Assembly (NCBI GenBank): GCA_026984935.1
Contig: JALSRD010000011.1
Location: 1-64,000 of the forward strand
Length of the DNA stretch: 64,000 bases
Origin: Desulfobacterales bacterium
GTDB lineage: Bacteria; Desulfobacterota; Desulfobacteria; Desulfobacterales; JALSRD01
Reading direction: 5' to 3'
Shown: positions 1-64,000 of the stretch, one piece after another
Layout: every line of letters starts with the position of its first letter
How positions within the stretch are numbered: the first letter of the stretch is position 1
Made by a program: the position numbers and the translations under genes
The notes under the pieces: generated by a model
What the model was told of the DNA's origin: nothing
Database searches by the model: none
The model's input: only the letters and a program-made list of their open reading frames with translations

Positions 1-33
1 TAAGTTTTCAAAATTGCCTGTGCAAGATACAGG
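1..33 (-). mobile_element. MITE-like element, copy C (cut by window edge)
   Basis: These 33 bases match, in reverse orientation, the left end of the two complete copies at 38846-39103 and 47663-47918. They run from the TAAGTTTTCAAAATTG segment to the terminal inverted repeat, which here ends TGCAAGATACAGG. The rest lies outside the window. The five bases after it, TAACA at 34-38, are the expected place for one half of a 5-bp target duplication; the other half cannot be seen. Confidence 0.75.
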
Positions 34-34
34 T

Positions 35-48
35 AACAATTAATTGTT
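35..48. repeat. Perfect 14-bp palindrome upstream of CK-BON gene
   Basis: AACAATTAATTGTT is a perfect palindrome about 65 bases before the start codon at 115. It overlaps the presumed target site of the adjacent transposable element. It could be an operator, but AT-rich palindromes also arise by chance. A related but imperfect AATTAATTGTTAC occurs near 41213. Confidence 0.25.
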
Positions 49-114
49 CGTTGCGCTCCCTGCTGGCGGGGGTACACAGGTTTCGTTTGCGCTCAAGGGT
101 TGAGGAGGTACATC

Positions 115-921
115 ATGTCCGCTATCACGATTTCCCGGGGATCCTACACCCGCGGCAGGGAAGTGGCTCAAAAGGCCGCTGAAAAGCTGGGTTATGAGTG
201 TATCTCCCGCGAGGTTATTCTGGAGACTTCCAAAAAATTCAACATCCCGGAAGTAAAGCTCGTCCGGGCCATTCATGACGCGCCCTCCATCCTGGACCGC
301 TTCCGCTACGGGAGGGAAAAGTATATCGCTTTCATTCAGGCTGAAATCCTGCGCCGCATGCGCAAGGATAATATCATCTACTGCGGCCTGGCCGGCCATT
401 TTTTCGTACGCGACATCCGCCATATTTTACAGGTCAGGATACTGTCTGACTTCGAGGACCGCGTGAAAAACGAGATGGAACGTGAAAAGATCTCGGCGGA
501 AGCGGCTGCCGCCATCCTCAAAAAAGACGATGAGGAGCGGCGCCGATGGAGCCAGCATTTATATGGCATCGACACCCGCGATCCAAGCCTGTACGATTTG
601 GTGATCAACATCAAGAAGATGAGCGTGGATGATGCGGTGGAGGTCATCTGCAACACCGTGCAAATGGAGCATTTCCAACCCACTGAGCAGTCGCGCCGGG
701 CCATGGAAGACCTGTGGCTGGCCGCCGAGGTCAAGGTGGCGCTGGTGAGCCTGAAGCCCAATATCACCGTTGAAGTCTCAAACGGCATTGCCCTGATCAA
801 GACCACCGCCAGGGAATCACAGGAAGAGGGCTTGATCGATAAAATGGAGAAAATCGCCAGTGCCGTGCCCGGCATCCAGAAGGCCACCATGCAGGTCCGC
901 TGGAAGATCCCGGTGGATTGA
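115..921 (+). CDS. Cytidylate-kinase-like protein with C-terminal BON-like domain (CK-BON 1)
   Basis: This 268-residue protein resembles the cytidylate kinase-like family (Pfam Cytidylate_kin2 type). The N-terminus reads ITISRGSYTRGREVA, where family members usually have a glycine-rich SGG loop. Later family signatures are YCGLAGHFF, WSQHLYG and DPSLYDLV. The last ~65 residues resemble a BON domain (AAEVKVAL, then VSNGIALIKTT, then a VPGI turn). The start is the ATG at 115 behind AGGAGG at 103-108, not the upstream TTG. The reaction is unknown: the degenerate P-loop makes true CMP kinase activity doubtful. It is one of five paralogs in the window and faces the SLC13/CK-BON/two-component operon, whose last gene ends at 997. 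No signal peptide is visible, so a cytoplasmic location is likely. Confidence 0.8.
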   Translation: MSAITISRGSYTRGREVAQKAAEKLGYECISREVILETSKKFNIPEVKLVRAIHDAPSILDRFRYGREKYIAFIQAEILRRMRKDNIIYCGLAGHFFVRDIRHILQVRILSDFEDRVKNEMEREKISAEAAAAILKKDDEERRRWSQHLYGIDTRDPSLYDLVINIKKMSVDDAVEVICNTVQMEHFQPTEQSRRAMEDLWLAAEVKVALVSLKPNITVEVSNGIALIKTTARESQEEGLIDKMEKIASAVPGIQKATMQVRWKIPVD

Positions 922-996
922 GACGTGCCCGGAAAACATGCCGTGTTGCCATTGGTGGTTTGTGCAGAGAACCGAACCCGTCGGCTTTTCCCGCTT

Positions 997-2586
997 CTAA
1001 TGCGGGACACGCGTGACGGGCAGATAGACCGTAAACGTAGCTCCCTTCCCGACCTCGCTTTCAACGCGCATGAAACCGCCCAGCTGTTCTATGATGTTGC
1101 GTGAGACCGAGAGCCCCAGTCCGGTTCCGCGGCCCTCGGGTTTGGTCGTGAAAAAGGGATCGAAAATCCGGTCCTGAAGGCGCCTTGGGATGCCGGGACC
1201 GTTGTCGGTGATGCTGACAGCCACATATTCGGCCTGTGTGGGTGCATCGACAGTTACGGCGATACGGCCGTGCGCATTTTGCGAAAGTGCGTCCACGGCG
1301 TTTAGCAGCAGATTGACGAAAAGCTGGATGAGCAGTTGGCGATCGCTGTGAACGGGCGGCAGGTTGTCGGGAATACAGGTTTCAATGCGGATTTTCGACA
1401 TCCTGGCCTGACTGGAAACCAGCCGAATCGCCCTGCCGAGCATTTCTCCCAGATCCAGGCGTTTGATTTCCCTTTCACGCTGGCGTGCGAAATCCAGCAG
1501 GTTACGTACGATTTCGCGGCTGCGTTCGGTTTCGCCGACAATATCAGCGAGCATCTCCAGAGCCTCTGCAGGGGGTAGGTCCGCATAGTTTTCCTGCAGG
1601 CTGACGGCGGTCAGCAGGATATTGTTGAGTGGGTTGTTCAGTTCGTGCGCCACACCGGCCACCAGATTGCCGATTGCCCGGATTTTATGGCTTTGCACCA
1701 GAATCTCCTGGCGTTTTTCGATTTCGTCGATCATCTGATTCATGGCGGTGGCCAGTTGGGTGAATTCATCCCGGCGTGTTTTCTTGAATGTGATGCGGGT
1801 GTAATCACCGGCTGCAATACGTTCGGTGAAATCCGTCAAACGTCCCAGGGCAGTGACGATCTTGCGGTTGATATGCCAAGCGGCTGCGAACAGGATGATC
1901 ATCAGAACCGCCAGCAGAATCAGCGGGCCGGTGCGCAGCAGTGAAAATGTCCTGTCGAGGGCCCGGCGCTCCTGGATGGAAAAAGCGTCGGCGTCGGCGG
2001 TGAGCCGGTGGCCGTACTTTCGCAATCGGTGCTGTACTTCAGCACGGACTTCAGGGCTGTGGCCGCCGGCCAGTTTTTGCAGCCCGGCTGCGTAGCTGGC
2101 GAGACTCTTTTGCATGGCGGTCAGCCGGCCGCGGGACATGACCTTGAGGATATCGGCTTCATTGTCCGAGAGGATGCTGCGTGCTTTTTGCGTATGCAGT
2201 AAAGCGTCCCGCAGATGCGTACCGTAAAGAAAGTAGTTTTTTTCAAAGCGGCGCATCTGCGCCGTTTCATGGCGGTATGCATCGGCAAGTTCGAGAAAAC
2301 GGATTTTGTGGTGCACGGCGGGAAGTACGTAGATCGTCCACAGGGTGACCCCGGCACAGTAGACGAAAATTGCCGCAAAGGCCAGTATCAGCCTCAGGCG
2401 GACGGGAAAGCACGCCCGTTGCTGTATCCCCGTGTGCCGGCCGGCAGTAGCGGATTTACGTTCCGCGGCGTCCATGGGCGCGTATACGCACATGGACTCC
2501 CGGGGCCGGTCGGGCGCTTTATTCATGGTGTGGCCGCTGTCGTCCGTCATTGGCACCTGCGGTTTCCCGGTGGATTCGGCATTCAT
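997..2586 (-). CDS. Membrane sensor histidine kinase with HAMP domain
   Basis: This 529-residue kinase has a first membrane segment at about 65-88 and a periplasmic helical region with the motif QMRRFEKNYFL at 110-120. A second membrane segment lies at about 217-237, followed by HAMP. The H-box is GVAHELNNPLNN, and the ATPase domain shows [32 protein letters not shown] and a final TVYLP. It would autophosphorylate and pass phosphate to the single-domain regulator encoded 26 bases upstream. The start is uncertain: no good ribosome site precedes 2586, and several in-frame ATGs occur before the first membrane segment. It is the last gene of the operon that begins with the SLC13 permease at 6511. 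The MRR-x-EK motif is shared with the kinase at 7185. Confidence 0.9.
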   Translation of the reverse strand: MNAESTGKPQVPMTDDSGHTMNKAPDRPRESMCVYAPMDAAERKSATAGRHTGIQQRACFPVRLRLILAFAAIFVYCAGVTLWTIYVLPAVHHKIRFLELADAYRHETAQMRRFEKNYFLYGTHLRDALLHTQKARSILSDNEADILKVMSRGRLTAMQKSLASYAAGLQKLAGGHSPEVRAEVQHRLRKYGHRLTADADAFSIQERRALDRTFSLLRTGPLILLAVLMIILFAAAWHINRKIVTALGRLTDFTERIAAGDYTRITFKKTRRDEFTQLATAMNQMIDEIEKRQEILVQSHKIRAIGNLVAGVAHELNNPLNNILLTAVSLQENYADLPPAEALEMLADIVGETERSREIVRNLLDFARQREREIKRLDLGEMLGRAIRLVSSQARMSKIRIETCIPDNLPPVHSDRQLLIQLFVNLLLNAVDALSQNAHGRIAVTVDAPTQAEYVAVSITDNGPGIPRRLQDRIFDPFFTTKPEGRGTGLGLSVSRNIIEQLGGFMRVESEVGKGATFTVYLPVTRVPH

Positions 2587-2612
2587 GGGAGATTTCGGCG
2601 GCCGCCTTCAAT

Positions 2613-2990
2613 TCAGGCGGAGGGCGCCCGGGCCGCTTTCTCAATGACGGTCCGCAAATCCCCCGGTTTAAACGGCTTGGCGATGAAATCGAAAGCCCCC
2701 TTGTCCAGCGCCCGGCGCGCAAGATCGACGGACGCATACCCGGTGATAATAATCACTTTGGTCTGTGGGATGTTGGCTCGCACGTACTCCAGAATCTGCA
2801 TGCCGTCGACATCGTCCATGCGCACATCGGTGATGACGATGTCGAATCTCTCTTTTGAAAGGCGCGCTATAGCACTGCGGCCGTCACCGAAGGTTTCTAC
2901 CGTGTAGCCGCTGCTCTCCAGCGAGGGCTTCAAACGTTTTCCCACGATGGCCTCGTCATCCACCACCATGATTTTCAGTTTCTGATTCAT
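2613..2990 (-). CDS. Single-domain response regulator
   Basis: This 125-residue receiver domain has no output domain. The acidic pair is DDE at 11-13, the phosphoacceptor is Asp55 (VITDVRM), and the Thr and Lys switch residues are in ITGY and AKPF. It is the probable partner of the kinase encoded just downstream. Close relatives are at 8699 and 9200; all three share a [TIV]VG-x-RLK motif at the start of helix 1. Without an output domain it must act by protein contact or as a phosphate relay. Confidence 0.9.
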   Translation of the reverse strand: MNQKLKIMVVDDEAIVGKRLKPSLESSGYTVETFGDGRSAIARLSKERFDIVITDVRMDDVDGMQILEYVRANIPQTKVIIITGYASVDLARRALDKGAFDFIAKPFKPGDLRTVIEKAARAPSA

Positions 2991-3048
2991 GACTCCGTCC
3001 CCTCAAAGGCCCGCCCCCGCTCCCGGCAGCTGGATTTGGGCCCTTTGG

Positions 3049-3825
3049 CTATAATCTGGCCAGCAGCCCGCTGGCGGCATGCACTTCGACGAAAGACACG
3101 CCTTCGATGTTGCCGGCCTTGATTTTGATGTCTTCGATGACCTTGTTGCGGTTGCGTCGCGAAACCCTGGTTCTGACGATAATCGTGCCCTTGTGGGCTT
3201 CGACTTTGATGTTGGTGTAATCCTTGAGCAGCTGCGAGCGCACCCGGCTGGAGAGCTCCAGGTCTTTCAGGCAGTTGACAGAGAAAGTGTTTGCTCTGAA
3301 TCGGCTGTCCGCAGACATGGCAACCAACGTCCGGACCGCTTCCGTTTCATCGGTTTCGGCCAGGCGGATCACCGTATCGTACTGCGCCGGATCGGTCTGG
3401 TCCATGTCAAAGGCCGTCAGCGACCACTGACGGCAGAGTTGCTCCAACTGTTTGGCATCGGTCTGTGATGCGCCGGCCGCCTTATCAGTTGTGGAAATGA
3501 TGCGCACGCGGATGGCATGTGACACGCCCAGAACGTATAGATGCGCGGCCAGTCCGTGGCAGACCACGTGGTCTGCCAGCAATTTGTCCAGTGTGGCTTC
3601 CTGGATCAGCGCCAGTTGGCGCCGCCAGTTTTTCTTGAAGATCTGTGCCGGCGGGGTCGCCGCATCCAGCAGCCGGTTCAGCCGTTCTTCGGGAATGTCA
3701 TGTTTCGCGGCGATTCCCTCCAGGATCTCCCGGTCGATATAACGGTATCCCAGTGCGGCGGCCGTTTTTTCGGCAATGCGCCGACCGATTGGATAAGCAT
3801 CTGCCGAGACAACGAAAATGGGCAT
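3049..3825 (-). CDS. Divergent CK-BON paralog (CK-BON 2)
   Basis: This 258-residue protein aligns along its whole length with the CK-BON proteins: GYRYIDREILEGIA near the N-terminus, CHGLAAHLYV in the middle, DPAQYDTVIRL, then a BON-like end (VEAHKGTIIVRTRV). It has lost the SRG of the P-loop region, reading VVSADAYPIGRRIA instead, and the WSQHLYG motif is eroded to WSLTAFD. It is therefore probably non-catalytic or has a changed ligand. The start is the ATG at 3825 with AAAGG upstream; the TTG at 3831 is less likely. It lies between CK-BON 3 and the response regulator in one operon. Confidence 0.75.
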   Translation of the reverse strand: MPIFVVSADAYPIGRRIAEKTAAALGYRYIDREILEGIAAKHDIPEERLNRLLDAATPPAQIFKKNWRRQLALIQEATLDKLLADHVVCHGLAAHLYVLGVSHAIRVRIISTTDKAAGASQTDAKQLEQLCRQWSLTAFDMDQTDPAQYDTVIRLAETDETEAVRTLVAMSADSRFRANTFSVNCLKDLELSSRVRSQLLKDYTNIKVEAHKGTIIVRTRVSRRNRNKVIEDIKIKAGNIEGVSFVEVHAASGLLARL

Positions 3826-3875
3826 ATTCAAACCTTTCTGGCAACAGATGGCGCCGTCTTCAGACCATGGCGCTG

Positions 3876-4685
3876 TTACACCGCCCCGGAGGGGACGGGT
3901 CCTGTACGGATTTCCAGGTTGTTGATGTCGCTGTATTCCGTGCTCAGGGACTGGATGCGTTTTCGCAGTCGGCGCACGGTGCGCTCACCGGCCTGGGTGT
4001 AGACCAGCACGTTGCCGTACTCGCTGGTGACACCGGCATTGGCATCGATCTCCACGATGGCGGTTTTGACCCGGCAGGCCAGATGCAGGTCGTCGAGGCG
4101 TTGTTGCGAGGCGCCGGTGGCGCAAAACTGCCGTTTGGCGGCGGCCTGGCAGATAAAGTCAACCGCATCTTCCACGCCGAGTTTTTGAATCTTAATGACC
4201 AGGTCGTACAGGCTGCTGTCCCAGGGGTCTTTGCCGTAGAGCGCCTGCGCCCACTTGCGCCGTTCCTGATCGTCTTTGAGCAGCAGTGCCCTGGCTTTTT
4301 CAAGGTTGATGTGTTCACGGGCGGCTTCGGCGCGGATGCGGCTGTCCATGTCCGAGATGATGCGCACCTTGAGCACGTGGGAGACGCCCTCGAGGAGGAA
4401 GTGGCCGGCCAGGCCGTGATAGACCACGTTGTCTCTGCGGATACGCTGGATGAGCGCGCTGCGGATGCAGGCGATATAGACCCGCCGGTCGTGTCCGAAG
4501 CGGTCCAGCACGCCGGGGGCATCGTGGATGGCGCGGATGAGCTTGACTTCGGGGATGTTGAAGCGTTTGCTGGCATCCAGCAGTACTTCGCGGCTGATGC
4601 AGGCATAGCCCAGACGCACAGCTACCTGCTCGGCCACTTCTTTTCCCCGGCTGTAGGACCCGCGCGAAATGGTGATGACGGCCAT
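3876..4685 (-). CDS. Cytidylate-kinase-like/BON protein (CK-BON 3)
   Basis: This 269-residue protein has ITISRGSYSRGKEVA at the N-terminus, ACISREVLLDAS, YHGLAGHFLLEGV, WAQALYGKDPWDSSLYDLVIKI and a C-terminal BON-like segment (CRVKTAIVEID, then SEYGNVLVYTQ). The ATG at 4685 has AAAGGA eight bases upstream. It begins 17 bases after the SLC13 permease gene ends and 50 bases before CK-BON 2 starts, so the three are probably co-transcribed. The physical link to an anion permease is the main functional clue. The true substrate is unknown. Confidence 0.8.
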   Translation of the reverse strand: MAVITISRGSYSRGKEVAEQVAVRLGYACISREVLLDASKRFNIPEVKLIRAIHDAPGVLDRFGHDRRVYIACIRSALIQRIRRDNVVYHGLAGHFLLEGVSHVLKVRIISDMDSRIRAEAAREHINLEKARALLLKDDQERRKWAQALYGKDPWDSSLYDLVIKIQKLGVEDAVDFICQAAAKRQFCATGASQQRLDDLHLACRVKTAIVEIDANAGVTSEYGNVLVYTQAGERTVRRLRKRIQSLSTEYSDINNLEIRTGPVPSGAV

Positions 4686-4702
4686 CGGGATTCCTTTCTA
4701 GG

Positions 4703-6511
4703 TCAGATTCCGTAAATGAGGTAGATCATACCGATCATAACGACGATGAACAGGGCGCTGATGACCAGCCCGGCCCTCATGAAATCGATGCTGCGGTATC
4801 CGCCGGGCCCCATATAGAGCGCGTTTACCTGGTGGGTCGGCAGCAGAAAAGAGTTGCTGGTGGCCAGCCCCACCACCAGGGCGGCCATGCGCGGGTCGGC
4901 ATGTGCCGCCATGGCCATGTTGACCACCAGCGGCACCAGCAGCACCGTAGCGCCCACGTTGGAAATAACCAGCGTAAAAATGGTGGAGAGGATGCCGATG
5001 ACCGTCAGTAAAACGACGGGTGAAACCGTTCCGATGGTCTTGAGTACGGCATGCGCGATCCAGGCGGCCGTGCCCGTGTTCTGGGTGGCGATTCCCAGGG
5101 GGATCAGGCCGGCCAGCAGGAAGATGGTGCGCCAGTCCACGGACTGGTAGGCTTCGTCGATGCTGAGCACGCGGGTGATGACCATGCCCAGCGCGCCGGT
5201 CATCAGGCTGACGGACAGCTGGATATGAAATATCATGATCATGGTCAGGGCGGTCAGCAGCCATAAGCCGGCCAACAGGGCTTTTTCGGGCCGCAGCGTT
5301 TCAACGTCGATGGGCGTGGTGAACAGCAGGCTGCGCTCTTGCTGCAGCACTTTGAGACGCGACCACTTTCCGTAAATGAGGATCGCATCACCCACCGACA
5401 GCTTCAGGTCCCCGATCTCGGCGCGGTAGGTCTGCCCCTGCCGGTAAATGGCCAGAGGCGTCACCCGGAAGCGATCCTGCAGGTTCACCTGGTTCAAGGT
5501 TTTTCCCTCCAGAGCGGATCGCGGCGCCACGACCGCTTCCACGGTACCGGCGTTTTCCGCGGTCACATCGTTCTGGAAGAACTGCAGTCGATCTTTGAGT
5601 TCCATGCCCTCCTTTTGGGCCATGCGTTTGACATCGGAAAGGCGGCCACGCACGACGATATCGATATCGGAGCGGATTTCGGTTTCCGGCGGCGGCGATA
5701 TCAGTTTGTAGTCCGGTGGTTCGGTCAGCGCCACGGTATTGACCAGGTAGCGCCGCCGCAGGTCGTCGACCCGCACGGGGTCGCGGTAATCGGTGAAGTC
5801 CGCAGGGGTATGCAGTTCGTACATATCCCCCATTTCCTTGAGCGCGGCGGGGATTTCCGGAAGGGATTCGTCGTCAGCTGTTTCGGCCGGCTTCTGAGGG
5901 AGGATGAAACGTCCCAGCACGATAAAACAGGCGATGCCGGTGGCCACCAGCGCCAGCCCGATGGGTGTGACGTCGAACAGGCCGAAAGGCTCGAGGTGGA
6001 AAGGCGCCAGCAGGTCGTTTAACAGGATCAGCGGGCTGCAGCCCACCAGGGTGACGGTGCCTCCGAGAATGGCGGAAAAGCCCACCGGCATCAGCAGCCG
6101 GCTGATGGGGATTTTCACCGATTTGCTGATGCGCTGGATGGCCGGCAGAAAGAGCGCCGCCGCGCCGATGTTCTGCATGAAACTGGAAATCAGGGCCACG
6201 GTCAGCGAGATGAAGACAACCACTCTGGAGGCGCTCCCACCGGCCAGGCGCATGATAGGCGCCACCAGCTTGTTGATGATTCCGGTCTTGTCGAGACCGG
6301 CGCCGATGATGATCACCGCGATGATCGAGATGACGGCATTGCTGGAAAATCCGACGAAGGCTTCTTTGGGGGAAACCAGGTGCAATAGGGGCAGGGCCAC
6401 CATCATCAGAATGGCCACCACATCGACCCGTACCCATTCCACGACGAAGAGGAAGACGGCGACGCCGATCATTGCCATCACCAGGATCATTTCAGTCGTC
6501 AGCGGCTCCAT
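4703..6511 (-). CDS. SLC13/DASS-type anion permease with two RCK_C domains
   Basis: This 602-residue membrane transporter has about eleven hydrophobic segments. A central hydrophilic part (about 215-400) carries two TrkA_C/RCK_C-like domains, the second around VVAPRSALEGKTLNQVNL. The paired SLC13 signatures are IISNVGATVLLVP-like in the second half and FMQNIGAAALFLPA in the first. Proteins of this layout are predicted sodium-coupled sulfate, phosphate or dicarboxylate carriers; in a sulfate reducer sulfate is an attractive but unproven substrate. The ATG at 6511 has GGAAAGGAA upstream. It is the first gene of a five-gene minus-strand operon ending in a two-component pair, so the kinase may sense the transported anion. 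Confidence 0.88.
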   Translation of the reverse strand: MEPLTTEMILVMAMIGVAVFLFVVEWVRVDVVAILMMVALPLLHLVSPKEAFVGFSSNAVISIIAVIIIGAGLDKTGIINKLVAPIMRLAGGSASRVVVFISLTVALISSFMQNIGAAALFLPAIQRISKSVKIPISRLLMPVGFSAILGGTVTLVGCSPLILLNDLLAPFHLEPFGLFDVTPIGLALVATGIACFIVLGRFILPQKPAETADDESLPEIPAALKEMGDMYELHTPADFTDYRDPVRVDDLRRRYLVNTVALTEPPDYKLISPPPETEIRSDIDIVVRGRLSDVKRMAQKEGMELKDRLQFFQNDVTAENAGTVEAVVAPRSALEGKTLNQVNLQDRFRVTPLAIYRQGQTYRAEIGDLKLSVGDAILIYGKWSRLKVLQQERSLLFTTPIDVETLRPEKALLAGLWLLTALTMIMIFHIQLSVSLMTGALGMVITRVLSIDEAYQSVDWRTIFLLAGLIPLGIATQNTGTAAWIAHAVLKTIGTVSPVVLLTVIGILSTIFTLVISNVGATVLLVPLVVNMAMAAHADPRMAALVVGLATSNSFLLPTHQVNALYMGPGGYRSIDFMRAGLVISALFIVVMIGMIYLIYGI

Positions 6512-7184
6512 CGGTTTCCTTTCCAGCCGAGTTTGCTGTCATCGGCATCCGGCCGTTGCCCGCTTGGGACGTTGCCTTTGGTTGTTGCTGTGCGGCTCCA
6601 CCTCCGTGTACGCAATTCGAGGGACGTTTGAGGGAATTTCGTCGACGCTGCATCCGTTTGAGGATAACGGAAGGCCTTGGAGATTGACAGATACGGGGTA
6701 GGGATGATTTGATGCTGCGGGCCGCCGCTTTGCCACCCAAGCGGAGATGGAGATGACGTCTGCGGTCCATTTCTGCAGGCGTTGCATACGGATGATAACT
6801 CCGCTTTTGCCCCGGGCAAGCCCGGTGGTTTCGGGAGATCCGGGGCACCGGTTCTTGGCGTTGCATCTGCCGGAGGGCCGGCGGGCACGCATGGCTGCCT
6901 TGCGAGCAGGCTGTCCCGGAGGCCTGGGGAAAGCCCCGTTCTTTAGGCGGCCGGTGGTTGCTCGCGGCGCGATGTCGCTTGTCTTTTTTAAACAGATCCT
7001 GTATTAGCAGGCAAGCCGCATCTTGCAAAAAGAAAACGCACTATATCAAAATAGATGCGAAATGCAAGATCAAATAAAGGGAAGAAGGCCCGATGACGAA
7101 ATGCTTTCAACCCGCCCCTTTGCGGTTTACACGGCTTGAAGTGCGATAAACGGGCTGCTGTGCCTGACCAAGCGGAAACTTTAT
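6512..7184. other. Divergent intergenic region
   Basis: This 673-base region separates the minus-strand SLC13 operon from the plus-strand histidine kinase gene. I see no supported gene; the open frames have no coherent protein features. A weak minus-strand promoter candidate is TTGCAT, 16 bases, TATAGT at 7067 down to 7040. A GC-rich stretch with repeated CCGG elements lies at about 6805-6850. Promoters for both directions are expected here. Confidence 0.5.
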
Positions 7185-8651
7185 ATGCAACAGCAAAACG
7201 GCAACCGCAGGGCTGATAATTTTCCCCACACGATCCGCAATGAGATCAATATCGCATTTCTGGTTTTTTTCGTGCTCATCGCGCTGCTGGTCCTGGGCGG
7301 CTACAACAATTTCCGCCGTCTGGACCGGGCCGTGGAATTTTTTACGTTGGCCGAGGACCTGGACACCAGTATTCTGGAGATGCGGCGCAATGAGAAGAAT
7401 TTTTTCATCCTGCCCGAGCAGTTCAGCTACGATGAAACCCTCGAATATGCCGGCCGTGTTCAGAACCTCCTGGATCGGCACGGTCAAACGTTCAAATGGG
7501 GCATGGGAGATGCCAAACTGAACAGCCTGCGCAAAGAGCTTCAGAGCTATGTCGCTTTGATGAACCAGTTGAGCAATACATCCCCCAAGGATTCATCCTA
7601 CGGTGACGTCAAGGCCAGCATCCGGGCCCGGGGGGAAGCGCTGCTGGCGATTACCCGCGAACAGGCCGGCAGGAAACGCGGTGATGTCAAGGACCTTTTG
7701 AGACAGACCATGCGCTATCCGCTGATCACCCTGGCCGCCATGGCGCTTTTGCTGGTGCTGACCCTCTACGTCACCAACCGCCGAATTCTCGGGCCGTTGC
7801 GGGATATCACCGAGGATGCCCGCGGTATTGCGGAAGGTGCTTTTCGCCGTATTCCGGAAAAGCCGGGGCGCCGAAATGAAATCTACAACCTGGTGGCCGC
7901 GTTAAACCGCATGATGGATGAGATCGAAACACGACAGGACCAGCTGGTGCAGTCCAGCAAGATCGCCGCCATCGGTACGCTCACATCGGGAATCGCTCAC
8001 GAACTGAACAATCCCATCAACAACCTCGGACTGATTGTCGAGTCGCTCATGGAAGACGGCGAAGAGATGACCTCCGATGAACGCATGCGGCTGTATGAAG
8101 AGGCTCTGGACCAGGCCGACCGTGCCAGCGAAACGGTCAAAAACCTGCTGGAGTTCTCCCGGGCCAGCCACCCGCGTCTGGAAGAGGTCAGCCTGGAAGA
8201 GGTGTTTGGCAAAATTCAGCGCCTTTTGCAAAATGAGATGGACCTGCACAACATCCAGTTCTCCCTGAATGTGCGCCACGATCTGCCCTTGATGTATCTT
8301 GACCGCAGCGGGCTGCAGCAGGTGCTGCTCAATCTGATGCTAAACGCCATTCAGGCCATGGGGAATGGCGGCAGGCTGGAAGTCAGAGCCGATTTTGCGG
8401 CTGGCCGCAGGGAAGTGCGCATCGATGTGACCGACAATGGCCCGGGGATTCCTCCAGAGCATTTGAAGCAGATTTTTGACCCCTTTTTCACCACCAAACC
8501 CGAAGGCCAGGGCACGGGGCTCGGCCTTTCGGTCAGCTACAGCATTATTAAAAAGCAGGGCGGCCGCATGGAGGTGAAAAGCGCCGAGGGCGCGGGCACG
8601 CGCTTTTCAATTTTCCTGCCGCGCAGGAATAAACCCGCAGCAGCCGGCTGA
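7185..8651 (+). CDS. Membrane sensor histidine kinase with HAMP domain
   Basis: This 488-residue kinase has membrane segments at about 22-41 and 180-200 flanking a periplasmic helical sensor with [11 protein letters not shown] at 65-75. HAMP follows, then the H-box [44 protein letters not shown] and a final FSIFLP. It is a clear paralog of the kinase at 997-2586. The MRR-x-EK-[ND]-[FY] motif is typical of helical-bundle periplasmic sensor domains. Its partner is the single-domain regulator 47 bases downstream. The ligand is unknown. Confidence 0.9.
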
Positions 8652-8698
8652 GGCCGGGATTCCCGTCGGCGGCAGCTGGAATGTGAGGAGATCAAGCC

Positions 8699-9106
8699 AT
8701 GGGCAATCCGCTGGATATTCTTCTGATAGACGATGAAGCCGTGGTGGGTGACCGGCTCAAACCGGCACTGGAAAAACAGGGTGACCACGTGGAGTCTTAC
8801 GTGGATCCGAAGCAGGCAAAGGCGCGCATTGAAGAAAAAGATTTTGACATCATTATTACGGATATCCGCATGGCCGAGGTCGATGGTATCCAGATCCTGG
8901 AGTGGGCCCAGGCCAAAAGCCGCCGTACCAAGGTCATCATGATCACCGGTTACGCCACCATGGAACTGGCGCGCGAAGCCCTCAACAAGGGGGCTTTCGA
9001 TTTCATTGCCAAGCCGTTTAAGATGAAGGAAGTCCGGGCAGCCGTCGGCAAGGCAGCTCAAGCCCTGCGCGAGGCCGAAGATGGAGCGGGTGGTAGGCTG
9101 TCCTGA
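8699..9106 (+). CDS. Single-domain response regulator
   Basis: This 135-residue receiver domain has LLIDDEAVVGDRLKP, the phosphoacceptor Asp in IIITDIRM, MITGYA and IAKPFK. It has no output domain. The ATG at 8699 is preceded by TGAGGAGAT. It is co-directional with the kinase at 7185 and is its presumed partner. It ends about 90 bases before the end of the convergent regulator gene at 9200. Confidence 0.9.
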   Translation: MGNPLDILLIDDEAVVGDRLKPALEKQGDHVESYVDPKQAKARIEEKDFDIIITDIRMAEVDGIQILEWAQAKSRRTKVIMITGYATMELAREALNKGAFDFIAKPFKMKEVRAAVGKAAQALREAEDGAGGRLS

Positions 9107-9199
9107 GGTGGCCTTCGGACGGACAATGGCGCTTTTCGACGCAACGTCTTGAAATCCGTCTGAAACCGGCCTGCCGATTTTTTAGAAGCTTGACAGGAT

Positions 9200-9613
9200 T
9201 CAGGAAACGCCCGTGGTGCTTCCGCTTGCGAGGGCATCTGCTGCCCGCAGAATGGACTGACGCAGTTCATCCAGCCTGAAAGGTTTGGTGATGAAGTCGA
9301 AAACCCCCTGGCGAAAAGCTTCGGTGGCGGTTTCGAGCTGGGCATAGCCGGTGATCAGGATGACCTTGATACGGGGGTGGTGTGCTCGAATTTTGGCCAG
9401 CACCTGCATGCCGTCCATACCCTTCATTTTCAGGTCGGTTACGACAATGTCGAAGGGCTGTTCCTGCAGGCGTTGCATGGCGGCTTCGGGGTTTGTGAAG
9501 GTTTCGATGGTAAATCCGATTTTTCCGAAAACATGCTTCAACCTTCTGCCGACGGTGGGTTCATCGTCGATCACCATCAGTCGGGGCGAACTGGGTCTTG
9601 TGGTGTGTTCCAT
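9200..9613 (-). CDS. Single-domain response regulator
   Basis: This 137-residue receiver has LMVIDDEPTVGRRLK, the phosphoacceptor Asp in VVTDLKM, LITGYA and ITKPFR. The ATG at 9613 starts 19 bases after the stop of the PEP-synthase-like gene and is preferred over the upstream in-frame start at 9667, which would overlap that gene. It is an orphan regulator with no adjacent kinase, at the 3' end of the TauE/SafE-TIGR02186-PEP-synthase-like operon. It may take phosphate from one of the two nearby kinases. Confidence 0.88.
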   Translation of the reverse strand: MEHTTRPSSPRLMVIDDEPTVGRRLKHVFGKIGFTIETFTNPEAAMQRLQEQPFDIVVTDLKMKGMDGMQVLAKIRAHHPRIKVILITGYAQLETATEAFRQGVFDFITKPFRLDELRQSILRAADALASGSTTGVS

Positions 9614-9632
9614 GAAGCAGGCCCTTGTTTTT

Positions 9633-12266
9633 TCAGGCTGAAGAAGCGGCGCCGTCACTGTGCACAACGCCGTAGTTCCCGTCGAGAAAGGCTTTCACGT
9701 AGCGGTGGACGACGTGGTCGTTGTCCATGTGCACATCCAGCTGACGTGTAAATCCAATCAGACGCCCCAGTATGTTTAAGGTATGCTCCATTTCCCCCCG
9801 GGGCATGTTTCCCGAACGGCTGGTGACGACATCCCCGCGGGTCTGAACATTCAGGTTGAAGGCTTCCAGAATTTCGGCAATCATCCGGGCCCGCCGCGAA
9901 CGTTTGGAAATGTCCGTTGCACCGCCCACAAAGCGAAAGTAGAAATGATTGTTGCGCACCGTATCGCTGCAGAAAGCATCCACAATGTTGAAGTGGTAGC
10001 CGAAGCGCAGGCTCAGATTGACATACTCTGCTGTCAGAATGCCGATATTGTGACCCGAATACTGCCCGCTGAGACTGTCCGCCGGGGCATTGACGATGCT
10101 GGTGACCATGTCCCTGAATCCCACATTCATGGCTTCGCGGTGCCATACACCCGGATAGAGCATGCCTTCGAGCAGGGCTTTAAAGGGGATGCAGGCCACA
10201 TCATTTAACCCAATGCGGCTATCAGGTGCATTATCTTTGATCCCGCCCCCCATGTCAATAACGATGATGCCGGTGGGGATGTCCAGCTCCAGGGTTTTTT
10301 TATGGTGGCTCTGAAGCAGGCGCTTTTCATCCCGGCCGAGGTTGATCATCTCCAGGACGGCCTTTTCATGCACATAACGCAGAATGTCATGGTAAGTTTC
10401 ACACTTGTTCAACGTGAAGTCTTCCAGAAGCGGATCGACCAGGTTGAGGCTCGCTACGGCATGCAGAAACCTTCTGAGCAGCCTGAAGGCCGGTGTCTGA
10501 AACACATTCAGGCTGCTGGATGCGCGGTAAGTCAGCAGTTCGGGTACGCGCCCTTTGTAAATGCGGTTGTCCTCCACATCGACCGTTACTTCCATGCCCT
10601 CTTTTACGCAATCCAGAATACCGTCGACGTTGACCAGGCAGGGAACGCCGAATTCCCTGCAGATGGTGGCCATGTGGCTGACGGGAGTGCCCACCTCGGT
10701 GACAATGGCCGCCACTTTGTCCATGACCAGGGCAAGGCTGGACATGTCACGCGGGCTGACAACGACCGTCCCTTCAGGAAGATCGTCAAGATCGGCTGTC
10801 GAACGCACGACCTTGACAGGCCCCGCACCGATGCCCTGCTGAGCGATTTTGCCCCGGTCCCGGATCAGGATTTCATATTTTTCCAGTAAACCGGGAAGCG
10901 CATCCCCGCGCTGTGCTTCTTTTTTCAGTAGCAGGGGGCGGGACTGCAGGATGTAGATGCGTTCGGAGCTGTCTACCACCCATTCCACATCCTGCGGCAA
11001 TTTAAAATAATTTTCCAGGCGCAATGCCATGCGAGCCAATGATCGCACCTGGTCGTCGCGGATACAGGCGCGCTTCTGATCCGCTTTGGGAATCGGCCGG
11101 TATTCGAGGCCGCCCCGGCGGGACTTCGCGAAGAGCCCCCTGGATTTGACGGCAATCTGCCGCTGGATGATCTCCAGGTCGCCGAACTTCTTGACGGTGA
11201 AAGTGTCCGTGGGGATTTGGCCGCTGACGACAGCTTCCCCCTGTCCCCAGGCACATGCAATGAGCAGCGTATCGCCCCCGGGCTGGGAGGGGTTGTCGGT
11301 GTAAAGCACCCCGGAAGCGACAGCGTCGATCATCTTCTGACAGCCCACAGCGATGGATATCTGTCCTTCACCCTGAAGGACAGTGCAGCGATACTGCACG
11401 GCATGGCTTTCGAAGAGACTGGCGGTCACCTTGCGGTAAGCCTCGAGAATTTCGGCTGTGTCGGCCGGAACTCCCAGTTCGGTTTTGTATTGGCCGGCAA
11501 AGGAAAAATCCATATCCTCTTCCCGGGCACTGCTCCGCACAGCCAGCCGCATTGGGGCTTGGCCGCAGGCATCCCGCAAATGCTGGAGATGCGTGTCCAG
11601 CGCCTTGATCAGAGGTGGCGGTACTTTGGCGTGCAATAGGCCGTTTTGGAGTGTTGTGCGGGCGGCTTCAAGGGATTCCGGCGGCGCATCACCACCTGCA
11701 ACCAGACTTTCAAAGGTGTCGAGTGTATCCCGCAGGCCGTTAAAATCAATGATGTCGTGATAGGCGCGTGTGGTGATGACGAAGCCCTCGGGAACGGGCA
11801 GGTGAAGGTCGCGGGCGATCTGTGCCAGGTGCCGGTTCTTGCCCCCCACGATGGCGTATGAAAAGCGGGTGATATCTTCCAGCTTTAGAAATGCCGGCCC
11901 TTCGCGGTCTTCGCGCTGATCTACGATCCGGCGGATGTGTTCCGTGATGCGGTCGTAGGTCCCGTACAGGTCGCGGTAGCAGTTTTCGCATACCGTATTT
12001 AAAGCGTGTACAGATTTTAAAACCGCATCGGATAACGCCACAAAGGCGGTTTCAACATAGTGGCTGTCAAAGACATAGTCACCGCTGAGTTTAACGCCCA
12101 CGTCGGCGATCAATTCCAGGGCGTGATTGTTACACTTCAAGACATCCTTGAATTTCTCGAATTTGAACGTGACGTAAGAATCTCCCACCGGACCCGCACG
12201 GCGGCGACCGCCGCCGCCCAGCAGCTCCTGCAGGCGTTTCAGCAGGGACAAGGCGTTTCTCCTCAA
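9633..12266 (-). CDS. PEP-synthase-like phosphotransferase with unusual C-terminal domain
   Basis: This 877-residue protein starts with a ~120-residue helical region. A PPDK/PEP-synthase ATP-binding domain follows (about 130-470; VGGKNRHLAQIA, RSSAREEDMDFSFAGQY), then a swivelling phosphohistidine domain with VGTPVSHMATICREFGVP, catalytic His about 531. The usual PEP/pyruvate TIM barrel is absent. Instead ~290 residues of no family I recognise follow, with IIVIDMGGGIKDNAP, SLSGQYSGHNIGI and DAFCSDTVRNNHFYFRFVGG. It may transfer phosphate from ATP through the histidine to an acceptor bound by the new domain, as rifampin phosphotransferase does with a different domain order. It overlaps the preceding gene by ATGA at 12263-12266. 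Confidence 0.8.
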   Translation of the reverse strand: MRRNALSLLKRLQELLGGGGRRRAGPVGDSYVTFKFEKFKDVLKCNNHALELIADVGVKLSGDYVFDSHYVETAFVALSDAVLKSVHALNTVCENCYRDLYGTYDRITEHIRRIVDQREDREGPAFLKLEDITRFSYAIVGGKNRHLAQIARDLHLPVPEGFVITTRAYHDIIDFNGLRDTLDTFESLVAGGDAPPESLEAARTTLQNGLLHAKVPPPLIKALDTHLQHLRDACGQAPMRLAVRSSAREEDMDFSFAGQYKTELGVPADTAEILEAYRKVTASLFESHAVQYRCTVLQGEGQISIAVGCQKMIDAVASGVLYTDNPSQPGGDTLLIACAWGQGEAVVSGQIPTDTFTVKKFGDLEIIQRQIAVKSRGLFAKSRRGGLEYRPIPKADQKRACIRDDQVRSLARMALRLENYFKLPQDVEWVVDSSERIYILQSRPLLLKKEAQRGDALPGLLEKYEILIRDRGKIAQQGIGAGPVKVVRSTADLDDLPEGTVVVSPRDMSSLALVMDKVAAIVTEVGTPVSHMATICREFGVPCLVNVDGILDCVKEGMEVTVDVEDNRIYKGRVPELLTYRASSSLNVFQTPAFRLLRRFLHAVASLNLVDPLLEDFTLNKCETYHDILRYVHEKAVLEMINLGRDEKRLLQSHHKKTLELDIPTGIIVIDMGGGIKDNAPDSRIGLNDVACIPFKALLEGMLYPGVWHREAMNVGFRDMVTSIVNAPADSLSGQYSGHNIGILTAEYVNLSLRFGYHFNIVDAFCSDTVRNNHFYFRFVGGATDISKRSRRARMIAEILEAFNLNVQTRGDVVTSRSGNMPRGEMEHTLNILGRLIGFTRQLDVHMDNDHVVHRYVKAFLDGNYGVVHSDGAASSA

Positions 12267-13051
12267 TGACTGCCGATATTTTTGAAAATCAGGCCCACAC
12301 CGATACCGGCGACGATGGCGACCAGGATGGCCAGCAGGCCGTAAACGGCCGCCCGGCGTGTTGCCAGTTGAGTGAGCTGCTCAACGACACCGGTTTTTTC
12401 GATGCGGATGCTGCCGCTGGCCGAGCCGTTGACCCGGCCGTCTTGGACTGCCAGCACCTGCACCGCGTACTTCCCCGGGGGGGCTTCAAAGGGCCAGTCC
12501 AGCTCCAGGCGGAATTCACCGCCACCTGCGGCCATGTGGACCGCTTGCGGCCTGATGCGGTAAATATTTTCCTGCTCTTTGAATTTAATGAATTCGCCGG
12601 TCCAGAGTGCTTTGTCGATAAATTTCCTGGTGCTGTGGATGATCATTCTTTCTTTCAGCGCCGCGTAACCGATACCTTCTTTTTTCTGCGCTTCGGGTTT
12701 CAGCAGGTCATCCAGTGGTGCTGTCGTATAGAGCATGTAAAGAGACGGAATATTGTCGAAGCGCATGGTGCCCATTTTCATCCAGAGGAATCCGGCGGCT
12801 TTGCCCTTGTACTTCAGGTGGGTCTGGCCGGGCGGCGACTGGATCTGAATAAGGATACCGTCAGCCGGTCCGCTCTGCCCGCTGATCGAAAGCTTTGCGC
12901 CATGATAGCCAAGTGTGATCGCCACCCGGTCCGGGGCAATTTTACAGGTTACACCGAAGGCGCCCGGCGCGTAAAAAAGAAGCAGAAAAGTGGTGGTTGC
13001 GGCAATCGGGGCCAGCGTGCCGCCCGCAAGCCCTTTTAGCAGATGTCTCAT
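12263..13051 (-). CDS. TIGR02186-like membrane-anchored periplasmic protein
   Basis: This 262-residue protein has an N-terminal signal or anchor segment (about 15-33), a long periplasmic part and a C-terminal membrane helix at about 237-256 (YGLLAILVAIVAGIGVGLI). The sequence and layout fit the TIGR02186/Alph_Pro_TM family, whose genes are commonly found next to TauE/SafE-type exporters, as here: the exporter gene ends three bases upstream. It overlaps the downstream gene by four bases. It may be an accessory subunit of the exporter; its function is not established. Confidence 0.75.
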   Translation of the reverse strand: MRHLLKGLAGGTLAPIAATTTFLLLFYAPGAFGVTCKIAPDRVAITLGYHGAKLSISGQSGPADGILIQIQSPPGQTHLKYKGKAAGFLWMKMGTMRFDNIPSLYMLYTTAPLDDLLKPEAQKKEGIGYAALKERMIIHSTRKFIDKALWTGEFIKFKEQENIYRIRPQAVHMAAGGGEFRLELDWPFEAPPGKYAVQVLAVQDGRVNGSASGSIRIEKTGVVEQLTQLATRRAAVYGLLAILVAIVAGIGVGLIFKNIGSH

Positions 13052-13054
13052 CTT

Positions 13055-13993
13055 CTAGTGACCTCCTCCCGGTGCCAGCAGCAATGAGGGGGCCATGACC
13101 AGGCCCAGGATCATTTTCACCGTTACCGCCAGGACGATGACGGCCAGCAGAATTTTTAACTGGTCGCCCTTGAGCTTGCGCCCCAGCACCGTGCCGATCT
13201 GTGCGCCCAGGGTTGAACCGATGAGCAGCAGGATGGCCAGAACGAAATCCACCGTATGGTTGCTGTAAGCCTGCAGAAAGGTCACTTCGACGCAGGTAAA
13301 CATGATTTGAAACAAGCTGGTGCCCACCACCACATGCATGGGCATGCGCAGCATGTAGATCATGACGGGAACCATCAGGAAACCGCCGCCGACACCCATG
13401 ATGGCCGCCAGAATGCCGACAAAAACACCCAGGCCGATGGGCACCAGCGCGGAGTGTGTCACGCCGGATTTGTCGAAATATATCTGTAAAGGGAGAGATT
13501 TCCACAGGCTCTTTTTGGTGCCTTTGAGCTTGGCATGGCTTTCGGCCGACCGTTTGGATACCGGTGTTACGGGGCCCTTTCGCAGGGCGTGCAGGCTTTC
13601 GAAAAACATAAAAGCGCCCACCAGGCCCAGCATTACCACGTAGGTCATTTTAATCAGGAAGTCAGCACCGCCTGTGGCCCGCAGAATTTTAATCACATGC
13701 ACGCCGATGGCGCCGCCGGTAAAGCCGCCGATGAGCAGCATCAGGCCCATTTTGAAATCGACGTTGCCCAGCCGCCAGTGCGCCAGGGTGCCGGAGGCCG
13801 AAGCCGCCACGATCTGGTTGGCGTCGGTGGCGGCGGCGACCGTCGGTGGGATGCCGATCATCATTAAAAGCGGCGTCATCAGGAAACCGCCGCCGACGCC
13901 AAACAACCCGGAAAGCAGGCCCACCAGAAGTCCCAGACCCACAACCAGCCAGAGGTTCACGCTGGTCAATGCAATGGGCAAAAAAATGTGCAT
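13055..13993 (-). CDS. TauE/SafE (TSUP) family anion exporter
   Basis: This 312-residue membrane protein has two similar halves, each with the family hallmark: GLFGVGGGFLMTPLL near the N-terminus and IMGVGGGFLMVPVMI in the middle. About eight membrane segments are separated by a hydrophilic loop at about 150-185. The family exports sulfite, sulfoacetate or related anions. The ATG at 13993 with GGGGAG eight bases upstream is chosen over the in-frame start at 14029. It is first in the operon with the TIGR02186-like protein, the PEP-synthase-like protein and a response regulator. Confidence 0.88.
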   Translation of the reverse strand: MHIFLPIALTSVNLWLVVGLGLLVGLLSGLFGVGGGFLMTPLLMMIGIPPTVAAATDANQIVAASASGTLAHWRLGNVDFKMGLMLLIGGFTGGAIGVHVIKILRATGGADFLIKMTYVVMLGLVGAFMFFESLHALRKGPVTPVSKRSAESHAKLKGTKKSLWKSLPLQIYFDKSGVTHSALVPIGLGVFVGILAAIMGVGGGFLMVPVMIYMLRMPMHVVVGTSLFQIMFTCVEVTFLQAYSNHTVDFVLAILLLIGSTLGAQIGTVLGRKLKGDQLKILLAVIVLAVTVKMILGLVMAPSLLLAPGGGH

Positions 13994-14452
13994 GGCATTT
14001 CTCCCCTTTCTGCAAAACAGCCGCACCACAGGTTCAATCGAAAAGCCTTAAATGGCACGGCTGCTGGTTTCCAGCTGCAGGATCCAGAACACTCGCTGGA
14101 ATAAATTCATAAAACAAAATTGAAGAAAGATCAAATCTAAAAATTCTTTTAAGGGCTGGATTCAGGCGCTGGAACGCTGCGGCGGCGCCTGGCCGACCGG
14201 CGTTCATTGCTATGAACCCCGCGCTGCCTCCTCATGCAGCTGTGCATGCTTGACACCAGTGGTTCCAGGCAGCTTTGGTTTTTGGCGCCGGTTAAAACAA
14301 GAACGTTTTGCCGGGGGCCTAAGGCGATTTCAAGGCAGCCATTTGCGAAGATGCTTCAGTGCCAATAACGGCAGGTTTAAAGTCGCGCCCCAAAATACCG
14401 ATATTGGTGTCGGGGGGAGATTCATCCATGATCGACCTGTGAGGAATTTGAG
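13994..14452. other. Divergent intergenic region
   Basis: These 459 bases separate the minus-strand exporter operon from the plus-strand HDOD-GGDEF gene. I found no gene. An AT-rich stretch at about 14105-14150 is the most promoter-like part, but no clear -35/-10 pair stands out. Confidence 0.4.
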
Positions 14453-15958
14453 ATGATCGTTGCGCAAGACATTCTTGATGTGGACATCAAACTGCCGTCG
14501 GCGCCGGGTGTCGCCGTCCGGATTCTGGAGGCTGTGCGGGAAAAATGGGCCGGCTCCGAAAAGCTGGCCAGGGTGATTTCTGCCGATCCGGCCCTGGCCG
14601 CCAGAATTTTGAAAGTCGCCAATTCATCGCTCTATGCGCTGCCCCAGAAAATCAACAGCATTCAGAAGGCGGTTACCGTTATCGGTACCAATCTGGTCAA
14701 AAACATTGCACTCTCCTTTGTCATCGTCCAGGAGATGCGCGGCCAGGCCGAAGGCGGTTTCGACTTTGATTTTTTCTGGAAAAGGTCACTGACCGCGGCC
14801 GTGGCGGCCGACCTGCTGGCAACCAGGGTCAGCGGCCGATCAGACGACGTATTCGTCACGGCGCTGCTGCAGGATATCGGCATTGCCGTGATGTTTCTTT
14901 CCAGAAGCAGGGATTATCTGCTGGTGCTGGATGAAAAGATGGCCAACAACCGACCGATCGAGGATGCTGAAAGGGAAATATTCGGCTTCGACCACCAGCA
15001 GATGGGCGCCCGGGTACTGGCGGAATGGGGCCTGCCGGAAAACATGCATGTGCCCATCGCTTACCACCACATGCCTGAAAAGGTGCCGGAAATTTATCGG
15101 CGAAGAACCGGTATGCTGCGGCTGAGTGACCGGCTGGCGTCGATTTACCACGGAACGCGGTGTGTCGAAAAAATTCAGGACATCAAAAAAACACTGTCCG
15201 GCGCTTACGGCATGACCGAGAGCCAGGCCGCGGAACTCGTCGATGCTGTCGCCGAGCGCAGCATCGAGATGCTGAACTACTTCGAAATTCCGCCGGCGGA
15301 CATGAAACCTTTTTCCCAGATTTTGCAGGAGGCCAATGAGGAGCTCGGCAAGTTGAACTTTTCCTATGAACTGCTGGTGATGGAGCTCAAACAGGCCCGC
15401 GACCAGTCCGACGACCTGGCCCGCAGGCTCAAAGAGGCAAATGCGAAACTACGGGAAATGGCTGCCAGAGACAGTTTGACCGGGCTATACAACCACGGCT
15501 ACTTTCAGGATGCCATGGAGCGGGAGCTGCAACGTTGTGTACGCTACAGGCGGCCCCTTTCGCTGGTTCTGGCGGACCTGGACCGCTTCAAGAGCGTCAA
15601 CGATCGGCATGGGCACCAGGTGGGCGATCGGATGCTCAGGAAAGTGGGCGCTACGTTTCTAGGCAACGTGCGCAACTCAGACATCGCGGCACGCTATGGC
15701 GGGGAGGAATTTGCCGTTATTTTGCCGGAAACCGACATCCGGGGGGCCGGTGTGCTGGCCGAACGAATCCGGCGGGCAGTCGAAAAAATTGAGGTCGCAG
15801 ACCACGGCGTGACGGTCCGTCTGACGCTGAGCGCCGGTGTGAGTGCCTATTACCCCGGTTCGGACTCCGGGAATAAGGCCGGCATTATTTCCGCTGCCGA
15901 CAAAGCACTCTACCTTTCCAAGCAAAGCGGCCGCAACCGGATCACCCTGGTCAAGTAG
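14453..15958 (+). CDS. HDOD-GGDEF diguanylate cyclase
   Basis: This 501-residue protein has an N-terminal HDOD domain (about 10-210; LPSAPGVAVRILE, DPALAARILKVANS), a coiled-coil linker near 280-330 and a GGDEF domain (about 340-500). The active site is RYGGEEFAVILPE, and the inhibitory c-di-GMP site RNSD sits five residues before the conserved RYGGEEF core as the family requires, so it should make c-di-GMP with product inhibition. GAGGAAT precedes the ATG at 14453. It stands alone between the exporter operon and the convergent PHA operon. HDOD probably serves as a regulatory or protein-contact domain. Confidence 0.92.
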   Translation: MIVAQDILDVDIKLPSAPGVAVRILEAVREKWAGSEKLARVISADPALAARILKVANSSLYALPQKINSIQKAVTVIGTNLVKNIALSFVIVQEMRGQAEGGFDFDFFWKRSLTAAVAADLLATRVSGRSDDVFVTALLQDIGIAVMFLSRSRDYLLVLDEKMANNRPIEDAEREIFGFDHQQMGARVLAEWGLPENMHVPIAYHHMPEKVPEIYRRRTGMLRLSDRLASIYHGTRCVEKIQDIKKTLSGAYGMTESQAAELVDAVAERSIEMLNYFEIPPADMKPFSQILQEANEELGKLNFSYELLVMELKQARDQSDDLARRLKEANAKLREMAARDSLTGLYNHGYFQDAMERELQRCVRYRRPLSLVLADLDRFKSVNDRHGHQVGDRMLRKVGATFLGNVRNSDIAARYGGEEFAVILPETDIRGAGVLAERIRRAVEKIEVADHGVTVRLTLSAGVSAYYPGSDSGNKAGIISAADKALYLSKQSGRNRITLVK

Positions 15959-16061
15959 ATCCGGCGAGGCGCGCGGAGCTGTCGCCGAATGGTAACCGGC
16001 GCAGCCTTTGCGGGACCCCGGCCGGCACGGCCAGCCAACGGCGGGGATGCCCCGGAAGGCG

Positions 16062-16847
16062 TTATCCCTTGGATCCCAGCCGCAGGCCGCCGTGAATGTA
16101 AAAAATGTCCCCGGCCAGGGCTTCGTTGCGGTACAGCTCACCCACCAGTGAAGCAACTTCGGCGGGTTCGATCAGCCGTCCGATGGGCACATTGGTGAGT
16201 ATTTTGTCAAGGGCCTTCTGGTTCATGGCTTTGACCATGGGCGTGCCCACGTATCCCGGGGCGATGGCCACGCTGCGGATCTGACTCCCCAAGCCACGCC
16301 GGAAAAATTCAGCCGTCAGCACTTTGGGCATCACCGACATGGCCGCCTTGGTGGAGGCATAGTTGATCTGTCCGGCGGTGCCCAGTGAACCGGTGGAAGA
16401 GACCAGGCAGATCAGCCCGCGGCAGTTGTGGTTGATCATCCGTTCGGCGCATTCACGGATGGTCAGAAAAACACCGGTCAGGTTGATGTCGACCACTTTT
16501 TGAAACTGTTCCAGCGACATCTTGCGGGTGACCTTGCCGGTTGCGCGGTCCGGCGAGACCATCATGCCATCCATGATTATGCCGGCAAAAGGGGCCACCA
16601 GGTTGATTTGGCCGAATTTTTCAATGGCCGTGTCCGCCAGGCGCGCGCAGTCCGCTTCGCGGGTGACGTCACAAACCACCGTGGCCACGTCCGGCCCGAT
16701 TTGATCGGTGGCGCAGGCCAGCGCGTCTTCTGCTATATCGCCCAGTACGAGCTTGCCGCCGTTGGCCGCCCAGTATTTGGCAACGGCCAGTCCAATTCCG
16801 CTGGCGCCGCCGGTGATGACGGCCACTGCATCTTTGATTTCAAGCAT
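16062..16847 (-). CDS. SDR-family oxidoreductase, probable PHA-pathway reductase (PhaB-like)
   Basis: This 261-residue short-chain dehydrogenase has the cofactor loop TGGASGIG at the N-terminus, the catalytic Ser in LVSSTGSLG and YASTK as the Tyr-x3-Lys pair. It is the last gene of the PHA operon, 51 bases after phaE, which suggests acetoacetyl-CoA or 3-oxoacyl reduction to supply hydroxyacyl-CoA. ATG 16847 with AAAGGAA upstream is preferred over the GTG at 16850. Another hydroxyacyl or alcohol substrate remains possible, and no thiolase (phaA) is adjacent. Confidence 0.8.
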   Translation of the reverse strand: MLEIKDAVAVITGGASGIGLAVAKYWAANGGKLVLGDIAEDALACATDQIGPDVATVVCDVTREADCARLADTAIEKFGQINLVAPFAGIIMDGMMVSPDRATGKVTRKMSLEQFQKVVDINLTGVFLTIRECAERMINHNCRGLICLVSSTGSLGTAGQINYASTKAAMSVMPKVLTAEFFRRGLGSQIRSVAIAPGYVGTPMVKAMNQKALDKILTNVPIGRLIEPAEVASLVGELYRNEALAGDIFYIHGGLRLGSKG

Positions 16848-16898
16848 CACGGTTTCCTTTCTCCTGGTTTGGCGTTTTGGGGTGGCGCGCCTGGGCTT

Positions 16899-17381
16899 TC
16901 ACCTTCCGTCGTTGTCGGCTTCGTTGTGCCCCAAAAGATCGGAAAAACTCTGCATCATCCGTTGGAACTGATGCTGCTGCTGGCGCATCAATTGCGAGAA
17001 ACCTTCAGCCGCACCTGCCGGCCGGTGCTTTTCCAGATTCGCCAGCCGCTCCTCCAGTTCTTCCACCCGGTGCTGCAATACCGCGTTCTTTTTCTCGAGG
17101 GCCCGGTGTCGGGAGGCCGGCACGACGTCGATCATTTTCAAAAACTGCCGGAAGGCGCGCTGGAACTGCTCTTCGGCGGCTTTCCAGGTTTCGGCCGCAT
17201 CCGGGGTGTGATCGGCCGGCCGGGGCAGCCCGTAGATTTCTGCGAACCGCCTGGAAAGTTCACCGATGTCTTTCAATCCCTTGGGCCAGTCCCCCAGCCG
17301 GACGAGTTGCTGCTGCCCGCGGGCGGCAGCAAGCAGGGTACTACCCCAGAATTCAAGAAATTTTGGATCCACAGCCATCAT
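16899..17381 (-). CDS. phaE: PhaE-like PHA synthase subunit
   Basis: This 160-residue, mostly helical protein has a coiled coil at about 90-120 and a Gln-rich end (LMRQQQHQFQRMMQSF). It fits the PhaE subunit of two-component PHA synthases but is short; classical class III PhaE proteins are much longer. It overlaps the end of phaC by ATGATG, so translation is probably coupled. The family assignment rests on context and overall character more than on a catalytic motif. Confidence 0.65.
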   Translation of the reverse strand: MMAVDPKFLEFWGSTLLAAARGQQQLVRLGDWPKGLKDIGELSRRFAEIYGLPRPADHTPDAAETWKAAEEQFQRAFRQFLKMIDVVPASRHRALEKKNAVLQHRVEELEERLANLEKHRPAGAAEGFSQLMRQQQHQFQRMMQSFSDLLGHNEADNDGR

Positions 17382-18934
17382 TGCTTTGCGCTTTTGCGCT
17401 TATCGTTTTCCAGGTCCAGATGGAAGCGTACCGGACCCCTGCAAACCGGATTGCCGAAGCAGGTGTGCAGCGCGCAGGCGGATTGAGGCGCCGACCAGGA
17501 AGTGGCCATGGCCACGTGGCCTTTGGGGAACGCGGACACTTCGACGTCGATGAAATCCGTGGGAGCCAGGGCGGTTTCCCTCTCCACCAGGTCGTCCTGT
17601 TCACCGTAGCAGATCAGCCAGGGAATTTTTCTGGCGGCCAGGCGTTTCAGATTGAGCGTGCGGCCGAACAGTTTGACCGGCAGCGTGCCGTCAGCGCTGA
17701 TGGGCGTATTGTAGGATGCAAAGCTCATCTCAGTGATCCCCAGCGGCAGATCGTAACGCTCGAAATTGAGCCAGTAGTTCAGTGCCGCCGCTGTTTTACC
17801 GATCTGTATGTCGTCAGTTTTCTGGCGGGCGAACATGTTCAAATCCCGCAGAAAAGTCGCCGCCGGAGATTCGGTTTCGATGCTCTTTAGTTTGTACACC
17901 CAACCCATCAGCTTGCCGTCCGCCACGCGGTTGCCGTTGGGCAGGGTTTTGGTGCCGTATGCCAGGTCGTTGAAACGCGCCGGCAGGGTGTGGAGAAAGT
18001 GCGCCAGTCCGCGGCTGCGCGTACCGTCCATGGGGGAGACGCAGGTGATGAAGGCATCCACCAGCTCGTCCAGTTCACCGGAGAGCAGGTCGCACAACGC
18101 GTTGAAGCCTCCCTGGCAGTAGCCGTTCAGGGTGACCGGCCGGCCGTGGCGCCTGGACAGGTGTTCGCAGAACATGCGCGTATCGCGGGCATCGTCATCG
18201 CCGGTCATGACCTGCAGGGCTTCGGTGGTGCGGATATCTTTCAGCACCCGGATGTAGGTGGGGATGCCCTGGTTGGCGAAACAGTGAACATAGCTGCGGT
18301 TTTCCGCCGGCAAAAAGGCCAGGATGTTGGCGCCCAGCACGTAAGGGGGCAGGATCAAAACCGGCTTGCCGTTTTTATGTACTGAAACCCCCGGTTGATT
18401 CGGCAGAACCTGGTACACCGTAAAGCGCTTGCTCTCCGCCACCTTGACGCTGCCCCGACGTTCAAAATGAAACCCGAATTCCGACCCGATGGCCTCGATG
18501 GCCTTCGGGTAGCGATAAGCGAGGGTTTCGAAAAGGGCAACCTGGCGTTTAAGGATCTGTTCAGCCGCCCGCCAGCTATGTGTTTCAAGAAGGTTGCACA
18601 GCATCTCGGTGCCGGACGTGGCGTTACCTGAGGCGGCGGCTGCTTCGAGCACGCCGCCGAGGCCGCGTGCCGCAACATTGAGGTTGAACATCAGCAACTG
18701 CAGGTAGGATACAAAGGTTTCCGGAAACGGCCGGCTGAAAGCCCTCGTCGATTCCACCTCGCTGAAATAGCGTGTCGAAATCAGGAGAGGGGTCAGAAAA
18801 TCGGTGCTGTATCGGGCAAGGCCGGCCAGCTGTGCCTGTGTGGCGCTCCAGAAGTTGCCGGACACCGACAGGATTTGGGTCAGCATCTGCTCCGCGGTAA
18901 GCATATCAGGTTTTTTGCCCGCCGGGTTATTCAT
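17378..18934 (-). CDS. phaC: Poly(3-hydroxyalkanoate) synthase
   Basis: This 518-residue alpha/beta-hydrolase-fold protein has the synthase lipase-like box GYCQGG with Cys273 as nucleophile, the Asp in GEQDDLV and the His in FPKGHVAM. It polymerises hydroxyacyl-CoA on the granule surface. It is longer than typical class III PhaC (about 360) and nearer class I size, yet is followed by a PhaE-like gene. ATG 18934 with GGGGGAG upstream is preferred over the TTG at 18958. Confidence 0.88.
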   Translation of the reverse strand: MNNPAGKKPDMLTAEQMLTQILSVSGNFWSATQAQLAGLARYSTDFLTPLLISTRYFSEVESTRAFSRPFPETFVSYLQLLMFNLNVAARGLGGVLEAAAASGNATSGTEMLCNLLETHSWRAAEQILKRQVALFETLAYRYPKAIEAIGSEFGFHFERRGSVKVAESKRFTVYQVLPNQPGVSVHKNGKPVLILPPYVLGANILAFLPAENRSYVHCFANQGIPTYIRVLKDIRTTEALQVMTGDDDARDTRMFCEHLSRRHGRPVTLNGYCQGGFNALCDLLSGELDELVDAFITCVSPMDGTRSRGLAHFLHTLPARFNDLAYGTKTLPNGNRVADGKLMGWVYKLKSIETESPAATFLRDLNMFARQKTDDIQIGKTAAALNYWLNFERYDLPLGITEMSFASYNTPISADGTLPVKLFGRTLNLKRLAARKIPWLICYGEQDDLVERETALAPTDFIDVEVSAFPKGHVAMATSWSAPQSACALHTCFGNPVCRGPVRFHLDLENDKRKSAKQ

Positions 18935-19050
18935 AAACCGTAAACTCCCCCATAACAATTCCGGTCAAAGGTGCGCCCGCAGTCAGCGGATGCCCCGCTG
19001 TCGGTTTAAAATCTGCGGCCGCGCAAGCAGCGGTGACGATCGGCGCGCGT

Positions 19051-19317
19051 CTACTTTCCCGGGTTTTCAAAAAAAGCTTCAACTTTGGCAAAGCTTTCAT
19101 CCACATATTTCTTGAACTCGTCACGTCCCTTTTTGTAGGAGTTGATCCACTCATCGATGGCCTTTTTGCCTTCTTCGGGCAGCCAGGTCGCCTGTTCCAG
19201 CAGAGCGCTGGCCACCTGTTCGGACTGCTGCTGGAGCATTACCATGGCGTTAAAGGTGTTGTTGAAAGCCGTCTGGTTGAAATCGATCATCTGTTTGAGC
19301 AACTGCTTCTGGTCCAT
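19051..19317 (-). CDS. Phasin-like small granule protein
   Basis: This 88-residue all-helical protein (MDQKQLLKQMIDFNQTAFNN at the start, FKKYVDESFAKVEAFF at the end) is similar throughout to the product encoded upstream at 19366-19647. GGAGGA precedes the ATG. Its position directly before phaC indicates a surface protein of PHA granules, resembling the small phasin-like proteins in other PHA operons. There is no catalytic motif. Confidence 0.72.
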   Translation of the reverse strand: MDQKQLLKQMIDFNQTAFNNTFNAMVMLQQQSEQVASALLEQATWLPEEGKKAIDEWINSYKKGRDEFKKYVDESFAKVEAFFENPGK

Positions 19318-19365
19318 TGTGTCTGTCCTCCTGCCGGCCGGTCTGGCCGGTTTCCCGTAAAGTTG

Positions 19366-19647
19366 TTATTCAGATGCTGCGGACGGGCCCGTTTCGTTAA
19401 AAAAACCCCCGACCATCTCGAAGTTGGCATCCACGAGATTTTTAAAATCCTGGCGACCCTTTTTACAGGCGGCGATCCAGCTGTTGATGGCGGTTCTGCC
19501 GGTTTCAGGCAGGCCCGAAGCCTGGCCGAGCAGATTGCTGGCGGCTGTTTCGGACTGCGCCTGGAACAGTGCCATGGCACTGCATGTGTTGTCAAAAGCC
19601 GCCCTGTGAAAGGCGATCATCTGCCTGGCGATGCCGATCGTGTCCAT
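19366..19647 (-). CDS. Phasin-like small granule protein (paralog)
   Basis: This 93-residue helical protein is a tandem paralog of the one at 19051. Both share QMI-F--AFDN, a LPE-G--AI--WI core, KKGR--FK--VD and a final FF. ATG 19647 with GGAGGAAGAGCCT is preferred over the in-frame upstream start. It is the first gene of the PHA operon, about 55 bases from a strong promoter. Confidence 0.72.
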   Translation of the reverse strand: MDTIGIARQMIAFHRAAFDNTCSAMALFQAQSETAASNLLGQASGLPETGRTAINSWIAACKKGRQDFKNLVDANFEMVGGFFNETGPSAASE

Positions 19648-19706
19648 AGGCTCTTCCTCCGTGGTTTCAGCGGTTAACTTTTTGATCTCTCGCCGCACTT
19701 TCCTCC

Positions 19707-19734
19707 ATAATAACCGCTAAAAGGCGTTTGTCAA
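19707..19734 (-). promoter_or_regulatory. Sigma-70-type promoter of the PHA operon
   Basis: On the minus strand TTGACA (19734-19729), a 16-base spacer and TATTAT (19712-19707) form a near-consensus promoter. The predicted transcription start near 19700 lies about 50 bases before the first phasin-like start codon at 19647. Confidence 0.6.
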
Positions 19735-20119
19735 GAAAGTATATTGCAACGCAACAAAGTATAAAATCCAAGCAATTATTGGTTAAACTATTTTAAAACA
19801 GTAAGATAGGATAGATATAATATAATCAGGCGGACATATCCTGTATTAAAATGTTGCGATACAATATCTTCCTGGGGTGCTTTCCACCTGTGCTGCCGTA
19901 CCGGTTCCTGATCCCGGCCAATTTAGCGGGCAGGCCGGGCCCGGTCCGCCGGCCGGATAAAACCCCGGGGATTTTCTGACCGCGTCGCCCCAACGAACCC
20001 CCATGCGGTCCATAACGTTTTTCAGGGCAGGATTTTCTAAAGTTATGCGGTTTTTCTCCGATATGTTGGAACTAGAAATGATTGCAAAGCCCGACGGACC
20101 AACATGCGGAGAGAAATTT
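19735..20119. other. Divergent region between PHA operon and chemosensory cluster
   Basis: These 385 bases include a very AT-rich tract at about 19738-19860. I see no gene. Beyond the minus-strand PHA promoter, the promoter for the chemosensory genes should be here, but I cannot pin it down. Confidence 0.4.
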
Positions 20120-20428
20120 ATGGCGACATCCAAAAAAAAGAAAACATGCAAAACGCTCAAAGCCGGTGCCCACATCGGTGGCGCTGACGCTGAGAAACTG
20201 AAGAAGAAACTCATCAGGGCAACGGCCGGCCGGCCGGACGAATTGAGGTTGGACTGCAGTGCCGCCACCGATATTGACGCCATCGGCGTGGGGCTGCTGG
20301 CGGCGGCCGGACGTCAGCTCTCAGAAGGCGGGGGACGGCTGAGGATGAAAAATGTTTCGGAAACCATCTACGCCGTCGTCGACACCGTGGGACTCGGACG
20401 GTACGTGGTCCTTGAAAAAGCCGGTTGA
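20120..20428 (+). CDS. STAS-domain protein with Ala at the usual phospho-Ser site
   Basis: This 102-residue STAS/anti-anti-sigma-like domain has LRLDCSAATDIDAIGVGLLAAA, where family members normally have a phosphorylatable Ser after the Asp; here it is Ala. It may therefore be a non-phosphorylatable partner or MlaB-like. ATG 20120 with GGAGAG upstream is preferred over the longer frame from 20003. It ends 62 bases before the cheA start and is the first gene of the chemosensory cluster. Confidence 0.75.
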   Translation: MATSKKKKTCKTLKAGAHIGGADAEKLKKKLIRATAGRPDELRLDCSAATDIDAIGVGLLAAAGRQLSEGGGRLRMKNVSETIYAVVDTVGLGRYVVLEKAG

Positions 20429-20490
20429 GCGTCCTCGACAGGCAGCGGTTTCACCTGCGAACAACATTTGACGATTTCCTGGAGGCTGGC

Positions 20491-23400
20491 ATGAGTATAG
20501 AAATCGATGAAACCATGCAGATATTCATCGAGGAGTCCGCAGAGCATCTCGCAGATATCGAGAACGACTTTTTGGCCATCGAAGAAGGCGGCGCAGACGT
20601 CGACGAGGATCTGATCAACAAGGTCTACCGCGCGGCGCATTCCATCAAGGGGGGCGCCGGGTTCATGGGGTTGACCAATATCCAGAACCTGACCCACGAA
20701 ATGGAAAACATTCTGGGAAAGATCCGCAATCACGAAATGGTGCCCAACGGCGAGATCATCAACCACCTGCTGAAAGCTGCCGATACGCTCAGGGAGATGA
20801 TTTCCGATGTGACCACCAGCAACGATGTCGACGTGTCGGCGCTGACCGCAGATCTGGCCGCCATCAGCCAGGGCACGTTTGAAGCGCCGCAGGATGCCGA
20901 CAGCCAACCACAGGACGGGGCATCGTCCGGGACTTTGTCGGAAGCCGGAGGGCAGTCCGGGGAACCGGACGATGGCCCGGGCGACGCGCTCTCCGAATTC
21001 CCGGAAGCACGGGAAGGCATTGAAGCAGCTCTGGCCGACGGCAAGAACGTCTATCTGATCAAGCTCGATCTGATCGAGGATGTCCAACGGCGGGGCAAAT
21101 CGTTGATGGATTACATCGCAGACATCACGGCCACCGGCGGCGTGCTGGCCCGGGCCATGGATCTGGAGCGGGTGGATCCTCTGAGCGAGGAGTTCGAGCC
21201 TGCCAACCTCCCGGTTCAGCTGGTTTTCGCCACCGTTTTCAGGCCCGAGGACATTGACGATCTTTTTGAAATCGGTCTGCAGAATATCTTCCAATTTGAC
21301 GAGAAACTCGCACTGCACCCCCTGGCCGAAACATCTACAACAGGAGTTCCGGCAACGCCGGCGGAAACACCGCCGGCCGCAGCTGAGGGGCCCGGCGCTC
21401 CGGACACACCCGAAAAGCCGCCGGTGGACCTGGCCGGGAAAGGGGTTGCCGATACATCCGAAACACCACCGGCGGCAGCTGTGCGGGCGGAAAATGCGAA
21501 CGTTCATGCAACGCATGACCGTGCAGGCCAGGCCGAACAGGGACCCCGTAAAGCAGCGGCGTCTAAAAAGCCCGCCGGACAGGTTTCATCCGCCGTGGAG
21601 GCCAGCCTGCGGGTGCACGTCAGTCTGCTGGATTCGCTCATGGACCTGGCCGGGGAACTGGTTTTGGGCCGCAATCAACTGTTGCAGGCCATGACTTCCA
21701 GAGACAGCCGCCTGGTCGAAGCCGCCAGCCAGCGGATCGACCTGATCACTTCCGAGCTGCAGGAGGCCATCATGCTGACCCGCATGCAGGCCATCGGCAA
21801 CGTTTTCGGCAAATTTCCGCGTGTGGTGCGCGATCTTTCCCGTAAGCTGGGAAAACAGGTGGAGCTGGTGCTGGAGGGCAAGGAAGTCGAGCTGGACAAG
21901 ACCATCATCGAATCCATCAACGACCCGCTGACCCATCTGGTGCGCAACGCGGTGGATCACGGCATCGAAGACCCCGAACAGCGGCTCAAGGCCGGCAAGA
22001 ATGCGGTGGGCAGAATCGTGCTCAAGGCCTATCATGAAGCCGGCCAGGTGAATATCGTCATTTCGGATGACGGCAAAGGGCTAGATGGCGATCGACTTGT
22101 CGAGACGGCCGTATCCAAAGGCCTGATCAGCGAAGAGCAGGCCGGCGCCATGTCGGAAAAGGAGAAAGTCAACCTGATCTTTTTGCCCGGGTTTTCCACG
22201 GCCCGGGAGGTGACGGACGTGTCCGGCCGCGGTGTGGGGATGGACGTGGTGAAAACCAATTTGGACAAGCTGGGGGGCCAGACCGAGATTGAATCCACCC
22301 CCGGCGAGGGAACCACCATCCGCATCAAGCTGCCGCTCACGCTGGCCATCATCCCCAGCCAGATCGTGCAGGCCGGCGGCGAGCGCTATGCCATCCCCCA
22401 GGTCAGTCTGGTGGAGCTGCTCAGGATTCCGGCCGACCAGGTCAAGAACCGCATCGAGACCGTCGGCGATGCCGAAGTGGTCAGGCTGCGCGGCGATCTT
22501 CTGCCGCTGGTGCGGCTGACCGACGTGATCGGCGTCGAGCGTACCTTTACCGATCCCGAGGGCCGGGTTCGCAAGCCCGATCAGCGTGAAAACCTGGCGG
22601 ACCGGCGTTCCAGGCACACGCCGCTGCACGCATCCGCAAAGGATGATGACCGCAGTGCAGATGAGATCGAAGCGCATCCCCATCGCCGCGTCAATCCTCT
22701 GGACCGGCGGCAGCGGGCCGCCAGTGCGCTGAATATCGCCGTGGTTTCCTGCGGCGCCATGAAGTACGGCCTGGTGGTGGACCGCCTGTTCGATTCCGAG
22801 GAGATTGTGGTCAAGCCGCTGGGCCGGCACTTAAAAAACAGCAAGGGATACGCCGGGGCCACGATCATGGGAGACGGTCGCGTGGCCCTGATTCTGGACG
22901 TGAGCCACTTGGCGCATATGGCCCGGCTGAATTCGGTGGAAAACAGCGAACGCGCCATGGATATTGCCGAAAGCGCCGAAAAAGCGGCCCAACTGAAGGC
23001 GGATCGGCAGTCCATGCTGATTTTCAAGTGCGCCGAAGACGAGCATTTCGCCGTTCCCATCAACCTGGTGGAACGTATCGAAAAAGTCGAGGGCGCGCAC
23101 ATCGAGCAGGTGGGCGGAAAACGCGTGATGCAGTATCGTGGCGGCAGCCTGCCGCTCTTTTGTATCGATGAGGTCGCCCAGGTGAAGCCGCTGGCCGACC
23201 ATGACAGCCACCTGGTCATTGTCTTCAGCCTGGCGGGGCGTGAGCTGGGCCTTTTGGCCACGGGGCCGGTGGATGCCGTGGAAATGGCCATCGAAGTGGA
23301 CGGTGAAACCCTGCGCCAGCCGGGGATCATGGGCTCGGCCATCATCGGCGGCCATACCACGCTGATGGTGGATGTGTACGAGCTCGTCCAGACTCTCAAC

Positions 23401-23820
23401 CCCGACTGGTTCGCCGAAAGCGAAGCGATGCGGGAACCGGAAGGCACGGATACGGCCATCCTGTACGCCGAGGATTCCGCATTTTTCAGAAGCCAGGTCA
23501 AACGCTTTATCGAAGAGGAAGGCTACCGGGTGATCGAAGCCAAAGACGGTGTCGTGGCCTGGGAGCTGCTCCAGGAGCATGCCGCTGAAGTGGCCCTGGT
23601 GGCCACGGACATCGAAATGCCCAATATGGACGGGTTCGCGTTGACCGAGAAGATCAAAGGCGATGAACGCTTTGCCCACCTGCCGGTCATCGCCCTGACC
23701 ACGCTGGCCTCCGATGCCGACCAGGCCCGGGGCAAAGCCGTGGGCATCGACGATTATCAGATCAAACTGGACCGCGAGAAGCTGATCACCAGCATACGTG
23801 CGATGCTGCAAAACGCGTGA
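20491..23820 (+). CDS. cheA: Hybrid chemotaxis kinase CheA with C-terminal receiver
   Basis: This 1109-residue kinase begins with an HPt domain carrying phospho-His50 (AAHSIKGGAGFMG). A variable P2-like region and a Pro/Ala-rich linker (about 285-370) follow, then the dimerisation domain and ATPase with NAVDHGIEDPEQ and GRGVGMDV. A CheW-like domain has an unusual ~50-residue hydrophilic insert (about 700-750), a second CheW-like domain follows, and a receiver domain ends the protein with Asp in ATDIEMPNMDG. ATG 20491 behind GGAGG is chosen over the upstream start at 20425. It would phosphorylate the CheB and RR proteins encoded downstream, and its own receiver may act as a phosphate sink. Confidence 0.93.
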   Translation: MSIEIDETMQIFIEESAEHLADIENDFLAIEEGGADVDEDLINKVYRAAHSIKGGAGFMGLTNIQNLTHEMENILGKIRNHEMVPNGEIINHLLKAADTLREMISDVTTSNDVDVSALTADLAAISQGTFEAPQDADSQPQDGASSGTLSEAGGQSGEPDDGPGDALSEFPEAREGIEAALADGKNVYLIKLDLIEDVQRRGKSLMDYIADITATGGVLARAMDLERVDPLSEEFEPANLPVQLVFATVFRPEDIDDLFEIGLQNIFQFDEKLALHPLAETSTTGVPATPAETPPAAAEGPGAPDTPEKPPVDLAGKGVADTSETPPAAAVRAENANVHATHDRAGQAEQGPRKAAASKKPAGQVSSAVEASLRVHVSLLDSLMDLAGELVLGRNQLLQAMTSRDSRLVEAASQRIDLITSELQEAIMLTRMQAIGNVFGKFPRVVRDLSRKLGKQVELVLEGKEVELDKTIIESINDPLTHLVRNAVDHGIEDPEQRLKAGKNAVGRIVLKAYHEAGQVNIVISDDGKGLDGDRLVETAVSKGLISEEQAGAMSEKEKVNLIFLPGFSTAREVTDVSGRGVGMDVVKTNLDKLGGQTEIESTPGEGTTIRIKLPLTLAIIPSQIVQAGGERYAIPQVSLVELLRIPADQVKNRIETVGDAEVVRLRGDLLPLVRLTDVIGVERTFTDPEGRVRKPDQRENLADRRSRHTPLHASAKDDDRSADEIEAHPHRRVNPLDRRQRAASALNIAVVSCGAMKYGLVVDRLFDSEEIVVKPLGRHLKNSKGYAGATIMGDGRVALILDVSHLAHMARLNSVENSERAMDIAESAEKAAQLKADRQSMLIFKCAEDEHFAVPINLVERIEKVEGAHIEQVGGKRVMQYRGGSLPLFCIDEVAQVKPLADHDSHLVIVFSLAGRELGLLATGPVDAVEMAIEVDGETLRQPGIMGSAIIGGHTTLMVDVYELVQTLNPDWFAESEAMREPEGTDTAILYAEDSAFFRSQVKRFIEEEGYRVIEAKDGVVAWELLQEHAAEVALVATDIEMPNMDGFALTEKIKGDERFAHLPVIALTTLASDADQARGKAVGIDDYQIKLDREKLITSIRAMLQNA

Positions 23821-23888
23821 TGCCAAAGGCGGCCGCGGGCAGATGAAATGCGTCAAAAATATATCGACGGTAAAGTAAGGAGGAAACG

Positions 23889-25550
23889 ATGTCCAAGAAT
23901 GTGAAAATTTCGGTAAAACTGGCCGGCGGCTTCAGCCTGCTGGTGCTGCTGCTGATCGCCGTGGGGTGGACCGGATACAGTGGTATCCAGAAGTCGGCGG
24001 CCGCTTTCGAGGCCGTGCTCAAGGGTTTTGAGATCGACAAACTGGCCTTGGACAGGGAAATCGATCACCTGAACTGGGTCAACCATTTGACCCGTTTCGT
24101 GTCCGACCCGCAGCAAAAGGCGCTTTCGGTGCAGCTGGACCCGACCCGCTGCACGCTGGGAAAGTTTCTGAACAGCCCGGAGCGTGGAGAAATCGAGGCG
24201 CGTATGCCCCAGCTGGGGCCGCTGTTCAAAGCCATGGAGGGGCCGCACCGGCGCCTGCATGCTTCGGGGGAGGCGATCCTGGAGGCCCGCAAGAGCGGCC
24301 GGGAGTCGGCGGTGGCGAAAATCTACGAGGAGCAAACCCTGCCGAGCCTTGCGCAGGTCCAGGAAAACCTGCACCGGATTGCCAAGGCCATCGACCATTT
24401 CAGCGCCGCCAAACGACAGGCGGAAGTCAGCGCCAGCCACCGGGCCAAGATGCTGATCGTCATTCTGGCGCTGGCAGCGGTCCTGGCCGGTGCGGGCATT
24501 GCCGCTGTGCTGACACGTGCCATCAGCAAGCCGGTGACCGAATCCGTGGCCTTCGCCCAGAAAATGGCCGACGGGGATTTCACCGCCAAGCTGGACATCG
24601 ACCGTGGCGACGAAATCGGCGTGCTGGCCAAGGCCCTCAATCATATGGTCACCAACATCGGTACGATCTTTAAGGACATCGCCCGGGGTGTCGAAACCCT
24701 GACCTCCTCTTCCGCCGAACTGTCGGCTGTTTCCGACCAGATGTCGGCCGGCGCCGAACAGACCTCCAGCCGAGCCAACACGGTGGCGGTGGCATCCGAA
24801 GAGATGAGCGCCAACATGGAATCCATCGCGGCCGCCGTGGAGCAGGCATCCACCAATGTCGGCATTGTGGCCTCCTCGGCCGAGGAGATGACCGCCACCA
24901 TCGATGCAATCGCCAAAAACACCGAAAAGGCCAGCCGCATCACCGCCGAGGCCGTCAAAGAGTCCAACAGCGCCTCGGAGGCGGTCAACCAGCTGGGCCA
25001 GGCCGCCCAGCAGATCGGGCAGGTGACCGAAACGATCACCGAGATTTCCGAGCAGACCAATCTGCTGGCGTTGAATGCCACCATCGAGGCGGCGCGGGCC
25101 GGCGAGGCCGGCAAGGGGTTCGCCGTGGTGGCCAACGAGATCAAAGAGCTGGCCCGCCAGACCGCCGAGGCCACCGGTGAGATCAAACGGCGCATCGACG
25201 GCATCCAGTCCTCCACCAACGGTACTGTGGACCAGATCAGCCAGATCTCCAAGGTGGTGCACCAAGTCAACGAGATCGTATCGGGCATCGCCACGGCCGT
25301 CGAGGAGCAATCCGTGACCACCAAGGAGATTTCCGAAAATGTTCTGCAGGCTTCCCAAGGCATTGCGGAAGTGACGGAAAATGTATCTCAGAGCTCCGGC
25401 GTGGCCGGTGAAGTGGCCCGGGACATCGCCGAAGTCAACCAGGCCGCCAGCGAGATCTCCAACTCCGGATCGCAGGTCAACATGAGCGCCGGCGAACTGT
25501 CGGGCCTGGCGGAAAAACTCAGCGAAATGGTCGGCCGTTTCAAGCTATGA
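23889..25550 (+). CDS. Methyl-accepting chemotaxis protein with periplasmic CZB-like zinc domain
   Basis: This 553-residue receptor has membrane helices at about 12-30 and 188-207. The part between them has the zinc-binding CZB pattern: His60 (DHLNW), Cys88 (CTLGKFL), and His120 with His124 (PHRRLH). HAMP follows, then the long signalling coiled coil with the conserved tip [22 protein letters not shown] domains usually lie in the cytoplasm; here predicted topology puts it outside. AGGAGG precedes the ATG. The tip-coding sequence is nearly identical to that of the next gene. Confidence 0.9.
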
Positions 25551-25588
25551 CGGCCAGACGCCAACAGGATGGAACCGAGGAGAATGTG

Positions 25589-27235
25589 ATGCGCATCAAA
25601 TACAAACTGGGATTCGTGATTCTGGGGCTTTCCGTAATTATCGTGGGCATGTTCGCCGTTACCTGGTATTTGACTGGAAAGCAGAAAGACGATGGCATGG
25701 TGATCAATCTGGCCGGACGTCAGCGCATGCTGACCCAGAAAATGACCAAAGAGGTGCTGACTTACCAGATGGGAAAAAGCCGGCAGGGCAAGCCGGATCC
25801 GGCTCTGGCCAAAAGCGTGCGCAACACCATGCGCATTTTCGACATGACCCTGGCGGCGCTCAGAGACTCCGGCAGGGCACCGCTTTTGCTGGACCCCGAG
25901 AACACCGCTTACCGCTGGTGCCCAAAGGCGGCCGAGCCGGCCAAAAGCCAGCTGCAGAAGGTCGGCGATATGTGGCATGCCTTCAGCCGCCGCATTGACG
26001 GCGTGCTCTCCGGACGGCCCACGGCCGCACAGGATCTGCGCTATGTGCTGGACAACAACCTGCCGCTGTTAAAGCAGATGAACATCGCCGTGGGCATGCT
26101 GCAGAAGCAGTCCGAAGCCCGGGTGCGCCAGCTGCTGATTTCACAGATCGGCGGTGTGCTGGCAGGGCTCTTTTGCATGGTGTTCTCGATGCTTACGATC
26201 TACTCCATCGTCAGGCGCCTGGAGCGGGTCAGGGATTTTGCCCAGGCGCTGGGTAAAGGGGACCTGACCGTTACGTCGGGCATCAGCGGGACGGACGAGC
26301 TGGGGCGCATCGGCCATGCCCTCGACGAGATGAGCACCAGTCTGAAGACCATGTTCGCGTCCATCCGCGAAAGCGCCGGCCGGCTGAACAGCGCTTCCCA
26401 TGCCCTGTTCGATATTTCGAGCCAGGTGTCCGAGGGGTCGGGCGATGTCTCTGACAAGTCCAATACGGTGGCCGCCGCCGCCGAGGAGATGAGCGCCAAC
26501 ATGAACTCCGTGGCCGCTGCCGTGGAAGAGGCCTCCACAAATGTTTCCATGATGACGGCAGCTACGGACGGTGTAAAGAACACCATCCAGGAAATCGGCA
26601 CACGCAGTGAAGACGCGCGTGAGATCACGGGGAAAGCCGTGGTGCAGTCCCAATCCGCTTCCGCGCGCATCAACGAACTGGGTGCGGCCGCCCAGTCCAT
26701 CGGGCAGGTGACCGCCGCCATCACCGAGATTTCCGAGCAGACCAACCTGCTGGCGCTGAATGCCACCATCGAGGCGGCGCGGGCCGGCGAGGCCGGCAAG
26801 GGGTTTGCCGTGGTGGCCAACGAGATCAAGGAGCTGGCCCGCCAGACGGCCGAAGCCACGAACGATATCAAAAACAAGATCGAAAGCATCCAGGGATCGA
26901 CCTCCCAGGCGGTGACCGAAATCGGCCAGATCGCGGACATCATCAACGAGGTCGACGGCATGGTCTCCGCCATCGGCACGGCCGTGGATGAGCAGTCGGC
27001 GGCAACCACCGAAATCGCCGAAAACGTGAGCCAGGCCTCCGAGGGGATTGCCGAGATTACCGAAAACGTCGCCCAGAGTTCATCCGTTTCCGGCGAAGTT
27101 GCCCAGGATATCGCCAGTGTCAGCCAGGCGGCGGATGCCATAACAGGCATGAGCGCGGAAGTCAAAAACAATTCCGGCCAGCTGCTGGAGCTGGCCCAAC
27201 AGCTTGAACAAATGGTGGCCCGCTTCAAGGTCTGA
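25589..27235 (+). CDS. Methyl-accepting chemotaxis protein with PilJ-type sensor
   Basis: This 548-residue receptor has a first membrane helix at about 7-27, then a periplasmic PilJ-type segment beginning [18 protein letters not shown] second membrane helix lies near 185-210, followed by HAMP and a signalling domain with [22 protein letters not shown] 25589 with GAGGAGAA is preferred; the in-frame ATG at 25547 overlaps the previous stop codon. PilJ-type N-termini occur in receptors for twitching or surface sensing and in nitrate sensors. The ligand is unknown. Confidence 0.9.
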
Positions 27236-27299
27236 ATGTGTATGACAACTGTCGGCCGCCGCTGCGTTGCACGGCAGCCGGCGGCAGGGAGGACGGAAG

Positions 27300-27758
27300 A
27301 TGGAATACGGCAGGCAGGAGGCCCAAAAGGGCGGCAGCGTGGAACTGGCCACTTTCTACGTGGCCGATGCGCTGTGCGGCATGGATATCCTCAATGTTCA
27401 GGAGATCAACAAGCAGACCGACATCACCACGGTGCCCCAGGCGCCCGGGTATGTCAAGGGGATCATGAATCTGCGCGGGCAGATCGTGACCATTATCGAC
27501 CTGGGGCGCAAACTCGGTCTGGCGCAAACCGGTTTTGCCGACAAGACCCGCAATATCATTGTCAATTCCCGGGGGGAGTATATCGGGCTGCTGGTGTCCG
27601 AGATCAGCGATGTCATCGAAGCCCAGTGGGAGGCCGTCGACGCGCCGCCGGCCAACATCGGACAGATCCAGGGAGAATTTTTCAAAGGTGTTTTCAAGAC
27701 CGACGATCATCTGATCGGCATCCTGGACCTGGAAAGAGTGCTTGCGGAAGACGCCTGA
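27300..27758 (+). CDS. cheW: CheW coupling protein
   Basis: This 152-residue CheW domain (VELATFYVADALCGMDILNVQEI, then VPQAPGYVKGIMNLRGQIV) couples the two adjacent receptors to CheA. ATG 27300 is preceded by GGGAGGACGGAAG. The length is normal for the family. It is the only separate CheW gene in the cluster, although CheA itself carries two CheW-like domains. Confidence 0.92.
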   Translation: MEYGRQEAQKGGSVELATFYVADALCGMDILNVQEINKQTDITTVPQAPGYVKGIMNLRGQIVTIIDLGRKLGLAQTGFADKTRNIIVNSRGEYIGLLVSEISDVIEAQWEAVDAPPANIGQIQGEFFKGVFKTDDHLIGILDLERVLAEDA

Positions 27759-27853
27759 CAAAGGCGCCAGCGGCCCGCACTCTGCAAAACGCATACAGGA
27801 TGGTTGCCCTAGTTAAGGCGTTGGACGAAATCCGGACCGAGTGGAGTTGAACC

Positions 27854-29002
27854 ATGCCGATCAGCAGTCCATTGCGTGTACTCGTTGTCGACGATACAGC
27901 CGTGTATCGCAAAATCGTGGCGGATGTCATCGCCGGCATTTCCGGGGCCGAAGTTGTCGGCAGTGCCCACAACGGCCGTGCGGCCCTGATGAAAATCGCA
28001 TCCCTGCGCCCGGACCTGGTGACGCTGGACATCGAGATGCCGGACATGAACGGCATCGACGTGTTGCAGGAACTAAAGCAAAAGCACACGGATGTCGGCG
28101 TGATCATGCTCAGCTCGCTGACCCACGAGGGTGGGGAGATGACCATGCGCGCCCTCGAACTGGGCGCCTTCGATTTTGTCCCCAAGCCCCAGGGCCGTTC
28201 CATGGCCGAAAACACCGCAGCGGTGAAAAACGCCCTTGCGCCGATGCTGGCGGCTTTTCGCCGGCAGCGTCAAATCGCGCGGCGGCTGGCAAGAGGCAAA
28301 AACAGCGCCCCTTTCGTGCGGGCCCAAAAGCGCCCGGCGGCAGCAGGCCGGCTTGCGGCTGTGCGCCCCACAATGAAAAGATCATCTTCCGCAATCGTGG
28401 CCATCGGCATTTCCACCGGCGGACCCAACGCGCTGGCGCGGATGATGCCGCAGCTGCCGGCCAAAATGGGCGTCCCGCTGCTGATCGTCCAGCATATGCC
28501 GCCGGTTTTTACGGCCTCTCTGGCCAAAAGTTTGAACGCCAAATGCGCCATCCGGGTGAAAGAAGCTGAAAACGGCGAGCCGCTGCTCCCGGATACCGCC
28601 TATATCGCCCCCGGCGGGCGGCAGATGAAAGTGGCCGCCAGCGCCGACGGCATCCGGCGCATGATCCGCGTCACCGACGATCCACCGGAAAACAGTTGCC
28701 GGCCGTCCGCGGATTACCTCTTCCGGTCGGTCGCACACCACTACGTCGGGCGGGCCACCGGCGTCATCATGACCGGAATGGGTGCCGACGGGTTGCTGGG
28801 GCTGAAATTGATGAAACGCAACGGCGCCGTGGTGATTGCCCAGGACGCGGCCAGCTGCGTGGTGTACGGCATGCCCAAAGGTCCGGTCGAATGCGGCATC
28901 GTCGATGTCGTGGCGCCCCTGGGACGGATTGCAGCGGAGATTGTCAAAACGGTAAAGCCGTCCTTTCCAAAAAGCGGCGACCGTATGCAAAGTGTTGGCT
29001 GA
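27854..29002 (+). CDS. cheB: Chemotaxis protein-glutamate methylesterase CheB
   Basis: This 382-residue protein has an N-terminal receiver (VVDDTAVYRKIV; Asp in TLDIEMPDMNG), a linker at about 130-170 and a methylesterase domain. The catalytic Ser is in GISTGGPNA, the His in VQHMPPVF and the Asp in GMGADGLLG. It demethylates and deamidates receptor glutamates when phosphorylated by CheA. GTGGAG precedes the ATG. It is followed directly by cheR, giving a full adaptation pair. Confidence 0.95.
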   Translation: MPISSPLRVLVVDDTAVYRKIVADVIAGISGAEVVGSAHNGRAALMKIASLRPDLVTLDIEMPDMNGIDVLQELKQKHTDVGVIMLSSLTHEGGEMTMRALELGAFDFVPKPQGRSMAENTAAVKNALAPMLAAFRRQRQIARRLARGKNSAPFVRAQKRPAAAGRLAAVRPTMKRSSSAIVAIGISTGGPNALARMMPQLPAKMGVPLLIVQHMPPVFTASLAKSLNAKCAIRVKEAENGEPLLPDTAYIAPGGRQMKVAASADGIRRMIRVTDDPPENSCRPSADYLFRSVAHHYVGRATGVIMTGMGADGLLGLKLMKRNGAVVIAQDAASCVVYGMPKGPVECGIVDVVAPLGRIAAEIVKTVKPSFPKSGDRMQSVG

Positions 29003-29018
29003 CAGGTACGATGACGGC

Positions 29019-29930
29019 ATGAAAAAAATCACACCAGAAGAAATCCGCCAGCTGTCCCGCTATATTTACGATGTTTCGGGAATCGCCCTGGACCAGAGCA
29101 AGGCTTATCTTTTTGAAACACGGCTGGGTCCGCTGGTGGAGGCACACGGCCTGGCGGATTACGCCGAACTCTGCCGAAAAGCCAGGACCGGACCGGGGAA
29201 GCAGCTGGAAAACGAAATCGTCGACGCCATCTCCACCAATGAGACCCTTTTTTTCCGGGACAACGGTCCCTTTGAGCTTCTGCGCAACAAGATCCTGCCC
29301 GATCTCATCGATGCCCGCAGCGCCAGGGCTTCCAAAATACTGCCCGTTTCGCTGCGCATCTGGAGTGCGGCCTGCTCCACGGGCCAAGAGGTATACAGCG
29401 TGGCCATTGTGCTGAAAGAACTGCTGCAGCAGGATCTGAACCGCTACCGCATCAAGCTGCTGGGGACGGATATATCCGATGCGGCCATCGCCCAGGCCAG
29501 CAGGGGGACCTACGGAAAATTCGAGATCGAACGCGGGCTGCCGCGGGATAAGCTGGTAAAATACTTCCGGCCTGCCGGCGCCGGCTGGAAGATCAAAGAT
29601 GATCTGCGCGCCATGGCCACTTTCCGCAAGCTCAACCTGATGCTGCCCTTCGGCGCACTGGGCAAGTTCGATATCGTGTTTTGCCGCAATGTGGCCATAT
29701 ACTTTACCCCCCAGGACCGCAAAAAACTGTTTGAACGTCTGGCCGGCGTGCTGGCGCCGGACGGATACCTGATAATCGGCGCCACCGAATCGCTGACCGG
29801 CGTTTGTCCACGCTTTACACCCCGGCGCCATCTGCGGTCGATTTACTACCAGTTGAACACCGCCCCAAAAAATGAGCTGAGGAAGAGCATTGCACACCGC
29901 ACAGGCAGAAGAGTTTCGTTGACCGCTTGA
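29019..29930 (+). CDS. cheR: Chemotaxis methyltransferase CheR
   Basis: This 303-residue SAM-dependent receptor methyltransferase has SAACSTGQEVYSVA, the downstream SAM-binding segment LLGTDISDAAI and the conserved FCRNVAIYFTPQ. I chose the ATG at 29019; a GTG at 28992 overlapping the cheB stop is an alternative. It works opposite CheB in receptor adaptation. Confidence 0.93.
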   Translation: MKKITPEEIRQLSRYIYDVSGIALDQSKAYLFETRLGPLVEAHGLADYAELCRKARTGPGKQLENEIVDAISTNETLFFRDNGPFELLRNKILPDLIDARSARASKILPVSLRIWSAACSTGQEVYSVAIVLKELLQQDLNRYRIKLLGTDISDAAIAQASRGTYGKFEIERGLPRDKLVKYFRPAGAGWKIKDDLRAMATFRKLNLMLPFGALGKFDIVFCRNVAIYFTPQDRKKLFERLAGVLAPDGYLIIGATESLTGVCPRFTPRRHLRSIYYQLNTAPKNELRKSIAHRTGRRVSLTA

Positions 29931-29950
29931 CCACCCCTAGAGGAGGGGAA

Positions 29951-30535
29951 ATGAGGAATCTCAACATACTGGTCGTTGACGACGACCCCGTGACGCGGAA
30001 GCTGATCGAAAAAAAACTGGCACCGGCAGGATTTTCCATCACCCTGGCGGAAAACGGCCGCAGGGCCCTGGAACACATGGGCCGGGAATTGTTCGACGTG
30101 GTCATCACCGATCTGATGATGCCCGGGGAACCGGACGGCATCGGCGTATTGAAAGCCGCCAGGAAAAAGAGCGGCTACACGGAGGTGCTGCTGCTGACCG
30201 GTCACGCCTCGGTGGATACGGCCGTGGAGGCCATGAAGGCCGGTGCCGCGGATTATCTGCAGAAGCCGGTCAATTTCCACGAACTGATGATCCGCCTGGA
30301 CCGCATCGCCGAGTATAAGAACCTCTCTAAAACGGCGCTGGACCTGCGCGAAGCCATGGATGTGACCGAGTGCGCCGCGGCGGAGACGATCCAGGAACTC
30401 GAGCTGAGGGCCGCCGTGCTGCAGGACGTGCTGCATAAGATCGGGGAAACGCTGCGGCAAACCGACCTGGCGCCCGACCAGCGGCTGGCGATGGTCGAAA
30501 GCCACCTGTCCGCGGCATTCACGGAGGTTTCGTAA
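29951..30535 (+). CDS. Response regulator with helical C-terminal extension
   Basis: This 194-residue protein has a receiver domain (VVDDDPVTRKLIEKKL; Asp in VITDLMMPGEPDG; LLTGHAS; LQKPV). A ~70-residue helical C-terminus of no known output family follows. GAGGAGGGG precedes ATG 29951. As the last gene of the chemosensory cluster it may take the CheY role, since no separate CheY is present. The C-terminus could dimerise or bind a target. It ends seven bases before the convergent universal stress gene. Confidence 0.85.
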   Translation: MRNLNILVVDDDPVTRKLIEKKLAPAGFSITLAENGRRALEHMGRELFDVVITDLMMPGEPDGIGVLKAARKKSGYTEVLLLTGHASVDTAVEAMKAGAADYLQKPVNFHELMIRLDRIAEYKNLSKTALDLREAMDVTECAAAETIQELELRAAVLQDVLHKIGETLRQTDLAPDQRLAMVESHLSAAFTEVS

Positions 30536-30542
30536 ACCCCGG

Positions 30543-31031
30543 CTAATCGGGCAGGCGGATGGTCAGCACCGGGATGCGGCTGCGGTGGAGCACGCGCCGG
30601 GCGGTGCTGCCCATCCAGGTGTCCTTGAAAGTGCCGAAGCCATGGGTGCCCATGACAATCAGGTCGCTGTTGCGCCGGGTGGACTGCTCCAGGATGGTTT
30701 GCACGGGATGGCCGTGGGCGATGACGATCTCCGGCTTGGCAAAGGTGCATTGATCCGCACGCGTCCGCATGTCGCCGCATAATTTCTCCAGCCGCGCCTG
30801 GATTTTCGCAGTGGCCGTCCGGCTGATCTCGTCCATGGCCTGGAGCCATTTCTCATGCCCGATAATCGATTTGACCTGCATCTGGACGCTGGTGGAAAGC
30901 TCTTCCAGCACATGCAGAACGGTCAGCCCGGCCTGGTAGCGGCTGCTGAGGCTGACGGCATACCCGAAAGCATGCAGTGCGCTTTCGGACAGATCGGTGG
31001 CATACAGTATCTTCTTGATTTCAGGGATCAT
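30543..31031 (-). CDS. Universal stress protein (UspA family)
   Basis: This 162-residue protein starts IKKILYATDLSESA and has the ATP-binding pattern G-x2-G-x9-G-[ST] in GTHGFGTFKDTWMGST, so it is of the nucleotide-binding type. The start is followed by the normal beta-alpha layout. It is a single gene between convergent and divergent neighbours. The family buffers stress or energy limitation; no specific partner is visible. Confidence 0.92.
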   Translation of the reverse strand: MIPEIKKILYATDLSESALHAFGYAVSLSSRYQAGLTVLHVLEELSTSVQMQVKSIIGHEKWLQAMDEISRTATAKIQARLEKLCGDMRTRADQCTFAKPEIVIAHGHPVQTILEQSTRRNSDLIVMGTHGFGTFKDTWMGSTARRVLHRSRIPVLTIRLPD

Positions 31032-31372
31032 TTTTTATCCTTCCGGGTTTGCAGTAAAAGCATGCCGGCCTATAAACGCGGCAAACAGCCTTTTGCCGGA
31101 TGAAATCGTTGACCTGTCGGCTGCCGACGCATATAATAACGGACCGAAAGCGGTGGTGGCGATGCGCCCGGAAGCGCCTGCAAGGCGCATTTTCCCGCAG
31201 AGTACAGCCAAGCTGCCTGAGAATAGACCTGCCGGACCTTGGCTGTCAAGGTGCAAAACCCGGTGCAGATTTTCTGCGGCCGACGGAGGGCTGCACGTTG
31301 CCGACAGTGCTTTGAATTCGCAATCCCGGCGTCCTGCGGACTTGCTGCGGGTTGCAACGAAAGGAAGCTACC
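31032..31372. other. Divergent intergenic region
   Basis: These 341 bases lie between the minus-strand stress gene and a plus-strand secreted protein. I see no gene. A CATATAATAAC stretch near 31109 is AT-rich and could be a -10 element on either strand, but no matching -35 is clear. Confidence 0.4.
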
Positions 31373-31939
31373 ATGCGATACCGGTTGATTGGCCTGGTGT
31401 TCAGCCTCGTTCTGCTGCCCGCTGTGGGCACAGCGGGAACGACGCGACTGCCGACGGGGTTTGCAGGTCTGGTGTGGGGCCAGCAACTGACGGATCTGGC
31501 ACACTACAAGAAGGTGTGGGGCCGGGGAAGCGTCAGTTTCTACGCCAACCCCGCCAAGAGCTACACGCTCTACGGAATCGAGATTCCGCAGGTGGTATAC
31601 GGCTTTTCCGACGAGCGCTTTTTCGCGGTTTACGCGACGCTGACGTCGCCGGAGCTCTTTGCGCGGCTGAAGCGCTCGCTCATCGCTAAGTACGGCCAGC
31701 CGGCGACGACGTTTTCAGCGAAATCCGGCCTGAAGATTTTCAAATGGAAAACGGGCAAAATCAAGATCAAGCTCAAGCAAAGCCGGCAGACGGGCAGGAT
31801 GAAGCTGGCACTTTACTACACGCCCATTTCGCGCAGGCTCAACGAGTCGCAGTATGAGAAAATGAACGATGGCTCTTTGCGCCTCTTTCCCCTCAAGGGA
31901 ACCGACAAACGCCAGGCTTTCCCGATTCTGGATTTTTAG
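31373..31939 (+). CDS. Secreted protein of unknown function
   Basis: This 188-residue protein has a typical signal peptide (about 1-22, ending VGTAG). The mature part, with AGLVWGQQLTDLAHY and SRRLNESQYEKMND, resembles small periplasmic proteins that recur in Deltaproteobacteria without assigned function. AAGGAAG precedes ATG 31373. I recognise no catalytic motif. It is a monocistronic gene convergent with adk. Confidence 0.75.
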   Translation: MRYRLIGLVFSLVLLPAVGTAGTTRLPTGFAGLVWGQQLTDLAHYKKVWGRGSVSFYANPAKSYTLYGIEIPQVVYGFSDERFFAVYATLTSPELFARLKRSLIAKYGQPATTFSAKSGLKIFKWKTGKIKIKLKQSRQTGRMKLALYYTPISRRLNESQYEKMNDGSLRLFPLKGTDKRQAFPILDF

Positions 31940-31966
31940 GCTTCGCACCGATTCGCGGGCAGGGGC

Positions 31967-31988
31967 GGGCCGGCGCTGCGGCCGGCCC
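31967..31988. terminator. GC-rich hairpin between convergent genes
   Basis: GGGCCGGC and GCCGGCCC form a perfect 8-bp stem with a six-base loop, located between the stop of the secreted protein gene and the stop of adk. It lacks a T-run, so it is a possible bidirectional terminator or 3' stabiliser rather than a certain one. Confidence 0.35.
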
Positions 31989-31999
31989 GGAATCAATCG

Positions 32000-34259
<2,260 letters not shown>

Positions 34260-34646
34260 AGGTGCCTGCTGTCCGCTGTCGGGCCGGACGTCATACGGGA
34301 TTGCAGCCAGCCTATAGCACATCCACCCTAAGGACTGCAAGCTCAGGCCGGGAGAGTTCTCCCGGAACGGCCAGGCGAAAACAAAGATCCCGGCAGTGGA
34401 CCATAAATAGTTTTGATGGGTGCTGAAGAGGCCGTCAACCCTTCGTGATGGTGATGCGGGACATCTGCCGGTGCCATGGGCATTTGGAGGGGGTTCGGCC
34501 GGGAGACCCCAGTGGTAGGCGGATTTAAGCGCTGCATCTTTGCATACGGAACAGTTTTGGCAACTGAAACGACGCCGCGCTGCCGGTGCATTTTGAACAG
34601 CCTCCACGGCCGGTTTTTCAGCGATCTTCTGAATGCATCAGGCCAG
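34260..34646. other. Intergenic region upstream of cysS
   Basis: These 387 bases separate cysS from the small membrane protein gene, both on the minus strand. Open frames on both strands have no protein-like features. The cysS promoter should be here; no strong consensus is visible. Confidence 0.4.
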
Positions 34647-35069
34647 TCAGCCGGTGGGGATCAGTCCCAGTACCCCGGTCAGCACAATGAACCCGCAAAT
34701 CAGCGCCAGCAGCCCGTAAAATCGATCGCCCTCTTTGAAAAGTACTGCCGAGGAAAGGAAAAGCGCGGGTACGACTGAAAAAACACCCAGCGAGATGCCA
34801 AAGGCAGACATGCCATCCCCAGTTGTCAGATGCGAAAAATACCAGTGCCCCATGGGCAGTGCACCGGTGATGCCCTGCCAGATCCGGGCGGGGGAATCGC
34901 CTCTCCACACCGAGGAAATCCAGTAAGAAGCGGGCGCGAAGTTGTGCCGGGTCGTAAAGGCGATAACCGACCCGAAAACGACGATCAGACATCCCAGCAT
35001 CACGCCCCAGTAGATAATTTGTCCATAGATCAGACCGGCAAAAGGAACTTTCAGCTTTTCACCCGGCAT
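34647..35069 (-). CDS. Small membrane protein, DUF1634-like (module copy 2)
   Basis: This 140-residue protein has three hydrophobic segments at about 11-38, 82-105 and 115-136. It begins KLKVPFAGLIYGQI and has GISLGVFSVVPALF before the last two helices, as in DUF1634 proteins, which are known to accompany TauE/SafE exporters. ATG 35069 with GGGAGGAAAT upstream is preferred over the start at 35081. It follows the exporter gene by 24 bases. Its paralog is at 37311-37763, in the same position of the upstream module. Confidence 0.68.
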   Translation of the reverse strand: MPGEKLKVPFAGLIYGQIIYWGVMLGCLIVVFGSVIAFTTRHNFAPASYWISSVWRGDSPARIWQGITGALPMGHWYFSHLTTGDGMSAFGISLGVFSVVPALFLSSAVLFKEGDRFYGLLALICGFIVLTGVLGLIPTG

Positions 35070-35093
35070 ATTTCCTCCCAATGATCGAATTTG

Positions 35094-36191
35094 TTATCCC
35101 ACCAGCGGAATATGTATCCCGAACGCCCCTCCCACACCCCGGGCAATCAGCTTCAGGGAGGAGAGCACGAGGATGACAATCAGGATTTTGCGCACGAAAC
35201 CGGCCCGGATGCGGATGAGCAGATGTGCACCCAGGATTCCACCCACCACCTGTCCCAGAAGCCACGGGGCCACGACGATCGCAATCAGGGCGCCGTAGGT
35301 GATGTATGTCCAGATGGCGGTGGCGTTGCTGATGGCCAAAAGGACCCCACTGCACGCCGCGGCGATTTTCACCGGCGCCATCATGACGAGATTCAAAGTA
35401 GCGGTGAGAAAGGCGCCGCCCCCCATACCGAAAAAGCCTCCGATGAAGCCCAGCAGGATAAAAATCAGGGCGCCCGGAAGCGCTCTGACCAGCTGGTAGT
35501 CAACGATCTTTCCCAGGGAGCTTTCCCAGTAAGACCCGTTGAGCCCGAGTTTCACAGAAAGTGCGTCAATATGTTCCGGTTCGGGATACTCTGTCTTGCC
35601 CCCTCCGGTGAGCAGAAAATAGGCGATCACCAGCATGAGGATCCCCAGTGACAGGCGCACCATCCCATCGCCGACAGCCCCCAGGGCATCGTGCAGATAA
35701 ATGGCGCAGACACTCCCGGCAAGTGCGCCCACCGTAATGGGCACGCCGCAGAAGAACACGACTCTCAGGTTGGCCAGACGGCTCTTCATGAAGGGCCCCG
35801 ATGAAATCAGCCCGCTGAACATGGCGACCACCAGGCCCGTGGCCCGTATGACCAGGCTGTCCATGGAGGTGAAGCCGAGCATGATGGGGGTGAAAATCAC
35901 GCCTCCGCCAATGCCTGCAACCACCGCGATAATCGCAATGGCGGTGCTGATCAGAAAGGATCCGGCAATGATCAGCCACATGGACGTGGGGGTCAGGTCC
36001 TGAGTTCCCTGTACCTTCGAAAACACGGCCATGAGAAGATAGCCGCCGAGGATGAGGAGAATCAGCAAAGTCAATTCCGGAACACTGGTCACAATGCGTT
36101 TCAGCGTGCCCTTGCTCCGCCGTTGCTTGCCTGGTTTGGCATCTGCTTCCTTTTCCTCTGAAACAGCCGAATCCAGCTCTGCAGGCGCCAT
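35094..36191 (-). CDS. TauE/SafE (TSUP) exporter (module copy 2)
   Basis: This 365-residue membrane protein has a charged N-terminal extension of about 40 residues (EEKEADAKPGKQRRSKG) and about nine membrane segments. The repeated family hallmarks are VVAGIGGGVIFTPIML and FFGMGGGAFLTATLNL. ATG 36191 with AAGGAGGG is preferred over the start at 36221. It lies between CK-BON 4 and the DUF1634-like gene. Exporters of this family carry sulfite or organosulfonates; the exact substrate is unknown. Confidence 0.87.
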   Translation of the reverse strand: MAPAELDSAVSEEKEADAKPGKQRRSKGTLKRIVTSVPELTLLILLILGGYLLMAVFSKVQGTQDLTPTSMWLIIAGSFLISTAIAIIAVVAGIGGGVIFTPIMLGFTSMDSLVIRATGLVVAMFSGLISSGPFMKSRLANLRVVFFCGVPITVGALAGSVCAIYLHDALGAVGDGMVRLSLGILMLVIAYFLLTGGGKTEYPEPEHIDALSVKLGLNGSYWESSLGKIVDYQLVRALPGALIFILLGFIGGFFGMGGGAFLTATLNLVMMAPVKIAAACSGVLLAISNATAIWTYITYGALIAIVVAPWLLGQVVGGILGAHLLIRIRAGFVRKILIVILVLSSLKLIARGVGGAFGIHIPLVG

Positions 36192-36291
36192 ATGCTTTGT
36201 CCCTCCTTCTCGGTTTGGCATGTCTGGTAAACAACAGCATCCGTGTACGCGTAACCTTAGGTCAGCAGCCGGAAGAGATGCGGCCCAATCG

Positions 36292-37101
36292 TCAACTCAC
36301 GTAGTCTTCTCTGTGCTTTGCACCCACATACACCTCCTTTACACCGTCCACGGATTTGGCAATTGCCTCCATGTCCCGAATGAGATCCTTGCCTTCGACC
36401 AGTACCGCCGTTGTGTGAATCTTCACGACCCCTTTGGCGGCGACGACATCGACATCCGGCCTGAGATCCATCAGGGCGGCTTTCACCTGGGTGGCGATGG
36501 CGATGTCTTCCAGGGCCTGCTGGGACTCCGGCGTGGTTTCAAAAGTTTTGCGGGCCACGGTCTTGCAAATCACATCGGCGGCATCATCCGGGGTCATGTT
36601 CCCGAGGTGGATGACCAGGTCGTAGAGGCTGGGATCCTGGATATCGATGCCGTACAGATGCTGGCTCCACTTCCTGCGCCCTTCATCATCCTGCCGGATT
36701 TTCCGCAAGGCTTCCTTTCTTGAAATACCCTCACGTTCCGCCACGTTTTTGACGCGTTCGTCAAGGTTGACGATAATGCGCACTTTCAGCACGTGCGGGA
36801 TGTCTTTTACAAAAAAATGGCCCGCCAGCCCGCAGTAAACCACATCGTCCTTTCTGAAATGTTTGAGAATGGCGGACCAAATGAAAGTGATGTATTTTTC
36901 CTTCTGGTATCCCATACGTTCGAGGATGGACGGCGCGTCCTTGATGGCGTGGTTCAGTTTGATTTCGGGGACGTTAAACTCTTTGGATGCTTCCAGAAGC
37001 ACCTCGCGCGAAAGGCACTCGTACATAAGGGTTGAGCTGACGTTTTCCGAAATCTCTTTGCCTTTGCTGTATACGTCTCTGGATATGGTGATAATTGACA
37101 T
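36292..37101 (-). CDS. Cytidylate-kinase-like/BON protein (CK-BON 4, module copy 2)
   Basis: This 269-residue protein has ITISRDVYSKGKEIS in the P-loop position, ECLSREVLLEASKEF, YCGLAGHFFVKDI, WSQHLYGIDIQDPSLYDLVIHL and a BON-like end (TQVKAALMDLRPDVDVVAAKGVVKIHTT). ATG 37101 with AGGAGG seven bases upstream is clear. It is the first gene of the second exporter module, 100 bases before the TauE/SafE gene. It is very similar to CK-BON 1 and 5. Confidence 0.8.
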   Translation of the reverse strand: MSIITISRDVYSKGKEISENVSSTLMYECLSREVLLEASKEFNVPEIKLNHAIKDAPSILERMGYQKEKYITFIWSAILKHFRKDDVVYCGLAGHFFVKDIPHVLKVRIIVNLDERVKNVAEREGISRKEALRKIRQDDEGRRKWSQHLYGIDIQDPSLYDLVIHLGNMTPDDAADVICKTVARKTFETTPESQQALEDIAIATQVKAALMDLRPDVDVVAAKGVVKIHTTAVLVEGKDLIRDMEAIAKSVDGVKEVYVGAKHREDYVS

Positions 37102-37310
37102 AATGAGACCTCCTGATATGATAGCCGGTAGCCAATAAAAAGTCTTTCTTCTATCCTTTTTTGCGGATGCACGCAAGCGGTTTTGTCGCCAGAGGTTATT
37201 TAAGGCCCTTTGAGGCCGTCAGGCGGGATCCATCACCATGGTGGATTCTTCTGGTATGCCAGGGGATGGCGCCGACCCGCTTTGGCCGTGGAATCATCTT
37301 TTTCGCGACC

Positions 37311-37763
37311 CTAGCGGAGGGCGATGACACCTGTGGCGGCCAGCGTCAGAATGATTGCAATGATCAGTGCCAGAATGGTGAAAAGACCCCGTTTGTACAG
37401 CAGAACCTCTTTTTTGCGGAACATGGATACAAACATGCCCCAGACGCCGATGACACCGCCATAGCAGGCGATCACCAGGCCGATCATTGAAATTTCATCC
37501 CCGTCGATACGTTGCCTGAGGAACCAGTAGTGTTGCGGCATGCGCGAGAACACAGAGTCCCGGGCCCAGATGGCACGCTCTCCCATTCCGGCAAAAAAGT
37601 CTTTCAGGAACGCAGGTTCAGTGATTACACCGCCTCCGGCGACAAACCCGACAACCAGGCCTGCGACGGCGATAGCCATGCCGGCAATCGTGATCCAGGC
37701 GGAGATTTCACCGTAGACGATGCCCTCGAACGGTACATCCGGTTGCAGGGTTTTTTTCTTCAT
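37311..37763 (-). CDS. Small membrane protein, DUF1634-like (module copy 1)
   Basis: This 150-residue protein has hydrophobic segments at about 19-42, 92-110 and 125-148. The start DVPFEGIVYGEI matches its paralog at 34647, as does the motif DGDEISMIG before the second helix. The ATG at 37763 overlaps the exporter stop by four bases (ATGA), which argues for coupled translation and a joint complex. Confidence 0.65.
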   Translation of the reverse strand: MKKKTLQPDVPFEGIVYGEISAWITIAGMAIAVAGLVVGFVAGGGVITEPAFLKDFFAGMGERAIWARDSVFSRMPQHYWFLRQRIDGDEISMIGLVIACYGGVIGVWGMFVSMFRKKEVLLYKRGLFTILALIIAIILTLAATGVIALR

Positions 37764-38737
37764 AGCAGACTCAGCCCGGTGATCACCAACTTGGTTCCGG
37801 TGCCCATCATGATGGCGATCAAGACGTAACGGATGATGCGGGGCTTTACCTTGACCGCAATGCGGGAACCGATTTCAGCACCGAAAATCAAACCCGCAAT
37901 GGTCGGCACGGCATAGACCGGAAAAATGGAATTCGACATGAGGTAGGGGAATACCGCTGCCGTGTCACCGATGCTGATGATGACGGCGCTGGTGGCCGCG
38001 GCAACCTTGAGCGGCACCAGCATGACGAAGTTGAAAAGCGGTGTGATGGCCCATCCTGCACCCAGGCCGAGTGTGCCGGAAATGAAGCCGACCACACAGA
38101 CAACCAGCGCTCCCACCAGGCTGCGGGTGACGCGGTAGCCGATGGGCTGTTTGAGCGGCTGCTTGAACGATGCTTCCCAGTACGCCATGTCCAGCCCGAG
38201 CCTGCGCGTAAAGCGGTCTACCCGCATGACTTCGGGGTATGCGGTCCCTTTGACCAGCAGGTACATCATGCCCACCGCCATGACGATAACACCCAGTGTG
38301 AGCTTGATGACGGCAATGCCGGTGTCTCCGAACCGGCGGGTGATTGTCAGTCCGAACAGTGCCCCGACAACGGCGAAAAGCGTGTAGCAACTCCCCAAAA
38401 AGAGCACCAGCCGGATATTCGCAATTCCCCGGCGCAGATAGCGGCGGGCCCCGATCCGCGTTCCGCAGACCGCGGCCAGCAGCCCGGTGGCCCTCACGAT
38501 GTCCGGATGGATGGATGTAAACCCCAAAAACAAGGTGGTGAACAGGACACCGCCGCCGGTACCGGCGATAATGGATATCGTCCCTATGGCGGTGCAGGCC
38601 AGAAAGACGAGAAAAGCGAAAAGCAGTGGCGAGATAGCGGACACGGGACCAGGTACGGCTGCCGAGACCGTGCTTACATCCAATAGGAAAAGGCCGGCTG
38701 CCATGGCGATCAGAACGATGTGTTTTCTGACCCGCAT
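37760..38737 (-). CDS. TauE/SafE (TSUP) exporter (module copy 1)
   Basis: This 325-residue membrane protein has an N-terminal hydrophobic helix and about eight others. The family hallmarks are IIAGTGGGVLFTTLFL and TLGLGAGWAITPLFNF. It pairs with the DUF1634-like gene by a 4-base overlap. A MITE-like element lies between it and the CK-BON 5 gene upstream, so their co-transcription may have been broken. Confidence 0.87.
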   Translation of the reverse strand: MRVRKHIVLIAMAAGLFLLDVSTVSAAVPGPVSAISPLLFAFLVFLACTAIGTISIIAGTGGGVLFTTLFLGFTSIHPDIVRATGLLAAVCGTRIGARRYLRRGIANIRLVLFLGSCYTLFAVVGALFGLTITRRFGDTGIAVIKLTLGVIVMAVGMMYLLVKGTAYPEVMRVDRFTRRLGLDMAYWEASFKQPLKQPIGYRVTRSLVGALVVCVVGFISGTLGLGAGWAITPLFNFVMLVPLKVAAATSAVIISIGDTAAVFPYLMSNSIFPVYAVPTIAGLIFGAEIGSRIAVKVKPRIIRYVLIAIMMGTGTKLVITGLSLL

Positions 38738-39150
38738 GCTATCTCCGTCTGTGTTCGCGGCTGCTTTGAGCGTCTCGAAAAATCAGGAAATCCGGCTGAC
38801 AAGCAGTGCAATTGGCGGCGCTGCTGAAAATGCTCTATATTTATACCTGAATCTTGCACAGACAATTTTGAAAACTTATAAAATTGTAATGTTATCTCAT
38901 GGTTGTCTATGGATGCAGCCCGATAATTTTCAGCGTCATTGGTATGTTCGGAAACCTTCCATTTTGATTTCAAAATTGTCTGCCCTGCGGGAGCGCCGAT
39001 TTTACCGCATCGACTGTGTCGCAGGGCATTTGCGTTCTGTATACTACAGCTGCATGCCCTGCGCCTTGTATAGGCGGCAAACGCGACGCTTGCAAAACTC
39101 AGGTTATAGTTTAGGCATCTTCGAGATTTTCGGGGCTTTTTGGGCGCCCA
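38738..39150. other. Intergenic region containing a MITE-like element
   Basis: These 413 bases lie between CK-BON 5 and the TauE/SafE exporter, both minus strand. Most of the region is the transposable element at 38846-39103. Without it the spacing would be about 150 bases, close to the 100 bases of the other module. Confidence 0.6.
38841..39108 (+). mobile_element. MITE-like element, copy A, with target duplications
   Basis: The element occupies 38846-39103 (258 bp). Its left end is CCTGAATCTTGCA and its right end TGCAAAACTCAGG, forming imperfect 13-bp terminal inverted repeats. It is flanked by the direct repeat TTATA at 38841-38845 and 39104-39108. Inside is a perfect inverted repeat of 13 bp (GACAATTTTGAAA at 38861, TTTCAAAATTGTC at 38968) and another pair TGCCCTGC/GCAGGGCA. 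It carries no transposase, so it is non-autonomous. Copy B at 47663 matches it along its full length. Confidence 0.88.
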
Positions 39151-39960
39151 TCAATCATAGTGGCGTACGACATGGCCGGTCTCAACTGCAACATCCCCGA
39201 CGCCCGGGACAGACCCGGCAATTCTGATGATTTCGCTGCACAGTTCCGCCTCTCTGGACTCCTCGATGTCCGTCTTGATATGCACGTGGCCGTTTTGGGC
39301 AGACACGTCGATGTCGGGCTTGGTTTCCACCAGGGCGGCTTTGACGCGCGCGGCAAGGGCCAGATCTTCGAGCCTGCGCCGGGATTCTGTCGTGGTTTGA
39401 AAGCGTTTGAGGCGGATCGTTTGGCAGATAATCTCGACCGCCTCATCGACGGAAAGGCCGGCGATGTTGAGCACCATGTCGTAAAGGCTGGGGTCCCACG
39501 TGTCGATTCCGTACAGGTGCTGGCTCCATCGCCTGCGGTCATTATCCTCCCGTTTGATAATGAGAGCGGCGTTTTTGGGGCCGATGGCTTCGCGTTCAGT
39601 CAGGGTGCGGACGCGTTCCTCCAGGCTGGTGATGATGCGAATCTTGAGGCCGTGGGATACCCCCTGGATGAAGAAGTGGCCGGCCAGACCATGATAAACA
39701 ATGTTGTCCCTGCGCAAAATTTCCAGCAAGGTCGCCTGAAAAAAGGCCAGATAGCGCTCGCGTCCGAAAAGGAAATGGTCGGAGAAGGATGGCGCATCGT
39801 GGATGGCGCGCATGATCTTGGCATCGTGGATATTGAAATTCTTGGCCGTGTCAAACAAAACTTCCCTGGCGATACACGCGTAGCCAAGCTTTTGGGCAAC
39901 CTGGATGGCAACTTCCCTGCCCCGGCTGAAGGGGCGCCGGGATATCGTGATGATGGACAT
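39151..39960 (-). CDS. Cytidylate-kinase-like/BON protein (CK-BON 5, module copy 1)
   Basis: This 269-residue protein has ITISRRPFSRGREVA, ACIAREVLFDTAKNF, YHGLAGHFFIQGV, WSQHLYGIDTWDPSLYDMVLNI and a BON-like end (ARVKAALVETKPDIDVSAQNGHVHIKT). ATG 39960 has AAGGAGGG upstream with rather long spacing. It heads the first exporter module but is now separated from it by the MITE-like insertion. Confidence 0.8.
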   Translation of the reverse strand: MSIITISRRPFSRGREVAIQVAQKLGYACIAREVLFDTAKNFNIHDAKIMRAIHDAPSFSDHFLFGRERYLAFFQATLLEILRRDNIVYHGLAGHFFIQGVSHGLKIRIITSLEERVRTLTEREAIGPKNAALIIKREDNDRRRWSQHLYGIDTWDPSLYDMVLNIAGLSVDEAVEIICQTIRLKRFQTTTESRRRLEDLALAARVKAALVETKPDIDVSAQNGHVHIKTDIEESREAELCSEIIRIAGSVPGVGDVAVETGHVVRHYD

Positions 39961-40649
39961 GGCCGCTGGCACCCTCCTTTCAGTTACTTTTCCGAGGCGC
40001 AACTGTTGAAAAGGCGGGGGGCCGCATGGTATGGCGCCGAGGTTTTCCGGCGCTGCAGCCCGGACTGGTTGTGCGCCTTCCCGTCAAAAAGTCAAGGCCA
40101 AGCTATTCCTTCCAAAAGCCATCCGGTGCGATGCCGGCGGCACTTTCTGCGGTCAGTTAGCAACAAGGCAACACGTGGCAACTGAAAACTAAAAAGCGCA
40201 CTTTGACCCTTAGTAAACGCAGCACTTATCAGAACTGAAGTCAAGAAGATTTTCCAAATTTTCGATGAAGCCGGCAATTGAATGCATGCTTTCATCGGCT
40301 GTGCCGGAAAAGATGATGTGGGCCTGTTCTGCAAAGGATCGGCTGCGGCAGTTTTTCTGCCCGGATCGTTAAAGCCGGTGCGCTGCAACCATGCCTGTGG
40401 ATCAGGCATTCGCAACTGGCAGCGGAAAGCGGAAGGTGCGATACCCTTGGTCGTCTGGCTCGGAAATGCGGTGGTGCAGCGAAACTTTCCAGGGCGTCAG
40501 TCCGGTCAGGCGAAGCATGGCCGGCAAGGCGCAGCGATTTCGGCAGATCGGCAATCCGCCGCAGTCTGCGCAACGCGTCCGGATGCCATGGCGACTGGAC
40601 GGATGAAAACCATGGCACTTTGAAAATGCCCGCTTGCGTTGGGGGGGGG
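39961..40649. other. Gene-poor region, possible decayed sequence
   Basis: These 689 bases have no convincing gene. On the minus strand at about 40210-40360 one frame reads sensibly (FAEQAHIIFSGTADES, then FIENLENLLDFSS) before a stop, but lacks a start and a recognisable family, so it may be a remnant. A run of nine G lies at 40641-40649, directly beyond the stop codon of the STAS gene. No promoter is clear. Confidence 0.35.
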
Positions 40650-41000
40650 TCAGTTGCCGGACGGGGTGTTGAAGCTCTGCAGCGCTTTCTTGTGACAGGA
40701 AAACAGCTCGATCTGCTTGTGCAGGCGCAACATCATGAAGGGGCGTTGGATATGCCGCTGCAGGCCGGCCAGTTTGACATCGCCGCCTTTGGCCCTGCAG
40801 CGTGCGACAAACTTAAAAATCGTGCTCATCCCGAAGCTGTCGATAAACCGGACTCTTGCAAGATCGACAATGACCCGCGGTGCCGGATCGCCGGAGCGGA
40901 AATTGACCAGCCGGCGAATCGAAGCCGGGTTGCTGGCTACCAGGTAGCCGGAGAGGCGAATGGTCACCACGCCTGCGCTTGTTTCTTCATCTAGCAGCAT
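40650..41000 (-). CDS. STAS-domain anti-sigma-factor antagonist
   Basis: This 116-residue STAS domain has VIVDLARVRFIDSFGMSTIF, which keeps the phosphorylatable Ser after Asp, unlike the STAS protein at 20120. AGAGGA precedes the ATG. Such proteins bind anti-sigma factors or HPK-like kinases in partner-switching control. No partner kinase or phosphatase is adjacent, so its circuit must be elsewhere. Confidence 0.82.
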   Translation of the reverse strand: MLLDEETSAGVVTIRLSGYLVASNPASIRRLVNFRSGDPAPRVIVDLARVRFIDSFGMSTIFKFVARCRAKGGDVKLAGLQRHIQRPFMMLRLHKQIELFSCHKKALQSFNTPSGN

Positions 41001-41498
41001 GATCGTCGGTCCTCTTTAAACGCCCATTTCACGCCTGTCAACAGGAAATTCGCGGTGGTTTTAAAAAATATCAGCTGCAAGAAACGGGCCGATGTGCTTC
41101 GGCTGCGGCTGCACTTTTGCATAGGTGCGCTGCAGAACCTTCAGAATTGTTTCGGGCATCCATCGGGCAGGCCTCCCGGGTACGGGTATTACCTGTGCAG
41201 ACGCACTTAAAAATTAATTGTTACAACAGGTTGTATCTCACATGGGAAATTTGGCATCAGGCGGTTTCGGTTCTGGCAGGAATCGTAGGGGCGCAACGAA
41301 AAGGGGCTTTGGGCGACCACGGCGGTTTGCAGGAGCCGGAAGGGGGGTACAAATTTTTGGAAAAATATACCACAATGTTGGGAAAAACTTTTCCGCTTCT
41401 GATCTGCACAACCTTTTGGACCGTCGGCCTTCCTGCGTTTGAAAGCAGTATGCGGGGGTTTTTCGGATTGCAGCGAAGGCGCGTTGCGCATTCGATTT
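41001..41498. other. Intergenic region, no gene seen
   Basis: These 498 bases lie between two minus-strand gene groups. They contain ATTAATTGTTAC near 41215, resembling part of the palindrome at 35-48, and an AT-rich stretch at about 41355-41395. I see no supported gene or terminator. Confidence 0.35.
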
Positions 41499-41768
41499 TC
41501 AGGCCATCGCCGGGCGGGCGGTTCGATGGCCGGAGGCGCAGCGGATGTTTTCGAGATACGCAAGAAAGTGGTCGATGGCCTTTTGAGGGGTGGCAAATTT
41601 GTCCACCAGCGCGTGGGGTGTACGGCCGCGAACTTCCGTTCTGATGAATCCGTCCAGAGCGGCTTCCATGAAAGCGGCATAGTGCGTCTGGGAGGTCTGA
41701 CGGAAAAAGCACCTGAGAATGGCTTCAATCAAGATCGGCAGGCTCTCAAGTTCGTGTACAGCAGACAT
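41499..41768 (-). CDS. Small protein of unknown function
   Basis: This 89-residue soluble protein is predicted mostly helical (MSAVHELESLPILIEAI, then HALVDKFATPQKAIDHFLAY). ATG 41768 is preceded by AAAGGAGGCGTG and shares a base with the stop of the upstream gene (TGATG), so translation is coupled. The good ribosome site supports a real gene. I do not recognise the family. Confidence 0.55.
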   Translation of the reverse strand: MSAVHELESLPILIEAILRCFFRQTSQTHYAAFMEAALDGFIRTEVRGRTPHALVDKFATPQKAIDHFLAYLENIRCASGHRTARPAMA

Positions 41769-42097
41769 CACGCCTCCTTTAAAGTGCTTGATTTGGCCGT
41801 CGCATCCTCAAGGCCGGCAGCATCTTCTCCCCGGCAGGCCTTGGCAAGCCGAAAAATGCGGCTGTCCAGCGTCAGGCAGTGCCATCCGAAGCGGTCCAGG
41901 CGCCGGTTCAGCTGTTTGGGCGTCATTTGGGGATTGTCCTGCAGAAAGCTCTTCAAGCTCCAGAATACGCCTGGAATCTGCCCGCTTTCAATCCCTGCGC
42001 GACGCAGGTTTCTGATCAAAAAAACCTCCGGCCGGCTGAACCGGCGTGCAGCCGGGAAAAACGGCCGACGGATTTGCATGTCCAGGATGCGACGCAT
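41768..42097 (-). CDS. Small basic protein of unknown function
   Basis: This 109-residue protein is rich in Arg near the N-terminus (MQIRRPFFPAARRFSRPEVF). A central part, NPQMTPKQLNRRLDRFGWHCL, could be helix-turn-helix-like, but this is only an impression. Start 42097 has AAAGG upstream; ATG 42079 is an alternative. It is translationally coupled to the gene at 41499. Function unknown. Confidence 0.5.
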   Translation of the reverse strand: MRRILDMQIRRPFFPAARRFSRPEVFLIRNLRRAGIESGQIPGVFWSLKSFLQDNPQMTPKQLNRRLDRFGWHCLTLDSRIFRLAKACRGEDAAGLEDATAKSSTLKEA

Positions 42098-42329
42098 TTA
42101 CAGCCTTTCGACGGATAGCAGGTGCCCTTTGCATGCCTGATCTTCAGGAAAGCATCAAACGTGCCAAAACGCCAAGCGTTCTAAAAATCAAATCAAAACT
42201 GTAAGTTGCGAAGACAGGGGATTTCGTCGGGATGAAAAATCCGGAAGGAAATGGGAAATTTTAAGAATTGCATTACATATTTTGCTGGCAGGGATTACCC
42301 AGGCGGGTCGTTGGCCAGCCTAGAGGGCT

Positions 42330-42584
42330 TCAGTCGTTTTCGTCCTCGTCCGGAACCGGGTCGTAGCCGCTGCTGCCCCAGGGATGGCAACGCAGCACCC
42401 GCTTTACGGCCAGCCATCCGCCGCGCAGCACGCCGAAGCGTTCGATGGCCTCCGCAGCGTACTGCGAACAGGTGGGGATGTGCCGGCAGTGGGGTCCGGT
42501 CAACGGCGATACCAGCACCTGGTAAGCGCGTACTAGGTACACCGCCGTACGGCGCGTGAAGGCCGGCAAGTGCGGATCTTTCAT
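42330..42584 (-). CDS. yidD: Membrane protein insertion efficiency factor YidD
   Basis: This 84-residue protein has the family core [19 protein letters not shown] and [21 protein letters not shown]. YidD is a small membrane-associated protein that aids YidC-dependent insertion. It normally sits between rnpA and yidC; here it stands alone near uvrA. Confidence 0.92.
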
Positions 42585-42631
42585 AGGCCTTGCTCTCTTG
42601 CGGCCGCAAATTGCGGTCCGCTTAGCGCTGC

Positions 42632-42979
42632 TTAGAAGGTGATGAGTTCAAAGCCTTCCTCTCGGTAGCGGGTCAGGCTCGGATGGCCTGACATTTCATC
42701 CAGCAGGGTAAATCCCAGCTCCCGGGCTGCTGCCAGGGTGCCCAGTTTGTTTGAGCAGGCCTTACAGATGCCTTCGATCAGACCGGCGGCCTTGGCTTTT
42801 TGCCACAGCGCATGCAGGAAATGCTCTTTGCTTTCCAGCTCCGGAAGCAGCTTTGTCGCCGCTCCTTCGATGATGATTCGGGCCACATGGCCCTTGGTGT
42901 GCATTTCCAGGGCGTTTAGCAGGACGTGAATGAAACACATGGGGTCGCCGTTGAACACCACCAAAGCATACTTTTTCAT
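42632..42979 (-). CDS. DsrE-family protein
   Basis: This 115-residue protein ([21 protein letters not shown], then [16 protein letters not shown]) has the DsrE/F-like fold signature, with Cys in the C-KAC region. Family members take part in sulfur transfer or are uncharacterised. It is 21 bases from the end of uvrA on the same strand. Confidence 0.78.
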
Positions 42980-43000
42980 GGGTTCCTCCTCTTTTGGTTT

Positions 43001-45922
<2,922 letters not shown>

Positions 45923-46022
45923 TAAATTGGGGCCAAAAAGCATTTGATGCCCTGGCCCGCTGCAAAGGTTCGGTATCGATGAAGGCGTTATGGCGCAGGG
46001 TGACAGGTTGCGGAGGAATCAC

Positions 46023-46223
46023 ATGCCGGTATATGAGTTTCAATGCCCCAACGGAAAAATTACCGAGAAAATGGTCAAAATGGGTACCCGCGAAATCAGC
46101 TGTCCGCATTGCGGGAAAAAAGCCCGCAAGATTATATCATCCTGCACCTTTACGCTGAAGGGCGGCGGGTGGTATGCCGACGGCTACGCTTCCGCCAAAA
46201 GCGCAACGACGAAGAAAAACTGA
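46023..46223 (+). CDS. FmdB-like zinc-ribbon protein with an incomplete first knuckle
   Basis: This 66-residue protein starts MPVYEFQCPNGKITEKMVKM. The second knuckle SCPHCGKKA is intact, but the first, usually C-x2-C, reads CPNG, so its second Cys is Gly. CGGAGG precedes ATG 46023. FmdB-type ribbons are regulators of unknown mechanism. A three-ligand site, or none, is likely. Confidence 0.78.
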   Translation: MPVYEFQCPNGKITEKMVKMGTREISCPHCGKKARKIISSCTFTLKGGGWYADGYASAKSATTKKN

Positions 46224-46275
46224 AAGCTGTCGCGCCGTATTCCATAACAACTTGCATATTCTCGTGGGCGGCAGG

Positions 46276-47343
46276 CTATCGCCCTGCACGAATGGCCTCC
46301 GAAAGCGCCCGGTTGGTCGCCAGAACGCGCACGGCCTGGGCTTTCGTCAGGGCACCGGTTCCGCAGCTGGGGGTGATCAGGGACTGTGAGGCCACTTTTT
46401 CGAAATCCATCCCCAGATCGGTGAGCTGGCGGACAGCCTGATCCCAGCGTTTCTTCAAAGAAGCGGCATCTTCGCGTGCGATATCGTCGGCATCGAGTGT
46501 CGGTACGATGCCCCATGCCAAAATTCCGCCGTCATCCATGAATTTTACCACTTGGTCCCTGTAAAGGACAAAGCGGTCGAAATAGCCATAGGCGTCGAAA
46601 TTGACGATGTCCAGTTCGGACTCCAGCACCAGCCCCCAGTCCGTATTGGCACAGACGTGAATGCCGGCCAGGCCGCCGGCCTGATGGATAGCGGCGGCGA
46701 CTTCTTCCAGGCAGGCCGCGATCTGGGCGCGCGTGACGCTGATCAGTTCCGAGGATCCAAAACCGGCCAGCGCCGGTTCGTCGATAAACACGATGACCGG
46801 GCATCCTTGAGACGACAGATGTTCCACCTGAAAGCGCGCGTTTAGAGCCAGCAGCTTGACGGCTGCATCCCGCAGCTGCTCGTCGAAAAAAATGGCCTTG
46901 CCGTGCACGTCCTTGAGGCCTGTGCAGAAGGTGACCGGTCCGGTAACCTGCCCCTTGAGCGCCCGGGGGGCAAAGCCGGGCTGCTGCAGGTGCGCCAGCA
47001 GGCTGAAAAAACCCGGCGCCGTGTCGCGGCGCAGCGCAAAGCGGGAAGTCTCCAGCGGCAGCTGGCCCTCCACGACCGCCATGTAATCTTCGTAAAAGGC
47101 GAGCAGTTCGCTCTCAAAGGATGCCGCCGCGGTATCCACAAAAACCTTTTCCGGGCCGAAAACCGCACCGGGATACCCCGGCATGAACTGGGGAATCATT
47201 TTCTCGTGCGGATGCGCGGGAAGCTGCGGCCAGCATGGAATATCCGGGCTGTATTGCATCACCAGCGCCATGGCCTGCTGGTGATTTGTCAGCGGCAGGC
47301 TGCCGATCAAAAGCGCACGCGCCCGGGCTTCAAACTGCTGCAT
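46276..47343 (-). CDS. Core-MetE-like methyltransferase (cobalamin-independent type)
   Basis: This 355-residue protein covers only the C-terminal catalytic-barrel half of MetE. The zinc ligands appear as HVCANTDWG (His-x-Cys), a Glu in the following ELDIVNFDAYGY region and the Cys of PSCGTGAL. The N-terminus is ALLIGSLPLTN. GGGAG precedes ATG 47343, so the longer open frame to 47676 is rejected. Short core-MetE proteins transfer methyl groups to homocysteine or other thiols, possibly from methylcobalamin proteins; UROD-like methyltransferases are related. Confidence 0.75.
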   Translation of the reverse strand: MQQFEARARALLIGSLPLTNHQQAMALVMQYSPDIPCWPQLPAHPHEKMIPQFMPGYPGAVFGPEKVFVDTAAASFESELLAFYEDYMAVVEGQLPLETSRFALRRDTAPGFFSLLAHLQQPGFAPRALKGQVTGPVTFCTGLKDVHGKAIFFDEQLRDAAVKLLALNARFQVEHLSSQGCPVIVFIDEPALAGFGSSELISVTRAQIAACLEEVAAAIHQAGGLAGIHVCANTDWGLVLESELDIVNFDAYGYFDRFVLYRDQVVKFMDDGGILAWGIVPTLDADDIAREDAASLKKRWDQAVRQLTDLGMDFEKVASQSLITPSCGTGALTKAQAVRVLATNRALSEAIRAGR

Positions 47344-47439
47344 GGATATACTCCCTGTCTCTGGCTGTCCAAACCGGTTTAACTGGCTATCATAAACCCT
47401 GGCGTTGGGCATTGCAATCCCAAAAATCAGGATCAAATC

Positions 47440-48034
47440 CGCCGGAGTGTCCACCGAGTTTCCGGCCGTGCGGAAGACGTTTCCGGACGGGCCAACACGG
47501 TGGCCGCCGCAGCGGAGGAAATGAGCGCCGACAGGACCTCCGTGGCGGCGGTCGTGGAGCAGACGACCGCCGATGTATCCACGGTTTCGACGGCAGCCTC
47601 GGGAATGGCGGCTACGATCAAGGGCATCCAGAAAAACGCCGACAAGGCCCGGAGTATTACCACCTGAATCTTGCACGATAATTTTGAAAACTTATAAAAT
47701 TGTAATGTTATCTCATGGTTGTCTATGGATGCAGCGCGATATTTTTTAGCGTCATTGGTATGTTCGGAAACCTTCCATTTTGACTTCAAAATTGTCTGCC
47801 CTGCGGGAGCGCCGGTTTTACCGCCTCTACTGTGATGCAGGGCATTTGCGTCTGTATACGACAGCTGCATGCCCTGCGCCTTGTATAGGCGGCAAACGCG
47901 ACGCTTGCAAAATTCAGGTACCACAAACGCCGTTGCCCAATCCGAGGAGGCTTCCGAACGGGTGGACCGGACGGCCAATGTTTGCGAATGCTGCCGGCCG
48001 GTGCCGCGGCTGCGCAAAAGCGCCTGTTGCGGCT
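47440..48034 (+). pseudogene. Methyl-accepting chemotaxis protein remnant, split by a MITE-like element
   Basis: Before the insertion one frame reads [21 protein letters not shown] up to NADKARSIT. After it the frame resumes TNAVAQSEEASERVD. Removing the element and one TACCA copy rejoins the halves in frame at the position where intact receptors in this window have [15 protein letters not shown]. The frame soon decays after RTANV. Only about 90 codons remain, with no start or signalling tip, so it is dead. Confidence 0.85.
47658..47923 (+). mobile_element. MITE-like element, copy B, with target duplications
   Basis: The element occupies 47663-47918 (256 bp). The ends CCTGAATCTTGCA and TGCAAAATTCAGG are inverted repeats with one mismatch. 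It is flanked by TACCA at 47658-47662 and 47919-47923. It lies in the same orientation as copy A and matches it closely, including the stretch ATGTTATCTCATGGTTGTC. It is inserted in the mcp remnant. No coding capacity is evident. Confidence 0.9.
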
Positions 48035-48201
48035 AGTGCAGCTTCAGGAAATGAAATCGTTGCGGAAAAGATTATGCGATTGACAGCGAGATTTTTCTCC
48101 TGTTATAAATCCAGAATAGGGATACTTTGCAGCCGAAGCGGCATACAGTATGCCGTCTGTTTGCCGATTTCAGTTTTACCCATGGACCGGGAGGCTAACC
48201 G

Positions 48202-48939
48202 ATGAAAGTGATCCGGCAACTCATTTGGGCGCCATTGCTCTTGGCGTTGTGTGGCTGTGCGGCAACCCAGATCGCACTGGAAAAAAAAGATCTGAATGTC
48301 CAGACCAAGATGTCCGATACGATTTTTTTGGATGTGGAAGCCCGGATCCAAAAAACGGTTTTTGTCGACATTAAAAATACGTCGGACAAGGATATCAACC
48401 TGAAACCGGCGATTATCGCGCACCTTCAGAGCCGTGGATACACCATCGTGCAGAATCCCAGGAAGGCTTTTTACATTCTACAGGGCAATGTCCTGTACGT
48501 GGGCAAAGCGGATCCCTCGGCGCTGAGAAAGTCCATATACGCCGGCTACGGCGGTGCCATCGCCGGGGGGGCGGCCGGTGCATTGATCGGTGCGGCGGCG
48601 AATAATTCGAGCGGTGCGTGGATCGGCGGCGGTATCGGCACGCTTGTCGGCGGTGCGGCCGAAATGATTGCCGGCTCACTGGTTAAAGACGTGACCTACA
48701 CGGTGGTGACGGATATCATGATTTCGGAAAAATCATCCCAGCCCGTCAAACAGACCGTCAACGCCAACCTGAAACAGAGCAAGGGGTCCAGGATCGTCCA
48801 GACCAGCAGCAAAATGACCAAGCGCATGCGCTACCAGACCCGCGTGGGTTCCTATGCCGAAAAAGTCAACCTGAAGTTCGAAGAGGCACTGCCGGTAATT
48901 ATAGAAAATCAGGCCAAGTCCATTTCCGGAATTTTCTAG
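48202..48939 (+). CDS. traT: TraT-like outer-membrane lipoprotein
   Basis: This 245-residue lipoprotein has a signal peptide and lipobox LALCGC, then the TraT family pattern: LNVQTKMSDTIFLD, VFVDIKNTSDKDI, a Gly/Ala-rich segment near 113-155, YTVVTDIMISE and a final YQTRVGSYAEKVNLKFEEA. On conjugative plasmids TraT blocks mating with related donors and aids serum resistance. Here no other transfer genes are nearby, so it is a chromosomal homologue of unclear role, next to mobile-element scars. Confidence 0.9.
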   Translation: MKVIRQLIWAPLLLALCGCAATQIALEKKDLNVQTKMSDTIFLDVEARIQKTVFVDIKNTSDKDINLKPAIIAHLQSRGYTIVQNPRKAFYILQGNVLYVGKADPSALRKSIYAGYGGAIAGGAAGALIGAAANNSSGAWIGGGIGTLVGGAAEMIAGSLVKDVTYTVVTDIMISEKSSQPVKQTVNANLKQSKGSRIVQTSSKMTKRMRYQTRVGSYAEKVNLKFEEALPVIIENQAKSISGIF

Positions 48940-49119
48940 TCCAGCTTGCGCCGCCTTGTTCTTCCCGCCGGGTCAATGCAAGGTAGGGTGTGCAGGGAGG
49001 CGTTTGCGTTTCCCCTGAAACCGACAATCCCGAAAATCGCATGGTGCAATAAAAACGTTGTGCCGCCCCGTGTGGTGTGATTCAGCCGTCAACCCCCACT
49101 TAGGAAAAGGAGAACAGCC

Positions 49120-50676
49120 ATGAAGCGCAGTGCCCTCATCTTTCTGGTTGCAGCCCTGGCGGTCGTGCTGGGAACCGCAACCCCGCTTCCGGCCGCCGGC
49201 AGGGACGTGCTGGTGGTGGGCGTGTCGTCGGACATCCACACGCTGGACCCGGCCGTCTCCAGCGACAACTACGACTGGCGTCAGATCTACCCGTCTTATG
49301 ACCGTCTCGTCAAATACAAGGTGATCAACGGCAGGGGCAGCACCGAGGTCGAACCCATGGCGGCCGAATCCTGGACGGTTTCCGGCGACGACACCGTCTG
49401 GACGTTTCGCATCCGCAAAGGGATTCGCTTTGACGACGGTACGCCTCTCGACGCGCGGGCCGTCAAATTCGCCTTCGAGCGCACCCTGAAAATCGGCAAG
49501 GGACCGGCCGATAATATCGGCGCCATCCAGAAGGTCGAAGCCGTGGACGGCCATACCGTAAGGATCACCCTGAAAAACGCCTATGGCCCGTTTCTGCAGA
49601 CATTGGCCACGGATGCCGCCTCTATCGTCAACCCGGCCGTCATGCAGCACGCCAAGAACGGCGATCTGGCCCAGGGATGGCTGGCCACCCACACCGACGG
49701 CAGCGGTCCTTTCAAAGTGGTGCAGTGGATGCGTGGCCAGCGTTGCGTTCTTGCAGCCAAATCGGATTACTGGGGCGGTGTGCCCAGGATCAAAAAAGCC
49801 ATTATTCGCTTCATGCGCGAATCCGCCGACCGCCGCATGGCACTGGAGCGTGGCGATATCGATATCGCCGAGGGTATCCTCATCGATCAGATCCCGGCTT
49901 TGGAGAAAAACCCTGCCATCAAAGTCCTCAAGTTCCCCTCTCAACTGGTGGAATATGTCTATCTCAACAACCAGAAACCGGCACTCAAAGACCCCAGGGT
50001 GCGCCAGGCACTGAACTACGCCGTGGACTACGACGGCATCATAAAGCATGTCCTGCAGAGCAACGGAATACAGATGCGGGGCCCGGTGCCGCTGGGCATG
50101 TGGGGACACAAAGAGGACGTGTTTCAATACAAACGCAACGTGCGCAAAGCCAAAGCGCTGCTCAAGGCGGCCGGTTTTGCCAAGGGCCTGAAGCTGACGC
50201 TGATTTACTCCGAACGCCGGGCATCCTGGGAGCAGATTGCCACCATTCTGCAGAGCAATTTCGCCGACATCGGGGTTACCCTGAAACTGGAGCTGATGTC
50301 CAATCCCACCCTGCGCGACAAGGTGGACCGGGGGGATTTCGAGCTGTGCCTGGGTGCCTGGAGCCCCGATTTCGCGGACCCTTTCATGTTCATGAACTTC
50401 TGGTTTGACTCCAAACTCTGGGGGCTGCCCGGAAACCGCAGCTTTTACAGAAACCCCGAGGTGGACCGCCTCATTCGCAAAGCCGCCCGCCTGAGCGATC
50501 AGCAGAAGCGCATCCAGCTCTATAGCCAGGCCCAGGACATCATCATGCAGGATGCGCCTTACATTTTCCTGTACCAGGTGAACACCATCGTTCCCATGCG
50601 CAAAAACGTCAAAGGCTACGTATACAACCCCATGCTGGAGTCCATGTACAACTTCGAAAGCATTTACAAAGAGTAG
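49120..50676 (+). CDS. Dipeptide/oligopeptide ABC transporter, substrate-binding protein
   Basis: This 518-residue periplasmic protein has a signal peptide (about 1-26), VGVSSDIHTLDPAVSS at the mature N-terminus, and the SBP_bac_5 features DDTVWTFRIRKGIRFDDGTPL and RVRQALNYAVDYDG. GAGAAC preceded by AAAGGAG forms the ribosome site. It opens a six-gene operon with permeases, ATPases and a D-aminopeptidase. The likely ligand is a peptide, possibly containing D-amino acids. Confidence 0.92.
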   Translation: MKRSALIFLVAALAVVLGTATPLPAAGRDVLVVGVSSDIHTLDPAVSSDNYDWRQIYPSYDRLVKYKVINGRGSTEVEPMAAESWTVSGDDTVWTFRIRKGIRFDDGTPLDARAVKFAFERTLKIGKGPADNIGAIQKVEAVDGHTVRITLKNAYGPFLQTLATDAASIVNPAVMQHAKNGDLAQGWLATHTDGSGPFKVVQWMRGQRCVLAAKSDYWGGVPRIKKAIIRFMRESADRRMALERGDIDIAEGILIDQIPALEKNPAIKVLKFPSQLVEYVYLNNQKPALKDPRVRQALNYAVDYDGIIKHVLQSNGIQMRGPVPLGMWGHKEDVFQYKRNVRKAKALLKAAGFAKGLKLTLIYSERRASWEQIATILQSNFADIGVTLKLELMSNPTLRDKVDRGDFELCLGAWSPDFADPFMFMNFWFDSKLWGLPGNRSFYRNPEVDRLIRKAARLSDQQKRIQLYSQAQDIIMQDAPYIFLYQVNTIVPMRKNVKGYVYNPMLESMYNFESIYKE

Positions 50677-50873
50677 CTGCCGACGGTTGGCGGAACCGCA
50701 GGGCGCCAGCTGTCAGGCTGCAGCCGGGGGGGGCTCTGCGAGCGGCATCCGAAAGGCGCGTGCGTTTCCCCGGCATCTGTTTCCCGGAAACTGACCGGAA
50801 GGGGATAAACCTCTTCGCTGCTAACTGACAGCTGCAGCCTGCCGTCTTTCTTTGGCGCCTGAGCGGACGAATA

Positions 50874-51884
50874 TTGGGCATTCTCTTCTACATCGTAAAG
50901 CGCCTGCTGGCCTTGGTACCGGTGATTATAGGCGTCACCCTGCTGGTGTTCATCATTTCCCATGCCATTCCGGGTGACCCGGCCCGCATGATGGCCGGAC
51001 AGAAGGCCAGCGCCCAGGCCGTGGAACACATCCGGCGCTCCCTGGGCCTGGACCGTCCACTGCCCGTGCAGTACGTCAGTTACCTGGGGGATCTGTTGCG
51101 GGGCCACCTGGGTTTTTCCATCCGCAATCAGCGGCCGGTGATCGCGGACCTGAGAGATTTCTTCCCCGCCACCTTGGAGCTCACCCTAGCCAGCATGCTG
51201 TTGTGCGTCAGTGTGGGGCTGGTGCTGGGAATTGTGTCGGCGATCCGGCGCAACCGGCTGAGCGACCATATTATCCGCATCTTTTCGGTTGTCGGTGTAT
51301 CCACACCGGTATTCTGGCTGGGATTGATGCTGCTGGTGCTGTTCTACCGCAACCTCGGGTGGCTGCCGGGGTCCGGCCGCATCGACATCAGCCTGTCTCC
51401 ACCGGCGCATGTCACCGGGCTCTACGTGATCGACGCCCTCCTGGAGGGCAGCTGGGACAAGTTGCGCGATGTCCTGGCGCACCTGATCCTGCCGGCTTTC
51501 TGCCTGTCTTCGGTGTACCTGGCGGTCATCACCCGCATTGTGCGCTCCTCCATGATCGAGGTCCTGGGCCAGGATTACGTCACCACGGCCCGCGCCAACG
51601 GTCTTTCCGAAATGCGGGTGGTCATGAAGCACGCTTTTAAAAATTCCCTGATCCCCACGGTGACCATCACCGGCCTGTCCATTGGCGAGCTGCTGGGCGG
51701 CGCCGTTCTCACCGAAACCATCTTCGCCTGGCCGGGGATGGGAAAGTACGTGGTCGACTCCATTGATTTCCTGGATTTTCCGGCCATCATGGGTTTTACG
51801 CTGCTCATTGCACTGGTCTACATGCTGATCAACTTGTGCGTGGATGTGGTTTACGCTTTCTTAAACCCCCAGATCCGGTATTGA
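50874..51884 (+). CDS. dppB: Dipeptide ABC transporter permease (DppB type)
   Basis: This 336-residue inner-membrane protein begins GILFYIVKRLLALVPVIIGVTLLVF and has six membrane segments and the EAA-like loop VTTARANGLSEMRVVMKHAFKN. The start codon is TTG at 50874, with only a weak ribosome site (GAGCGGA). The gap to the binding-protein gene is 197 bases. It forms the channel with the DppC-type protein encoded next. Confidence 0.9.
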   Translation: MGILFYIVKRLLALVPVIIGVTLLVFIISHAIPGDPARMMAGQKASAQAVEHIRRSLGLDRPLPVQYVSYLGDLLRGHLGFSIRNQRPVIADLRDFFPATLELTLASMLLCVSVGLVLGIVSAIRRNRLSDHIIRIFSVVGVSTPVFWLGLMLLVLFYRNLGWLPGSGRIDISLSPPAHVTGLYVIDALLEGSWDKLRDVLAHLILPAFCLSSVYLAVITRIVRSSMIEVLGQDYVTTARANGLSEMRVVMKHAFKNSLIPTVTITGLSIGELLGGAVLTETIFAWPGMGKYVVDSIDFLDFPAIMGFTLLIALVYMLINLCVDVVYAFLNPQIRY

Positions 51885-51893
51885 GATTCTCCG

Positions 51894-52766
51894 ATGCCTG
51901 CAGCTGCTGTCGAACCATCCCGGAGGTTCAGGGAAATACGCCTGACAACAGGCATTCTGGCACGTAACCCCTCGGCGCTGGCCGGGGCGGTCATCATCGG
52001 GGCGATGCTGCTGACGGCGCTTCTGGCCGGGGTGCTGGCGCCGTTTGATCCCATTCACATCAGCCTGGCCGACCGGCTGCAGCCGCCGTCGGCGGCACAC
52101 CTGTTTGGTACCGACGAAATGGGCCGCGATATCCTGAGTCGCATCATGTACGGTGCGCGTATCTCCCTGCGGATCGGCCTTCTGGTGGTCGCGGTCGCCG
52201 GCGGGTTGGGGACCGTCATCGGTGCGGTATCCGGCTATCTCGGACGCTGGGCCGACGGTGTCATCATGCGCATCATGGATGTGATCCTGTCCTTTCCTTC
52301 GCTGGTTCTGGCCATGGCACTGGCCGCTGCCCTGGGACCCAGCCTGACCAACGCCATCATGGCGGTGGCTTTTGTCATGATTCCCAAGTTTGCCCGCCTG
52401 GTGCGCGGCGAAGCCCTGGCGGTGCGCGAGAAACAGTTCGTGGCCGCAGCACGCATCTCCGGCGAGGGCAGCCTGTCCATCATCCGCCGGCACATCATTC
52501 CCAATTGCCTCAATTCGGTGATTGTACTGGCTACGCTGGCCATGGGTGAAACCATCCTGATTGCGGCTTCGCTGAGTTTCATCGGTCTGGGGGCGCAGCC
52601 GCCCAGCCCCGAGTGGGGCGCCATGGTCAGTGTGGGCCGCAAGTTTATCATGGACCAGTGGTGGTATGCCACTTTCCCGGGGCTGTTTATCCTGATCACG
52701 GTCATCGGCTTCAACATCCTGGGAGACGCCCTGCGCGATGTGCTGGATCCCAGGATACGGAGGTGA
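51894..52766 (+). CDS. dppC: Dipeptide ABC transporter permease (DppC type)
   Basis: This 290-residue protein has a first membrane helix after NPSALAGAVII, the LFGTDEMGRDILSRIMYGARISL motif of the family, and the ATPase contact loop FVAAARISGEGSLSII. It lies nine bases after dppB. It is followed by a nine-codon minicistron and dppD. Confidence 0.92.
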   Translation: MPAAAVEPSRRFREIRLTTGILARNPSALAGAVIIGAMLLTALLAGVLAPFDPIHISLADRLQPPSAAHLFGTDEMGRDILSRIMYGARISLRIGLLVVAVAGGLGTVIGAVSGYLGRWADGVIMRIMDVILSFPSLVLAMALAAALGPSLTNAIMAVAFVMIPKFARLVRGEALAVREKQFVAAARISGEGSLSIIRRHIIPNCLNSVIVLATLAMGETILIAASLSFIGLGAQPPSPEWGAMVSVGRKFIMDQWWYATFPGLFILITVIGFNILGDALRDVLDPRIRR

Positions 52767-52771
52767 ACGCT

Positions 52772-52801
52772 ATGCACCGACGCGCGGAAAACGGGACGTG
52801 A
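52772..52801 (+). CDS. Nine-codon leader cistron overlapping the dppD start
   Basis: The excellent ribosome site GGAGGTGAACGCT leads to ATG 52772. This frame encodes only MHRRAENGT before a TGA that overlaps the GTG start of the ATPase gene (GTGA at 52798-52801). The ribosome site appears to serve translational coupling rather than a functional peptide. A sequencing error merging the frames is an alternative. Confidence 0.4.
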   Translation: MHRRAENGT

Positions 52802-53841
52802 CCGACACGGCCCGCCGTATACCGCAAGATGGCACAAAATCCGCTGCGCCTCTGCTGCGTATCCGGGATCTGGCGGTGCAGTTCGAGACCCGCCAGGGGC
52901 TGGCCCGTGTTCTGGAAGGCGTCAACCTGGACATCTGCCGCGGCGAAATCGCCGGCCTGGTGGGGGAAACCGGGTGCGGCAAGTCGGTGCTGGCGCGCAG
53001 CATTCTGCGCATTATTCCCCAGCCGCCGGGGCGCATCAGCCAAGGCCGTATCCTTTTGGACGGGCGGGACCTTTTACAGCTTTCAGCCGCGCAGCTGCGC
53101 CGCGTGCGGGGCCGTGAGATCTCCATGATCTTTCAGGAGCCCATGACTTCTCTGAATCCGGTTTTTACGGTGGGCAACCAGATGCAGGAAATCGTGCGCC
53201 TGCACCAGTGCATGGACCGCAAAGAAGCCCGGGCCGTCTGCCTGGACATGCTTGCGCAGGTCAATCTGCCCGATGCCCGTGAAATCTTGCGCAAGTACCC
53301 TCATGAGCTTTCCGGCGGCATGCGCCAGCGGGTGATGATCGCCATGGAGCTCTCCTGCCATCCGCGCCTGCTCATCGCCGACGAACCCACTACCGCACTG
53401 GATGTTACGGTGCAGGGCCAGGTGCTGACCATTTTGAAGACCCTGGCCGGGCGCCACCAGGTGTCCATTCTCCTGATTACCCATGACATGGGGGTGGTGG
53501 CGCAGCTGTGCGACCGTGTGGCGGTGATGTATGCCGGCCAGATTGTGGAACAGGCCGGCGTGGAACATCTCTTTGCACATCCGGCGCACCCTTACACCAG
53601 GGGGCTCATCGGCGCCATACCGAGCCTGGAGGGAGAAAGCGCCCTGCTGCAGACCATCGAAGGCAGCGTACCGCCGCCGACCCAGGTGCCGCCCGGATGC
53701 CGCTTTCATCCGCGCTGTCCGCACCGCTTTTCGCCCTGCAGCCGGGAGGTTCCACCCCTGGAAGCCATCGATTCGGCGCATGCCGTGGCCTGTCACCTGT
53801 TCGCCTCTCGTCAAGGAGCACAGCATGGTCCCGCTGATTGA
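52798..53841 (+). CDS. dppD: Dipeptide ABC transporter ATPase (DppD type)
   Basis: This 347-residue ATPase has Walker A VGETGCGKSV, signature LSGGMRQRV, Walker B LLIADEPTTALD and the C-terminal oligopeptide-transporter extension with GCRFHPRCPHRF. The GTG at 52798 is the chosen start; the upstream ATG at 52738 lies in dppC. It overlaps dppF by 17 bases. Confidence 0.92.
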   Translation: MTDTARRIPQDGTKSAAPLLRIRDLAVQFETRQGLARVLEGVNLDICRGEIAGLVGETGCGKSVLARSILRIIPQPPGRISQGRILLDGRDLLQLSAAQLRRVRGREISMIFQEPMTSLNPVFTVGNQMQEIVRLHQCMDRKEARAVCLDMLAQVNLPDAREILRKYPHELSGGMRQRVMIAMELSCHPRLLIADEPTTALDVTVQGQVLTILKTLAGRHQVSILLITHDMGVVAQLCDRVAVMYAGQIVEQAGVEHLFAHPAHPYTRGLIGAIPSLEGESALLQTIEGSVPPPTQVPPGCRFHPRCPHRFSPCSREVPPLEAIDSAHAVACHLFASRQGAQHGPAD

Positions 53842-54790
53842 AGCCCGGCGTCTCGCAAAGCATTTCCCCGTTTCCGGCGGACGGTGGAAGCGCAGCCGTC
53901 TCCTGCGGGCAGTGGACGGGGTGGATTTTTCCATACCGGCGGGGGAGACCCTGGGGCTGGTCGGTGAATCGGGATCCGGCAAATCCACCGTGGGAAACCT
54001 GATGGTGGGACTTTACGCACCCACCGCAGGGGAAGTGCTGTTTAAGGGGGAAAAGATCTCGGGTATACGGCAGCACGTCCCGGCCGGGGTGCGACGCCAT
54101 ATCCAGATGGTCTTTCAGGACCCGCAGTCTTCGCTGAATCCGCGCATGGTGGTGCGGCGGATCGTGGGCTATCCGCTCAAGGTGCAGGGGCTGGCCGCCG
54201 GAAGGGCGCTCGACCGCCAAGTGAGCACGGTTCTCGGTGAGGTGGGGCTCTCGCCGGAGCATATGTACCGCTACCCGCACGAGTTTTCCGGGGGGCAGCG
54301 TCAGCGCATCGGCATCGCCCGGGCACTGGTCACCGCACCGGAATTCATCGTTTTCGACGAGCCCACTTCCGCCCTGGATGTGTCGGTACAGGCGCAGATC
54401 CTGAATCTGATCCGCGACCTGCAGCGGCGCTACGGCCACACCTACCTGTTTATTTCCCATGATCTGGCCGTGGTGAAGATGCTCAGCCACCGTATCGCCG
54501 TCATGTATCTCGGGCGCATCGCGGAAAGTGCTCCGGCGCGGCAACTTTTCAGAAACCCGCTGCACCCTTATACGCAGGCCCTGATCGCCTCGGTGCCGCT
54601 GCCGGACCCCGAACGGCGCCGGGACCTGGCCGTGCTCGGCGGGGACATCCCCAGTCCCGTGCACCTGCCGCGCGGCTGCCGCTTCCACCCCCGCTGTCCG
54701 CAGGTGATGCCGTGCTGCCGCCGCGAAGATCCGCCGGACATAACAGTACAGGCGGGCCACAGCGTGGCCTGCCATCTTTACTCACCCTGA
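53825..54790 (+). CDS. dppF: Dipeptide ABC transporter ATPase (DppF type)
   Basis: This 321-residue ATPase has Walker A GESGSGKSTVG, signature FSGGQRQRIG, Walker B FIVFDEPTSALD and a GCRFHPRCPQVM extension. ATG 53825 with AAGGAG is clear, inside the end of dppD. The longer frame from 53531 is a read-through of another frame. It completes the heterodimeric motor. Confidence 0.93.
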   Translation: MVPLIEARRLAKHFPVSGGRWKRSRLLRAVDGVDFSIPAGETLGLVGESGSGKSTVGNLMVGLYAPTAGEVLFKGEKISGIRQHVPAGVRRHIQMVFQDPQSSLNPRMVVRRIVGYPLKVQGLAAGRALDRQVSTVLGEVGLSPEHMYRYPHEFSGGQRQRIGIARALVTAPEFIVFDEPTSALDVSVQAQILNLIRDLQRRYGHTYLFISHDLAVVKMLSHRIAVMYLGRIAESAPARQLFRNPLHPYTQALIASVPLPDPERRRDLAVLGGDIPSPVHLPRGCRFHPRCPQVMPCCRREDPPDITVQAGHSVACHLYSP

Positions 54791-54843
54791 TCTGGAATCG
54801 ACTCCGGGCTTTTGGGGGCAACGACAAAAAGAGGGAACCGGTC

Positions 54844-55668
54844 ATGAAAATTTTCATTTCCACAGACATCGAGGGGATTGGCTGTGTCGTGCGCAGCGAG
54901 CATTCTGCGGTCAGCGGAAGAGAATACTCCGAGGCGCGGCGCTGGATGACCATGGAGGTCAATGCCGCCGTGCGCGCGGCTTTTGACGCCGGCGCCGTTG
55001 AAGTCGTGGTGGCCGACGGCCACAACGTCGGCCTGAACCTGCTTTGCGAACAGCTCGACGAGCGTGCCGTTTTGATTTCAGGCTCCCCGCGGCCGCTTTC
55101 CATGATGGAGGGCATCGGCCGGGAGTTTGACGCGGCCTTTCTGATGGGCTATCATGCCATGGCAGGAACAGCAGATGGCACCATCTGCCATATTTTTCAC
55201 GGGCGCATCGCCGAGGTGACCATCAACGGTACCACCGTGGGGGAAATCGGCATCAGCGCCATGTTGGCCGGTTTTTTCAACGTTCCTGTGGCACTTGTCA
55301 GCGGCGACGAAGCCTGCGCCGCCGAAGCCCGCCGTCTGCTGGGAGACGTTGAAACCGCGGCCGTCAAACGCGGCATCGGCGCGTATGCCGCCGCCTGCCG
55401 GCATCCCGCCCGCTGCCGGGAAATCATCCATCAGGCGGCAGCCCGGGCGCTGGCCCGCCTGCACGGTTTTGCCCCCTTTGACGTGGGCCGCCCGGTGCGG
55501 CTGACGGTGCGTTTCACCACCGCCTCCGGCGCGGACCGTGCCCTGCGCATGCCGGGTACGCAGCGTACCGGCGGATGCACGGTGGGCTGGGAGGGTGAGA
55601 ACGCCATGGAGGCCTTTAAGGCCTTTAACACCATGGCCGATCTGGCGGAAATGGTGCCTTTCATTTAG
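54844..55668 (+). CDS. M55-family D-aminopeptidase (DppA type)
   Basis: This 274-residue zinc peptidase has metal ligands Asp8 and Glu10 (FISTDIEGIG), His60 (ADGH), His104 (MGYHAM) and Glu134. His116 fits the catalytic histidine of Bacillus DppA. It cleaves D-Ala-containing peptides. Its place after a dipeptide transporter repeats the Bacillus dpp arrangement and suggests use of D-Ala-D-Ala or cell-wall peptides. The ribosome site GAGGGAACC precedes ATG 54844. Confidence 0.92.
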   Translation: MKIFISTDIEGIGCVVRSEHSAVSGREYSEARRWMTMEVNAAVRAAFDAGAVEVVVADGHNVGLNLLCEQLDERAVLISGSPRPLSMMEGIGREFDAAFLMGYHAMAGTADGTICHIFHGRIAEVTINGTTVGEIGISAMLAGFFNVPVALVSGDEACAAEARRLLGDVETAAVKRGIGAYAAACRHPARCREIIHQAAARALARLHGFAPFDVGRPVRLTVRFTTASGADRALRMPGTQRTGGCTVGWEGENAMEAFKAFNTMADLAEMVPFI

Positions 55669-55776
55669 CCGCCCCGGGCGCTTCACGCCGGTTGGCATGC
55701 GTTGTTCGGCGGTCGGGTGCCAAGACCGCCATTCGAATTGTGCCGATCAGCGCCGGGGATTCACCAGGAGAAGACC

Positions 55777-57426
55777 ATGAAAACCGCAATAGCCGTCGCA
55801 GCTTGTCTTTTGGCGGGTCTTCTGCTCTCAGGTGCCGCCGCCGCCCGTGAGCTCCAGAGTATCGCAGTAACGGTAAAGGCGGGCGACAGCATCTACGATA
55901 TCTGCAATATCTATCTTGCGGATTTTCGACAATGGAGCGAAGTTGCAAAATACAACGGATTGAAAAACCCGGACCGGATATACCCGGGGCAAAAGCTTAA
56001 AATCCCGGTGATGCTGCTGCAGGGAACGACTTCTCCCGGGCGGATTACGCTGGCCACCGGAGAGGTGATGTACAAGAGCCGTGGCTTGCCGCAGTGGATT
56101 CACGTCGGCAAAAACCGTCGGATTTATCCCGGAGACACCATCCGGACCGGGAAAATGAGTGCGGCCGAAATCCGGTTTGACGACGGGCACGTGATTTTGC
56201 TGCGGCAAAAAACCATTCTCACCCTCAGGACATCCCGCAGGCTGAGCAGATTTCAGCAGCTCGTTGAATTTTTTCTGGAAGTCGGACGGGCGGTTTTGCG
56301 GGCTCCCCACGCGACAGGCGGGTCCTCCCAGTATGAAATCCAGACGCCTTCGGCTGTGGCCGCTTCGCGCGGGACGTACTTCCGCACTTCGGTGGACCTC
56401 GCCGAAAACATGCGCTGCGAGGTGCTGAGCGGCGAGGTGCTGGTGTCGGCAAACGAAAAAGAAGTCCAGGTGCACCCCCTGCAGGGGACCGTCGTCTCCA
56501 AAAACCGTCCGCCGCATGTACCGGTCCGGCTCCTGTCCCCTCCGGCAATCGTGAAGTTTCAACCGCTATACCGCGCGCTGCCTTTGAGACTGAAGTTTGA
56601 AAATGTGCCCCTGGCTGCGCGCTACAGGGTTGAACTGGCCAGAGAGGACGATTTCAGGGAATTGTTGCGCGACAAGACCAGCGTTGCAGGAGCAGAACTG
56701 CTGATCAGGGACCTCGATGACGGCATTTACTACCTCCGGGCCCGGTCCATAGACAAACTGGGATTGGAAGGGCCTTCTTCCGCCGCGCTCCGGTTGACGC
56801 TGCGGGCCAACCCACTGGCTCCCTATGTGCAGCGCCCGGAGAGCAATGCACACATCCACGGCGGTGCGGTCACTTTTCAGTGGACGCGCGTCGCGGATGC
56901 CCGCAGCTATCAACTGCAGGTGGCCGGCGATGCAGCGTTTCACCACCTGATCGTCGACAGGGATCACATCCGGATGCTGACCTATCAGCTGGACAGGCTG
57001 ACGCCGCGGGCCTACTATTTCAGGATTCGATCCATTGCACAAGACGGTTACCGCGGCGAATGGGGACGGGTTCTGCGCTTCGCCATGCTCCCCCTGCCGG
57101 CTATGCCGACAGGCGGGGATACCAAGATAGGCAAGAAAAACGTCATAATACAGTGGCCCGCCATGGGTACAGGGTTCCGCTACCATGTCCAGATCTCAAA
57201 AGACAGGGCATTTGGGGCACTGCTTTTGGACAAAAAAACGCAGAAAACGGCGTTTTCATTTGCCCGGCCCAAAGACGCCGGAACGTACTATATCCGCATC
57301 AGCAGCATCGATCCTGCCGGTGTGGAGGGGCGGTTTTCAAAACCTCAGAGTTTCGAAGTCAAGGCTCCATATGCCCGCTGGATCCCGGGCCTACTGATCG
57401 CCATTTTGATCGCCATCGGGCTGTAG
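55777..57426 (+). CDS. LysM and FecR-type envelope protein with fibronectin-like repeats
   Basis: This 549-residue protein has a signal peptide (about 1-24), a LysM domain (VKAGDSIYDICNIYL, PDRIYPGQKLKIP), a FecR-like domain (about 100-250; AAEIRFDDGHVILLRQ, TPSAVAASRGTYFRTSV) and three repeated beta-rich units of about 90 residues with YRVELA, YQLQVAG and YHVQISK. A C-terminal hydrophobic helix closes it. It should bind peptidoglycan and sit in the periplasm. CAGGAG precedes ATG 55777. It precedes a CHASE2 kinase by 29 bases. Confidence 0.88.
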   Translation: MKTAIAVAACLLAGLLLSGAAAARELQSIAVTVKAGDSIYDICNIYLADFRQWSEVAKYNGLKNPDRIYPGQKLKIPVMLLQGTTSPGRITLATGEVMYKSRGLPQWIHVGKNRRIYPGDTIRTGKMSAAEIRFDDGHVILLRQKTILTLRTSRRLSRFQQLVEFFLEVGRAVLRAPHATGGSSQYEIQTPSAVAASRGTYFRTSVDLAENMRCEVLSGEVLVSANEKEVQVHPLQGTVVSKNRPPHVPVRLLSPPAIVKFQPLYRALPLRLKFENVPLAARYRVELAREDDFRELLRDKTSVAGAELLIRDLDDGIYYLRARSIDKLGLEGPSSAALRLTLRANPLAPYVQRPESNAHIHGGAVTFQWTRVADARSYQLQVAGDAAFHHLIVDRDHIRMLTYQLDRLTPRAYYFRIRSIAQDGYRGEWGRVLRFAMLPLPAMPTGGDTKIGKKNVIIQWPAMGTGFRYHVQISKDRAFGALLLDKKTQKTAFSFARPKDAGTYYIRISSIDPAGVEGRFSKPQSFEVKAPYARWIPGLLIAILIAIGL

Positions 57427-57455
57427 GAAAGGGCGGCCCTGGCAACGGGTCGTGT

Positions 57456-60098
57456 ATGCATCTGCCGAAAAAAAATATTCTTGACAACGGCGGCCTCCGC
57501 TGTGCCGCACTGCTCGGCGCCGCCACCCTGGTGATACTGCTGCTGGCCCATGTCGGCGCGTTCGTGGGTCTGAACCACTATGGCTATGATCTGCTTTTCA
57601 AGCTCCGGGGACCGCGCGTGCCCGGCAATCGGATCGTGATTGCCGCCATTGACGAAAAAACATTGTCCACGTTCGGCCGCTGGCCGTTGGCCCGGTCTTA
57701 CTACGGCAAACTGATCGAGCGTGCAAAACAGGCGGATGCCATCGGCTTCGACCTGCTTTTCAGTGAGCCTTCACCTGATGATGCGGCTTTGATTCGTGCC
57801 CTGCGCAGGAACGGCCGCACCGTCCTTCCGGCCTATATCGACAGGGGAAATCATCTTTCCCTGCCGGCCCCTGATTTTTCGGGTGTCAGGGTCGGACATG
57901 TGCACGTCAGCCCGGGCATTGACGGCATTGTACGCGGCGTTTATCACACCCTCTATTTCCAGGGGAAAAGCCTGCCGTCACTTGCCTCTGTGATTTTCGA
58001 AATGCTGACCAAACGGAAATTCCCGCGCGAACCGCTGAAAGGGCCTTTAAAGACTGGGCAGGGGGACGACAAGATCCTTCAGCGCGACTATTCAGCCATT
58101 AATTTTTACGGCCCCGGAAACAGTTTTCCCGTGCTTTCGCTGGCGGACATCGTAAACGGGCATGTCTCGGCGGGGTTTTTCAGGCATAAAGTGGTACTGG
58201 TGGGCGTGACTGCCGTGGGCCTGGGAGAAGGGTTTTTAACACCCTTTTCGGGCCGTGGGATGCGTGTTCCGGGTGTCGAGGTGCATGCGGCCATATTAAA
58301 TAATCTTTTCGATAAAAGCCACATTCGGTATGTTCCCGAAGCGGCCCGAGGGGTTGTCGTACTGGTGGCCGGTATGTTGATGTTTTTGCTCTTTATCCGT
58401 TTCAGCCTCAAAACCGCGGCCTTGATCTGGCTGTCGGTGCTGGTGGGCATTTCCCTGTCCCTGTTGGCGCTGTTCTGTATCGCCGATACCTGGTTCGCTC
58501 CCGGCGCCCTTTATTTAACCACCGGTACCGCTTTTTTCATCTCGCATGTGCTTCGCATGGAACATATCCGGCATATGATCGCCCGGGCCAGAGACGACTG
58601 GGAAATCACCTTTGACACCATCGACGAAGCCGTGGTGATTCACGATTCCCAGTGCCGTATTGTGCGTGCCAACCGGACACTGAAAACTTCTTTTGATTTC
58701 CTGGCCGGCTTTCTGGAAAAGCGCTGTCGGGATTTCATGGTGCAGCTTCCCGGAACCGGCGCGGGGGAGGATGCCTGTGCGGTGCCGGCGAAGGTGCACG
58801 GCGGTATCGTCGAAGAAATCCGTCATCCGGAGACGGGAAAATACCTGGAAGTCAGATCCTTACCCCGATTTGACAACCACCGCTGTATCCGCGGCATGGT
58901 GCAGATCGTGCGGGATGTGACCGCGCGCCGCATGGCGCAGGAAGAGCAGAAATCCTTGCAGAAACAACTGCTCCAGGCGCAGAAGATGGAGGCGATCGGC
59001 ACCTTGGCTGGCGGCATCGCCCATGATTTCAACAACATTCTGGCGGCGATCATGGGCTACAGCGAAATGGCCTATCGGCAGTCCGGGCAGGATAAAGCGT
59101 TGCAGTCCAAGCTCAAACGGGTTCTCGAGGCCAGTGACCGTGCGAGGGCACTGGTGGGCCAGATCCTGACCTTCAGCCGGCGAACAGATCCGGAACGGCG
59201 CATCGTGGATGCCGGTTTTGTGGTGAAAGAAGCCCTGAAACTGATTCGTTCGACGATTCCCAGCACCATCTTAATGCACCAGAAGATCAACCCGGGGTGT
59301 AAAATTGAAGGCGATCCCACTCAGATTCATCAAATCGTGATGAATCTGTGCACCAATGCCTATCATGCCATGCAGGATCATGGCGGTGCCCTGTCGGTGA
59401 TTCTCGAAACCGACACAGTGGATGAGGGCAGCTACGGAAAACCCGCGGAACTGAAAGCAGGGCCCTACGTGCACCTAAGTGTAAAGGATACCGGCTGCGG
59501 CATTGCACCGGAGATCGCCGATCGTATTTTCGAACCCTACTTTACGACCAGGAAGCGGGATGAAGGAACCGGCCTGGGGCTCTCTACCGTTCATGGAATT
59601 GTCAAAAACCATGGTGGCTGGCTTTGTGTCGAAACCCGTGTCGGCCGGGGAACGACGATACATGTTTTTATGCCGCGGGCCGACCATGCGGCCCCTTCTG
59701 AAGAGGCGGCCGTCGGGGAGCTGGCATCTGCGAGGCCGGCGCGCATCTTACTGGTTGATGACGAGCCGGCGCTGGTGAGTATGGGGCGGGAGATTCTCGA
59801 AAACCTCGGCTATGACGTGGTTACCGGCACCGACAGCTCCGTCGTGCTGGATCTGTTCCGATCCGATCCGCAGCGTTATGATGCCGTTATTACCGATATG
59901 ACCATGCCGGGGATGACCGGCGATGTCCTGGCCCGGGAAATGCTGCGCATCCGGCCGGATACACCGATTGTCCTGTGCACCGGCTACAGTGAACAGATCA
60001 ATGCGGAAACGGCCCGTGCACTGGGTATCCGCAAATTAATGATGAAGCCGTTTAAGATGTCGGAGCTGACAGAGGTTTTAAACGCTATTCTGACCTGA
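57456..60098 (+). CDS. CHASE2 hybrid sensor histidine kinase with receiver
   Basis: This 880-residue protein has a first membrane helix (about 19-40), a periplasmic CHASE2 domain (about 45-295; IVIAAIDEKTLSTFGRWPL), three membrane helices (about 300-370), a PAS-like segment, and a kinase with H-box GGIAHDFNNILAAI, VKDTGCGIAPEIAD and GTGLGLSTVHGIV. The C-terminal receiver has Asp in AVITDMTMPGM. The start is ATG 57456, with a poor ribosome site. It is paired with the LysM-FecR protein, a common neighbour of CHASE2 proteins, suggesting envelope sensing. Confidence 0.93.
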   Translation: MHLPKKNILDNGGLRCAALLGAATLVILLLAHVGAFVGLNHYGYDLLFKLRGPRVPGNRIVIAAIDEKTLSTFGRWPLARSYYGKLIERAKQADAIGFDLLFSEPSPDDAALIRALRRNGRTVLPAYIDRGNHLSLPAPDFSGVRVGHVHVSPGIDGIVRGVYHTLYFQGKSLPSLASVIFEMLTKRKFPREPLKGPLKTGQGDDKILQRDYSAINFYGPGNSFPVLSLADIVNGHVSAGFFRHKVVLVGVTAVGLGEGFLTPFSGRGMRVPGVEVHAAILNNLFDKSHIRYVPEAARGVVVLVAGMLMFLLFIRFSLKTAALIWLSVLVGISLSLLALFCIADTWFAPGALYLTTGTAFFISHVLRMEHIRHMIARARDDWEITFDTIDEAVVIHDSQCRIVRANRTLKTSFDFLAGFLEKRCRDFMVQLPGTGAGEDACAVPAKVHGGIVEEIRHPETGKYLEVRSLPRFDNHRCIRGMVQIVRDVTARRMAQEEQKSLQKQLLQAQKMEAIGTLAGGIAHDFNNILAAIMGYSEMAYRQSGQDKALQSKLKRVLEASDRARALVGQILTFSRRTDPERRIVDAGFVVKEALKLIRSTIPSTILMHQKINPGCKIEGDPTQIHQIVMNLCTNAYHAMQDHGGALSVILETDTVDEGSYGKPAELKAGPYVHLSVKDTGCGIAPEIADRIFEPYFTTRKRDEGTGLGLSTVHGIVKNHGGWLCVETRVGRGTTIHVFMPRADHAAPSEEAAVGELASARPARILLVDDEPALVSMGREILENLGYDVVTGTDSSVVLDLFRSDPQRYDAVITDMTMPGMTGDVLAREMLRIRPDTPIVLCTGYSEQINAETARALGIRKLMMKPFKMSELTEVLNAILT

Positions 60099-60525
60099 TC
60101 CGGATTGCTTCAGTTGGTTGGGGGAGCTGTACCGGCCGGGAAGCGGACGATTTCGGGCAACGTTTGTCCGCCGGAGGAAGTGATCTGAAGTCCTTGCATG
60201 AAAGCACTTGCAGCCCTCCTGCCGTCTCCGGCGCGTGCGATCCGGGAATGTAGAGCACCTAGGGGCTTTGCACATCTTTGCTTGACAAGGTGCTATTCCG
60301 GTACAATTTTCAAATATAAGTTCTTTTTCCCGGCGCCTACACAGAGTTTTTTTACGTTGAACGCCTTGTCACCGGATTTCTGCTCCTTTCACAATTTCAG
60401 CAACTGTTGATGACTTTCACGGCGGCACACCCACCCGATCTGCGCCGCAGGAGGCAGAATAGTAATGGCCGCCGCAAACGCACAGTCGCAAAACCTGTCG
60501 GTTTCATCGGCCCGCTGCCGGCTGC
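60099..60525. other. Intergenic region upstream of the LuxR remnant
   Basis: These 427 bases contain no supported gene. A TTGACA at 60282 is followed by CAATTT at 60304 with a 16-base gap, a weak promoter candidate on the plus strand. The surrounding 60290-60360 segment is AT-rich. Confidence 0.35.
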
Positions 60526-60726
60526 GTGATCCGTGCGTCCAGTCTGGCGGGCAGGAAATCCAGCTCGCCGGTTTCATTCGCCAGGGGAAAACCTCGGGAA
60601 ATTGCTTTAAAACCCGGCCTGTCGGTCAAGACCGTTGACGCCCATCGGAACAGCATCGGCAAAAAACTCGGCATCAGCAACCAGAAGATCAACCTTCGAA
60701 CCTATTTACAAACGCTCCAGCCGTGA
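60526..60726 (+). pseudogene. LuxR-type helix-turn-helix remnant
   Basis: The frame reads KPREIALKPGLSVKTVDAHR and IGKKLGISNQKINLRTYLQTL, which is the second half of a LuxR/FixJ DNA-binding domain (REIA, SVKTV-HR, KLGI). The first part is unrelated or worn, there is no receiver or PAS domain, and the open frame starts at a GTG without a ribosome site. It is probably the 3' end of a lost regulator gene. Confidence 0.7.
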
Positions 60727-60893
60727 TTGCTGCAGCGAACCGTTCGAAGGGCGCAGAGCAAAGACGCATGCCTGTATTTCGTTATTCCACGAAATACACG
60801 GTGGAGTCGCAGAACCGGTACCCATGGCGAATTGCAGCTTTGTCGTGGCGGCGCCGAAAGCTTCATGGATCACCCGCAGAAAGGAGGACGGCC

Positions 60894-61958
60894 ATGCATG
60901 GGATGAATTCACACAACCCGCTAGAATGTATCCTTCCGCCCCACATGATCGACGTCTTGAAGATGCGCGGCAATGCCAAACAGAAACGGATGGCGGAAAG
61001 TCTTGCAAAGGAAGGGCTCAAATTCAGGATGCAGCGGCAGGCCGCGGAGCCGCCGACGGCTTATTTGGCGGCCCCGTCAGTAGCTCCCGGTGCGCAGCCG
61101 CACCTGGAACGTGAGGTCTACGACTGTCAGACGAAAGCCACGCTTCCCGGCACCCTGGTGCGACGGGAAGGAGATCCGCCAAGCGGCGATCAGCAGGTGG
61201 ACGAGGCCTATGAGGGTGCAGGAGACACCTATCAGCTCTATTTCAACGAATATCAGCGCGATTCTCTGGACGGACAGGGGCTGAAGCTCGTATCGAGCGT
61301 GCATTTCCGAAAGAACTACAACAACGCCTTCTGGAACGGATCACAGATGAGCTACGGCGACGGTGACGGTACGATCTTCAAACCGCTCACCGGCGATCTG
61401 GCTGTCATCGGCCACGAACTGTCGCATGGGGTTGTCCAGTATTCCGGCGGCCTGATGTACCGGGACCAGTCCGGTGCCTTAAACGAGCATTTCGCCGATG
61501 TCTTCGGTGTGCTGACCAAGCAGTACAAACTGTCCCAGGATGCCGCCGAAGCCGACTGGCTGATCGGGGCCGGCCTTTTCGGACCGAACATCAACGGCCA
61601 GGCGCTGCGCTCCATGGCCGCGCCGGGAACGGCCTACGACGATTCCCTGCTGGGCCGCGACCCGCAGCCCTTTCACATGGACGACTACGTGGTGACCCAG
61701 TCCGACAACGGCGGGGTGCACATCAACTCCGGCATTCCCAACCATGCCTTTTATCTGGTCGCCATGATGATCGCCGGCAGAGCCTGGCAAAAGGCCGGGC
61801 ATATCTGGTACCAAACGCTCCAGAACATCAACAATCCCAATGCGAGCTTCCTGAATTGGGCCGAAGAAACCATCGCCCGGGCACAGACGCTTTTCGGCAC
61901 CGGCAGCCGTGAAGCCATCCTCACACAACGGGCCTGGAAACTGGTAGGAGTTTTTTAA
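60894..61958 (+). CDS. Protealysin-like M4 metalloprotease
   Basis: This 354-residue zinc protease has no signal peptide but a short propeptide with the protealysin cysteine motif (CILPPHM, Cys12). The M4 active site is HELSH at 174-178 with the third ligand in NEHFADVFG and the later His in HINSGIPNHAF. ATG 60894 has AAGGAGG. Protealysin-type enzymes mature by self-cleavage and can act in the cytoplasm. The inhibitor gene follows two bases later. Confidence 0.93.
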   Translation: MHGMNSHNPLECILPPHMIDVLKMRGNAKQKRMAESLAKEGLKFRMQRQAAEPPTAYLAAPSVAPGAQPHLEREVYDCQTKATLPGTLVRREGDPPSGDQQVDEAYEGAGDTYQLYFNEYQRDSLDGQGLKLVSSVHFRKNYNNAFWNGSQMSYGDGDGTIFKPLTGDLAVIGHELSHGVVQYSGGLMYRDQSGALNEHFADVFGVLTKQYKLSQDAAEADWLIGAGLFGPNINGQALRSMAAPGTAYDDSLLGRDPQPFHMDDYVVTQSDNGGVHINSGIPNHAFYLVAMMIAGRAWQKAGHIWYQTLQNINNPNASFLNWAEETIARAQTLFGTGSREAILTQRAWKLVGVF

Positions 61959-61960
61959 GC

Positions 61961-62272
61961 ATGAAGCTCTACATCAAAACCTCGGGCGGCATCGGCAACA
62001 TCCGCATCCAGGGTGAAATCGATACCGACGATCTGCCACACCGCCTGGCCGCACATGTGCGATCCATGTTCGATCCGGCAAAACTGGCGTTGCTGCCGCA
62101 TCCCGAAGACACCGGCGCCACGGCCGACGGCATGCAGTACGAGGTGCATCTGATATCCGGCGATGATGCCCGGCGCCTGGTAATCGCGGAACCCAATGCT
62201 CCCGAGGATCTGATCGGCGTTCTGCAGGATTTAATTCAGGAATTGATTCGCCGAAAAAGCACCGGAAAGTGA
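61961..62272 (+). CDS. Emfourin-like protease inhibitor
   Basis: This 103-residue protein (LYIKTSGGIGNIRIQGEID, then YEVHLISGD and LIGVLQDLIQELI) matches emfourin, the cytoplasmic inhibitor encoded next to protealysin-type M4 proteases. It begins two bases after the protease stop, so the two are made together and the inhibitor probably keeps the enzyme silent until needed. Confidence 0.88.
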   Translation: MKLYIKTSGGIGNIRIQGEIDTDDLPHRLAAHVRSMFDPAKLALLPHPEDTGATADGMQYEVHLISGDDARRLVIAEPNAPEDLIGVLQDLIQELIRRKSTGK

Positions 62273-62282
62273 CGTCCGCTTT

Positions 62283-62307
62283 CCGGCCACTGCCGGTATG
62301 CTTTTTT
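62283..62307 (+). terminator. Possible rho-independent terminator after emfourin
   Basis: CCGGC, a four-base loop CACT and GCCGG form a short stem, followed five bases later by TTTTTT at 62302-62307. The stem is short and the T-run is slightly displaced, so it is only a fair candidate. Confidence 0.35.
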
Positions 62308-62406
62308 ATCCGGCGCCGGATGGCGGGGTGCGCAGCCGAATAAGCGCCGGCGGCACCCGGCCTCTTCCCGCTTTTCAAACGCTGGCGACATCCAGGAGAA
62401 CAGGCA

Positions 62407-64000
62407 ATGAACAGATTATCATCCCGTGTTGAGAATATGCAGCCCCGCTATACCGTGGTGGTGATCGGTTCCGGTTATGGCGGGGCCATTGCGGCCTCAC
62501 GCCTGGCACGCGCGGGCCAGGATGTGTGTATACTCGAACGCGGCCGGGAGTTTGTGCCCGGGGAATACCCCGATACCGAGAGCGAGGCCGCAAGAGAGCT
62601 GCAGGTCGACCTTCCGGCAACCCACACCGGTGCTCCTACCGGCCTCTATGATTTTCGGGTCAACCCGGACATGAATGTCTTTGTGGGTTGTGGCCTGGGA
62701 GGCACTTCGCTGGTCAACGCCAACGTGTCGCTGCGCCCCGAGGACAGGGTTTTCGATGACCGGCGCTGGCCGAAGGAACTGCGCCGGGATGTTCAAATGG
62801 GCCTGGCGCAGGCTTTTCAGCGCGCTGAAAAAATGCTGGACGCCAAGGCTTATCCATCCACAGCCCCAAAGCTTGCCAAGTACGGCGCTCTTGAAAAGTC
62901 AGCCCATTTTCTAAATGCAGATAAGGTCTACCACCCGCCGATCAACGTCATGTTCGCCGATGAGACCAACGCCGCCGGTGTCGCGCAAAAGGCCTGCAGC
63001 CTGTGCGGTGACTGCGTCTCGGGATGCAACGTCTCAGCGAAAAACACCGTCTTGATGAACTATCTGCCCGATGCCGTCAATCACGGCGCCGAGATTTACA
63101 CCTGTGTCAGCGTGCGTCGCATAGAGCGCCGCAACGACCAGTGGATCGTTCACTTTCAGGTATTGGATGCCGGCCGTGAGATCTTCGATGCGCCGACCCA
63201 ATTCATCCGTGCCACGCACGTGGTGCTTGCCGCAGGAACCCTGGGATCCACAGAAATCCTGCTGCGATCGAAAGCCGCCGGGCTGGCGATGTCCGACCAG
63301 GTAGGCCGCCATCTTACCGGCAACGGGGATGTCCTGGGGTTTGCTTACAACAATGATGTCCCCATCCACGGCATCGGTTTCGGAAGCCGGGATCAGACCG
63401 ACGCCCCGCCCGTGGGGCCGACCATCACGGGCATCATCGATCTGCGCAACCGCGATCGGTTGGATGACGGAATGGTCATCGAAGAAGGGGCATTGCCCGG
63501 AAGTATCGCCAACCTCTTGCCCAAGGTGTTTAGCCTGTCTGCCCAACTGGCCGGCAAAGACACCGATAGCGGTCTGGTCGACACGGTCAATGAAAAGCGC
63601 CGCGAGATGGAGAGCCTGATTCAAGGGCCCTATCACGGCGCCACCCGCAATACCCAGACCTTTCTGGTGATGGCCCACGACGACGGAAGCGGACGAATGC
63701 TTCTCGCAGACGACCGCCTGCGCATTGACTGGCCCGCAGTTGGCAAGCAGAAGGTGTTTGAACGCATTAACAATACGCTGCTGGAAGTCACGCGCCCGCT
63801 GGGCGGAACCTATCTGCCCAATCCACTGTGGAACCGGCTGCTGGGCCATGACCTGGTCACAGTGCACCCCCTGGGCGGGTGCCGCATGGCGGATCGTGCC
63901 GAAGACGGGGTGGTCAACCACCGCGGCCAGGTCTTTTCGGCAGCGGCCGGCAGTGATGTCCACGAGGGGCTCTACGTGATGGACGGTGCCATCATCCCCC
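62407..64000 (+). CDS. GMC-family oxidoreductase (cholesterol-oxidase type), partial
   Basis: The open frame starts at ATG 62407 and is still open at the window end (531 codons seen). The FAD site is VVIGSGYGGAIAASRLA. A CX2CX2CX3C cluster (Cys197, 200, 203, 207; CSLCGDCVSGCN) precedes AKNTVLMNYL, and HPLGGCRM near the end marks the substrate-binding C-terminal part. GMC enzymes oxidise alcohols, sterols or related compounds with FAD. The cysteine cluster looks like a ferredoxin-type motif and recurs in this branch. It lies 134 bases after emfourin; its 3' end is missing. Confidence 0.88.
   Translation, partial: MNRLSSRVENMQPRYTVVVIGSGYGGAIAASRLARAGQDVCILERGREFVPGEYPDTESEAARELQVDLPATHTGAPTGLYDFRVNPDMNVFVGCGLGGTSLVNANVSLRPEDRVFDDRRWPKELRRDVQMGLAQAFQRAEKMLDAKAYPSTAPKLAKYGALEKSAHFLNADKVYHPPINVMFADETNAAGVAQKACSLCGDCVSGCNVSAKNTVLMNYLPDAVNHGAEIYTCVSVRRIERRNDQWIVHFQVLDAGREIFDAPTQFIRATHVVLAAGTLGSTEILLRSKAAGLAMSDQVGRHLTGNGDVLGFAYNNDVPIHGIGFGSRDQTDAPPVGPTITGIIDLRNRDRLDDGMVIEEGALPGSIANLLPKVFSLSAQLAGKDTDSGLVDTVNEKRREMESLIQGPYHGATRNTQTFLVMAHDDGSGRMLLADDRLRIDWPAVGKQKVFERINNTLLEVTRPLGGTYLPNPLWNRLLGHDLVTVHPLGGCRMADRAEDGVVNHRGQVFSAAAGSDVHEGLYVMDGAIIP

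Follow-up and report, generated by a model that had tools for sequence, protein, structure and literature searches.

What brings an anion permease, two kinase-like proteins and a two-component pair together in one gene array, and on what would the phosphorelay act? The array lies in a Desulfobacterales genome (GenBank assembly GCA_026984935.1, contig JALSRD010000011.1) in which both aprA and dsrA are present; we analysed positions 1 to 64,000 of the contig, to which we refer as the window. Proteins that combine a cytidylate-kinase-like (CK) domain with a BON-like tail are called CK-BON here, and the features of the locus are as follows.

4703..6511, − strand: SLC13/DASS-type permease, 602 aa, first operon gene (CitMHS, TrkA_C and Na_sulph_symp over cut-off)
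3876..4685, − strand: CK3, 269 aa, cytidylate-kinase-like domain and C-terminal BON-like domain (PF13189, 139.9 bits)
3049..3825, − strand: CK2, degenerate CK-BON paralogue (PF13189, 50.7 bits; ATG at 3825)
2613..2990, − strand: receiver-only response regulator, 125 aa (Response_reg only, 108.6 bits)
997..2586, − strand: membrane histidine kinase, 529 aa, with an unnamed N-terminal sensor region, HAMP, HisKA and HATPase_c (Pfam)
115..921, + strand: CK1, further CK-BON gene (PF13189, 146.5 bits; BON-like tail at E 0.014, below cut-off)
6512..7184, no strand: intergenic region 5' of the permease, common to a divergent histidine kinase gene at 7185

Gene order in the window and in related loci

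The five open-reading frames of the array follow one another on the − strand in the order permease, CK3, CK2, regulator and kinase, with gaps of 17, 44 (50 when counted from the CK2 ATG), 58 and 26 bases, and no terminator-like site was found on the − strand in any of the four junctions. The mechanical frame of CK2 opens with a TTG at 3831 (260 aa), and the ATG at 3825 has an AAAGG seven bases upstream. CK1 is convergent with the operon, with 75 bases between the stops. As read from the sequence, frames and spacing are just as a preliminary description of this DNA had claimed (gaps of about 17, 50, 58 and 26 bases), and the order is kept in relatives, being complete in 11 loci, window included. 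The same description held that homologous operons lacking the CK-BON or two-component parts would speak against a unit; such operons do occur but are the lesser part. Of the 15 near-clade permeases, one is without a CK gene, and at several loci one of the two CK genes or the adjacent histidine kinase is missing.

In a survey of 297 genomes from the phylum, a CK-BON gene lies directly downstream of 14 of the 15 near-clade permeases. On a tree of 72 permeases, CK adjacency required 2 changes vs. 19.7 in shuffles (0/500 shuffles were as low), and the CK-adjacent permeases fell into one 20-member clade, all of it CK-adjacent, and one 3-member clade. A chance array of unrelated neighbours is ruled out, because the order recurs and the CK-adjacency label clusters on the permease tree.

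The permease and the CK-BON proteins

The permease shares 70–76% identity with seven orthologues that have the same gene order. Its best Pfam model is CitMHS (264.9 bits, cut-off 31.9), Na_sulph_symp scores 45.6 bits (cut-off 27), and a TrkA_C (RCK_C) domain (49.1 bits, cut-off 27) occupies residues 324–389 between the transmembrane halves; the permease of one relative, L010, has two TrkA_C stretches. A profile search of the PDB returned VcINDY and SLC13 proteins. Against TIGR00785 (dass, NCBIfam) the permease reached 103.5 bits and missed the curated score of 198.6, so we file it as an RCK_C-bearing relative outside the TIGR00785 set. VcINDY's two SNT motifs are absent; the aligned positions read QNI and SNV, and this difference speaks against the permease being a plain dicarboxylate carrier.

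CK1, CK2 and CK3 all score above the Cytidylate_kin2 (PF13189) cut-off of 28 bits. CK3 carries a conserved variant P-loop, G9xYSxG14K15, in place of GxxxxGK[ST], which was found in neither CK3 nor CK2: position 15 is basic in 94 of 98 CK3-type proteins, and position 16 is E or D rather than S/T in 89 of the 98, an acidic residue after the Walker A lysine that makes kinase activity doubtful. CK2, which is 40–43% identical to six orthologues, has lost G9 to D (5/5) together with other kinase-site residues. The predicted AlphaFold2 structure of CK3 (pLDDT 90.9) resembles 3hdt (Z 19.6) and E. coli CMP kinase (Z 14.0), with APS kinase and adenylate-kinase-related structures also among the fold matches of the model. 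That CK-BON proteins are plain CMP kinases is unsupported: on TIGR02173 (CMP kinase) CK3 scores 30.4 vs. a curated 102.1 and CK2 has no match, the P-loop is altered, and the host genome has, besides five CK-BON genes, its own distinct Cmk (L007), whose P-loop is canonical.

The tails earn the BON label that they had been given, weakly protein by protein. No tail in the window reaches the Pfam BON (PF04972) gathering score of 27 bits, the best standing at 25.6, and 27 of 103 CK-BON tails match PF04972 at E 0.01 or better. A profile built from the 103 tails matched OsmY (6.3e-9) and YraP/DolP (7.1e-6) in the PDB. BON structures were not among the matches listed for the whole CK3 model; since the kinase domain fills that list, the tail was modelled alone, and its predicted topology is alpha-beta-beta-alpha-beta, with OsmY, BonA and DolP as the top three PDB matches. 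We call the tails BON-like on this profile and predicted-fold likeness to solved BON proteins. Anionic-phospholipid binding by DolP is described as needing a residue that is missing in OsmY (PMC7806268), so that, as far as that account goes, lipid binding by CK-BON tails cannot be assumed.

CK-BON genes, sulfate transporters and receiver fusions

CK-BON genes lie near three unrelated families of sulfate transporters (SLC13, TSUP and SulP), an association that is new here; in the PMC full texts searched, no paper connected sulfate transport with CK-BON or other cytidylate-kinase-like proteins. A sulfate-type transporter was found within 4 kb in 34 of 80 CK-BON loci (SLC13-RCK in 10, TSUP in 18, SulP in 6), and the remaining 46, some of them on short contigs, had none of the three within that distance. 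The CK-BON/anion-transporter link put forward earlier for this DNA consequently extends beyond the window and to a third family, SulP. Comparing near with far zones of the CK-BON loci, a weak control because the far zone is within the same loci, response regulators (p = 0.0007) and TSUP (p = 0.008) were enriched, and by itself the enrichment of SulP (p = 0.06) and SLC13 (p = 0.13) was not significant. A general association of CK-BON with histidine kinases is unsupported (24 near, 11 far, p = 0.32). Other CK-BON loci adjoin ClC, MscS, Nramp or DHA2 genes.

CK-BON genomes also mostly carry aprA, which is present in 44/48 of them vs. 75/249 others (297 genomes, p = 5e-16); collapsed by taxonomic family, the sole kinship correction applied, the counts are 22/23 vs. 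23/72 (p = 5e-8). It is present in 14 of 15 genomes with a near-clade permease.

In other clusters, receivers are joined physically to these proteins. CK-BON-receiver fusions were found at 29 loci, 22 of them directly downstream of SulP, and three SulP permeases (L194, L206 and L212) are themselves SulP-STAS-receiver fusions. One stretch (L044) holds SulP, a CK-receiver fusion, dCache kinases, response regulators, CK-BON and two DASS-type genes.

Candidate control of the permease and its alternatives

In the two-component pair, D11, D12, D55, T83 and K105 of the regulator are invariant across seven aligned sequences, and the Pfam scan found no output domain in it, neither Sigma54_activat nor an HTH of the NtrC type. 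The kinase, 37–42% identical to four operon orthologues, has HisKA and HATPase_c over cut-off and an invariant H314; no Pfam sensor family could be named for its sensor region.

We give roughly even credence to the reading that this is an uptake operon for sulfate or a sulfate-like anion in a dissimilatory sulfate reducer, with control in the hands of a phosphorelay and of two CK proteins that bind nucleotides. The SLC13-RCK permease would import the anion, whilst CK3 and the degenerate CK2 would be cytosolic nucleotide-binding proteins, placed by their BON-like tails at the membrane or at the RCK_C domain of the permease, which would report the nucleotide state of the cell and gate the transporter; plausible signals would be AMP or APS, products of sulfate activation and APS reduction. 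To judge from its intact domains and residues, the histidine kinase probably responds to a signal from outside the cell by phosphorylating the receiver. The targets of the receiver would be the CK proteins or the permease, and where relatives have an NtrC-type regulator, phosphate may reach it as well. The preliminary description argued from a regulator without a DNA-binding domain that the relay may act directly on the permease or the CK-BON proteins. The domain content was as described; the conclusion is weakened by NtrC neighbours, sigma-54-like sites and the receiver clade, and keeps indirect support from the CK-BON-receiver fusions beside SulP and the SulP-STAS-receiver fusions. Direct action of the regulator is plausible by analogy with these fusions. 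A strict Rosetta stone, in which the window regulator would be the receiver fused to CK elsewhere, is unsupported by the receiver tree: the operon regulator groups with NtrC receivers, which leaves the fusions as an analogy and not an orthologous Rosetta stone.

The main alternative, which we regard as unlikely, is transcriptional: the kinase would signal to a regulator of the NtrC type, encoded beside the operon in relatives and at another place in the host genome, which would act at a sigma-54 promoter of the operon, leaving the receiver-only protein as a phosphate sink or feedback branch with no contact with permease or CKs. Of 21 related loci, 11 do have an NtrC-type regulator gene 686–804 bp upstream of the permease, and the one such protein scanned has Sigma54_activat and HTH_8. 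Sigma-54-like sites scoring at least 9/11 occur in 8 of the 21 upstream regions vs. 0.98 expected, counts in which some regions are nearly duplicates (L011 and L126 are one locus; by permease identity L131–L133 are 90–93% and L010/L012 93% alike). The best NCBIfam matches of the kinase are AtoS and ZraS, kinases that pair with NtrC-type regulators, and the receiver tree, which has few columns and many unresolved forks, puts the operon regulator in one clade with NtrC receivers (99*), apart from CK-fused receivers. Against this, the window, unlike its relatives, has no sigma-54-like site of at least 8/11 in 6512..7184 and no nearby NtrC gene, and its genome has no orthologue of the operon-linked NtrC (best match 45% identical vs. 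50–80% among operon-linked ones). The receiver-only gene moreover stays in the operon even where the NtrC neighbour is present, and receivers are fused to CK-BON and SulP in other clusters.

The remaining alternatives concern the anion and the CKs. The permease may carry another anion (e.g. dicarboxylate, thiosulfate, molybdate or tungstate), with the sulfate association as phylogenetic background of sulfate reducers: its best Pfam model is CitMHS, aprA is found in 22 of 37 genomes with solely distant permeases of the SLC13-RCK type, and two other DASS-like and two PiT proteins in the host are potential sulfate carriers. We consider this improbable, as CK-BON also adjoins SulP and TSUP, the aprA link survives the family collapse, and the host has no SulP. 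Least probable, in our judgement, is that CK3 and its kin are metabolic enzymes recycling nucleotides near the membrane without regulating the permease, their place beside sulfate transporters being explained because sulfate activation releases AMP. The predicted CMP-kinase-like fold and its APS kinase and adenylate-kinase-related matches, the strong aprA association and the basic P-loop position 15 would all suit such enzymes, but the change of the P-loop Ser/Thr to E/D, the degenerate tandem partner, the receiver fusions and the several paralogues per genome beside a canonical Cmk would not.

Sulfate respiration begins with the import of sulfate, and a conserved set of an anion importer, two kinase-like proteins and a relay points to an unstudied control of sulfate uptake. 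On the tuning of import to energy state, a 2025 Desulfobacteraceae study, in what we cite of it, merely speculates on CBS proteins and APS (PMC11887813). Testable molecular handles on this question come from a protein family that accompanies three unrelated kinds of sulfate transporter, is associated with aprA and occurs in fusions with receivers. Receivers joined to a sulfate permease, and to the kinase-like protein beside it, would give a direct route from histidine kinase to transporter without transcription. More tentatively, and on balance doubtfully, CK-BON proteins could be transporter regulators of a class not yet named: pseudo-kinases that work in pairs at the membrane, sense nucleotides and are set by receivers (in trans here, fused beside SulP). 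With an intermediate of sulfate activation, APS or AMP, as their signal, they would gate sulfate importers of unrelated families, and phosphorelay and energy state would thus meet at the transporter itself and not just at its gene.

Comparison with known systems

Each part of the operon has a known counterpart from which it departs. The transmembrane halves of the permease are alike by profile to SLC13/DASS proteins (VcINDY, NaS1, NaDC3; E 1.5e-15 to a VcINDY chain), whereas RCK_C between the halves, QNI/SNV for SNT and a sub-threshold dass score set it apart. CK3 has a predicted fold in common with Cytidylate_kin2 proteins and CMP kinases (3hdt, 3fdi, Cmk), to which CK-BON proteins add a BON-like tail, an altered P-loop and a GLAGH motif, the count of which is biased because it served as a search pattern. 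The tails resemble OsmY, DolP/YraP and BonA by profile and predicted fold, but CK-BON has a single BON-like domain fused to a kinase-like domain. With NtrB/NtrC sigma-54 systems the operon shares the kinase class and, in relatives, a neighbouring NtrC regulator, yet the window regulator lacks AAA+ or HTH output and no sigma-54-like site lies upstream.

The closest parallel is with the DASS and SulP sulfate-uptake clusters of Desulfobacteraceae, described as containing two-component systems, CBS proteins and TetR (PMC11887813), for which it is suggested there, as speculation, that CBS proteins let intracellular APS or the energy state act back on uptake; the word "cytidylate" is absent from the main text of that study. 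As far as those clusters are described there, both arrangements set an anion transporter beside kinase and regulator genes in sulfate reducers, and the L044 stretch, with its SulP, dCache kinases, regulators and DASS-type genes, adds to the likeness; unlike those clusters, the operon has a receiver-only regulator and a kinase without dCache, and no dCache kinase, WalR-type regulator or CBS was found in its five proteins. Going by that description, the operon may work like a DASS/CBS cluster of sulfate reducers, and we do not file it as a member: in the window, CK-BON proteins occupy the place that is given there to CBS proteins.

The five-gene operon and its conservation

The five-gene operon is real and conserved. 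The array and gap sizes of the preliminary description agree with the window's ORFs, and a Pfam/NCBIfam domain scan gave the following content, with a further CK gene facing the operon:

4703-6511, minus strand: SLC13-type permease with an RCK_C region
3876-4685, minus strand: CK3, Cytidylate_kin2 protein with a short C-terminal tail
3049-3825, minus strand: CK2, Cytidylate_kin2 protein with a short C-terminal tail
2613-2990, minus strand: response regulator (RR), receiver domain only
997-2586, minus strand: histidine kinase (HK), HAMP-HisKA-HATPase_c, sensor region without a family name
115-921, convergent with the operon: CK1, a CK gene

Across 297 genomes of the phylum, surveyed with a CK2 profile and a permease profile, a CK gene lies directly downstream in 14 of 15 near-clade permeases (>900 bits): CK3 and CK2 together in ten, the CK2-type alone in two (G184, G036) and the CK3-type alone in two (G072, and G091 at a contig end), with no CK gene behind the permease of G058. 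Counted over every near-clade permease locus, the order permease-CK3-CK2-RR-HK is complete in 11 (the window, L008, L010, L012, L024, L128, L130, L131, L132, L133 and L135), counting L008, where the HK is cut by the contig end. Three others (L009, L126, L127) retain permease-CK3-CK2-RR but have an HK, along with an NtrC-type RR, on the upstream side, and in L136 a TSUP transporter, followed by CK2, RR and HK, replaces the permease. Spacing between RR and HK is tight, at times an overlap, in most loci (-41 to 44 bases); in L143 it is 118 bases. In a 72-permease tree, built by a quick method and with several long branches, the permeases next to a CK gene, 23 in all, fall into a clade of 20 (support 97) and a clade of 3, CK adjacency requiring 2 changes vs 19.7 in shuffles.

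The CK-BON proteins

The host assembly (112 contigs, 3.9 Mb, 99.45% complete) contains seven PF13189 matches: five CK-BON genes, every one inside the window, a protein without the tail on contig C55 and a canonical Cmk on contig C101. No window tail reached the Pfam cut-off for BON; the tails are nonetheless called BON-like because a profile of 103 tails matched OsmY and YraP in the PDB, and the predicted tail structure has OsmY, BonA and DolP as its top PDB matches. The predicted CK3 model (pLDDT 90.9) matches CMP kinases and the uncharacterised kinases 3hdt and 3fdi. Among 98 CK3-type proteins position 14 is always G, 94 have K or R at position 15 and 89 have E or D at position 16, whilst in the five CK2-type proteins D replaces G9 throughout, A or S replaces R8, and there is variation at positions 15, 116 and 139. 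From these residues we infer that CK3 is probably a kinase-like partner and CK2 a degenerate one, as in many pseudo-enzyme pairs.

Sulfate transporters and sulfate respiration

Four CK-BON queries were run against 84,980 species genomes, using two search patterns biased toward GLAGHF and LGYxCISRE motifs, and the best 80 of 224 relatives were kept. Within 4 kb of CK-BON, SLC13-RCK permeases are present in 10 of these 80 loci, TSUP in 18 and SulP in six (L027, L046, L065, L082 and L085 called by Pfam or NCBIfam, L068 by phmmer); 34 carry at least one of the three and 46 none. At the host's rate (six TSUP genes over the cut-off in 3.9 Mb), the 519 kb examined should contain fewer than one TSUP, assuming that other genomes resemble the host. 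The association of CK-BON with sulfate-transporter families is strong but not exclusive, because other CK-BON genes lie near ClC, MscS, Nramp or DHA2 genes.

Several other arrangements were seen. The window holds three of the host's six TSUP genes over the cut-off; CK5, TSUP, CK4 and TSUP alternate at 35094-40002 (minus strand), and a row of TSUP, Alph_Pro_TM (PF09608), a PPDK_N/PEP-utilizer protein and a receiver-only RR occupies 9200-14029 (minus strand), similar sets lying close to CK-BON genes in L049 and L075. CK proteins of ~505-565 aa directly adjoin TSUP genes in seven loci (L221, L223, L224, L226, L227, L024, L136), their ~300 C-terminal residues having no Pfam match in the three scanned. 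DHA2-type MFS efflux genes stand beside divergent CK-BON pairs in L052 and L083, and contigs with Dehalococcoidia and Planctomycetota labels (L014, L079) also carry CK-BON, which may reflect either horizontal transfer or mis-binned MAGs.

By CK2 profile, 48 of the 297 genomes encode CK-BON at E about 1e-40 or better, a threshold chosen post hoc with the list already seen (best E at the edge 5e-42 to 2e-41). The sulfate-respiration marker aprA exceeds its cut-off in 44 of these 48 (all except G196, G208, G252 and G287) vs 75 of 249 others; collapsed to families, taken from listings and numbering at least 95, the figures are 22 of 23 vs 23 of 72. It is also present in 14 of 15 near-clade permease genomes. 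The host itself has aprA, dsrA with a second, weaker match beside it, three DASS-like proteins including the operon permease, two PiT proteins and no SulP. The role best supported for the operon is control of sulfate uptake in sulfate reducers.

Proposed direct and transcriptional control

Among 36 CK ORFs >390 aa in the stretches examined, a subset picked by ORF length from CK2-profile matches, 29 have a receiver behind the CK-BON part, Cytidylate_kin2 and Response_reg being Pfam-confirmed in all seven scanned. Of these fusions 22 lie directly downstream of SulP, four are at contig ends (L204, L208, L213, L225) and three have no SulP directly upstream (L207, L209, L218). In three loci the SulP permease itself carries C-terminal STAS and Response_reg domains, each beside CK-BON-receiver fusions:

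L194, 5818-8358: SulP-STAS-receiver
L206, 2343-4928: SulP-STAS-receiver
L212, 5876-8470: SulP-STAS-receiver

HK and RR genes continue these clusters, and in L044, a cluster of the same kind, the kinases have dCache domains. By analogy we propose that the CK pair would sense a nucleotide and that the receiver would act on CK or on the permease. The operon RR clusters among NtrC-type receivers, apart from the CK-fused ones, a placement that argues against a simple transfer of the fusion argument to the operon.

Transcriptional control is the alternative. Of 21 loci, 11 have an NtrC-type RR upstream of the permease at a distance of 686-804 bp, and a Usp gene lies between the two in L010, L012, L013, L024, L128-L133 and L135 (for example L012:6397-6873; there is none near the window's permease). 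Eight of the 21 upstream regions contain a sigma-54-like site (at least 9 of 11) vs 0.98 in shuffles; all of these are in loci with an upstream NtrC-type RR or in L134, and most sites lie ~490-620 bases ahead of the permease start (-247 in L024, measured from an over-long ORF start). The window has no such site upstream of its permease, and the closest match to the NtrC-type RR in its own genome is 45% identical. Direct and transcriptional modes of control may operate together. Divergent from the operon, a second HK and receiver-only RR lie at 7185-9106 (plus strand); in L009, L024 and L126, HKs similar to this one have an NtrC-type RR as partner.

The SulP/CK-BON-receiver clusters appear to resemble the SulP cluster described in PMC11887813; the word 'cytidylate' is absent from the main text of that paper. 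The CK-BON component and receiver fusions of sulfate-uptake clusters were not found in the full-text PMC literature searched. Sulfate-uptake clusters combining a transporter with a two-component system are already known, and the CK-BON component and receiver fusions would be the new part.

Follow-up and report, generated by a model that had tools for sequence, protein, structure and literature searches.

Proteins that join a cytidylate kinase-like domain to a BON-like domain (CK-BON) recurrently share operons with anion carriers of unrelated kinds, a pattern that points to a regulator of anion transport not described before. In the window analysed here (the whole 64-kb stretch of DNA), two gene sets each place a CK-BON gene ahead of a TSUP (TauE/SafE) carrier gene and a gene for a small membrane protein, and the genome contains dsrA (610 bits). 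Dissimilatory sulfur metabolism begins with the entry of anions and ends with their exit, and, to our knowledge, the control of this traffic in sulfate reducers is poorly known. If the proposed role is correct, a soluble protein shaped like a kinase would be a common control element for several unrelated anion carriers, and both PF13189-BON proteins and the DUF1634-like protein that accompanies TSUP carriers would gain a role that can be tested.

Two gene sets on the minus strand

The first set consists of CK1 (39151..39960, 269 aa), Tau1 (37760..38737, 325 aa) and SM1 (37311..37763, 150 aa), and the second of CK2 (36292..37101, 269 aa), Tau2 (35094..36191, 365 aa) and SM2 (34647..35069, 140 aa), all on the minus strand. 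At the level of open reading frames, the six genes, their coordinates, strand and order are as the preliminary description had given them, including the ATGA by which Tau1 and SM1 overlap (37763/37760), and ribosome-binding sites are recognisable at all six. Spacing is uneven, with 413 nt between CK1 and Tau1, 100 nt between CK2 and Tau2 and 24 nt between Tau2 and SM2. A promoter scan of positions 34500-41100, which is weak evidence, returned six promoter-like matches, all on the plus strand, and none splitting either set on the coding strand.

The family identities first proposed for these genes hold in part. Both CK proteins pass the Pfam gathering cut-off of Cytidylate_kin2 (PF13189, 28 bits) with 122.3 and 141.3 bits, and both carriers that of TauE (PF01925, 32.6 bits) with 115.1 and 111.4 bits, but by sequence the BON and DUF1634 assignments stay under their cut-offs: BON (PF04972, 27 bits) scores 21.4 and 12.4 bits in the two CK proteins, while for DUF1634 (PF07843, 27.5 bits) SM2 reaches 17.5 bits and SM1 has no Pfam match. 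The BON domain is nevertheless seen in the CK1 model. SM1 is a homologue of SM2 (E 5e-12), and both are homologous to a relative at the equivalent gene position that scores above the DUF1634 cut-off with 30 bits. In the SM2 model, long hydrophobic helices surround a short domain formed by a loop, and its best Foldseek match in the PDB (E 0.4) is uninformative for a known fold; aligning TauE against PDB sequences gave nothing at E 1. According to PMC5840216, what TSUP proteins do in sulfate reducers is not predictable.

The conserved tight unit is the TSUP carrier with its DUF1634-like protein. Indeed, the carrier is immediately followed by a small multi-TM gene in both window copies and in 13 of 13 carriers of the same subfamily in relatives. 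Inspection of up to 20 kb of sequence surrounding these 13 pairs found a CK-BON gene within 10 kb of just three and of none of the other ten; CK-BON is therefore not an obligatory third subunit. The fixed three-gene module of the preliminary description is abandoned on this count and because 68 of the 104 loci with CK-BON lack a TauE, SulP, CitMHS or CLC gene at a distance of up to two genes. Pairs without CK-BON are found near Cache-type histidine kinases and NtrC-type regulators.

Origin of the two sets

Identity between the copies is 46% for CK, 33% for TauE and 26% for the small protein, and the repeat of the three-gene set is, judged from the sequences, old. A single clade of CK1, CK2 and their homologue from locus L038 is rejected (AU p 0.0061), as is one of Tau1, Tau2 and the L038 carrier (AU p 0.0036, or 0.033 with L087 added), and each set has separate relatives elsewhere. 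Since the trees reject CK1/CK2 and Tau1/Tau2 as closest relatives, the two sets were apparently assembled separately or diverged long before. Tandem duplication of a three-gene unit is accordingly rejected, and with it the use of duplication as an argument for joint function.

The exact triplet recurs once, at L038, in the same order with 68/79/71% identity and without sharing the flanks of the window; the Planctomycetota genome at L105 has the three families rearranged as TauE-small-CK. Co-occurrence elsewhere, which had been suggested as a check, was thus observed. A plain tandem duplication of both sets, with CK-BON and TSUP brought together by chance, would fit three families standing in the same order twice within 5.3 kb and the paralogy of the proteins in both sets, but we regard it as highly improbable in view of these AU values and of the recurrence at L038 and L105.

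CK-BON genes recurrently adjoin unrelated anion transporters

An anion transporter immediately adjoins CK-BON in 29 of 104 distinct loci, namely TSUP (TauE) in 15, SulP in eight, CitMHS/DASS in five and CLC in one; some nine of the TauE neighbours belong to a single orthologous cluster, so that the counts overstate independent events. The two genes lie on one strand in 29/29, with gaps of -32 to 681 nt, mostly below 300. The neighbourhood link to anion transporters, for which a test had been set in advance, was therefore found. In the 80 CK-BON loci with long flanks, TauE, SulP and CitMHS account for 16 of 152 adjacent genes versus 3 of 439 genes at least four away (odds ratio 17, p = 9e-8), and adjacency stands out from distant genes individually for TauE (p 1.4e-4) and SulP (p 1.1e-3). 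In a Pfam tally of 111 adjacent proteins, 8 of them included manually, TauE is the commonest family among adjacent genes, and both TauE and SulP fall outside the top 25 of distant ones.

The arrangements are varied. CK-TauE-small is found in the window and L038, CK-TauE-CK in L091, a Usp-like protein followed by TauE and CK in about nine loci, CK-SulP in L074, L097, L101 and L116, SulP followed by a CK-BON-receiver fusion (CK-BON-REC) in L079, CitMHS-CK-CK' in the window, L025, L027, L035 and L037, and CK-CLC in L084. Some adjoining carriers contain STAS or TrkA_C domains. Other neighbours of CK-BON at several loci are histidine kinases, nuoN and sdhC.

The window itself carries three further CK-BON genes and a third TauE gene (13055-14029, minus strand), so that it holds five of the seven PF13189 matches of the genome and three of its six above-cut-off TauE genes. 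One of the CK-BON genes (100..921, plus strand) belongs to the same five-sequence clade as CK2. The others are part of a minus-strand run in which a CitMHS / Na_sulph_symp carrier with a TrkA_C domain (4703..6511) is followed 17 nt downstream by the fourth CK-BON gene (3876..4685), the divergent paralogue CK' (3049..3831), a single-domain response regulator (2613..2990) and a histidine kinase with HAMP, HisKA and HATPase domains (997..2586).

Such a run would also fit a wider role of CK-BON, as an adaptor or output module that serves gene clusters for two-component and stress signalling in general (histidine kinases, receivers, Usp, RR-Lon); anion carriers would then simply be frequent in these clusters without being a target of CK-BON. 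CK-BON-REC fusions exist (recognised by Pfam in L166 and L079 and by eye in L094), a histidine kinase adjoins CK-BON in nine loci and a response regulator in four, and the TSUP pairs lacking CK-BON have signalling genes close by. We take this explanation seriously but consider it somewhat unlikely, as histidine kinase and response regulator adjacency is not clearly above the distant-gene background (p 0.13 and 0.12), whereas that of TauE and SulP is, and the same-strand, short-gap adjacency to carriers often comes without a neighbouring kinase or regulator.

Domains, fold and P-loop of CK-BON

In CK1, the kinase-like domain spans residues 1-185 and the BON-like domain residues 191-263, where the model (pLDDT 89.7 overall, mostly >88 in this region) has the alpha-beta-beta-alpha-beta topology of BON; the region also matches OsmY (8rjx) by sequence (E 0.003). 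CK-BON is presumably cytoplasmic because it has no signal sequence. The best fold matches in the PDB are 3hdt (Z 18.5) and 3fdi (Z 17.5), followed by CMP kinases (Z 13-14), with APS and shikimate kinases among the weaker ones.

The P-loop departs from the catalytic CMP/NMP kinase form GxxGxGK(G)[ST], which has both Lys and Ser/Thr: all 53 CK-BON sequences have V or I in place of the Mg-coordinating Ser/Thr, while K/R is retained in 46 of the 53, with Arg replacing Lys in CK1. R8, R32, H95, R108, R116, D139, R142, D153, D156 and D161 are each conserved in at least 48. The NMP-kinase fold, these many polar residues, the retained Lys/Arg and the resemblance to APS and shikimate kinases would suit an active kinase for nucleotides or small molecules that, following import, acts on the transported compound or on a metabolite related to it. 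We nonetheless hold such an enzyme to be quite improbable, given the loss of Ser/Thr, the Arg that takes the place of Lys in CK1, scores of 49.9 and 49.1 bits that are far under the NCBIfam (d)CMP kinase equivalog cut-off of 102.1, and the common substrate that four unrelated carrier families beside one enzyme would require.

Proposed role

There is, in our judgement, about an even chance that CK-BON proteins serve anion transporters as accessory or regulatory partners in the cytoplasm, with a putative nucleotide-binding part. The kinase-like domain would probably bind a nucleotide or a similar phosphorylated ligand without ordinary CMP kinase action, and the BON domain would probably contact the membrane or the carrier. 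In the window, two different CK-BON proteins would each be joined to a TSUP carrier already paired with a DUF1634-like membrane partner, and the ligand-bound or unbound state may increase or reduce the rate at which the adjoining carrier passes an anion, sulfur-containing or other, in a sulfate reducer. Gene order, the recurrent same-strand adjacency to unrelated carriers, the loss of the P-loop Ser/Thr and the receiver fusions are observed and the fold is predicted, whereas we infer the binding of a ligand, contact with the carrier, the direction in which it is controlled and its substrate. The 68 loci without such a carrier within two genes, the ten TSUP pairs that lack CK-BON within 10 kb and the 413 nt that separate CK1 from Tau1 count against the partnership. 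The earlier proposal that the three proteins work together is retained as a broader link between CK-BON and anion transporters, but not with CK-BON as the obligatory partner of the TSUP pair.

Receiver fusions suggest a two-component output that could target transport, not transcription. It is possible, but unlikely, that CK-BON is a general switch that docks on TSUP, SulP, DASS/CitMHS and CLC carriers and, driven by nucleotide or, when receiver-fused, by two-component signals, sets flux post-translationally, so that sulfate reducers could adjust the transport of sulfur anions to the energy of the cell.

Comparison with known systems

A literature search found no paper on CK-BON as a partner of anion transporters, none joining a cytidylate kinase-like protein with a BON domain or TauE and none mentioning DUF1634, in keeping with the earlier statement that a kinase-like BON third member is undescribed; PF13189 was named in the DolP paper only. 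Two papers in this search name cytidylate kinase-like proteins, one with a gene list in Chloroflexi and the other a study of oral biofilm.

STAS of SulP, TrkA_C/RCK and Usp are cytoplasmic regulatory domains of transporters. CK-BON would resemble them as a soluble, presumably ligand-binding partner of secondary carriers, but it has a different fold and is linked to several unrelated carrier families. TSUP carriers (PF01925) with a downstream DUF1634 protein are like the window carriers in having the small membrane gene directly downstream, whereas the window sets have CK-BON upstream and small proteins under the DUF1634 cut-off. CK-BON shares the BON topology, in the model, with OsmY, DolP, Kbp and CBS-BON (PMC7806268) but differs from them by the lack of a signal sequence and by fusion to a kinase-like domain; a CK+BON combination is not among the twelve main BON architectures tabulated in the DolP paper (Table 1, PMC7806268). 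Finally, the solved, uncharacterised PF13189 members 3hdt and 3fdi are the best matches of the kinase-like domain in both sequence and fold, and 3fdi, like CK-BON, lacks a canonical P-loop in the alignment, but CK-BON is set apart from both by its extra C-terminal BON-like domain, the receiver fusions of its relatives and its gene linkage to anion carriers.

The two gene sets of the window

The six open reading frames of the preliminary description are verified in the window sequence, together with their positions, minus strand and order, and each is preceded by a recognisable ribosome-binding site. Set 1 comprises CK1 (39960-39151), Tau1 (38737-37760) and SM1 (37763-37311), and set 2 comprises CK2 (37101-36292), Tau2 (36191-35094) and SM2 (35069-34647), where CK denotes a CK-BON protein (kinase-like PF13189, Cytidylate_kin2, plus a BON-like domain), Tau a TSUP (TauE/SafE, PF01925) carrier and SM a small DUF1634-like membrane protein. 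The ATGA overlap between Tau1 and SM1 is likewise present. Pfam confirms Cytidylate_kin2 in CK1 and CK2 and TauE in Tau1 and Tau2; the BON and DUF1634 matches of the window proteins score under the cut-offs. Just downstream of set 2 (32000-34607), an adenylate kinase gene with an intact loop and a cysteinyl-tRNA synthetase gene are recognisable by eye.

Identity between the sets is low (46% for CK1 and CK2, 33% for Tau1 and Tau2, and 26% for the homologous SM1 and SM2, E 5e-12), so their genes are old paralogues rather than recent duplicates. In the CK tree, CK1 pairs with L038, a locus of another genome (support 100/100), inside a 12-sequence clade, while CK2 groups with L078, L041, L080 and the window gene at 100-921 (96/90). 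In the TauE tree, for which the tree program issued a long-branch warning, Tau1 again partners L038, and Tau2 joins L087, then L105, L124 and L125. Forced clades of CK1, L038 and CK2 (p 0.0061) and of Tau1, L038 and Tau2 (p 0.0036; p 0.033 with L087 added) are rejected, so the identical order stems from separate assembly or very old divergence. The two trees speak against the sets as duplications of one another; the earlier argument from duplication to joint function is thus weakened, but the repeated association becomes more telling.

The window holds five of the seven PF13189 matches of the genome (100-921, 3049-3831, 3876-4685, CK2 and CK1) and three of its six above-cut-off TauE genes; the chance of such clustering under random placement is 2e-8 and 9e-5, respectively, figures that gene duplication makes indicative only. 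A gap of 17 nt separates the CK gene at 3876-4685 from the gene of a TrkA_C-containing CitMHS carrier; carrier and CK-BON head a one-strand run (997-6511) that continues with the divergent paralogue CK', then a response regulator and last a histidine kinase. Four further loci share the CitMHS-CK-CK' order: L027 and L037, where Pfam identifies the CitMHS gene, and L025 (from the same genus) and L035, where a local profile does so. A second TauE-centred cluster, of different composition, occupies one strand at 9200-14029; it consists of genes for TauE, Alph_Pro_TM (PF09608), a PPDK_N/PEP-utilizer protein whose start overlaps, and a response regulator. With dsrA in its genome (610 bits), the host either reduces sulfite or sulfate or encodes the reverse pathway. 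According to PMC5840216, sulfate reducers have abundant TSUP proteins, whose function is not predictable.

Association of CK-BON with anion carriers

A genome-wide scan gave 80 CK-BON loci with flanks of up to 10 kb, and 104 distinct loci with those of related genomes. Neighbour genes were called by a simple ORF picker. It missed three TauE genes because of frame conflicts (L038, L091, L105); these were restored manually on BLAST evidence, with later Pfam confirmation. Immediate neighbours include TauE (15), SulP (8), CitMHS (5), nuoN-type (4), MFS (3), CLC (1) and Na+/H+ exchanger (1) genes. The expected neighbourhood link is therefore found, an anion transporter adjoining CK-BON in 29 of the 104 loci, always on the CK strand. 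Among the 80 long loci, TauE, SulP and CitMHS make up 16/152 adjacent vs 3/439 distant genes (p 9e-8), and the Pfam tally of neighbours is concordant (8 of 111 adjacent proteins hand-added). Independent events are fewer than these counts, because many TauE-adjacent cases form a single orthologous cluster (L063, L068, L072, L073, L076, L082, L083, L086, L090); the adjacent carriers as a whole nonetheless represent four or more superfamilies, some of them differently arranged at different loci. This cluster is ordered as a protein of ~260 aa (Usp-like N-terminus and TM helix; no Pfam match for that of L073), TauE and CK-BON; in several copies a gene of about 670-680 aa lies divergently upstream, and one clustered relative, L051, fuses a response regulator to a Lon protease. 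CK-BON also follows nuoL-nuoM-nuoN-like genes in L043, L046, L052 and L056 (about 4.5-14 kb), with a downstream sdhC-like gene in the last three.

As the main alternative, CK-BON could belong to signalling clusters in which carriers are chance members. A C-terminal receiver is indeed fused to CK-BON in three proteins of about 410 aa, L079 (8721-10001) and L166 (11864-13090) by Pfam and L094 (5397-6719) by eye, and many matches in related genomes have a similar open-frame length, consistent with a signalling role; in L079, SulP, CK-BON-REC and CK-BON form a single run. However, CK-BON shows weak enrichment of adjacent histidine kinases and response regulators (p about 0.13), and this speaks for the link with carriers.

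A conserved carrier pair with an optional companion

The triplet sought elsewhere occurs in the exact window order in L038 (identities 68, 79 and 71%; CK-carrier gap of 12 nt; flanks not shared with the window) and rearranged as TauE-small protein-CK in L105 (Planctomycetota). L087 carries a Tau2-SM2 type pair 1.9 kb after CK, with a response-regulator-like gene between, and L091 reads CK-TauE-CK. Counted at E below 1e-50, 13 further carriers of the Tau1/Tau2 subfamily occur in 76 related genomes, the window's own genome excluded, and each is directly followed by a protein of 141-166 aa with 3-4 hydrophobic segments, alignable to SM1 and SM2; that of the related genome G018 exceeds the DUF1634 cut-off. 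Thus, TSUP and the DUF1634-like protein are the conserved unit. Within up to 20 kb (less at contig ends), CK-BON lies near only three of the 13 pairs (L158, 4.2 kb; L160, 4.4 kb; L166, 1.8 kb, a CK-BON-REC fusion). Of the proposed three-protein unit, the carrier pair therefore stands as constant, whereas CK-BON is an optional companion. The pairs of L158, L160, L164 and L166 have histidine kinases nearby (of Cache type, as confirmed for L158 and L166) as well as NtrC-type regulators (confirmed for L158), which suggests two-component control of the carrier pair.

Structure and possible role of CK-BON

The predicted model of CK1 (pLDDT 89.7, pTM 0.86) has an NMP-kinase fold at residues 1-188, nearest to the uncharacterised 3hdt (Z 18.5) and 3fdi (Z 17.5) and then to CMP kinases (Z 13-14), and BON topology at residues 191-263. 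The P-loop Lys position is K or R in 46 of 53 aligned CK-BON sequences and the Ser/Thr position V or I in all 53; the conservation of Arg, Asp and His residues speaks for a retained ligand site. CK-BON is thus probably a nucleotide-binding protein with altered or absent catalysis. It would bind a nucleotide, contact the membrane or carrier through its BON domain and adjust carrier flux, its targets in the window being the putative TSUP and DUF1634-like complexes.

The families PF13189, BON, TSUP and DUF1634 are all already known; a literature search, with most subscription papers outside its reach, found neither CK-BON alongside carriers nor a description of DUF1634. The CK1 model also gives weak matches to 7v2c_w, 7qsd_O and 9buh_U, the kinase-like complex I subunit of mammals, which we take to be NDUFA10. 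That protein is an accessory subunit, kinase-like in shape, of a membrane complex.
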